The notes below the pieces were generated by a model. It did not search any database and had not been told where the DNA came from. It was given only the letters and a program-made list of their open reading frames with translations. From a virus, in IMG/VR virus record IMGVR_UViG_3300025327_000566, positions 1 through 26,321 of that record: DNA of 26,321 nt. The stretch is one strand, 5' to 3'. Of the stretch, positions 1 through 26,321 are shown one piece after another (position 1 is the first letter of the stretch; every line of letters starts with the position of its first letter). A program made the position numbers and the translations under genes.

Positions 1-1
1 A

Positions 2-634
2 AATAAAGATTTAAAAAGAAAAATAATTGATTTAAGTTATAACCATAAACTCTCTCATATTGGCAGTTGTCTTACTGCAGTAGACATTATTAAGGATATT
101 TATGATAAAAAGAAACAAGACGAGAAATTTATTCTATCAAACGGACACGCAGGAATAGCTCTTTATGTCGTACTGGAGAACTACTGGAAAGAAAACGGAA
201 GAAATATCGATGCCCAATATATGCTGGAAACACAAGGAATTCACCCTGATAAAACACAGGCTAATGAGTACATAGATTGCTCAACAGGAAGTCTTGGTAA
301 CGGAATTGGTATTGCCGTTGGTATGGCATTGGCTGATAGACCAAAAAATGTCTGGTGCATGATTTCAGATGGGGAACTTGGGGAAGGTAGTGTACACGAA
401 GCACTAAGAGTTGCTGATGAACAAAAACTTACAAACTTAAATGTTTATGTAAATTGGAACGGTTGGGCAGGATATAGAAATACGGATAAATATTATTGTC
501 CTATTTCAAGTTATGTAAATATTTATGAGACTAGAACTGATGTAAACTATCTTCCTTTTCTTGAAGGGTTAGAAGGACATTATCGTGTACTAAGTGAAGA
601 TGATTATAAAATTGCTATGGAAATATTAAAATGA
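2..634 (+). CDS. Transketolase-like TPP-binding (N-terminal/PP domain) subunit, 5' partial
   Basis: The reading frame is open from the window edge, so the true start lies upstream; 210 residues are visible. It matches the pyrophosphate-binding domain of transketolases. Visible residues 19-22 (HIGS) correspond to the first active-site His motif, SNGHAG (46-51) to the second, and GSLGNGIGIAVGMA (96-109) to the cofactor loop. SDGE (122-125) followed by N153-G154 is the Mg-TPP motif: D123 and N153 have the usual spacing of about 30. In such enzymes this subunit holds the diphosphate of thiamine diphosphate and pairs with a pyrimidine-binding subunit, here the next gene (ATGA overlap at 631-634). 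Together they would move a two-carbon ketol unit between sugars. The subunit looks shorter than the usual roughly 270-residue half-transketolase. The exact substrate is unknown; a role in making an unusual sugar is inferred from glycosyltransferase genes 10 kb downstream. Confidence 0.88.
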   Translation, partial: NKDLKRKIIDLSYNHKLSHIGSCLTAVDIIKDIYDKKKQDEKFILSNGHAGIALYVVLENYWKENGRNIDAQYMLETQGIHPDKTQANEYIDCSTGSLGNGIGIAVGMALADRPKNVWCMISDGELGEGSVHEALRVADEQKLTNLNVYVNWNGWAGYRNTDKYYCPISSYVNIYETRTDVNYLPFLEGLEGHYRVLSEDDYKIAMEILK

Positions 635-1152
635 CCCCTATAGAAAGACTACAAAACTATAAGATACATGACTCAATGCGTGGATATTTTGGTTATGAAC
701 TTTATAAAAAGATGATGGTTAATAATGATATTTGGATTATAACTGCCGATCTTGGCTATGGAATGTTTGATCCACACAAAGAAGATTTTTCTGATAGGTT
801 TATTAACGTCGGCGCAGCAGAACAAACAACCATGAATATAGCAATAGGCTTAGCATTATCTGGTAAAATTCCATTTGTTTATTCTATAACACCGTTTCTA
901 CTTTGGAGAGCAGCAGAACAAATCAGACTTTATGTAGACCATGAGAATATTCCTGTAAAACTAATAGGAAGTGGTAGGGACGATGATTATAAACATGATG
1001 GATTTAGTCATAATGCGGAAGATGCACAAAAAATATTAACTGTTTTTGATAACATTATAGAATACTGGCCTGAAGACAAAGTGGAGATGGCAAGAGTTAT
1101 AAATGAAATGACAGAAAATCTAAGACCTAGTTTTTTGAGTTTGAAAAGATGA
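631..1152 (+). CDS. Transketolase-like pyrimidine-binding (C-terminal half) subunit, shortened
   Basis: This 173-residue protein is the pyrimidine-binding domain of a transketolase-type enzyme. ITADLGYGMFD (37-47) is the typical first strand and loop. GAAEQ (61-65) contains the catalytic Glu (E64) that activates the aminopyrimidine of TPP. SITPFLLWRAAEQIR (85-99) matches the family's aromatic-rich helix start, and DGFSHNAED (123-131) matches the conserved G-x-S/T-H-x-x-E-D loop. It should form a heteromeric active site with the product of the preceding gene, which it overlaps by four bases (ATGA). Split transketolases usually have a C-terminal half of about 310 residues with an extra C-terminal domain. 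Here the protein ends right after the pyrimidine domain, so that third domain is absent and the next gene does not resemble it. Catalytic residues look intact; the substrate is unknown. Confidence 0.85.
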   Translation: MTPIERLQNYKIHDSMRGYFGYELYKKMMVNNDIWIITADLGYGMFDPHKEDFSDRFINVGAAEQTTMNIAIGLALSGKIPFVYSITPFLLWRAAEQIRLYVDHENIPVKLIGSGRDDDYKHDGFSHNAEDAQKILTVFDNIIEYWPEDKVEMARVINEMTENLRPSFLSLKR

Positions 1153-1385
1153 GAACCCATCAAATAATTCATTTTGTGGGCAACCAAAAAAGAACTTTAT
1201 TTGATATTGTTGGAGTGAAGGATAATGAGTTTACACAACTTAAACTTGCTGATGGGAGAAAGGTTTTAATAAATAAGCAAAATGTACTTATGATAGAAGT
1301 TTTTAGTCACAATGATAAAATAGCAATGAAAACATGGGGAGAGATGTTTAGAATTTATAGTGCTAATGAGGATAATAATAAATAA
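1149..1385 (+). CDS. Hypothetical small protein, 78 aa
   Basis: I do not recognise this family. The start overlaps the stop of the transketolase C-half by four bases, which supports both the start and translational coupling. The protein has short alternating hydrophobic strands (IIHFVG, FTQLKLADG, KVLINKQNVLMIEVF) separated by charged turns, so a small beta-barrel of SH3-like type is likely. A charged tail ends in EDNNK. No signal peptide, membrane segment or catalytic motif is visible. It lies between the sugar-enzyme pair and the packaging genes and gives no clear hint of which block it belongs to. It is not the missing third transketolase domain, which would be longer and alpha/beta. Confidence 0.6.
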   Translation: MRTHQIIHFVGNQKRTLFDIVGVKDNEFTQLKLADGRKVLINKQNVLMIEVFSHNDKIAMKTWGEMFRIYSANEDNNK

Positions 1386-1511
1386 TTGAGAGTGTGGGAT
1401 AAATATGATCCAAACCAAACCTATCATGTTATTCGTAAAGAGAACCATAACATAGGGCAGACAAAAGTTCATACCGGAACTGTTTTATCCCACACTTTTA
1501 GAAATTTATGA
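1386..1511 (+). CDS. Probable short gene, 41 codons, non-ATG start
   Basis: The stretch between two neighbouring genes is one open frame, from a TTG directly after the previous stop (GTG at 1392 is an alternative start) to a TGA at 1509-1511. That TGA overlaps the ATG of the next gene as ATGA, the same coupling used elsewhere in this genome. The product would carry WDKYDPNQTYHVIRK and then a Thr/His-rich strand-like tail. No family is recognised and no good Shine-Dalgarno precedes either start, the best being GAGG at 1368-1371. The frame shares its DNA with a 13-bp perfect inverted repeat (separate entry), so it may instead be a non-coding structured element that is open by chance. The four-base overlap is the main argument for coding. 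Confidence 0.42.
   Translation: MRVWDKYDPNQTYHVIRKENHNIGQTKVHTGTVLSHTFRNL
1391..1496 (+). ncRNA. Candidate structured RNA: 13-bp closed three-way junction
   Basis: AGTGTGGGATAAA at 1391-1403 is the exact reverse complement of 1484-1496. Inside it are two more helices. One pairs 1420-1424 with 1452-1456 and 1428-1432 with 1447-1451, leaving a three-base bulge (1425-1427). The other pairs 1466-1470 with 1477-1481 around a six-base loop. Together they would form a three-way junction whose 3' arm ends 11 bases before the ATG at 1508, a start with no Shine-Dalgarno. It could be a cis-acting translation control element, a packaging-related RNA or DNA site (it lies just before the terminase genes), or simply structure within the short gene that shares this DNA. 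It does not fit a tRNA: the closing stem is too long and there is no anticodon arm. Confidence 0.4.
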
Positions 1512-1774
1512 AATCAATTAGTACGCATGATACTTATGAAGCTAGTTTTTATCTACTTTACGGCGGTAAACTTGAAAAGGTAAGAAAGATTAGACTAAAT
1601 GAGAACAGAGCAAAGAAGAAAGGGTTTATTGACCAGTGGATAATAACGGTAGATAATATACCCGAATGGTTAATTGATACCTGGAGAACTCGTAATGCTT
1701 ATGGGAACATTACAATGTTTGTAGATGTCCGCAATAAGTTGAAACGAGATATAAAACGTGAATTCACAGCCTGA
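1508..1774 (+). CDS. Small phage protein, possibly DUF5659-like, 88 aa
   Basis: The 88-residue protein begins STHDTYEASFYLLYGGKLEKV, then a basic stretch, FIDQWIITVDNIPEWLIDTW, and ends VDVRNKLKRDIKREF. This order (threonine-aspartate start, alanine/leucine helix, glycine turn, strand, helix and a final helix with K/R) resembles the DUF5659 family of small phage and Gram-positive proteins, from memory and without alignment. The function of that family is not known to me. The frame has a stop at 1499-1501, so ATG 1508 is the first possible start; no Shine-Dalgarno is visible upstream, where a stable RNA stem ends. It overlaps the start of the small terminase gene by 17 bases. Being directly upstream of the terminase genes, it may be a DNA-packaging accessory protein, which is a guess. 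Confidence 0.6.
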   Translation: MKSISTHDTYEASFYLLYGGKLEKVRKIRLNENRAKKKGFIDQWIITVDNIPEWLIDTWRTRNAYGNITMFVDVRNKLKRDIKREFTA

Positions 1775-2237
1775 TGTTATTGCCCCCGCTCAAAAAAAAT
1801 TAACTAAAAAACAGAGAAAGTGGATAAAGGTATATAGGCAAACATTAAATGCAACTGAAGCAGCCATGCAAGCTTATGATTGTAAGAACAGAGATGTTGC
1901 TAAACAAATAGGGTCTGAGAACATTGCCAAACTTGACTGGTTTGACTTATTAAACTATTCAGGGCTGGATGATGAAACATTAGTGAAAGCGAATGTAGAA
2001 GGTTTAAAAGCTACACGACCAGTTCTTGATCCTACAACTAATACTTTACAGGCTGTAGCTGATTATAGTGTAAGACACAAATATTTAGAAACAGCATTAA
2101 AATTAAAAAACAAGTTACAAGATACGCAAAAAGTAGAACTTACCGGTAAAGACGGCGAACCATTAAAATTAGAAATGTTACTTGGCATAGGATTTCTCAA
2201 TAAACCTGACAATGACCAGAACAATCCAGTTTCCTGA
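1758..2237 (+). CDS. terS: Terminase small subunit
   Basis: The 159-residue protein opens with a basic helix-turn-helix region, LTKKQRKWIKVYRQTLNATEAAMQAY (about 15-40), followed by a variable helix and IGSENIAKLD. This is the layout of small terminase subunits, whose N-terminal helix-turn-helix binds the packaging-start site in concatemeric phage DNA. The middle (about 80-125) is a helical oligomerisation region, and the C-terminus has the VELTGKDGEPLKLE strand pair often seen in small terminases of Gram-positive phages. It overlaps the large terminase gene by 26 bases, as expected for the pair. The small subunit forms a ring that presents DNA to the large subunit. Length is normal for the family. 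Confidence 0.88.
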   Translation: MNSQPDVIAPAQKKLTKKQRKWIKVYRQTLNATEAAMQAYDCKNRDVAKQIGSENIAKLDWFDLLNYSGLDDETLVKANVEGLKATRPVLDPTTNTLQAVADYSVRHKYLETALKLKNKLQDTQKVELTGKDGEPLKLEMLLGIGFLNKPDNDQNNPVS

Positions 2238-3510
2238 TCCTAAAAGAATGATGCCCCATCAACAAGAGGTATTGTGGCTTGATGCGCATAGATTTAAGGT
2301 TTTAATCTGGCATCGTAGAGCGAGAAAAACTACAACAGCTATAAATGAACTTGTTAAACAGGCTCATGTAACACCCGGCCCCTATTGGCATTTGTTCCCA
2401 ACATATAGAGAAGCAAAGGATGCGGTATGGCGTGATCCCAGGATGCTTTTTAGCATAATACCGGAAGAACTTATTGCAAAAAAAAATGAATCAGAGCTTA
2501 TAGTTTACTTTAAAAACGGGGCATATATACAACTAATAGGTACTGATAGTCCCGATAGGTTAAGAGGTGCAGGGCCACTTGGATGTGTATTTGACGAATA
2601 TGACACAATGCACGATGATGCATGGCCAGTTGTAGAACCTATATTGCGTGCTAACGGCGGATGGGCATGGTTTGTGGGTACTCCAAAGGGTAAAACTAAG
2701 CTATTTGAAGCATATCAACGTGGGCAGATGGAAAACAAGGAGTGGAAATCATGGCTTCTAAAGGCATCGTTGTCAGGTATTATTCCACAATCCCAGCTTG
2801 ACGAGTCAAGAAAAACAATGCCGCAATCCCTTTATAATCAGGAGTGGGAATGTGAGTTTTTAGAAGGCGAAGGATCGGTATTTAGAAACGTCAGGGAAGT
2901 ATGTACCGCAGTACCACAGCCAGTTAAACCTAGCCATTACTATGTTATGGGTGTTGATCTTGCAAAAGTACAGGATTTTACAGTTATTACAATTTATGAT
3001 AGGTCTGACAACCGTCAGGTTTTTCAGGATAGATTCCAAACTTTAGAGTGGCCTTTTCAAAAGAAAAAAATTATGGAAATATCCCGTCTTTATAACAGAG
3101 CATTAATCGTTTTAGATGCTACCGGCATTGGTGATCCTATAGCAGATGATTTACTTCGAGCCGGAATGCCCGTTGAACCATTTAAAATAACAAATGAGTC
3201 TAAGAAAGAACTTATCGAGAAACTGTCCATATGGATTGAACAAAAGAAGTTTGCAATGATAAACACAAAAGAAACTCTTTATGAGTTTGATAATTTTAGC
3301 TATGATATATCAAGCAGTGGTAGAATTACTTACGGTGCAAGAGAAGGATTTAATGATGATATTGTTATATCCCAAGCATTGTCGGTATGGGCATTACAAC
3401 CTATACTGCCAAAGGAAGTAATAAAAGAACCAACTGTTATTCAAATTGAAAAGCAGAAACTTGTAAGAAGAATACAACAAGAGGAAGATGATTATAATGA
3501 ATATCAATGA
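2212..3510 (+). CDS. terL: Terminase large subunit (packaging ATPase and nuclease)
   Basis: This 432-residue protein has both terminase domains. ATPase: the P-loop WHRRARKTT at 33-41, Walker B VFDEYD with D128-E129, and the coupling motif GTPKGK at 156-161. Nuclease (RNase H fold): D249 in VMGVDLAKVQDF, D302 in IVLDATGIGD and D382-D383 in FNDDIVISQA, the usual three acidic clusters. It would pump DNA through the portal (gene at 4207) and cut it at start and end of packaging. The P-loop is odd: the Gly normally just before the Lys is Arg (R38), giving RARKT rather than RAGKT. Length and domain order are otherwise typical. It overlaps the small terminase gene by 26 bases and the next gene by 23. 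Confidence 0.96.
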   Translation: MTRTIQFPDPKRMMPHQQEVLWLDAHRFKVLIWHRRARKTTTAINELVKQAHVTPGPYWHLFPTYREAKDAVWRDPRMLFSIIPEELIAKKNESELIVYFKNGAYIQLIGTDSPDRLRGAGPLGCVFDEYDTMHDDAWPVVEPILRANGGWAWFVGTPKGKTKLFEAYQRGQMENKEWKSWLLKASLSGIIPQSQLDESRKTMPQSLYNQEWECEFLEGEGSVFRNVREVCTAVPQPVKPSHYYVMGVDLAKVQDFTVITIYDRSDNRQVFQDRFQTLEWPFQKKKIMEISRLYNRALIVLDATGIGDPIADDLLRAGMPVEPFKITNESKKELIEKLSIWIEQKKFAMINTKETLYEFDNFSYDISSSGRITYGAREGFNDDIVISQALSVWALQPILPKEVIKEPTVIQIEKQKLVRRIQQEEDDYNEYQ

Positions 3511-3955
3511 ACTACAAGAAGTACAAAGCATTGTAAGTAAAACTTATACTCATGAGGAACTTCATGAGGCCTTAATGTTTATACAGGATTTGCTTGAAAG
3601 AAGTATGATTGATTTCTTCTTATTGGGGGACACTGCAAAAGCTATAGTTTCAACGGATCTTCCAAAGTTTAACATGGACAAAATTCATATAGGAGTTACA
3701 AAAAACCATTATAATACTCCAGGAAAATCAATACTTAACACACTTTTAGACGAATGGCATGTTCCCAAAGTTGAAACTGAGAGAGGGTTAAGTTTAGATT
3801 ATAAGGGGCTTCCTATTGAGGTAGATATAATACAAAATGATTACTTCTTTTTTAGTAATCCTGATGTAAGATTTTATACAATAACAGAGTTTAGAGTACC
3901 AAATCCGATGAATGCCTATCTGTCATATTTAGAAAGGTTTAATGACGTTAAGTGA
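3488..3955 (+). CDS. Nucleotidyltransferase-fold-like protein
   Basis: The 155-residue protein has a pattern like minimal nucleotidyltransferases: a helical N-terminus, then FFLLGDTAKAI (43-53) resembling the G-G/S-T-A-L turn, NMDKIHIGV (62-70) resembling the D-x-D strand, and LPIEVDII (108-115) resembling the third acidic strand. The second Asp of the D-x-D position is His (H67), so catalysis may be lost or altered. The assignment is by eye and only moderate. An alternative ATG at 3497 would remove three residues and reduce the overlap with terL; an AGAGGA element lies just before. The gene sits between the large terminase and portal genes, so it may act in packaging or be a host-takeover factor; nothing in the sequence decides this. 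Confidence 0.5.
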   Translation: MIIMNINELQEVQSIVSKTYTHEELHEALMFIQDLLERSMIDFFLLGDTAKAIVSTDLPKFNMDKIHIGVTKNHYNTPGKSILNTLLDEWHVPKVETERGLSLDYKGLPIEVDIIQNDYFFFSNPDVRFYTITEFRVPNPMNAYLSYLERFNDVK

Positions 3956-4214
3956 AATAATATCAGCAATTATTGTAATAGCACTTCTTATTGAAAGGCA
4001 TTTGTACTCAAAGGAAATGAATAAACAGTTAATTGAGTTATCTAAGCTTGTGAAAGCTAAGGATTCTATTGAATATGCAACAGCTAAAAGTATAGTTGAA
4101 CAGCTTGAAAAGTCTGACAACAATCAGAGTAAATTAGAGTTCGTGCCTTATGAGTCCATATCTGATGAAGAATTTTTTGATAATATTAAAAAGCAACTAA
4201 ATCCAAATGCCTGA
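3942..4214 (+). CDS. Small single-pass membrane protein, 90 aa
   Basis: The protein starts with a hydrophobic stretch, LSEIISAIIVIALLIE (about 3-18), long enough to cross a membrane. A charged helical region follows (HLYSKEMNKQLIELSKLVKAKD), probably coiled coil, then a more acidic tail with YESISDEEFFDNI. It is not recognised as a known family. A membrane anchor with a helical cytoplasmic tail is the general shape of small phage accessory proteins such as spanins or superinfection factors, but there is no lipobox and no lysis gene next to it. The start overlaps the previous gene by 14 bases and the stop overlaps the portal start by eight, so it belongs to the packaging operon. Confidence 0.65.
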   Translation: MTLSEIISAIIVIALLIERHLYSKEMNKQLIELSKLVKAKDSIEYATAKSIVEQLEKSDNNQSKLEFVPYESISDEEFFDNIKKQLNPNA

Positions 4215-6309
4215 CAGAAATAAATACATACCAACTCAATATATAGCAGATGAGGTTTCAAAATACTATTCGATGTTTGACAACCAAAGAAAAGGGTTTG
4301 AGAGGCGTTGGTTTGAAAATAACTTTTTTGACGATGGTTACCATTTTAGATATGTTTCAAGACAAACGGGTAAAATAATTGATCAATCTGAACTATCAAA
4401 AGAACTGCCGGTACGGTCAATTCCAAAAGCTAGCAGACAAATAAGGGGTGTTGCTAATCTACTTACAAGCATAGACCCCATTGCGGTAGTTTATCCAGAG
4501 AAGGTAACAAAGTATAACTACGCAAACCCCCAAGATTATATGAACGCTGTAAAAGTATCAAAAGAGCTGGCCAAAAAGTCCGGGCATTATATAATGGAAG
4601 AATTTAAAAAGCAGGAATTAAAGCAAAAACTTATTCAAATGCTAATCTTATCGGCCAAACACTACATTTCATTTTTAGAGGTATGGCCTGACCCTGTTGA
4701 TGAAAAGATAAATACGGGAGTATTTGATGCTTTTGAGGTCTACTTATCAGCAAGTGTAACAGAAATTTATGATAGCCCGGCAATAATAAAAGCAGCTCCA
4801 GAGCTTATTGAAAAGATAAAAGCTAATGAACTTTTTGATTCAGCGGCAACGGAAAGAGTTATACCTGATAATAAGTTTGCGTCTAGTGAAACAAAACAGG
4901 CGTATATGGCAACAAGATTCAACGCAAGACAAGGACAGGAGTCAGCAGCAACATCAATATTAAAAGAAGCATTCATCAAAGAGTATTTAAATGATGAGAA
5001 TTATGAAGAATGCAAAATGTTGTCTGAAAGAACAGGAGCTATGGAAGGGAAGAAAAAAGGCGATGTTCTTATTAGACATTGTTACGAAGCCAGTGGTGAA
5101 AAATTACTTGATGAATATGTAGATTTAGATGAATATCCTTTCATTGATTTCAGATACGAACCCGGCCCTGTTTACGGGACACCATTAATTGAGAGGTTTA
5201 TACCACAAAACAAAAGTTTAGACATTGCAGCCTCTCGTGTTGAAAGATGGATGAATACGATGGTTGTTGGTACATGGCTTACTCGTGAAGGTGAGGATTT
5301 GCAAGTAACAAATATTTCCGGTGGTCAAAAAGTGTCTTTTAAACAAACACCCCCTGTGCAGGGACAAATTGCGTCATTGCCTCCCACAGTGTTTGATTTC
5401 ATGGGACTTATGGAAAAACTTATTGAAGAACAGGGTGCGTCAACAACAGCATTAAATAAACTTCCGACAGGAGTTAAAAGCGGTGTTGCTATAGAATCTG
5501 TAAAAGCTACAGAATATGATAATTTAAGAATAGCAACAGATATGTTTAAGCTGACAACAAAAAGAATTGCGGAAAGAATGCTTGATGTTGTTGATAGGCA
5601 TTTTCTAAACCCGCAGACTGTTTATTATCTTGAACAGGGAGAACCGCAATATTTTGATATTATAGGTCAACGTGGAGTTAATTTTAGAAAACAAAATAAT
5701 ATACCAGTAAGAGAAGATGTTGTCCCAATTAAAAAAGATTATTACGTTGATATTCAGATTGAATCGGGCATGGGTTATACAATGGAAGGTAAAAAAGAAA
5801 CTGTACAACAGATAATTACATTTATGGTACAGCTTGCAGAAAAGGGGTTATTAACAACTGATGCTATAGCACTTGTTGTTAGAAAAGCGTTAGAAGCATA
5901 TCAGTTTGGTTCCACAGAGGAATTTATGGATGCAATGAAGACAGGGGTACAATCAGCACCATTAACAGAAGATCAGATTACACAAATGAAAGTTGCTATG
6001 CTTGAAGCTATGAAAGATGCGGGAGTTGTTGGGCCTGATGCTGATCAGAAACTTGTTGATAGTACAAAAGTAGGAACTGTTGAGGCACTGCGTGATACTG
6101 GAATGTTAAATAAACCACAGGAGAACTTAGACAAAGAACCAAGTAAATCAATTTCATTTAAAGACCTTCCGCCAGAAGGAAAACAACAACTGGCAGCCCA
6201 AGCTGGCATTCAACTTGATCCGAATCAGATAAGGCATGATGAACTTGATAATAAAATTATAGATAATTCATTAAAAGGAGGTCAAAATGCCCCTAACCAA
6301 AACAGGTAA
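4207..6309 (+). CDS. Portal protein
   Basis: At 700 residues this is close in size to the portal of P22-type podoviruses (about 725). It opens with a helical region and RSIPKASRQIRGVANLLTSI (about 75-94), typical of the portal clip and wing start. It carries YGTPLIERFIPQNKSLD (about 319-335), a conserved portal segment, followed by the long helix AASRVERWMNTMVV. The last 140 residues (Gln/Lys-rich helices) resemble the extended C-terminal barrel region of large portals. It forms the dodecameric ring at one head vertex through which the terminase drives DNA and to which the tail attaches. Position (after the terminase genes, before scaffold and capsid) supports this strongly. The end overlaps the next gene by 23 bases and contains that gene's ribosome binding site. 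Confidence 0.92.
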   Translation: MPDRNKYIPTQYIADEVSKYYSMFDNQRKGFERRWFENNFFDDGYHFRYVSRQTGKIIDQSELSKELPVRSIPKASRQIRGVANLLTSIDPIAVVYPEKVTKYNYANPQDYMNAVKVSKELAKKSGHYIMEEFKKQELKQKLIQMLILSAKHYISFLEVWPDPVDEKINTGVFDAFEVYLSASVTEIYDSPAIIKAAPELIEKIKANELFDSAATERVIPDNKFASSETKQAYMATRFNARQGQESAATSILKEAFIKEYLNDENYEECKMLSERTGAMEGKKKGDVLIRHCYEASGEKLLDEYVDLDEYPFIDFRYEPGPVYGTPLIERFIPQNKSLDIAASRVERWMNTMVVGTWLTREGEDLQVTNISGGQKVSFKQTPPVQGQIASLPPTVFDFMGLMEKLIEEQGASTTALNKLPTGVKSGVAIESVKATEYDNLRIATDMFKLTTKRIAERMLDVVDRHFLNPQTVYYLEQGEPQYFDIIGQRGVNFRKQNNIPVREDVVPIKKDYYVDIQIESGMGYTMEGKKETVQQIITFMVQLAEKGLLTTDAIALVVRKALEAYQFGSTEEFMDAMKTGVQSAPLTEDQITQMKVAMLEAMKDAGVVGPDADQKLVDSTKVGTVEALRDTGMLNKPQENLDKEPSKSISFKDLPPEGKQQLAAQAGIQLDPNQIRHDELDNKIIDNSLKGGQNAPNQNR
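6275..6282 (+). promoter_or_regulatory. Strong Shine-Dalgarno for the 62-aa gene, inside the portal coding region
   Basis: AAGGAGGT lies four bases before the ATG at 6287, a full-length match to the Shine-Dalgarno consensus within the last codons of the portal gene. It fixes the start of the small downstream gene and suggests high translation. Confidence 0.85.
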
Positions 6310-6475
6310 AAAAGTAATGCACGAGATGACAAGAGAGTATGGAGAAAGAAAAGGTAAAGAAATCTTCTATGCCAAAATGAACAAAGACCCCGAAATGACA
6401 AAAAAATGGCATATGAAATCAAAAGAGCATTCAAAAGAGGCTTTGGATATGGCTATGATGAAGATAAAGAAATAA
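6287..6475 (+). CDS. Small basic phage protein of the 'TGKKVM..YG..KG' type, 62 aa
   Basis: MPLTKTGKKVMHEMTREYGERKGKEIFYAKMNKD resembles a small lysine-rich phage protein often found near portal genes, in which a TGKK start is followed by YG-x-x-KG-x-x-x-FYA. From memory, that family has no assigned function. The protein is highly basic and helical, consistent with binding DNA or an acidic partner. It has one of the best ribosome binding sites in the window (AAGGAGGT, 6275-6282), so it is probably abundant. It overlaps the portal gene by 23 bases. The Met-rich tail (MKSKEHSKEALDMAMMKIKK) is unusual. Confidence 0.72.
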   Translation: MPLTKTGKKVMHEMTREYGERKGKEIFYAKMNKDPEMTKKWHMKSKEHSKEALDMAMMKIKK

Positions 6476-6477
6476 CT

Positions 6478-6996
6478 ATGACATACAAAGATTTAAAAGA
6501 AGTAGCAAGAAGTTTAGTGATAGAGAAAGCTAGAAATCTTATGACACAACCTAATCAAAGTATGGGCAGTTCTCCCGAAGATTTAAATATAGAACTTGCA
6601 AGGGCGACATCAGGGAGATATCCAATACAGACAAAACAAGGTTCTAATACCAATTCTTTAATGCAGGGACTACAACTTATGGGGCTTGCAGGAACAGGAA
6701 GTAGAAATCCAGCAGTAACGGAAGCATATAATCGTATAAAATCCCGACAGGGAGACTCACAAGATAGAGAGTTACTAAACAAAGTGGCGATGGATGAATT
6801 AATTAAATCTGCACAGTTTACTGGTGGTGTAAGACAAGTTCCTAATATTGGTAAAGCATTATTAATGTTAAAATCAGGCCAAGCTATCTATGACTCGGCT
6901 TCAAAAATTGTAAAGACTAAGGATATTGCAGGAAATTATATCAATTTGGGGAGATTGGCTAAAAACATTGCTGAAACAGCATTTAAGTATAAGTAA
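6478..6996 (+). CDS. Hypothetical virion-region protein, 172 aa
   Basis: I chose ATG 6478 rather than the upstream in-frame ATG 6406. The later start lies two bases after the preceding stop, whereas 6406 would sit deep inside the neighbouring gene with no ribosome binding site. The protein begins MTYKDLKEVARSLVIEKARNL. It has a Gly/Ser/Asn-rich centre (RYPIQTKQGSNTNSLMQGLQ region) and ends in helices (NIGKALLMLKSGQAIYDSASKIV). No family is recognised, and no signal peptide or clear membrane segment is seen. It is the last gene before a promoter-terminator gap and the scaffold gene. Possible roles include a head-assembly accessory or a minor internal protein, but this is only from position. 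Confidence 0.6.
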   Translation: MTYKDLKEVARSLVIEKARNLMTQPNQSMGSSPEDLNIELARATSGRYPIQTKQGSNTNSLMQGLQLMGLAGTGSRNPAVTEAYNRIKSRQGDSQDRELLNKVAMDELIKSAQFTGGVRQVPNIGKALLMLKSGQAIYDSASKIVKTKDIAGNYINLGRLAKNIAETAFKYK

Positions 6997-7025
6997 TTGA
7001 CAGTAGTTAATTGATAACATAATAT
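6997..7025 (+). promoter_or_regulatory. Sigma70-type promoter before the capsid operon
   Basis: TTGACA at 6997-7002 is a perfect -35 box. A 17-base spacer leads to TAATAT (7020-7025, four of six matches); CATAAT at 7018-7023 (five of six) with a 15-base spacer is the alternative -10. Start of transcription would fall near 7030-7033. A palindrome at 7025-7041 overlaps the start region, and an intrinsic terminator follows at about 7070-7101, so unregulated transcripts would be only about 70 bases long. Confidence 0.55.
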
Positions 7026-7041
7026 TTGTCTAACAGACAAA
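7025..7041. promoter_or_regulatory. Palindrome overlapping the promoter start site (operator-like or short hairpin)
   Basis: TTTGTC (7025-7030) and GACAAA (7036-7041) are perfect inverted arms with a five-base centre. The palindrome covers the end of the -10 box and the likely start site, the usual place for a repressor operator. As RNA it could be only a weak six-pair hairpin. Confidence 0.35.
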
Positions 7042-7069
7042 AGGGCTGTTCATAAGTAGATTTTAAGAG

Positions 7070-7101
7070 GCTACGCATTAAAGGCGTAGCTATTTTTGTT
7101 T
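7070..7101 (+). terminator. Intrinsic terminator upstream of the scaffold gene
   Basis: GCTACGC (7070-7076) pairs perfectly with GCGTAGC (7084-7090) around a seven-base loop and is followed by TATTTTTGTTT. It ends the transcript of the upstream packaging operon and would also stop transcripts from the promoter at 6997. Capsid gene expression therefore needs read-through, antitermination or an unseen promoter further downstream. Confidence 0.8.
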
Positions 7102-7106
7102 ATAGA

Positions 7107-7128
7107 ACATTCCCAGTAAGGGAGATGT
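7107..7128 (+). other. Leader hairpin just before the scaffold ribosome binding site
   Basis: ACATTCCC (7107-7114) pairs with GGGA (7120-7123) and ATGT (7125-7128), with one bulged G at 7124 and an AGTAA loop. It ends 11 bases before the scaffold Shine-Dalgarno and has no T-run, so it is not a terminator. It may stabilise the 5' end of the capsid mRNA. Confidence 0.35.
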
Positions 7129-7152
7129 CTATCGAAAGAAGGTGAAAATAAA

Positions 7153-7911
7153 GTGAATGATTTAAACCAGGATGATTTAAGTAAGGCATTAGGAACTAAC
7201 GATGATAATCAGGATAGCAGTCAAAATCAGTCAAGTACAGATGACAATAGTCAAAAAATTAAAGTTGGGGATGCAGAATATACGCAGGAAGAAATCAACT
7301 CTATGGTTGGGGTTGCAAAGCAGGTTTCAGAAACCGAAAAAAGATACAACACAAGGCTTGATAGAGTCTGGCCCGAATACGGAAGAAGCCAACAAAGAAT
7401 AAAGGAATTGGAAACAGAACTCGAAAGTGCTAGAAAACCAAAAGTTGAAGTACCTGCGGATGAAGCACAACAGATAGAGGAAGCCAAAAGAGCTGCAAAA
7501 AAGTTAGGAATACTGACAAAAGATGATCTTACAGAGCTTGGGATAGTAACAAGAAACGATTTTGATAACTATTATAGGGTACAAAGAGAAACGGAAAGAA
7601 TACTTGATGAAGCGGGCGATCTTGAAAAGGAAATAGATGGCAATGATGGAAGGCCGCCGTTTAAGAAAGAAGAAATACTTGAGTATATGCAGGAGACTGG
7701 GGTAAGAAACATGGAAGTAGCTTATAAGTTAAAGTACGAAACACAACTTGATGCTTGGAAAGACAGTAAACTTGGAAGTGCTAAAAAGGCGGGGATTAAT
7801 ACCATGCAATCACAAGGTTCGGGGTCAGGTAACAAAAAACCTGCCGATATTAAGATAACAAAGGACAATTTAAATGCTTTAGTACAGGAAGCACTAGAAG
7901 GAAAGATATAA
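7153..7911 (+). CDS. Scaffolding protein (head assembly)
   Basis: A GTG start at 7153 is preceded by AAGGTGA (7139-7145) at seven-base spacing. The 252-residue product is very acidic and low in complexity at the N-terminus (Asp, Asn, Ser, Gln rich, residues 1-40). It then contains long charged helices with coiled-coil character, for example RIKELETELESARK (about 82-95) and VQRETERILDEAGDLEKEI. A short basic, Gly/Ser-rich linker leads to a C-terminal helix (ITKDNLNALVQEALEGKI). This composition and the position directly before the major capsid gene are characteristic of scaffolding proteins, whose C-terminal helix binds the coat protein and which leave before or during DNA packaging. No protease motif is visible here or nearby, so removal by exit (as in P22) rather than cleavage is likely. 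Confidence 0.85.
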   Translation: MNDLNQDDLSKALGTNDDNQDSSQNQSSTDDNSQKIKVGDAEYTQEEINSMVGVAKQVSETEKRYNTRLDRVWPEYGRSQQRIKELETELESARKPKVEVPADEAQQIEEAKRAAKKLGILTKDDLTELGIVTRNDFDNYYRVQRETERILDEAGDLEKEIDGNDGRPPFKKEEILEYMQETGVRNMEVAYKLKYETQLDAWKDSKLGSAKKAGINTMQSQGSGSGNKKPADIKITKDNLNALVQEALEGKI

Positions 7912-7926
7912 ATGATAACTTTGAAG

Positions 7927-7934
7927 GGAGGTGA
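7927..7934 (+). promoter_or_regulatory. Consensus Shine-Dalgarno of the major capsid gene
   Basis: GGAGGTGA, seven bases before ATG 7942, is an eight-base match to the anti-Shine-Dalgarno of 16S rRNA. It is the strongest site in the window, as expected for the most abundant virion protein. Confidence 0.85.
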
Positions 7935-7941
7935 CTATTAA

Positions 7942-9189
7942 ATGGCAGATGTTTCTTTAGCTAATGTATCTAATGCCCTGCAAAAGGTAATACTACCTTA
8001 TATACAGGACAACTTTCCCAAACAGAAACCACTATTAGATCAATTAAAAAGAAATGCGGATGTTACCTTCTTTAATGATAACTTCTATGCTCCGGTTAGA
8101 ACTGGTAGGCATGGGGGTATCACAAACTTGGCAACTGATGCGGGTTCTTTGGTAAGCAGCAATGCTTCAATTGGTCAGGCTTCTGTAGGGTATAAAGTTT
8201 TAACGGGTACTTTCAAGATCACCAAAGCAGTTTTGGATGCAACTAAAACCACGAAGGGTGCAGTGGAAAACCAACTGACCTTTCAAGCCAATTCTCTTAT
8301 GGATGACTTTGCAAAGGATGTAAACCGTCAGCTGTATAGTGATGGCTTGGGTGTTGTAGGACAGGTTTTAGGTTCTGTTGGTGCAGGTACTGCATCTTTA
8401 ACACAACCTGATTCCAGCCTTGATGATGGTAGAGGTACAGCCGAGAGATTTGGTTCTATAAACGGTGATATAGCAGTAAATAAATATATTCAAATTGGAA
8501 ATATACTTGGTATAGGTACTGCTGCAGCTGATGTTGGAACTGTTACCTCTGTGGGTGGAACTTCTATTGTAATGACAGGCGCACCTGCAATCGTAGCCAA
8601 TGACACTATATACAGACTTGATGGAGATGCCGCAGGAGCTGGTACTTCTGAAGTAGGTGGACTTATGGATGCGTTATCCATTCTCACCTCTGGAACTTAT
8701 GCCGGAATTGCAAACAGCACTTTCGGATGGAGTCCGCAGCTTGGTACAAGTTCAGCAGCATTAACCCTTTCCGAAATGGAAAGCAACTACTTAGCCGGTC
8801 TTGAGTATGCGCAGTCTGGTGACAAATACGCAATCTTTGTCAACAAAACCTTGTATAAAAAGTATGGTGACATACTAACTTCTATGAGAAGAACCGTTGA
8901 TACGAAGAAATTACTAGGCGGATGGAGTGGTTTAGCTTTTGAAGTAGGAGCAGGTGAAGTTGGGGTTTTCTTGGATTATGATGTTCCTGATGGAGAAGTC
9001 TATATCTTAAACTTGGACTCGTTTACCATATGTCAAATTTCTGACATGGGTTGGGCGGAAGACCCAAGTGGTGGAGCGTTGATAAGATCGAGAGGCACTT
9101 TACTTTACGAAGCTACTATGCACTGGTTTATGAACCTGTTGTGTAGAGCACCAGCTGCTAATGCAAGGTTGGTTCGAAAAACAGCCTGA
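7942..9189 (+). CDS. Major capsid protein (HK97 fold)
   Basis: The 415-residue product fits an HK97-fold coat protein. It starts with a helical N-arm (MADVSLANVSNALQKVILPYI). An E-loop-like region, FYAPVRTGRHGGITNLATDAG, precedes the long spine helix around AVENQLTFQANSLMDDFAKDVNRQLYSDG (about 106-134). A small beta insertion (VGTVTSVGGTSIVMTG to NDTIYRLDGD, about 193-230) is common in phage coat proteins, and EVGGLMDALSIL marks the return to the core. The C-terminal domain has ALIRSRGTLLYEATMHW and ends in the axial region. It has a perfect ribosome binding site. A stable hairpin follows the stop codon (9199-9234). It builds the icosahedral shell around the scaffold. Confidence 0.92.
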   Translation: MADVSLANVSNALQKVILPYIQDNFPKQKPLLDQLKRNADVTFFNDNFYAPVRTGRHGGITNLATDAGSLVSSNASIGQASVGYKVLTGTFKITKAVLDATKTTKGAVENQLTFQANSLMDDFAKDVNRQLYSDGLGVVGQVLGSVGAGTASLTQPDSSLDDGRGTAERFGSINGDIAVNKYIQIGNILGIGTAAADVGTVTSVGGTSIVMTGAPAIVANDTIYRLDGDAAGAGTSEVGGLMDALSILTSGTYAGIANSTFGWSPQLGTSSAALTLSEMESNYLAGLEYAQSGDKYAIFVNKTLYKKYGDILTSMRRTVDTKKLLGGWSGLAFEVGAGEVGVFLDYDVPDGEVYILNLDSFTICQISDMGWAEDPSGGALIRSRGTLLYEATMHWFMNLLCRAPAANARLVRKTA

Positions 9190-9198
9190 TGGTTTTAC

Positions 9199-9234
9199 GT
9201 TGCTGTTTCCATAGCTGGATTAAAAAACAGCAAC
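9199..9234 (+). other. 10-bp hairpin after the capsid gene
   Basis: GTTGCTGTTT (9199-9208) is perfectly complementary to 9225-9234, with a 16-base loop that can itself pair CCA with TGG (9209-9211 and 9217-9219). No T-run follows, so this is not a standard terminator. It may protect the 3' end of capsid mRNA or partly attenuate transcription after the capsid gene. Confidence 0.6.
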
Positions 9235-9258
9235 ATTATAAGGATATGGGTATAAAGT

Positions 9259-9633
9259 GTGTTCAACTCACACAGTCCTTGCAATTATATGGAACTAATA
9301 GATAATCAAAAAAGGGATTATGACAAATATTATGTGAAAAAACCAAAAGAGTTTTCTCCTGAAAGAAATAGGGCAATTATTGACCAAACTATAAGGGAAT
9401 ATGAAGAAACATTAGAGAAAAGGAGAATGGAACAGCAGGAAAATCTTGCTGAGAGAATTGATGCGGCAGCAAGTTATATCATGTATTTAGAAAAGGGCGG
9501 GGGAAGCCCTGCCGAAAAGTATTTTGGAAAAAAAGAACTGGCAAGATTACAAGGGAGAAGGATATTACAAAAATATATAGATATTACGGGACTTGATAAC
9601 AAACTGATTTCTTTTGAGGAGATTGATTATTAA
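9259..9633 (+). CDS. Hypothetical charged helical protein, 124 aa
   Basis: The frame can start at GTG 9259 (with a distant AAGGA near 9240) or at ATG 9289, which would give 114 residues. Neither has an ideal ribosome binding site. The product is rich in Glu, Lys and Arg and mostly helical: RNRAIIDQTIREYEETLEKRR is followed by QQENLAERIDAAASYIMYLEK, then a Gly-rich turn (GGGSPAEKYFGKKEL) and a final helix ending in LISFEEIDY. I do not recognise a family. Placed between the coat protein and a beta-rich virion protein, it may be a minor head component, a chaperone or a head-completion protein. Confidence 0.6.
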   Translation: MFNSHSPCNYMELIDNQKRDYDKYYVKKPKEFSPERNRAIIDQTIREYEETLEKRRMEQQENLAERIDAAASYIMYLEKGGGSPAEKYFGKKELARLQGRRILQKYIDITGLDNKLISFEEIDY

Positions 9634-9640
9634 ATTTTGA

Positions 9641-9650
9641 AAGGTGGTGA
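9641..9650 (+). promoter_or_regulatory. Near-consensus Shine-Dalgarno of the 221-aa virion protein
   Basis: AAGGTGGTGA, six bases before ATG 9657, differs from consensus by one base. The leader up to the start codon closely resembles that of the major capsid gene, which implies high translation. Confidence 0.8.
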
Positions 9651-9656
9651 TTATTA

Positions 9657-10322
9657 ATGCCTGGATTAAAAAAATACTTTCCTGATGTTAGGTTTGGTGC
9701 GAACAAGGTTACACCAGATGAAATTGACTGGAGAATTAGATACACAGTTACAAAGCCTTCGGCTGGTACAGCAGGTGTTGGAACACTGGCTGCTGGAACT
9801 GTTGCGGGTACTTTGGATTTACTTTCAACACAAAATGATTATCCCAGAAACTTGTTATATACAGTTGTAGGGCCGTCTGGTGGCGTTGGTGGTACATTTG
9901 CGGTTACGGGTACAGATCAGTTTGGGGTGTCAAAGACTGAAAGTTTAACTATCGCATCTGCTAATGCCGGTGGTACTGCCGCTGGAACACAGATTTTTGA
10001 TACTGTTTCCACGATAACTTACAACCCTAATGGTGTGGATAACACATCTACAACTACAGTAGGTTATGCAATCGGTACGGCTTCTGGACTTGTGGGCAAG
10101 TTAGGGCTACCTGTAAAGATAAAAGCAGTTGGTGATGTAAAGCGACTTACATGGATTAAAAACGGAACTTACACACCTATACAAGCTGGTACTATCGGAA
10201 CTTTGGTTGTGGATACTACAAATCATGCGTTTCGTGGTACAGCTGTAATGGCTGCGACTGATGAGTGGGTAGTTGAAATAAGACCAACATATAATTACGA
10301 GAATGATACAAATACAGTTTAA
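9657..10322 (+). CDS. Beta-rich virion protein, possible head decoration protein
   Basis: The 221-residue protein starts MPGLKKYFPDVRFGANKVTPDEIDW, then turns into Gly/Thr/Val-rich strand sequence. Typical segments are AGTAGVGTLAAGTVAGTLDLL, SGGVGGTFAVTGTDQFGVSKTE and TSTTTVGYAIGTASG, and it ends with WVVEIRPTYNYEND. This points to a beta-sandwich structural protein. It follows the capsid gene and has an almost equally strong ribosome binding site, so it is probably made in large amounts. A cement or decoration protein on the head surface is the best guess; a major tail or neck component is the alternative. No family name is certain. The gene ends just before a gap with a strong terminator, so it is likely the last gene of the head operon. 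Confidence 0.65.
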   Translation: MPGLKKYFPDVRFGANKVTPDEIDWRIRYTVTKPSAGTAGVGTLAAGTVAGTLDLLSTQNDYPRNLLYTVVGPSGGVGGTFAVTGTDQFGVSKTESLTIASANAGGTAAGTQIFDTVSTITYNPNGVDNTSTTTVGYAIGTASGLVGKLGLPVKIKAVGDVKRLTWIKNGTYTPIQAGTIGTLVVDTTNHAFRGTAVMAATDEWVVEIRPTYNYENDTNTV

Positions 10323-10327
10323 AGGTA

Positions 10328-10356
10328 TTGATTATACTTTTAGTTATTGATACGAT
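10328..10356 (+). promoter_or_regulatory. Weak promoter-like pair before the sugar cassette
   Basis: TTGATT and TACGAT are separated by 17 bases; each box matches four of six consensus bases. The layout (promoter-like pair, then terminator, then gene start) mirrors the gap at 6997-7152. It could be chance in AT-rich DNA. Confidence 0.22.
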
Positions 10357-10397
10357 TAAACTACAAAGTGTCAACTCATGTTCTGTCATCCAGGGGG

Positions 10398-10448
10398 CAG
10401 AATGCCTTGTTTAATCGCCCTGGTGATTGAGCAAGGCATTCTGTTTTT
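10398..10448 (+). terminator. Strong intrinsic terminator with possible alternative pairings
   Basis: CAGAATGCCTTG (10398-10409) pairs perfectly over 12 bases with 10432-10443, and TTTTT follows at 10444-10448. The loop (10410-10431) has an inner four-pair stem. Upstream, TTCTG (10381-10385) can compete for the base of the stem (10398-10402), and CCAGGG (10390-10395) can pair with CCCTGG in the loop (10418-10423). The methyltransferase ATG follows the T-run directly. It ends the head operon and separates it from the sugar cassette. Confidence 0.88.
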
Positions 10449-11102
10449 ATGCAGGGAATATTCTTTAACGATTTTAATAACGCCTATATACCAGAAATTC
10501 TAAAAGAATTGTATCGTGATAAAGTCTATGCAGAGTATATTGAAAGACATGGAAGAAAAGATTTAGAGATTATTGACTGTGGAGGAAACGTGGGACTTTT
10601 TACTTACTACGTATACCCCTATGCTAAAAGAATTTATACAATAGAACCTTCAAAACAGCATTTAGATGTATTAAATTACATGCTTGAGTTTAATAAAATG
10701 ACCGATAAAGTAACTGTTATACCAAAAGCTTTAGCAAATGAAAACGGAAATCTAAAGTTTTATCATAATACAAACACCACAATGTTTTCATTAAAGGAGA
10801 ATGTTAATAATAAACCTGATGAGATTGAAGAAGTTGAAGCAATTACTGTGGATACGTTATTTACTCAATATAATGTAAAGCATATTGATTTTCTAAAGCT
10901 TGATGTAGAAGGGTCGGAAAGTGAGATAATTGGTGGAAATGGATTTGAACAGGTTGCGGATAAGATAGATAGTCTTGTGGTCGAGTATCATGCTTGGAGT
11001 AATACAAACCCCAATCAACTTGTAAACACTTTGAGAGATTATGGGTTTGATGTTAAGAAAATACCAACTCAAGCGGTTTTGTTTGGAGCCAAAAGAAAAT
11101 GA
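10449..11102 (+). CDS. FkbM-family methyltransferase (first of two)
   Basis: A SAM-binding Rossmann core is clear: IIDCGGNVGLFTYY (41-54) is motif I, YTIEPSKQHLDVL (63-75) holds the acidic residue that binds the ribose of SAM, and HIDFLKLDVEGSESEII (145-161) is the signature of FkbM methyltransferases. This family adds methyl groups to sugar hydroxyls or related small groups, often in surface glycan or antibiotic sugar pathways. At 217 residues it is a normal length. The ATG lies immediately after the T-run of a terminator and has no Shine-Dalgarno, so expression must depend on read-through and may be weak. It overlaps the second methyltransferase gene by four bases, and two glycosyltransferases follow. 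The likely substrate is a sugar put on by those transferases (inference). Confidence 0.88.
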   Translation: MQGIFFNDFNNAYIPEILKELYRDKVYAEYIERHGRKDLEIIDCGGNVGLFTYYVYPYAKRIYTIEPSKQHLDVLNYMLEFNKMTDKVTVIPKALANENGNLKFYHNTNTTMFSLKENVNNKPDEIEEVEAITVDTLFTQYNVKHIDFLKLDVEGSESEIIGGNGFEQVADKIDSLVVEYHAWSNTNPNQLVNTLRDYGFDVKKIPTQAVLFGAKRK

Positions 11103-11722
11103 TTGCTGATTACAAAAGTTATAAAATACATTGTTTCGATGACAGATTTGTTAAAGAGGTTTTAATTAATGAGGAGTATAGGTTTTCTAAAGAAGGTAAA
11201 ACTATTATAGATATTGGTGCAAATGTTGGTACTTATAGTATATATGCTTATGATAATGCTGAAATAATCTATGCTATCGAGCCTTCTGAGATTGAGTATG
11301 GGTATCTGGTAAGAAATGTTGAGGTGAATAATTTAGGAAAGATTAAAACTTTTAATATAGCGTTGGGTAAAGAAAATGGCAGACAAAACCTTTATATAGC
11401 ACATGGCAATGGCTCCGGTTCATTTTATGATGAAGGTAATGGTGCCTTTCAACCCGAATCGGTGGAAGTAAAGACATTAGCAACTTTTATGTTAGAAAAT
11501 AACATCGAGTACGTTGATTTAATGAAAGTGGATGTGGAAAAAGCCGAAACAGATATATTCTCTGCAGATGACTTTAAAGAGGTGAGTAATAAGATAGCTT
11601 TTATATTTGGAGAGAAACACGGCAATGACAACCAGTTAGAAGATATATTATCAAAGCATAACTTTGATGTACAGTTTATTGCTAACCACTTTATAGCAAG
11701 AAAAGTCTGGGGAGTGGAATGA
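11099..11722 (+). CDS. FkbM-family methyltransferase (second of two)
   Basis: This 207-residue protein also has SAM-binding motif I (IIDIGANVGTYSIYA, 36-50), the acidic strand end AIEPSE (59-64) and the FkbM signature region YVDLMKVDVEKAETDIF (138-154). In the last of these the usual Gly after DVE is Lys. The overall sequence is clearly different from the first copy, so this is not a recent duplication; the two probably methylate different positions or sugars. The gene overlaps both neighbours by four bases (ATGA), which fixes its start and suggests co-translation. As in the first gene, a role in O-methylation of a glycan is expected from the family and the adjacent glycosyltransferases, but the acceptor cannot be read from sequence. 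Confidence 0.87.
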   Translation: MIADYKSYKIHCFDDRFVKEVLINEEYRFSKEGKTIIDIGANVGTYSIYAYDNAEIIYAIEPSEIEYGYLVRNVEVNNLGKIKTFNIALGKENGRQNLYIAHGNGSGSFYDEGNGAFQPESVEVKTLATFMLENNIEYVDLMKVDVEKAETDIFSADDFKEVSNKIAFIFGEKHGNDNQLEDILSKHNFDVQFIANHFIARKVWGVE

Positions 11723-12495
11723 AACAACCAAGAGTTGCATTTACCATAGCCGATGAAAAGAATATGCCAATGGCTAAAAAACTTCTGAATAACATAAGAA
11801 AGTTCCACAGTGAAGAAGAACTGCCATTTATTATTATTGATGATGAAAAGATTAAAACTTACAACGATCCGACATTCTTTTATCGTGCGACCCCTCTTAT
11901 TGCCAGTGAGTTAATAAAAGATTATGAACTTGTTTTGAAGTTAGATTGTGATCAACTGGTGTTCTCTGGTATTTCTCATATTTGGGAACATGATGATTAT
12001 GATGTTGGTACTGTACTTAACATAAACAGAGTTGATCCCGCAAAGTTTGGTTATGTGACTACTTTTGTTATCGACCCGCAGGAATATTTTAATTGTGGAC
12101 TTGTTGCAATGAAAAGCGAAAGATTTATAGATAAGTGGCTGGAACTTTGCTATTCAAAGTATTTTGATAGGCTACAATATAGAGAGCAGGATTTATTAAA
12201 CGTACTCTGTTATTTTGGTGATTTTAAAGTTAAATGTTTCGATAGGTATGACGTGTTACACGATATATCATCATGGTGGGGACTTATTGCAAAGGGGGAA
12301 GGGATGAGAATGGAGAAGGTAACGGGCGGTGTGAAACTTTCAAAGGGTGTTGATAACTATCCTGACCGTGATGTTGATGTAAAGCTATATCATTTTGCAG
12401 GTGGTGGACACGAACCAAAGAACCACAGGATATTATTCAATGAAGAAATAATAAGTTATATAGACTGGTTACAATCAGATGATAACTCCAAGTAA
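11719..12495 (+). CDS. GT-A fold glycosyltransferase, GT8-like
   Basis: The 258-residue protein has the features of a nucleotide-sugar-dependent GT-A transferase. RVAFTIADEKNMPMAKKLLNNI at the start is the first strand and helix. LVLKLDCDQLV (71-81) contains the metal-binding D-x-D (D76, D78). EYFNCGLVAMKSERF (122-136) is the typical acceptor-side N-x-G strand, YREQDLLN (154-161) contributes acidic residues, and LYHFAGG (223-229) resembles the metal-binding His near the C-terminus of GT8 enzymes. It would transfer a sugar from a UDP-type donor with retention of configuration if it is truly GT8. It overlaps the methyltransferase before it by four bases and the next glycosyltransferase by 17. 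The acceptor may be a virion protein or host surface glycan. Confidence 0.82.
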   Translation: MKQPRVAFTIADEKNMPMAKKLLNNIRKFHSEEELPFIIIDDEKIKTYNDPTFFYRATPLIASELIKDYELVLKLDCDQLVFSGISHIWEHDDYDVGTVLNINRVDPAKFGYVTTFVIDPQEYFNCGLVAMKSERFIDKWLELCYSKYFDRLQYREQDLLNVLCYFGDFKVKCFDRYDVLHDISSWWGLIAKGEGMRMEKVTGGVKLSKGVDNYPDRDVDVKLYHFAGGGHEPKNHRILFNEEIISYIDWLQSDDNSK

Positions 12496-13666
12496 AAAAC
12501 TACGAATACTATTTAATACTAACGCTATATGGTCGCCAAGTGGCTATAGTCAGCAAGCAAGACAATTTATACCTCTTATTAGGCGTGAGGGTTATCCAAC
12601 AGCAATTTCTAACTTCTATGGACAAGAGGGCGGGATATTTGAACTTGATGGAATTATGATGTATCCAAAGATTGCAAACCCGTGGGGAGAAGATGCGATG
12701 ATAGAACACTCAAAACACTTTAACGCTGATGTTATCATCTCTTTGCAAGATGTATGGGTACTTAACATGGATGCGTTAAAAGCATTAAATCAAATGGGTA
12801 AGAAATGGATAACACTTTTACCTGTTGATCATGAACCTATACCCCCAGCTGTACTTGATAGGGTTAAAATGGCATATAGGGTTTTATCTATGTCGCCGTA
12901 TGGATACAGAGAGTTAAAAAGAGTTGGTATTAACTCAACTTATATGCCACATACTGTTCCAACAGAGCATTTTAGAAAATACGATAGAGTGCAAATGCGT
13001 AAAGAACTGGGGCTTCCTGAAGATATATTTTTATTTGGAATGGTCGCCGCTAATAAAGATCATCCGCCACGAAAAGGATTTCAACACGTTTTAGATGCCT
13101 TTAACTTATTCCAAATAGAACATCCCAAATCCGGTATTTATTTTCATGTTAATGTAAAACAACAGGGGGGTTTTCAGATAGAGGAGTATGCTAAAAATCT
13201 GGGTTTTGCAGATAAACTGTATTCAACACCGCCTTACAAGCTTTTATATGATGTACCGCCCGAAGATATGGCCAAGATTTATTCAGCTTTTGATTGTTTA
13301 CTAGCTCCTTCCACTAATGAGGGGTTTGGAATACCCGTAATTGAAGCACAAAGCTGTGAAGTTCCTGTTATAACGACGGACTGGACTTCCATGAGGGATT
13401 TGGTGATTGATGGTGAAACAGGTTTTAAGGTAAAAAATGGGTTTAAAAGGTTTGATCAACTAGGTTCTTATGTGCTGGAAGTTGACTATAAAGAATTATA
13501 TGATCGTATGGAAGATGTTTTTGATACTGACAGGGATAAAATGGGGAAAGAAGGAAGAAGATTTATACTTGATAATTTTGACTTAAAGTTTGTGTTTGAA
13601 ACTAAATGGAAACCGTTTTTAGAAATGCTTGAAAAAGAAATCTATTTAGACGATAATAAGAAGTAG
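12479..13666 (+). CDS. GT-B fold glycosyltransferase, GT4-like
   Basis: This 395-residue protein starts with RILFNTNAIWSPSGYSQQARQF (9-30), whose Gly-rich turn is typical of the first strand-loop of GT-B enzymes. The C-terminal donor domain begins near FLFGMVAANKDHPPRKGF (184-201), where Lys/Arg residues contact the nucleotide diphosphate. The family signature E-x7-E is clear in STNEGFGIPVIEAQSCEVPV (278-297; E281 and E289), followed by TGFKV. These features fit family GT4, retaining transferases using nucleotide sugars. Length is normal. It overlaps the preceding glycosyltransferase by 17 bases and ends the sugar cassette, 39 bases before a small beta-rich virion gene. Two different glycosyltransferases suggest at least a disaccharide or two kinds of linkage. 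Confidence 0.88.
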   Translation: MITPSKKLRILFNTNAIWSPSGYSQQARQFIPLIRREGYPTAISNFYGQEGGIFELDGIMMYPKIANPWGEDAMIEHSKHFNADVIISLQDVWVLNMDALKALNQMGKKWITLLPVDHEPIPPAVLDRVKMAYRVLSMSPYGYRELKRVGINSTYMPHTVPTEHFRKYDRVQMRKELGLPEDIFLFGMVAANKDHPPRKGFQHVLDAFNLFQIEHPKSGIYFHVNVKQQGGFQIEEYAKNLGFADKLYSTPPYKLLYDVPPEDMAKIYSAFDCLLAPSTNEGFGIPVIEAQSCEVPVITTDWTSMRDLVIDGETGFKVKNGFKRFDQLGSYVLEVDYKELYDRMEDVFDTDRDKMGKEGRRFILDNFDLKFVFETKWKPFLEMLEKEIYLDDNKK

Positions 13667-13705
13667 TTTATAAAATTCGGCTTATCCAGGTAAAAGCTTT
13701 AAAAA

Positions 13706-14005
13706 ATGGTTAATTCAGCAAGTCAATCTGAGTATAGACATATTATTGGTACAGCTGCTGGTACTACTGTTCTTCTTGATAGAAATGGCGGATTTGAACG
13801 AGTAATACTTAATAAAAACCAAACAGGAACCGTAACTTTTTATGATGTGGCCACTGCCGCCGGCAGTACCGCTGCTAATCTCATAACTGTTATGAATAAT
13901 AATGTAGGATCAATTCCTACAGGTGTAGAACTGGGATGTAGAGTAAAATATGGTCTTGTAGCAGTAGTGGGTGGTACGACTGATTTTACAGTTGTTTTTA
14001 ACTAA
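13706..14005 (+). CDS. Small beta-sandwich virion protein, 99 aa
   Basis: The protein reads as alternating strands and Gly/Thr turns: IIGTAAGTTVLLDRNGGFERVILNKNQTGTVTFYDV, AANLITVMNN and ending GLVAVVGGTTDFTVVFN. This pattern (a lead-in, RV-I-NK, G-TVT-YD, and a closing strand pair with TVV) is shared by small phage virion proteins that cap or decorate particles, as I recall them; no name is certain. The ATG lacks a clear Shine-Dalgarno; the nearest AGG is about 15 bases upstream. It is the first gene after the sugar cassette and precedes the fibre gene by 12 bases, so it probably belongs to the surface or fibre block. Confidence 0.65.
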   Translation: MVNSASQSEYRHIIGTAAGTTVLLDRNGGFERVILNKNQTGTVTFYDVATAAGSTAANLITVMNNNVGSIPTGVELGCRVKYGLVAVVGGTTDFTVVFN

Positions 14006-14017
14006 AAGGAGTACAAA
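14006..14017 (+). promoter_or_regulatory. Shine-Dalgarno supporting a TTG start of the fibre gene
   Basis: AAGGAG at 14006-14011 lies six bases before TTG 14018. No ATG or GTG fits this site, so it decides for the rare TTG start. Confidence 0.75.
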
Positions 14018-14944
14018 TTGTCTTCAAGTTATCCTGGGACTATACAATCAGTAACTGATTACGCAGGGACAGTAACTCTTGCTAATGCAGATCACGCAAA
14101 TTGGCATGCTACAACATCAGATACTGTGGAAGCAATAGAGACTGTACTTGGTACAACTGCAGGAACTTCAGTATTAAAAAACTTTGCTGCAGGAGATTTT
14201 CCTGCAAGAATAAACTCGTCAAACGTATTACAGCAAGCACTGCAAGGGACTATAAATACTTCAACTTTAGGTACTCCAACAGTAATACTTGGCTCTGACG
14301 CAACAGGTGATTTACACTACAGGTCTGCAGGTGGGACTATGACAAGGCTTGGGGTTGGTAGTAATGGACAGTATTTGACAACAAATGGTACAACACCATC
14401 GTGGGGAAGTGTGAGTACAGATTATCAAAGTGGTACACAAATTTATGCCACTGACGGTGGTGCAAACGATACCTATGCCATTACTTTATCTCCTGTTCCT
14501 GGTTCTTTAACAACGGGGATGGTGGTACATTTTAAAGCAAATACAGTAAATACAGGTTCAGCAAGTTTAAATGTAAACTCTCTTGGCGAAAAGCCAATTT
14601 ATAAAAGTCAGAATAAACTACTTGATACAGGAGATATAAAAGCGAACCAACTTACATCAGTTATATATGATGGTACAAACTTTCAGCTTTTAGGAATGTC
14701 TGGTAAAAGAATTGAAGCTGGTCGTGGCACGAGTGATGGTAGTGGCGATGTGTCTGTAACATTCACACAAGCGTTTTCTGCAGCACCTAATCTTGTTGTA
14801 ATGGCTGCACCAGCTGGTGGCACACCTTGTTATGCAAACATTTCAGCAGCTATTACTACATCAGGAGTTTCAATAAGAACTTATGGTTCCGTTGGTGCTC
14901 TTTTAGGTACGGTGCCTGTTGAATGGATGGCATTTGGATATTAA
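14018..14944 (+). CDS. Tail fibre / receptor-binding protein with lectin-like C-terminus
   Basis: The 308-residue protein starts at TTG with a good AAGGAG. Its N-terminal part (DYAGTVTLANADHANWHATTSDTVEAIETVLGT) resembles the attachment region of phage fibres. GDLHYRSAGGTMTRL followed by GSNGQYLTTNGTTPSW (about 105-130) is a motif seen in many tail fibres. The centre (FKANTVNTGSASLNVNSLGE, then VIYDGTNFQLL) resembles repeated fibre domains. The C-terminal 79 residues from KRIEAGRGTSDG contain SVTFTQAFSAAPNLVVMAAP and end VEWMAFGY, the layout of H-type lectin domains that bind sugars. It probably recognises a cell-surface glycan. It lies directly before the giant repeat protein, with a three-base gap. 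Confidence 0.78.
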   Translation: MSSSYPGTIQSVTDYAGTVTLANADHANWHATTSDTVEAIETVLGTTAGTSVLKNFAAGDFPARINSSNVLQQALQGTINTSTLGTPTVILGSDATGDLHYRSAGGTMTRLGVGSNGQYLTTNGTTPSWGSVSTDYQSGTQIYATDGGANDTYAITLSPVPGSLTTGMVVHFKANTVNTGSASLNVNSLGEKPIYKSQNKLLDTGDIKANQLTSVIYDGTNFQLLGMSGKRIEAGRGTSDGSGDVSVTFTQAFSAAPNLVVMAAPAGGTPCYANISAAITTSGVSIRTYGSVGALLGTVPVEWMAFGY

Positions 14945-14947
14945 CTT

Positions 14948-17900
14948 ATGGCAATAGAAGTAATAAAAGTAACAGATGGCACACAAACACCTATAGGTTT
15001 TGATCAGGTCGGCACTGTCTATGAACAGGTGATAAAACTTGATATAAGTGCAGATGGTGCGGCTTCAGCAATTTTATATGATGGCAAAGTACAGGGTGGA
15101 ACAATAAATGCAGCAACGGTTGCTGGTGGTTCTATTGCTGTAACTGCGGGTACTGTAAATGTTACAGCTTTTGGTGCAGACATACCAGGTGGCACAATCG
15201 ATTTAGTAACCCGTGTAGGAAATGTTGGAACATTGGAAGTGGGTACAATTTCAATTTTACCTAACATACCGGGAGGGACTTTAGGTCTTATTACAAGGGT
15301 AGGGAATCTCGGTACTGTAGAATCAGGTACTCTAACAAGTGTTGGTTCAGTAAGTGGTGTTGGTGGAACTGTAATGGTTGATATTGTGGCTGGTGATATC
15401 GTTGCTTCACTAGGTACTATAAATTCAGGAACAATTACAAGGGTTGAACAGGGTTCTATTAATGTTACTGCAGCAACTATTACAGCTGGTTCTATTAGGG
15501 TTACAGTAGGTACAACTGGTGGTGCTGTAGCATCAGGTGCTGCTGCAGTTGGTAATCCAAATATTATAGCGGGAACTGATAGTGGTGGAACGGTATATTC
15601 TTTTCTAACTGACACAACTGGTCATGTAAAAGCAGATATTTTAACAGGAACTGTAACAAATGTGGGAAGTGTTGTTGGGATTGGTTCAGTATCTAATGTT
15701 GCTTTTATTCATAATGCCGGAACGATAGCAGCTTTACCCGATCTTACTGGTGGGACTGTAGATTTAGTTACAACCGTAAGTAACTTAACAAACGGCAGTG
15801 TAAGAATGACAGTTGGGACTTTGACGGTTATGCCTAACGTACCAGGTGGAACACTAGGTGTTGTGTCATCTCTTACTACAGGGTCAATAATTGTAACAAA
15901 CGGTACGGTTGCTGCAGGTACAGTTGGGGGTAAAGCTGCTAGTGGAGTGGTAATATCAGGTAATCCCATACCCGTTGGTGGTACAGATAGTGGTGGAACG
16001 GTATATTCTTTCTTAACGGACACATTAGGACATATGAAAGTGGATATGGTGAGTGGAACACTTAACGTTGGTACTGTTACAACATCTGTTCAAGTTGGCA
16101 CTATTAATGTTGGAACTATAAATACAGGAACTATAAATGCGGGAACAGTTGATTTATTAAAAGCTGGAACTGTAACAAGACTCGAACAAGGATCAGTAAA
16201 CGTAACTGTTGGAACGATAGGCGGAAAAGCAGCATCTGGTGCTGTAGCTGTTGCTAACCCAGTTTTTATTGCAGGGACAGACCCGGGCGGGACTGTGTAT
16301 GGTTTAAGAACGGATACAGCAGGGGTTTTACAAATAAATGGTACTGTTTCTACAGGCGGTGCGGGAACACAAGCAGTACGTCTTGTAGACGGTACTTTGA
16401 CTAGGGTTGAGGGTGGAACGCTAGGACTTATAACAAGAGTGGGAAATATCGGAACTTTGGAAGTTGGAACGGTAACCATAGGGGCTGTTAATTCCATAGG
16501 AACATTAGGAACATTGCAATTAGGTACTGTGGTTGTTAACGCTGGAACAAATGTAATAGGAAACGTAGGATTAGTGGATTCATCAGGTATTTATGGTTTG
16601 GATTTTATTGTTACACAAACTGACGGTGCTTCAGATGGCTTAAACGGACTTGTAGCTTCATCTTTTGGTTATTACCACAATGGAACTAACTGGGACAGAG
16701 TGCGAGGTGATCTTACTAACGGACTTCTTGTAAATTTAGGGGCAAACAATGATGCGGTTATAACTGCCGGTACCATAACGCATGGAACTATAGATGTTGG
16801 AACAATTACTGTTGGTACAGTATATAAAGGTGTACCAGCACCAGCTGCTGGTAGTCTAACTGCAGCGGGGACTGTAACTGTTGCCGGAAGTCAGAACGAT
16901 ACTGTCTATTGGGAAGTTGGCGGAACATGGGTAGGAACTGCATTTTTTGAAGGACAAGTAGGAACAAGTACTTATTTTGCAGTACCAGTAACAACACCGC
17001 TTGGGGTTATAGGAACACAAACTACAAGTAATGGTGCTTTTTTAATGTCAGCTACGGGACTCGATAATACCAGACTTAGAGTTACTTACAGTTCAGGTAC
17101 ATTGACTCACAACGAACGTGCTTCTAATTTCTTCTCAAACTTAAGTTATATAATGGCTGGTTCTGTAACTAATATGGGATCAGTTTCAAATATTGGCCAG
17201 CTTTATAATGCTGGGACTATACAAACAATACTTGCAGGGACTATAAATAACTCTGGTACAACAACAGGTGTTGGAGTAGTTTCAATGTTAAGTGCCGGTA
17301 CCGTTACAAAACTGGAACAGGGTTCTATTAATGTTACAGCGGGAACAATTACAGCAGGGACTTTAACTGCTTTGGCAAACGGTACAGTTACTGCGGGTTC
17401 TATAAGAGTGACGTTAGGAACAGTTGTAGGTGCGGCAGCTTCCGGTGCGGCAGCTTCCGGTGGCCCGGTATTAACTGGTGGTACAGATGGCGGTGGTACT
17501 GTTTATAGTTTTCTAACTGATACAACAGGGCATATGAAAGCCGATCTTTTAACGGGTACTGTAACAAGTGTTGGTTCCGTTACAGGTGTTGGGGTTGTTA
17601 CAAACCTTACAAGTGGTTCTGTAAGAATGACAGTTGGGACTTTGACGGTTATGCCTAACGTACCAGGTGGAACACTAGGTCTCTTACAAGCTGGTACTAT
17701 AAGTATGTTATCTGCAGGTACAGTATCGATGTTAAATGCAGGAACTCTAACGACAATTCCTAATATTCCAGGTGGAACAATAGGTGTTGTATCAAGTTTA
17801 ACTACAGGTTCAATAGCAGTAACAGCAGGAACAGTGATAATGACCAATGGCACTATCGGTGCGGGAACAGTTGTTGTTTCTGCAGCTACTATTGCAGCAG

Positions 17901-18262
17901 GTACAATTTCTGCAAGAAATACAGAAAATATTTTAACTTATGGTACACAGTTTGCAGCAACAGCTGCAGCTTACGCAACTCTAGTTGGTTCGGCATCGGT
18001 TGGTTCTGGGACATCTTTATACATGCAGAACTTTAATCTTATCAACCCCGCTGGTACAGTATTGGCACTTCTTGGTCTTGGTACAGCATTAAATGGGACT
18101 TCAGTATTATTTAGAGGAATACTTGGAACACAAACTGTTGGCGGGATACAAAAATCATGGGATAAACCCGTTAATGCAGGAATGACTAACCAAGATTTGG
18201 TTGTATACTTAGGTGCTGCAGGAACAGTTGATGTTACAGTTAGTTATTTCATAAAGGTATAG
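14948..18262 (+). CDS. Giant Gly/Thr-repeat beta-solenoid-like virion protein, 1104 aa
   Basis: This protein is dominated by short repeats with GT followed by I, V or L about every 6-12 residues, which suggests a stacked beta-strand fibre or solenoid. Recurrent modules include IPGGT-L-G-LITRVGN-GT-E-GT, MPNVPGGTLG and VTRLEQGSINVTAGTITAG. A second module of about 38 residues (A-SG, NP, GTD-GGTVYSFLTDT-GHMK) occurs four times, near residues 193, 331, 427 and 828. A non-repeat domain lies near 625-735 (VYWEVGGTWVGTAFFEGQVG), and the last 100 residues (YMQNFNLINPAGTVLALLG to VDVTVSYFIKV) form a different closing domain. It contains nucleotide-level repeats (separate entries). It is likely a long surface fibre or tail appendage. 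Its Thr/Ser-rich surface makes it a candidate acceptor for the neighbouring glycosyltransferases, which is inference. Confidence 0.75.
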   Translation: MAIEVIKVTDGTQTPIGFDQVGTVYEQVIKLDISADGAASAILYDGKVQGGTINAATVAGGSIAVTAGTVNVTAFGADIPGGTIDLVTRVGNVGTLEVGTISILPNIPGGTLGLITRVGNLGTVESGTLTSVGSVSGVGGTVMVDIVAGDIVASLGTINSGTITRVEQGSINVTAATITAGSIRVTVGTTGGAVASGAAAVGNPNIIAGTDSGGTVYSFLTDTTGHVKADILTGTVTNVGSVVGIGSVSNVAFIHNAGTIAALPDLTGGTVDLVTTVSNLTNGSVRMTVGTLTVMPNVPGGTLGVVSSLTTGSIIVTNGTVAAGTVGGKAASGVVISGNPIPVGGTDSGGTVYSFLTDTLGHMKVDMVSGTLNVGTVTTSVQVGTINVGTINTGTINAGTVDLLKAGTVTRLEQGSVNVTVGTIGGKAASGAVAVANPVFIAGTDPGGTVYGLRTDTAGVLQINGTVSTGGAGTQAVRLVDGTLTRVEGGTLGLITRVGNIGTLEVGTVTIGAVNSIGTLGTLQLGTVVVNAGTNVIGNVGLVDSSGIYGLDFIVTQTDGASDGLNGLVASSFGYYHNGTNWDRVRGDLTNGLLVNLGANNDAVITAGTITHGTIDVGTITVGTVYKGVPAPAAGSLTAAGTVTVAGSQNDTVYWEVGGTWVGTAFFEGQVGTSTYFAVPVTTPLGVIGTQTTSNGAFLMSATGLDNTRLRVTYSSGTLTHNERASNFFSNLSYIMAGSVTNMGSVSNIGQLYNAGTIQTILAGTINNSGTTTGVGVVSMLSAGTVTKLEQGSINVTAGTITAGTLTALANGTVTAGSIRVTLGTVVGAAASGAAASGGPVLTGGTDGGGTVYSFLTDTTGHMKADLLTGTVTSVGSVTGVGVVTNLTSGSVRMTVGTLTVMPNVPGGTLGLLQAGTISMLSAGTVSMLNAGTLTTIPNIPGGTIGVVSSLTTGSIAVTAGTVIMTNGTIGAGTVVVSAATIAAGTISARNTENILTYGTQFAATAAAYATLVGSASVGSGTSLYMQNFNLINPAGTVLALLGLGTALNGTSVLFRGILGTQTVGGIQKSWDKPVNAGMTNQDLVVYLGAAGTVDVTVSYFIKV
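15578..15603 (+). repeat. 26-bp direct repeat, copy 1 (GTD-GGTVYSF module)
   Basis: This stretch is identical to 15986-16011. It encodes the DSGGTVYSF part of the four-copy module in the giant repeat protein; the fourth copy near 17490 uses different codons. Confidence 0.85.
15799..15859 (+). repeat. 61-bp perfect direct repeat, copy 1
   Basis: These 61 bases are identical to 17620-17680 and encode VRMTVGTLTVMPNVPGGTLG in both places. Identity at silent positions points to recent duplication or gene conversion, since other copies of the module have diverged. Confidence 0.92.
15986..16011 (+). repeat. 26-bp direct repeat, copy 2
   Basis: Identical to 15578-15603, about 400 bases downstream in the same gene. 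Confidence 0.85.
17429..17458 (+). repeat. Perfect 15-bp tandem duplication
   Basis: GGTGCGGCAGCTTCC occurs twice in direct succession (17429-17443 and 17444-17458), encoding GAAAS twice in the giant repeat protein. It keeps the reading frame and may vary in copy number. Confidence 0.9.
17620..17680 (+). repeat. 61-bp perfect direct repeat, copy 2
   Basis: Identical to 15799-15859. The flanking sequences differ on both sides, so the duplicated unit is sharply bounded. Confidence 0.92.
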
Positions 18263-18265
18263 AAA

Positions 18266-18547
18266 ATGGTAAAGGGTTCAATTATTTTTCCTATAGATAA
18301 AAAAGTAGATTTAAATAAACTTGGTGCAGATATTGCAAAAGCAATGCAGTGGAAAACTTATATCAGCATCAACGATAAAGACTGTTTTTCAGGTCTTAAC
18401 GCTGATGAAGTGGAAATTAATGGTGTTTGGTATAACCGCATACTAATTGTTTGGACTTATGACGGTGTTATAGGTAAAGAGCTTGAAGATTTATCTGTTG
18501 CAGATAGAAATAAAATAGAGGGAGCAATAAGCATATATGGCGGTTAA
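18266..18547 (+). CDS. Hypothetical protein, 93 aa
   Basis: The gene starts three bases after the giant repeat protein and overlaps the next gene by 11 bases. The product (VKGSIIFPIDKKVDLNKLGADIAKAMQWKTYIS..., then VEINGVWYNRILIVWTYDGVIG, ending in a short helix) looks like a small alpha/beta domain with no repeats. It contrasts with the beta-rich proteins on both sides. No family is recognised. A role as a folding chaperone or an attachment adaptor for the preceding fibre is possible, since such small genes often follow fibre genes, but nothing in the sequence shows it. No Shine-Dalgarno is obvious; AAAGG is present at 18255-18259. Confidence 0.6.
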   Translation: MVKGSIIFPIDKKVDLNKLGADIAKAMQWKTYISINDKDCFSGLNADEVEINGVWYNRILIVWTYDGVIGKELEDLSVADRNKIEGAISIYGG

Positions 18548-19745
18548 TAAATTTGAACAAGCTGTTTCTTTAATAACCACTACAAGATCAACAGCATCTC
18601 CTACATATACAGTAGCAGAAGATAGAAAAGCTATTTGGCACTACGATGCTGATGTTTATGACGCTGTTTCAGCAATTTATCTTGAACTAAACGGGAGGGT
18701 TGATGCTACAGCAACAGGAACTATAGGACTTCATGATACCTCCAATAATCTTGTTACAGGTGCGGAAGCTACAACAACACATGTTGGAGTTCCTAACACA
18801 AGAACTAGAAGTGGGGATATAAAGGGAAATTTAGTTGATGGTACGAACTACCATGTAAAGTATAAAACTTCTGCCTCTACTTTTAGAACTGACTCAGCCA
18901 AAATAATAATTGTTCATAGTGGTGGTGTTACTAAGACTGAAGTAAATATAGAAATTGGAGAAAAATTAAACGCTACAGCCACTTATGCTTATATTACTGA
19001 TTATGCTGAATGGTTGTACACTGCAGCCGAATATGATCCTACGCCTACAATTTATTTTGAGGCTACACTAAAACCCTCTAATTCTTCCCGTACTGTTTAT
19101 GCTCAACTTTATGATGTAACTGCTGGTGCCGCTGTTGCTTCATCAGAAGTTACTCATACAGGAGATACAACCACAACCCGTAAAAGAAGTGCTGCTATAA
19201 CTCTTGTTGATGGGAATATTTATAGGGCGCAGGTTAAAGGTGATTCGGGAACTTCAGAAGATATAACCTGTACCAGAATAATTATTCAACAATCTGGTTC
19301 TTTAGTGAAAACCACTGTATATTTTGTGGTTTTAAATACTTATACTTCTGGTGATCAGACTTCTTATACTAATCAGGATAGGGAAATGCTCTATGACGGC
19401 TCTACCAACTGGTCGGTAGCTTCCGCTTTATACTATTATGAGGCTAGTTTAAAATCAGACGATGGCACTAAAACAGTGTACTATCAATTTTATAACGAAA
19501 CAGATACTACACAAATTGGAGAGGTTTCTACAGTGTCAACCAGTTATGTTAGACTCAGAACAGGATCATTGACGATGCCTTCTGATGACGGTAACGAAAT
19601 AGATGGAGGCAGAAAAGGATCAGGAGCTTTTTTCAACGCCACTGCTACTAGGTCTTTCTTTATTGCAGTTTTAACTTTAAATACAGATGCTGTGGGAGGT
19701 GCCAATAAAATTGGTACACTAAATTTAATGGGGGTCGGTAACTAA
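18537..19745 (+). CDS. Triple-repeat beta-sandwich surface protein, 402 aa
   Basis: The protein consists of three tandem domains of about 130 residues (roughly 1-130, 131-255, 256-390). They align on YLELNGRVDATATGTIGLHD, YFEATLKPSNSSRTVYAQLYD and YYEASLKSDDGTKTVYYQFYN. The first two also align on AKIIIVHSGG and TRIIIQQSGS near their ends. The domains are strongly diverged, so the duplication is old. Each looks like a jelly-roll or Ig-like sandwich, as in carbohydrate-binding modules; no binding residues can be assigned. The protein probably sits on the virion surface or tail. It overlaps the upstream gene by 11 bases and the downstream gene by one base (TAATG). It is rich in Thr and Ser, like the other candidate glycoproteins of this block. 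Confidence 0.68.
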   Translation: MAVNKFEQAVSLITTTRSTASPTYTVAEDRKAIWHYDADVYDAVSAIYLELNGRVDATATGTIGLHDTSNNLVTGAEATTTHVGVPNTRTRSGDIKGNLVDGTNYHVKYKTSASTFRTDSAKIIIVHSGGVTKTEVNIEIGEKLNATATYAYITDYAEWLYTAAEYDPTPTIYFEATLKPSNSSRTVYAQLYDVTAGAAVASSEVTHTGDTTTTRKRSAAITLVDGNIYRAQVKGDSGTSEDITCTRIIIQQSGSLVKTTVYFVVLNTYTSGDQTSYTNQDREMLYDGSTNWSVASALYYYEASLKSDDGTKTVYYQFYNETDTTQIGEVSTVSTSYVRLRTGSLTMPSDDGNEIDGGRKGSGAFFNATATRSFFIAVLTLNTDAVGGANKIGTLNLMGVGN

Positions 19746-20029
19746 TGGCTGGACTAATATTCTTATGGCAGGGTATTCCAGCAGTTTTAGTAAACACAGA
19801 TAGTGGTTTAAAACCAGATGTTCTAATAGATGTTTTAGAACCCATACTTTTTGTTGATAGTACCGATGCAGTATTTACAGATTCCACTGTAACTGTAAAC
19901 GATAGTGTAATAACTGTAAACGATGGAACTGCGTTGGTTGGTGGCAGAGACACGTTTAGCTGGAAAGCAAATATTTCTGCTAAAATAGACGATATAAAGC
20001 CTATATTCTTTAAAGTTGGAGATTTATGA
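19745..20029 (+). CDS. Small structural-region protein, 94 aa
   Basis: The 94-residue product starts MAGLIFLWQGIPAVLVN, has an acidic centre (LIDVLEPILFVDSTDAVFTDS) and two nearly identical strand units (STVTVNDSVITVNDGTALV), then ends with SWKANISAKIDDIKPIFFKVGDL. No family is recognised. The start is shared with the previous stop (TAATG), and the stop overlaps the next start by four bases (ATGA), so it is firmly part of the tail operon. The VTVND repeat echoes the strand-rich style of its neighbours. It could be a small linker between the surface protein and the neck, but this is only from position. Confidence 0.6.
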   Translation: MAGLIFLWQGIPAVLVNTDSGLKPDVLIDVLEPILFVDSTDAVFTDSTVTVNDSVITVNDGTALVGGRDTFSWKANISAKIDDIKPIFFKVGDL

Positions 20030-21168
20030 TAGTTAAAATTGTTAATAATCTTGATAAAATATCACCGTACTCGTTTTTAAGCGGTAGTGTTGCATCAGGT
20101 GCCGGTACTTTTCCTGTTAAAAATATCAACACGTTTTCTGCAAATTGGGCAATACAATTTGGTGCAACCAAAGAAGAAAAATCCGAAATACTTGTAATTT
20201 CTGCATCAGCACCATCAGGTACAGCACTTGTTACAACAGGCACAGCTAGATTTGATCACCCCGAAGATACATTAGTATATGCGACTCATTATGACCAAGT
20301 AATTTTTAAAAGGTCGACAAGTGGAACCGCTGGTACTGCTACGGCAATGACAAACGGTACAGTTACAATTACACCGGATTCGCAGTATACCCAATTTGAT
20401 GATACAAGTGGTGCAACAACCTATGCGTATAAAGCGCAGTTTGTAAACTCCGTTAGCGGTGATTTATCAAGCGAGTCTGACTGGCTCACACCTAGTGGGT
20501 ATACTTTTTACTCAAAGTATAGTTTAAGGGAGAGAACAAAGAATAAATTATTTTCAGCCAATTATATAAAAAACAACGACATGGTGGATGAGTGGATAAA
20601 TGAGTGGCTTGAAACCATGAATAATACTGCTGTTGAGGTTAACGAAGATTATAACATTGGAACTGTAAATGTTTCTTTTGGCACGAATGGTTTGGGGACA
20701 ATAACAAGCGCAGATTTTAAAGAAATTAGAAAATTAGATGTAACTACTGACGGTGCTAATTATTACAGGGCTGTGAGAATAAAGACCATTGATTTTGGGC
20801 CACAGGAAACTTTTGAATCAACCAATCCATATTTTTATATGGAGGGGGATACTGTATTTGCAGTTAAAAATGGGGATACTGCTGGTACTGCAAGAATAGT
20901 TTATTACAGACTTGGGACAACTTTAGCAAACGAAACAGACGAACTTCCAACAGTTATGAAAGGGTATACCAAGTCTTTTACAGATTATTGTTTATCGCAG
21001 TCTTATTACTTAGATAATAAAGTTGAGCTTGGAGACAGATTTAGTACCTTTGCACAAGCGGGCAAAGAATCATTTAAATTGGAAATAACACCGAGAGGAA
21101 AGACAGGCCCACAGTTTATACCGCTTGTTGATCCTATATCGGGAGATGATTTTTACGGATATTTATAA
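20026..21168 (+). CDS. Probable neck / head-tail adaptor protein with N-terminal beta domain
   Basis: The 380-residue protein has two parts. Residues 1-155 are strand-rich (SGSVASGAGTFPVKNINTF, EILVISASAPSGTALVTTG, RFDHPEDTLVYATHYDQVIF, then TYAYKAQFVNSVSGDLSSES), a domain type found in virion proteins of several phages. Residues 165-380 are more helical (LRERTKNKLFSANYIKNNDMVDEWINEWLETMNN) and end with LPTVMKGYTKSFTDYCLSQSYYLDNKVELGDRF, similar in layout to adaptor proteins that bind below the portal. The position just before the nozzle gene matches P22 gp4. The fit is by layout rather than clear motifs. Overlap with the upstream gene is four bases, and the next gene starts directly after the stop. 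Confidence 0.6.
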   Translation: MIVKIVNNLDKISPYSFLSGSVASGAGTFPVKNINTFSANWAIQFGATKEEKSEILVISASAPSGTALVTTGTARFDHPEDTLVYATHYDQVIFKRSTSGTAGTATAMTNGTVTITPDSQYTQFDDTSGATTYAYKAQFVNSVSGDLSSESDWLTPSGYTFYSKYSLRERTKNKLFSANYIKNNDMVDEWINEWLETMNNTAVEVNEDYNIGTVNVSFGTNGLGTITSADFKEIRKLDVTTDGANYYRAVRIKTIDFGPQETFESTNPYFYMEGDTVFAVKNGDTAGTARIVYYRLGTTLANETDELPTVMKGYTKSFTDYCLSQSYYLDNKVELGDRFSTFAQAGKESFKLEITPRGKTGPQFIPLVDPISGDDFYGYL

Positions 21169-22596
21169 ATGGCCACTCAAAGAATCTTTAATCTTACAGG
21201 TTTAAACTTATATACAAATCCTATTTTAAGAGATGAGGGACAGCCTATTCATTGTGTAAATATGGTTTCAGACCCAATGGGTGCAAAAACCAAAAGAAGT
21301 GGTTATGATACATTTTTAGGAACTGCGAATGGTAGTGCTGTAACTGATCTTTTTTCGTGGACAAAGGATGATGGATCACTTCTTGTTTATAGAAATAGTG
21401 GTGGACTTCTATATTACTCAACCAGTGGCACCGGTGTATGGACTATAGCTGGTAATGGTACTGTAACAGCAGGAAATCATGTGGGATATGCAATACTTAA
21501 TAACACTTTAATACTTGGAGATGGTGCAGGTTCTACAAGGCATACTACAAACGGCACTTCATTTACTGATACAACATTAGCACCTGTTGGTGAGCATTTC
21601 GCACAGTATTTAAATAGAGTTTATATAGGCGGTACAGCATCAACAGTCTTTTATTCAACATCAAATGATGTTACTAACTGGAATACATCAGGAACTTCTG
21701 ATTCAAGTTCTTTTAATATACACAGTGCTGGGAAGATAAACAAAGTCTTTAAATGTGCGGATAGGCTTGTTGGTTCCAAAACATCAGGTGAAATGTTTAG
21801 ATGGGATGGTTTATCTATTCTTGATATGTCAACAAATCAAGGCCTGAGTTCTCCTTACAGTGTTTCTCAAAAAGAGGGATTTTACTTTTATCTTAATAGA
21901 GATGGGATAGTCGGTTATGGTGGTGAAAGACCAAAGATTATATCAAACGCTATTCAATCACAAATTTACAACACTATGGGGAGTGCTATAGCAGGGAGTA
22001 ATTTTGACACACTTTCCGGTGTTACACATCACTACGATTACTATTTATCAGCAGGAACAATTACCGATACCTTATCAAGAGATCAAATAAATAACTGCGT
22101 AATAAAATACGACTTTATGAAAAATGAGTTCACAAATTACTCAATACCAGATTATCCTACAACGTGGCACTCGTTTAAAGATGCTAATGGAGTACAGCAA
22201 TTAGTGTTTGGTGATTCAACTGGACAGTGCTATAAGTTTGTAGGTACAGCAACAACAGATGATGGTGTTGCAATAGAATGTAAACTAGAGTTTGTTGTGG
22301 ACATGACACAACCTGAAAATGACAAGTTATGGAGATGGGTATATGTATTTACTAATCCTGGATGTCAGGCAAAATGCCAACTAGCTTTTGCAGATACTTA
22401 TAGGACTGATTCTAAAAACTGGATTGAAATTGGTGATTTAACAGCAGGAGTAACAGAATTTAGAATACCTACAGAGTTTCAAGGGCATGCTTCAAGAAGC
22501 AAGTTTATGTTTGTTAAATTTTACGAGACATCAAAAGATATGCCATTTACTTTATATGGCTTTGTGGTTGATGCGGATATAGAAACAGCAAAATGA
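21169..22596 (+). CDS. Tail nozzle / tubular protein (beta-propeller type)
   Basis: The 475-residue protein shows repeated strand-turn units with Gly, Asn and Asp: LFSWTKDDGSLLVYRNSGGLLYYS, YAILNNTLILGDGAGSTRHTTNG, YLNRVYIGGTASTVFYSTSNDVTNW and MFRWDGLSILDMS. The sequence FYSTSNDVTNW resembles the characteristic S-x-x-D/N-P/V-x-x-W segment of podovirus nozzle proteins (P22 gp10 and T7 gp12 type), which form a six-bladed propeller ring at the tail tip. The start LNLYTNPILRDEGQPIHCVNMVSDPMG is also typical: a viral-ring strand with RSGY following. It begins one base after the previous stop and overlaps the next gene by four bases. It would extend the neck and hold fibres or a needle. Confidence 0.78.
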   Translation: MATQRIFNLTGLNLYTNPILRDEGQPIHCVNMVSDPMGAKTKRSGYDTFLGTANGSAVTDLFSWTKDDGSLLVYRNSGGLLYYSTSGTGVWTIAGNGTVTAGNHVGYAILNNTLILGDGAGSTRHTTNGTSFTDTTLAPVGEHFAQYLNRVYIGGTASTVFYSTSNDVTNWNTSGTSDSSSFNIHSAGKINKVFKCADRLVGSKTSGEMFRWDGLSILDMSTNQGLSSPYSVSQKEGFYFYLNRDGIVGYGGERPKIISNAIQSQIYNTMGSAIAGSNFDTLSGVTHHYDYYLSAGTITDTLSRDQINNCVIKYDFMKNEFTNYSIPDYPTTWHSFKDANGVQQLVFGDSTGQCYKFVGTATTDDGVAIECKLEFVVDMTQPENDKLWRWVYVFTNPGCQAKCQLAFADTYRTDSKNWIEIGDLTAGVTEFRIPTEFQGHASRSKFMFVKFYETSKDMPFTLYGFVVDADIETAK

Positions 22597-23315
22597 CAGA
22601 ATTAAATGAAAACCTAACTCCTGTAGATGCTCCTATAAATAGCGGTAGTGTAGTTAATTCATACGATTTTAACTCAAAAAACGATAGGAACATTATAAAC
22701 AGTTATAACTTAGGTACGTTTTCCACTGATAAAATAACTGCAGGTACTATAGATGCTTCATTAATTACAGTTACCAATATAAGTGCAACAAACATTACAA
22801 CAGGAACGATGTCCGCAAGTCTTATTACAGGTGGCACTTTATCAGCCGATCGTATTGGGGGTGGAACCGTAACAGCTAACATTTTGACTGCAGGTACTAT
22901 AAGTGGGACTGTTGTCGATCTCACTAATGTAAATGCGTCAAATATAACTGTGGGTACTATAACAGGAATAAAATTTAGAACGAATGTTGCTGGTTCTGCT
23001 AGAGTAGAGCTTGAAGCTAACCAAGCACTAATCGATATATATGATAGTGGGGATGACCTAGTTTTAAGGATTGATGATAATGGAACGGATGTAACATTTT
23101 CCGCATTTGACGGAAGAAATGTTGCTTTAGATGCTGCTGGTGGGGCAAGTGTTTACTGTAACGATCCGTTAGATATGAACAGTAACGATATAAAGACTGT
23201 CAAGGTGATTAATTTTATAACTACCGGAAATCATGGTGGTAACAATTCTGTTTATGTTAAAGATAACGAAGTTTATGCAAAGGATGGTTCAGGAAATTCT
23301 ACGCAACTAACATGA
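22593..23315 (+). CDS. Tail fibre or needle-like protein with 'NITTGT / AGTI' repeats
   Basis: Residues 45-125 of this 240-residue protein are a run of short repeats (DKITAGTIDASLITVTNISA, NITTGTMSASLITGGTLSAD, RIGGGTVTANILTAGTIS). This type is common in trimeric phage fibres and tip proteins. The C-terminal half (ARVELEANQALIDIYDSGDDLVLRIDDNG, then GGASVYCNDPLDMNSNDIKTV) is the usual fibre-to-tip transition, in which DLDMNSNDI-like motifs occur. It follows the nozzle gene, where P22 has its needle (gp26), so a trimeric central needle or a side fibre is likely. Four-base overlaps with both neighbours fix the start and stop. The repeat style is shared with the giant protein at 14948. Confidence 0.7.
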   Translation: MTELNENLTPVDAPINSGSVVNSYDFNSKNDRNIINSYNLGTFSTDKITAGTIDASLITVTNISATNITTGTMSASLITGGTLSADRIGGGTVTANILTAGTISGTVVDLTNVNASNITVGTITGIKFRTNVAGSARVELEANQALIDIYDSGDDLVLRIDDNGTDVTFSAFDGRNVALDAAGGASVYCNDPLDMNSNDIKTVKVINFITTGNHGGNNSVYVKDNEVYAKDGSGNSTQLT

Positions 23316-23665
23316 TTAAAGACTATAAAATTGTATTTGAATATAGAATGGATAGGTCGTATAAACCTATTTTCCAAGTCATTGAAGATGGTATCATTAT
23401 TAAAGAAATTCCTGTTTTAAAAAAAGAATATTCAAAAACAGAACGTAAAGAACAAGCACAAAAGTTTAATGTTGATAGGTATGAGAAGTTTCCAGGCAAG
23501 TTACCTACTATGGGTTTACTGCCATATCCACCTGAAGAAAACGAGGAAATAGGGACATATGAGAATAAGCAAGATTTGTACTTGTATATAGCACACGCAT
23601 ATAATATTCTATTAGAGAGAGTTAAGAAATTAGAAACGGAGGTAGAAACTTTAAAAAATGGCTGA
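23312..23665 (+). CDS. Hypothetical protein with C-terminal coiled coil, 117 aa
   Basis: The first 60 residues are strand-like and charged (YKIVFEYRMDRSYKPIFQVIEDGIIIKEIPVLKKEY). A Pro-rich linker follows (KLPTMGLLPYPPEENEE), and the C-terminus is a helix, YIAHAYNILLERVKKLETEVETLKN, whose leucine spacing suggests a trimeric or dimeric coiled coil. It is not a family I know. The gene overlaps the fibre gene before it by four bases and the next gene by eight. Small coiled-coil proteins next to fibre genes are sometimes fibre chaperones or connectors, so that is the most reasonable guess. Confidence 0.6.
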   Translation: MIKDYKIVFEYRMDRSYKPIFQVIEDGIIIKEIPVLKKEYSKTERKEQAQKFNVDRYEKFPGKLPTMGLLPYPPEENEEIGTYENKQDLYLYIAHAYNILLERVKKLETEVETLKNG

Positions 23666-24551
23666 CTATTCAAAATCAGATTTTGCACAAAGTTTAGGAA
23701 TATCAAAACAGGAACTTGAAAACAGAGCCAGAGGTGCGGGTTTTAGCACAACTGAAGATTATTATAAATCAACGGGTGGTGGTGCAACAGGTTCTAATGT
23801 AGCTGCGGTAAGACCGGCAGTACAATCTTATGAGCAGTCAATTCCTGAAACTCAACAAGCATTTACACAGCAAAGAACACAACTGCAGGCAGAACAGGCA
23901 CCTCTTGAAAAAAGATATGCTAATCTTCTTCAGTCCATTAAAGGAAACCAACAGACAGCAGAAAACAGACAGACCCTAGCAACAGCAAACGAACTTGCCA
24001 GACGTGGGATATCTAATACTTCTGGACTTTTCCAGCAAGAACTTGCCAGTGCTGTAAATCCTTTAACACAGCAATATTCAACACAATATACCGATGTTGG
24101 TTTACAAGGAGAAGCCGCACAAAGACAGTTAGCAAATCAATTAGCAAACACTTATACAGGAGAAACGGAATCATTAAGAGCTATAAGAAACGCTATAGCG
24201 CAATTACAAGCTGGTGCCGGACAGACTGATGTTGCGCAGGGCATACAAAAGAGTCAGTTTCAAAAAGAACAGGAAAGACTAGCTAGTGCAACAAAAGCTG
24301 ATGAGGATTATAGAAAAATGATTTATGAGAATATAGATTTACCAAGAACACAGTACGAGTTGAATAAACCCTACTACAAACCAGAAGAAGCAGGACTCAC
24401 AGTAGCAGACCTTCAAGGATTAAAAGAAGCACTGGGTTTAGACGGGAATGATGCATCTGATCCTGATTATTTTACTCCGGTAAATTCAAAACCAGTTAGT
24501 TCATCTATTACACCAGCTACAGCTGGTAAATATGGAGGTAATTTAGGTTAA
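23658..24551 (+). CDS. Probable internal virion / ejection protein, 297 aa, alpha-helical
   Basis: The protein is almost entirely helical and rich in Gln, Ala and Glu: QQAFTQQRTQLQAEQAPLEKRYANLLQSIKGNQQ, TANELARRGISNTSGLFQQELASAV and GEAAQRQLANQLANTY. The RGIS-TSGLFQQEL segment and the LEKRYANLL helix resemble proteins next to the ejection genes of other short-tailed phages. Such proteins are packed inside the head or neck and released with DNA to form a channel across the cell envelope. A basic Gly/Ser-rich tail ends the protein. No lytic-enzyme motif is visible. It overlaps the upstream gene by eight bases and the next by one (TAATG). Confidence 0.62.
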   Translation: MADYSKSDFAQSLGISKQELENRARGAGFSTTEDYYKSTGGGATGSNVAAVRPAVQSYEQSIPETQQAFTQQRTQLQAEQAPLEKRYANLLQSIKGNQQTAENRQTLATANELARRGISNTSGLFQQELASAVNPLTQQYSTQYTDVGLQGEAAQRQLANQLANTYTGETESLRAIRNAIAQLQAGAGQTDVAQGIQKSQFQKEQERLASATKADEDYRKMIYENIDLPRTQYELNKPYYKPEEAGLTVADLQGLKEALGLDGNDASDPDYFTPVNSKPVSSSITPATAGKYGGNLG

Positions 24552-26321
24552 TGTTAGTAAAATCAAGAAGAAGTGGAAAATTAGGTTATATTCCTGATGA
24601 TAAGTTTGACCCAAACCTTTTTGAACAGGCAAGTGGGGGATCACAGACAAATATAGAACCACAAATGCAGGAATCGTTATCATCAAAAGTGGGTGGTGGG
24701 TTAATGGACATTCTATCGGGAATGGCAAAACCGTTTGTTAACACCGGTAAGAGGATTGGTGCTGCTGGGTATGAATTAGGTAGAGGTGGGGTTTCCAGCG
24801 TTGCTAGTTTGTTTGAAAAGTCTAACCCCGAACTTGCACAAAAACTATATCAAGCAGCATCAGCAGAAAACCCTCTCGCAAAAACAGAGGAAGATATAAA
24901 TAAACTTTCAGATCCGTTAAAGATTGCCAAAGATAGTGCTGGAATACTTGCATGGGCCGTTCCCGGTGGTGGATTTACACAAGGACTAAAATCAGGGGCA
25001 TTAACAGGATTCTCACAGTCGGGAGATACTATTGAGGAGATATTAGGTTCTACAGCGTTGGGTGGTTTAACTGGTGGCGTAACTTCAAAAGTTTTGAGCA
25101 AGGTATTAGGAACAGGAAAAGGTCTACAAAAAGCCGGTCAGAAAATGCAGGAGGGTTTTGTTGAAGAAGCTGTGGAAGGTACTCCAAAGTATGCATCCAA
25201 TGTAAAAAGATTGGTTGGTGTTCAAAATAAACTTAATTTGACAGGTTCTGTAAGAAATAAATTAGATCAAGTAGACGATGCGTTTACTAGAGTTGAAATT
25301 GATATTAAGGATAAGTTAGCAAAACTTCCAGGAGTATCGAAAAGAACCGCATTAGAGGATTTTAGTAACGAACTTGTAAAAACAAATTACTTGGGTAGTA
25401 AATCTGTATACAAAGAGGCGGTAAATGCTTACACAAAAAGGTTAGGACAAGCAGTAAAAGGGGGTTCTGGCAAGGCACTATATGACTTAAAATCAGAACT
25501 TAGGGGAGAGTTACAAACAGCACTAAAAGCGTTAGGAAAAGGGAATGCAAAACTCTCTCCCACCGAGGAAGTTAAATATGCTTTATATAAAAGTTTAAAA
25601 AAAACGATAGATAGAGTAGACGACTCAATAAGACCGTTAAACCAATTAGAACATGATATGTTTGATCTATCTTTAGGTTTATATAAAGCAAAAGATGAAG
25701 GAGGTGTAACACTTCCCTTTTTAGGAAAAATTGGACAATCACAAACACAAGCTTCAAGAGATATTATAAGTAGAGGTGAACAAAAGACAGGTACCGTATT
25801 AGATTCTGTTTTAGGTTTAGTTCCTCCATCGACCGCAACAAAAGCTGGGAGTATTTATGGTGCCGCTGGTATAACTCAACCTGGTATCCAAGTTCCCACA
25901 GGGGACATAGAACAGCAACAGATAGCGCCTGATATAACCTCACAAGCTCCTATGGAACAGGCTAGCGGTGAATTTAAGATAACTCCCGAAATGCTACTTA
26001 CTGCAAGGCTTACTCTTGGAGATAAGAAATTCCAACAATTAAAAGAAATTTATGATTTGCAAAGGGGCGATACTTCTGCAACTACTACAAAAAGGCGACA
26101 AGCAGTAAGTAGTGCGGAACAGATATATAAACAAGTAGAAGGCTTAGCATTACAAGCTCCGTCTGGAGTTGGAGGTTGGTTTCAGGCACTAACAGGACAA
26201 TTACCAGGAATTGAGGGGGGTAGCGCAGAGGACTTAAAACGTGTTACAGAAGGTTTTGCTAAAGCTATTGCCGGTGCTTTTGCTGGTGAAGTTGGGGTTG
26301 CCACAGATCAAGATGTTCAAA
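24551..26321 (+). CDS. Probable ejection (internal virion) protein, 3' partial, at least 590 aa
   Basis: The frame runs open from the ATG at 24551 (TAATG overlap) to the window end. A basic, flexible N-terminus (about 1-50) leads to helices. A Gly- and Ala-rich, moderately hydrophobic region follows (about 130-190; ILAWAVPGGGFTQGLKSGAL and GSTALGGLTGGVTSKVL), which could insert into a membrane. Long charged helices come next (about 215-400). The last visible part (IAGAFAGEVGVATDQDVQ) resembles a recurring C-terminal motif, GE-G-x-T-D-x-D, of large internal proteins in podoviruses. The size, the position after the nozzle and needle genes, and the helix-glycine pattern support an ejection protein that helps form a DNA channel through the host envelope. 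No lysozyme or transglycosylase motif is seen in this part. Its C-terminus is outside the window. Confidence 0.65.
   Translation, partial: MLVKSRRSGKLGYIPDDKFDPNLFEQASGGSQTNIEPQMQESLSSKVGGGLMDILSGMAKPFVNTGKRIGAAGYELGRGGVSSVASLFEKSNPELAQKLYQAASAENPLAKTEEDINKLSDPLKIAKDSAGILAWAVPGGGFTQGLKSGALTGFSQSGDTIEEILGSTALGGLTGGVTSKVLSKVLGTGKGLQKAGQKMQEGFVEEAVEGTPKYASNVKRLVGVQNKLNLTGSVRNKLDQVDDAFTRVEIDIKDKLAKLPGVSKRTALEDFSNELVKTNYLGSKSVYKEAVNAYTKRLGQAVKGGSGKALYDLKSELRGELQTALKALGKGNAKLSPTEEVKYALYKSLKKTIDRVDDSIRPLNQLEHDMFDLSLGLYKAKDEGGVTLPFLGKIGQSQTQASRDIISRGEQKTGTVLDSVLGLVPPSTATKAGSIYGAAGITQPGIQVPTGDIEQQQIAPDITSQAPMEQASGEFKITPEMLLTARLTLGDKKFQQLKEIYDLQRGDTSATTTKRRQAVSSAEQIYKQVEGLALQAPSGVGGWFQALTGQLPGIEGGSAEDLKRVTEGFAKAIAGAFAGEVGVATDQDVQ

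Follow-up and report, generated by a model that had tools for sequence, protein, structure and literature searches.

Two overlapping genes at the left end of a viral contig, a short distance before its terminase genes, raise the question of what a transketolase-type enzyme does in a phage. The stretch analyzed here (the window) is an entire IMG/VR record, a linear sequence of 26,321 bases that probably represents a fragment; its relevant features are collected in Table 1. A first-pass annotation had read the two genes as a split transketolase with an intact ThDP site, lying beside the packaging block and serving sugar building rather than carbon metabolism.

Table 1. Features of the window that bear on the function of the two-chain enzyme.
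Feature	Coordinates	Strand	Evidence or remark
PP (pyrophosphate-binding) subunit of two-chain ThDP enzyme	2..634	+	PF00456, E 1.1e-12
PYR subunit of ThDP enzyme, ends at PYR/TKC boundary	631..1152	+	PF02779, E 2.7e-16
Small conserved ORF, overlaps PYR stop	1149..1385	+	79% identical in syntenic relative L125
Terminase small subunit	1758-2237		Downstream of PYR gene
Terminase large subunit	2212-3510		Downstream of PYR gene
FkbM-type methyltransferase	10449..11102	+	PF05050, E 3.9e-19
Second FkbM-like methyltransferase	11099..11722	+	32% identical to FkbM protein of L125
Family-8-type glycosyltransferase (GT8)	11719..12495	+	PF01501, E 4.3e-6
Group-1 glycosyltransferase	12479..13666	+	PF00534, E 8.6e-18

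The PP chain comprises 210 aa in the window, its 5' end being lost at the contig end with few codons missing, and the PYR chain comprises 173 aa. Their matches to Transketolase_N and Transket_pyr, respectively, lie above the curated Pfam cut-offs, and the two open reading frames (ORFs) overlap by 4 bases. Among solved structures, PP and PYR are closest in sequence to the two chains that make up the split transketolase of Carboxydothermus hydrogenoformans. AlphaFold models (mean pLDDT, 95.2 for the window PYR and 91.7 for the full-length PP from the nearest relative) matched split or full-length transketolases in the PDB, with 6YAK as the top structure match for the PP model. With VIA-align 2, PYR residues 8 to 173 were superposed on residues 347 to 520 of Escherichia coli transketolase (EcTK). 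Since the last PYR residue, R173, aligned with EcTK R520, where the TKC domain would start, this third domain is absent from the window protein. The TKC domain (PF02780) was likewise found in none of 40 related phage records, some of them fragments, while all 14 control genomes were positive, and complete viral PYR chains measure 147 to 196 aa, compared to about 300 to 305 aa in the cellular long forms described below.

Based on these comparisons, the PP and PYR genes encode a minimal two-chain transketolase (TK)-like enzyme without TKC. The first-pass reading of a split transketolase holds for the two TK-like chains but not for a whole transketolase, given that the TKC domain is missing and the phosphate site is altered (see below). 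Loss of TKC could impair assembly, and the phage pair is a natural two-domain system for asking what this domain does. The small ORF that overlaps the PYR stop matched nothing in Pfam or PHROG and is possibly part of the same transcription unit as PP and PYR.

The ThDP residues picked out by the first-pass annotation, D123 and N153 of PP and the catalytic Glu, E64, of PYR, do not vary among the first six relatives or in the viral set, in which residues were counted for 84 PP and 85 PYR sequences. Together with the Pfam matches and the overlap, this alignment bears out the claim of two overlapping genes with intact catalytic residues. The window PP also retains the equivalents of EcTK H26, H66, H100, D155, E160, N185, and H261, and those of H26, H66, H100, D155, N185, and H261 are kept in every viral PP that covers the position; in PYR, 85/85 viral sequences have the catalytic Glu as well as the equivalent of H473. 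The donor residues of transketolase are H66, H100, G114, and H473, and 1-deoxyxylulose-5-phosphate synthase (DXPS), which uses pyruvate, has a Phe at the H100 position (PMC7661550). Since this position is His in 84/84 viral PP sequences and the donor residues are kept, the donor is expected to be a ketol and not pyruvate, and DXPS or a pyruvate-type donor was ruled out by the His.

The PYR positions equivalent to R318, S345, H416, and R474 of human TK are presumably those that bind substrate phosphate. The two Arg equivalents are mostly retained in PYR sequences. At the position of the phosphate-contacting His, H416, a Gly is found in 85/85 viral, 16/17 short genomic, and 55/57 long genomic sequences; no viral copy has a Ser at the S345 position, whereas 21 long forms do. 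The viral proteins thus depart from the phosphate-site set of metabolic transketolase (EC 2.2.1.1), in that the Arg residues are kept, the Ser is replaced, and the His has become Gly. The Asp that contacts the acceptor in aldehyde-using TKs is present in 81/85 phage proteins but lost in most long forms, which suggests that the acceptors of the phage and cellular enzymes may differ.

Whether the two genes belong to a phage at all was addressed through the nearest relative (L125/L007), which has the same gene order as the window over 13 genes and is 51 to 87% identical to it, gene by gene, from PP through the first FkbM gene. Directly upstream of PP, this relative encodes a 286-aa SDR (Epimerase, PF01370), beyond which lie more phage genes, including one for a ParB-like protein. 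The GC content of positions 1 to 1152 of the window is 33.5%, versus 33.4% in neighboring DNA. Given this synteny, the phage DNA upstream in the relative, and the even base composition, the objection that the contig is a chimera with host DNA fails. A sugar-nucleotide gene of the kind that the first-pass annotation had suggested looking for upstream is present in the nearest relative, and the gene cut from the left end of the window is most likely a nucleotide-sugar SDR just beyond the contig edge.

A scan of viral contigs with a PYR alignment yielded 78 loci, or 85 viral loci once the window and the first hits were added; six of these were second fetches of the same contig, leaving 79 distinct contigs and 62 loci after dereplication. 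A search of viral contigs with the window PP protein returned one relative only, because PP search patterns are poorly conserved. An SDR gene lies directly upstream of PP in 70/85 viral loci (64/79 distinct contigs) and within 2.5 kb of PP in 77/85 (71/79 distinct), so SDR-PP-PYR is a conserved three-gene sugar cassette. It recurs in two layouts, either before the terminase, as in the window, or ~9 kb past it, with FkbM and glycosyltransferase genes as neighbors. The reported location beside packaging genes accordingly describes the window, where the terminase follows, but not the many relatives of the second layout. The FkbM family is represented in 40 of the 62 dereplicated loci, in 27 of them no more than 1.5 kb from PYR, and the GT8-type cluster in 33. 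We found no description of a phage cassette of this kind, or of gmhA in phages, in the open-access literature. One further match, in a 115-kb record labeled Acinetobacter phage MD-2021a, was rejected as viral, since the stretch around its transketolase genes resembles a bacterial chromosome and is flanked by metH, pitA, and dsdA.

The SDR partners retain the Rossmann and YxxxK motifs, and an SSSE/SSSV-type motif is common among them. Of the 85 short-form loci having an SDR, 82 carry the motif [ST]SS[EV] and none carries the TDE motif of 4,6-dehydratases; the latter assignment was dismissed on this ground. SSSEYG also occurs in 13 of the 23 SDRs whose genes immediately precede a cellular long form, and the motifs indicate that one SDR subfamily is common to phage and cell. 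The highest-scoring solved relatives in an SDR profile search include epimerase-domain proteins and GDP-6-deoxy-lyxo-4-hexulose reductase.

Six dereplicated viral loci (L083, L095, L097, L105, L111, and L131) carry additional genes upstream of the cassette, 2 to 5 kb from PYR, for a GmhA-like isomerase, an HddA-like GHMP kinase, and a small nucleotidyltransferase of 169 to 198 aa, with a tiny HAD-like ORF also in some. This set possibly constitutes a phage heptose-nucleotide route; as the matches fall below the curated equivalog cut-offs, the exact functions of these genes are not fixed.

One scan of genome contigs recovered 74 cellular loci, in which PYR was short in 17 and long in 57; the sample was selected with two short patterns, so that the fractions that follow are not unbiased estimates. 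The long forms have a PP of about 270 aa and a PYR of about 305 aa, with room for TKC. In a FastTree phylogeny, every one of the 74 short forms included in the tree grouped in one clade with a support of 1.0; deeper branching inside this clade, with supports of 0.1 to 0.98, was not relied on. Within the fetched 10-kb flanks of the long-form loci, we detected RfbF-like (22/57), RfbG-like (14/57), and RfbH-like (15/57) proteins, and at least two of the three were found in 18/57, a raw count without a background rate for other surface-sugar genes. RfbF-like proteins are cytidylyltransferases, and these neighbors together mark the CDP-4-keto-3,6-dideoxyhexose route; in the Microcystis locus L054, the glucose-1-phosphate cytidylyltransferase, CDP-glucose 4,6-dehydratase, and RfbH score above NCBIfam cut-offs. 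Heptose genes are rarer in the long-form loci (GmhA in 5 and HddA in 4). Genes for keto-nucleotide-sugars thus adjoin many cellular relatives, whereas in phages the SDR alone is constant. RfbF, RfbG, and RfbH were not found in the viral loci, which leaves the host or the SDR alone as the source of the phage keto-sugar substrate.

Among the short cellular relatives, a family-2 glycosyltransferase gene often adjoins PYR. In one Bacteroidetes genome (L051, positions 8359 to 10011), SDR and PP are fused in a single 550-aa ORF adjoining PYR, a fusion that would tie the two activities together. A prophage (L011, positions 6532 to 15172) within a 487-kb Roizmanbacteria (Patescibacteria) contig carries, in order, genes for an integrase, SDR, PP, a methyltransferase-like protein, PYR, terminase, and portal, and it suggests Patescibacteria as hosts for at least some of the relatives. 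In this genome, the one host checked, a separate transketolase match lies in a 625-aa open frame.

From this material, we propose that the SDR would make or finish a keto nucleotide-sugar, that the PP/PYR pair would move two carbons, as a hydroxyacetyl (ketol) unit, from a donor (ketose-phosphate or hydroxypyruvate) onto this keto sugar, and that the product would be a branched sugar or one with a lengthened chain. FkbM methyltransferases would then decorate the new sugar, the enzyme encoded by the first FkbM gene of the window probably acting at such a later step of the cassette's glycosylation program, and the phage glycosyltransferases would attach the product, most likely to virion proteins and possibly to a host surface glycan. 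The analysis directly documents gene content, domains and homology, key residues, the lost third domain, how widely the cassette is conserved, and the surroundings of the cellular relatives. The donor class is deduced from residues and the acceptor from neighboring genes, and the phage glycosyltransferases point to the target, be it virion or host surface. A role of the cassette in some kind of nucleotide-sugar synthesis is highly probable; for the predicted ketol transfer that would yield a branched or extended sugar, we regard the odds as about even. The complete proposal, that a minimal, active two-chain TK-type enzyme without TKC builds a branched nucleotide-sugar that decorates the virion, has in our estimate a probability of roughly one in three. 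If true, phages would make a branched sugar of their own, and the enzyme would be a transketolase that naturally accepts ketones.

The chief rival remains viable because heptose-type genes occur in six phages. In it, a working transketolase would supply sedoheptulose-7-phosphate (S7P) as the entry into a heptose pathway of the phage (GmhA, HddA-like kinase, nucleotidyltransferase, and SDR) leading to NDP-heptose for glycosylation. Such an enzyme would be served by the retained equivalents of H66, H100, H473, R318, and R474 and by the acceptor Asp; however, the heptose genes are confined to 6/62 dereplicated loci, whereas the SDR is the constant partner, and they are outnumbered by RfbF beside the cellular long forms as well. 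The phosphate-contacting His is Gly in every viral protein and the Ser is replaced, and the Roizmanbacteria host carries its own transketolase. On balance, we consider S7P supply doubtful. The last two observations, together with the absence of TKC, also count against the idea that the phage boosts the host pentose phosphate pathway during infection, as with phage transaldolase. Although the intact catalytic residues and the homology of both chains to transketolase are what such an auxiliary central-carbon gene would have, the conserved neighbors are SDR, FkbM, and glycosyltransferase genes, and no central-metabolism neighbors were seen in the viral loci read. Context and residues alike disfavor this role, which we regard as very improbable. 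The relatives lie in phages and in surface-sugar clusters, not in a complete central-metabolism operon, and the preference of the first-pass annotation for a sugar-building role over host carbon metabolism is well supported by this gene context.

A different target with unchanged chemistry is also conceivable: the cassette might alter the host cell-surface glycan, for superinfection exclusion or receptor change, and leave virions unmodified. The surface-polysaccharide-type clusters around the cellular relatives fit this idea, as does the copy in an integrase-bearing prophage, where lysogenic conversion would help. The viral cassettes, however, sit among structural genes and adjoin FkbM and glycosyltransferase genes, and the family-2 glycosyltransferase of the cellular short forms is found in 0/85 viral loci; we judge a host-glycan target unlikely.

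The two-chain enzyme has partial parallels in known systems. In the C. hydrogenoformans split TK (ChTK; PDB 6YAK/6YAJ; PMC7661550), PP and PYR are also on two chains, and the donor residues H66, H100, and H473 are common to it and the phage pair. Its split is nevertheless of another type, with PP on one chain and PYR plus TKC on the other: ChTK-C measures 341 aa in the entry, with the match ending at 193, whereas in the phage the chain goes no further than the PYR boundary. The phage PP is also shorter than that of ChTK, and the phosphate-contacting Ser and His are lost in the phage. According to a review (PMC12247030), chemistry like that proposed here has been suggested, though it is unproven in vitro, for the two-chain TKs of the antibiotics miharamycin and amipurimycin: a hydroxyacetyl unit would pass to a keto sugar whose formation a neighboring oxidoreductase assists. 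The likeness to these antibiotic enzymes is one of description, and the phage form is without TKC; the small phage proteins could serve for a direct test of this unproven idea. The cellular long forms that adjoin RfbF, RfbG, and RfbH (for example, L054 in Microcystis, L056 in Marinomonas, and L072 in Enterovibrio) are homologous chains that, like the phage proteins, have lost the phosphate His and have an SDR neighbor and sometimes FkbM, but their chains are longer, CDP-sugar genes are present, and the acceptor Asp is mostly lost.

Among isolated phages, the Campylobacter phages CP21 and CP220 (Firehammervirus) carry short PP-like and PYR-like ORFs, and the best BFVD match was an IBB35 protein. 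CP21 and CP220 differ from the cassette-bearing phages in having no adjoining SDR in the stretches read and a PP-like ORF without most TK active-site motifs, which is likely to be noncatalytic or to have a changed role. The cassette as found here ties a widespread uncultivated phage group, including at least one Patescibacteria prophage, to dedicated nucleotide-sugar chemistry, and such virome genes should not be counted as pentose phosphate auxiliary genes.

Two other ORFs of the window drew our attention. Between the large terminase gene and the portal region, positions 3488 to 3955 encode a 155-aa protein that is conserved in 17 relatives and has no match in Pfam or PHROG. Positions 14948 to 18262 encode a 1,104-aa protein built from many short GT-rich repeats; it gave no match in PHROG and is possibly a structural or fiber protein.

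Follow-up and report, generated by a model that had tools for sequence, protein, structure and literature searches.

What purpose is served by a set of sugar-transferring and methylating genes in the middle of the virion genes of a phage, and does it act on the particle, on the surface of the host or on phage DNA? The question arises from the locus at 10449-13666 in a stretch of 26,321 nucleotides (IMG/VR record IMGVR_UViG_3300025327_000566), the whole of which was analysed and is referred to below as the window. We conclude that the particle is probably the target, and discuss the evidence and the alternatives below.

The cassette and its enzymes

The preliminary description of this DNA reported two FkbM genes, a GT8 gene and a GT4 gene, overlapped as one unit between head and fibre genes, and this has held up. 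All four ORFs are at the place and on the strand described, with overlaps of 4, 4 and 17 bases; terminase (2212), portal (4207) and major capsid protein (7942) genes lie upstream and a fibre-like gene (14018) downstream.

10397..10444, + strand: terminator-like hairpin in the gap that separates structural gene 9657 from the cassette (20-bp stem and T run)
10449..11102, + strand: FkbM-family SAM methyltransferase 1, sugar O-methyltransferase type (PF05050 3.9e-19, TIGR01444 9.3e-24; SAM motif conserved)
11099..11722, + strand: FkbM-family SAM methyltransferase 2 (PF05050 2.9e-14, TIGR01444 3.7e-23)
11719..12495, + strand: GT8-type glycosyltransferase, GT-A fold, retaining type, DxD (PF01501; LgtC by phmmer 2.4e-05; AlphaFold and Foldseek as below)
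12479..13666, + strand: GT4-type glycosyltransferase, GT-B with E-x7-E, proposed protein O-glycosyltransferase (PF00534 8.6e-18; post-capsid in two unrelated head modules)

In profile searches both FkbM proteins exceed the curated cut-offs of PF05050 and TIGR01444, and the SAM-binding motif is intact, with D43, G45, G49, E66, K150, D152 and E154 invariant in relatives; by family the pair are predicted sugar O-methyltransferases. The GT8 protein scores 26.9 bits with PF01501 (4.3e-06, cut-off 24.3) and has the DxD and metal-binding His as D76-x-D78 and H225, all conserved among relatives. Its AlphaFold model (pLDDT 95) has the GT-A/GT8 fold and matches the GT8 structures LgtC, GlyE and glycogenin in Foldseek with modest TM-scores. 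The GT4 protein scores 64.9 bits with PF00534 (cut-off 26.4), and in its GT-B C-terminal domain both Glu residues of E281-x7-E289 are invariant in relatives. None of the four enzymes has a transmembrane segment, there being no hydrophobic segment above KD19 1.2, and no membrane carrier or flippase-like protein was found within the cassette. PADLOC yielded nothing beyond a weak, partial match to a methyltransferase.

A strong hairpin (z < -2) is present in the same gap in 35 of 40 phages, the window included, and its position with the T run directly before the cassette makes the latter a downstream sub-unit within the row of late genes.

Recurrence behind two unrelated capsid genes

The relatives were chosen by similarity and are not independent loci. 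Among the 45 capsid-family members with at least 4.3 kb of sequence 3' of the major capsid protein (MCP) gene, the post-MCP slot holds GT4 in 43, GT8 in 42 and FkbM (one or two genes) in 34, the FkbM copy number varying from 0 to 2, and the slot keeps its glycosyltransferases in relatives with as little as 46-48% MCP identity. Pattern scans from one GT4 or GT8 sequence gave nothing useful, whereas alignment-based scans succeeded; a capsid alignment of 25 rows proved too varied to serve as a scan query.

GT4 relatives are also found 53-2455 bp 3' of an unrelated MCP gene (phrog_267/544) in 40 of 40 loci of a second phage group, whose capsid protein has no detectable similarity to that of the window type. 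A search driven by the phrog_267/544 MCP found GT4 at 413-1325 bp in 69 loci and its absence only in three distant isolates, these three being the relatives lacking GT4 that are available for comparison. The cultured phages Mae-JY09 (of Microcystis) and phiPsal1 (of Pontimonas) also have GT4 in post-capsid position, that of phiPsal1 being a more distant relative.

With regard to host, a GT8-based scan of genome contigs found one relative as a prophage integrated in a Roizmanbacteria (Patescibacteria, CPR) chromosome. A capsid-based scan of genome contigs found no host, and two sets of sampled Patescibacteria genomes (379 and 372) gave no further prophage.

A Gly-Thr excess in virion proteins

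Gly-Thr pairs occur in virion proteins at 2.60 times expectation, as against 0.76 in non-virion proteins, and the contrast holds in 25 of 25 genomes; per-genome contrasts were used because conserved residues distort a ranking of all dipeptides within one family. Gly-Ser, and Thr preceded by residues other than Gly, which were the remaining contexts compared, are at 0.49 to 1.00. In both phage groups the excess is 2- to 3-fold in virion proteins except portal and scaffold, and is not found in enzymes. For Gly-Thr followed by Ala, Val or Ile it rises to 5.35-fold, compared with 1.09 for control phages and 0.53 for portal, terminase and scaffold. The sites are encoded by all 16 codon pairs. The second, unrelated GT4-bearing group has the same excess and the same preference at +1, capsid proteins included. 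Virion values are 0.91-1.37 for the control phages T7, P22, lambda, P23-45, Shocker and Tunturi_4, and 1.63 for the control Hardycor1. Of the two cultured GT4-bearing phages, Mae-JY09 has a virion value of 1.8, and phiPsal1, at 1.23, has no excess. We suggest from these sequence comparisons that Gly-Thr followed by Ala, Val or Ile is a candidate O-glycosylation sequon.

Most of the excess lies in alignment columns of moderate to good conservation and not in freely moving sites, which leaves room for a structural turn preference. The idea that the sites wander freely among relatives was withdrawn after a column-aware check.

The candidate acceptors in the window, with surface exposure assumed from protein type, are:

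7942..9189, + strand: major capsid protein (NF033394 3.6e-37; Gly-Thr 10, 4.0 expected)
9657..10322, + strand: all-beta virion-type protein just 5' of the cassette (model pLDDT 83; Gly-Thr 13, 4.5 expected)
13706..14005, + strand: small beta-rich virion-type protein (family Gly-Thr 2.98-fold)
14018..14944, + strand: fibre-like protein (phrog_4900 1e-11; Gly-Thr 13, 5.3 expected)
14948..18262, + strand: 1104-aa repeat protein (84 Gly-Thr pairs, 30 expected)
20026..21168, + strand: SU10-type adaptor (PF24175 6e-06; Gly-Thr 11, 3.6 expected)
22593..23315, + strand: fibre-like protein (phrog_1330 9.7e-12; Gly-Thr 9, 3.1 expected)

Of the four acceptors proposed earlier, 9657, 14018 and 14948 have the excess but 18537 does not, and 7942, 9657, 14018, 14948, 20026 and 22593 are all better candidates than 18537. 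As a structure search with the model of 9657 gave no confident fold match, a role as decoration protein is suggested by its place alone.

Possible source of the sugar

The window begins inside the N-terminal half of a split transketolase that stands upstream of the terminase.

2..634, + strand: transketolase N-terminal (TPP-binding) half, truncated by the contig end (PF00456 1.1e-12; NF004559 3.3e-24)
631..1152, + strand: transketolase pyrimidine-binding half (PF02779 2.7e-16)

The window is cut at this point, and the complete donor pathway is seen in relatives. Several of these add GmhA, a HAD-type protein, an HddA-like kinase, an HddC/MurU-like nucleotidyltransferase and an SDR. In relative L003 HddA, the nucleotidyltransferase and GmhA were matched by profile. 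Only in L030 are GmhA-, HddA- and HddC/MurU-like genes contiguous with that for a 96-aa HAD-type protein (HAD type judged by eye). These L030 genes resemble the GDP-D-glycero-D-manno-heptose pathway (GmhA, HddA, GmhB, HddC), from which the phage relatives differ in the added split transketolase and SDR and in scores below the equivalog cut-offs for the L030-type genes. One relative has a different sugar island lodged within the post-capsid slot. The methylhexose or methylpentose first proposed was not borne out, and the relatives point instead to a sugar of heptose type or another one made by the phage.

Comparison with known systems

Phage virion glycans have been proven in few systems. The association of phage glycosyltransferases with virion genes that one expects of such a system is found in the window and in the relatives' loci.

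According to the accounts drawn on here, mycobacteriophages Che8, Rita and relatives (Freeman et al. 2023) have their own glycosyltransferases, and both their major capsid protein and their tail tube bear glycans (PMC12619734, PMC11256854, PMC12691614). They are, like the present phages, tailed phages with their own glycosyltransferases, but in Maravista, as described there, the transferases are close to the genome's 3' end, while here there is a fixed GT8-GT4 pair behind the capsid gene; the FkbM methyltransferases, donor-sugar genes and proposed Gly-Thr sequon belong to the present phages. The mycobacteriophage glycans are reported there as proven, whereas for the present phages we infer from the sequences sugar attachment, the Gly-Thr sequon, a GT4-then-GT8 order, the heptose identity and any benefit.

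In chlorovirus PBCV-1 (A064R, A061L) the methylated glycan of the major capsid protein is assembled and capped by enzymes of the virus itself, a GT-A transferase, another transferase and two SAM O-methyltransferases (PMC9614988), a combination matching that of the cassette. Domain 1 of A064R is also a Foldseek match of the GT8 model (2p73, E 4e-06), a match of fold with no sequence homology shown. However PBCV-1 is a eukaryotic virus with an N-glycan, rhamnose and xylose, and fused domains. Flagellin O-glycosylation, for instance by FlmG (PMC7591256), is similarly cytoplasmic, with a dedicated transferase and a self-assembling surface protein, but is a cellular system with a different transferase. 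The gtrABC genes for P22-type O-antigen conversion are also a phage glycosyltransferase operon, but require membrane GtrA, GtrC and a bactoprenol carrier, none of which is seen in the cassette; the four enzymes include no membrane-spanning flippase to go with a transferase, and in P22 gtrABC is outside the virion assembly row.

Proposed role and alternatives

Post-capsid sugar genes together with Gly-Thr-rich outer virion proteins make it probable that these phages coat their own particles with sugar. We consider it likely that the cassette supplies the enzymes of a phage-encoded system in which virion proteins are O-glycosylated in the cytoplasm with a phage-made and often methylated sugar. 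The core of the virion-modification reading in the preliminary description is thus retained, on clade-wide post-capsid fixation, GT4 recurrence after an unrelated capsid gene and the virion-confined Gly-Thr excess, but support does not extend to its sugar, to its fourth acceptor or to the suggested purpose of hiding the phage from receptors or immunity. Late in infection the soluble enzymes would decorate virion proteins in the cytoplasm: GT4 would probably start the glycan at the Thr of Gly-Thr-(Ala/Val/Ile/Ser) sites in the capsid, the neighbouring beta-rich protein, the adaptor and the fibres, GT8 may then attach a second sugar, and the FkbM enzymes would O-methylate the sugars. The split transketolase would supply sedoheptulose-7-P, making the donor at least partly phage-made, and the additional enzymes of relatives may convert it to a nucleotide-heptose-type sugar.

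Host-surface modification, in which the enzymes alter host polysaccharide or S-layer to block superinfection or change adhesion, is in our view unlikely. At least one family member is a prophage, that of Roizmanbacteria, which makes lysogenic conversion possible; nucleotide-sugar genes of groundwater Patescibacteriota phages have been proposed to modify the host surface (PMC12911398), and the SAR11 hypervariable region also holds split transketolases with glycosyltransferase, methyltransferase and epimerase genes (PMC6811365). However the cassette has no membrane carrier or flippase-like protein, its place among late virion genes is fixed in two unrelated phage groups, no tyrosine integrase was found in 20 long relatives, and a Gly-Thr excess limited to virion proteins is not predicted. 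Much less probable still is glycosylation of modified bases in the phage genome, a known role of phage glycosyltransferases in the accounts used (Pyle 2024, cited in PMC12619734; Shewanella phage Thanatos, PMC12838424). It has no connection to Gly-Thr, the cassette is late and capsid-linked, and the thymidylate-synthase-type pyrimidine hydroxymethylase (PF00303) of a T4-type system was not found in 20 relatives of 36-49 kb, records that may be incomplete, the window itself being partial.

There remains a difficulty with the Gly-Thr signal, which may be a mere structural preference of the beta-rich virion proteins of these lineages, uninformative on glycosylation even if the enzymes modify virions. 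We see this as a serious possibility, although not the one we favour. Beta-turn preferences exist as general background, the excess sits in partly conserved columns, and Hardycor1 has a raised value; but the other six controls do not, Gly-Ser is not raised, and two unrelated capsid families share both the excess and the +1 preference.

More tentatively, and with somewhat less than even confidence, we suggest that the two unrelated phage groups share a post-capsid GT4 that reads a Thr-specific sequon Gly-Thr-(Ala/Val/Ile/Ser) to which the virion proteins are adapted, and that whole sugar modules (heptose, nonulosonate and aminosugar types) are swapped around this fixed core, the virion glycan varying in the manner of bacterial O-antigens.

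Implications

If our reading is correct, virion glycosylation would rank among the core traits of a phage family that is widespread and uncultivated and has a Patescibacteria prophage as one of its members, and would be shared by a second family, to which a cultured Microcystis phage belongs. The acceptor motif would be predicted and the donor module would vary, with sugar expected on Thr of the Gly-Thr sites. The nucleotide-sugar genes of such phages would then move from being auxiliary genes for the host surface to genes for synthesis of the virion coat.

Gene order and the cassette

The window is a single linear virus record, 26,321 bases long, whose main genes follow one another on the plus strand from transketolase through to the tail genes.

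Main features of the window (start only where one position is given)
2-1152, +, split transketolase
1758, +, small terminase
2212, +, large terminase
4207, +, portal
7153, +, scaffold-like
7942, +, capsid
between capsid 7942 and cassette, +, two small genes
10449-13666, +, cassette of two FkbM, GT8 and GT4
3' of cassette, +, fibre and tail genes

The two FkbM methyltransferases, GT8 and GT4 reported at 10449-13666 in the preliminary description are indeed present there, with overlaps of 4, 4 and 17 bases. Both FkbM proteins and GT4 are well over the curated profile cut-offs and GT8 is only slightly over its own, while the predicted GT8 model (pLDDT 95) has a GT8 fold and matches LgtC, GlyE and glycogenin, and also domain 1 of the PBCV-1 capsid glycosyltransferase A064R. 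Catalytic motifs of the cassette enzymes are kept across relatives, and a search of all four for membrane segments gave none. Between terminase and portal there is also a 155-aa protein (3488-3955), kept in many relatives, which by eye resembles a degenerate nucleotidyltransferase but matches nothing in Pfam, PHROG or NCBIfam.

Gene 9657 and the cassette are separated by a terminator-like hairpin of 20 bp that carries a T run, and an unusually stable hairpin occupies this gap in 35 of 40 phages, the window counted. The cassette enzymes would thus be produced by read-through, at lower amounts than the structural proteins.

Position after two unrelated capsid genes

Homologues of the window capsid, whose phages we refer to as the family, were collected from IMG/VR to 46-48% identity, and scoring covered the 45 loci that extend 4.3 kb or more 3' of the capsid gene. 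The post-capsid slot holds GT4 in 43 of the 45 and GT8 in 42, with two FkbM copies in 14 loci, one in 20 and none in 11. One GT4 exception is an odd fragment (L029); in the other, L135, GT4 lies further 3', beyond a sugar-gene island. In L024, L030, L133, L134, L138 and partly L128 a GroES-GroEL pair (by eye) lies between FkbM2 and GT8, and could perhaps help fold capsid or cassette proteins.

The nearest GT4 relatives outside the family are in phages with a capsid of no detectable similarity (phrog_267/544), in which GT4 starts 53-2455 bp past the capsid gene in all 40 loci having both. Searching by this capsid type, in a sample biased towards close relatives, placed GT4 at 413-1325 bp in 69 loci; another 7 were too short to score, and 3 lack it, the distant isolates HTVC111P, HTVC202P and DSL-LC06. 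DSL-LC06 has other glycosyltransferases 5' of terminase, a KpsC-like gene and one annotated as a sialyltransferase. Mae-JY09 and phiPsal1 are cultured phages with a post-capsid GT4.

Host

When bacterial genomes were scanned with GT8, a single relative emerged, a prophage on a 487 kb contig of Candidatus Roizmanbacteria UBA1450. Ordinary genes of the chromosome lie on the left side of this prophage, with a tRNA-Leu and a tyrosine recombinase; two more samples of the same phylum and class held no further copy. A patescibacterium is thus the probable, though not certain, host of the window phage. In this prophage (L148/L149, contig 468242-483071) all genes from scaffold to the last tail gene are flipped with respect to the portal and lysis genes, which reflects either misassembly or a segment able to invert.

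Donor-sugar genes

Transketolase halves are retained immediately 5' of terminase in many relatives, mostly behind an SDR gene. The phage split transketolase is extra, as the Roizmanbacteria host of one member encodes its own full-length enzyme. L003 further encodes an HddA-like kinase, a nucleotidyltransferase and GmhA, and L030 has in a single row GmhA, a small HAD-type protein, HddA, a nucleotidyltransferase, SDR and the two halves of transketolase. What look like genes for aldolase, TPP-enzyme, SDR and aminotransferase replace the donor module in L132, and in L135/L036 an island of ~9 kb separates GT4 from the capsid gene (both mostly read by eye), with what look like a zinc-ribbon methyltransferase, two radical SAM enzymes, a TPP enzyme, a nucleotidyltransferase, SDR and a NeuB-like synthase. 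We infer that the donor sugar of the window's branch is of heptose type, and donor modules appear to have been swapped between branches.

HNH/NUMOD-like homing-endonuclease ORFs (by eye) break up the sugar modules of several relatives (L024 1948-2415; L133 16450-16941; L138 17239-17625), and may help transfer these modules between phages. An additional SAM methyltransferase, TylF/macrocin O-methyltransferase-like by eye, adjoins the transketolase halves or lies between them (L018 3389-4225; L148 locus, contig 461971-462588).

Gly-Thr in virion proteins

Gly-Thr pairs occur at 2-3.2 times composition expectation in the family capsid, 9657-type, beta-helix, 13706-type, adaptor, 21169-type and fibre-like proteins, with no excess in portal, terminase, scaffold, cassette enzymes or sugar enzymes. 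Taken genome by genome, virion proteins reach a ratio of 1.96-2.98 in 32 genomes, and those of seven control phages 0.91-1.63. The Gly-Thr analysis as a whole has a small set of phages lacking GT4 and non-independent family sequences, and assumes exposure of virion proteins. Gly is the sole residue enriched before Thr (2.60 virion against 0.76 non-virion, in 25 of 25 genomes), and Gly-Ser is not enriched in virion proteins of 25 genomes. The next residue is commonly Ala, Val or Ile, the triplet being at 5.35 times expectation against 1.09 in controls; the sites use all 16 codon pairs and the excess lies mainly within partly conserved alignment columns.

In the unrelated GT4-bearing group the excess recurs, with the same following residue, among the capsid, decoration, neck and tail-tube proteins, and is absent from portal and head-morphogenesis proteins. 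The virion proteins of phiPsal1 have no excess. Within the window itself, six proteins have more Gly-Thr than shuffled versions of their own sequences (p <= 0.0035). Protein 18537, earlier proposed as a glycan acceptor, is not above its shuffles; nor is 21169 of the window, whose type is among those enriched family-wide. Very long Gly-Thr repeat proteins, varying in place and length, are present in most members (window 14948-18262, with 84 Gly-Thr pairs in 1104 aa; counterparts in L019, L020 and L023).

Function of the cassette

Modification of the host surface is a less likely role for the cassette enzymes: one member lies integrated as a prophage, and similar genes are interpreted in this way in a recent study (PMC12911398), but it leaves unexplained both the placement in two unrelated phage groups and the Gly-Thr acceptor signal. 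For DNA modification the expected hydroxymethylase was not found in 20 long relatives, and that reading has no link to proteins.

The nearest working analogues are the glycans that mycobacteriophages carry on their capsid and tail tube (Freeman 2023, as cited in PMC12619734 and PMC11256854) and the chlorovirus capsid glycan, for which transferases and O-methyltransferases are virus-encoded (PMC9614988). The cassette phages pair capsid-linked GT8 and GT4 with FkbM caps, their donor modules are exchangeable, and Gly-Thr-(Ala/Val/Ile) is a candidate sequon; we found no description of this combination in the literature searched, which included few subscription journals. An order of enzymes, a sugar and a benefit to the phage may be surmised. 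The most probable role, glycosylation of virion proteins, accounts at once for where the cassette lies, why it lacks membrane parts, the presence of donor genes and the excess of Gly-Thr.
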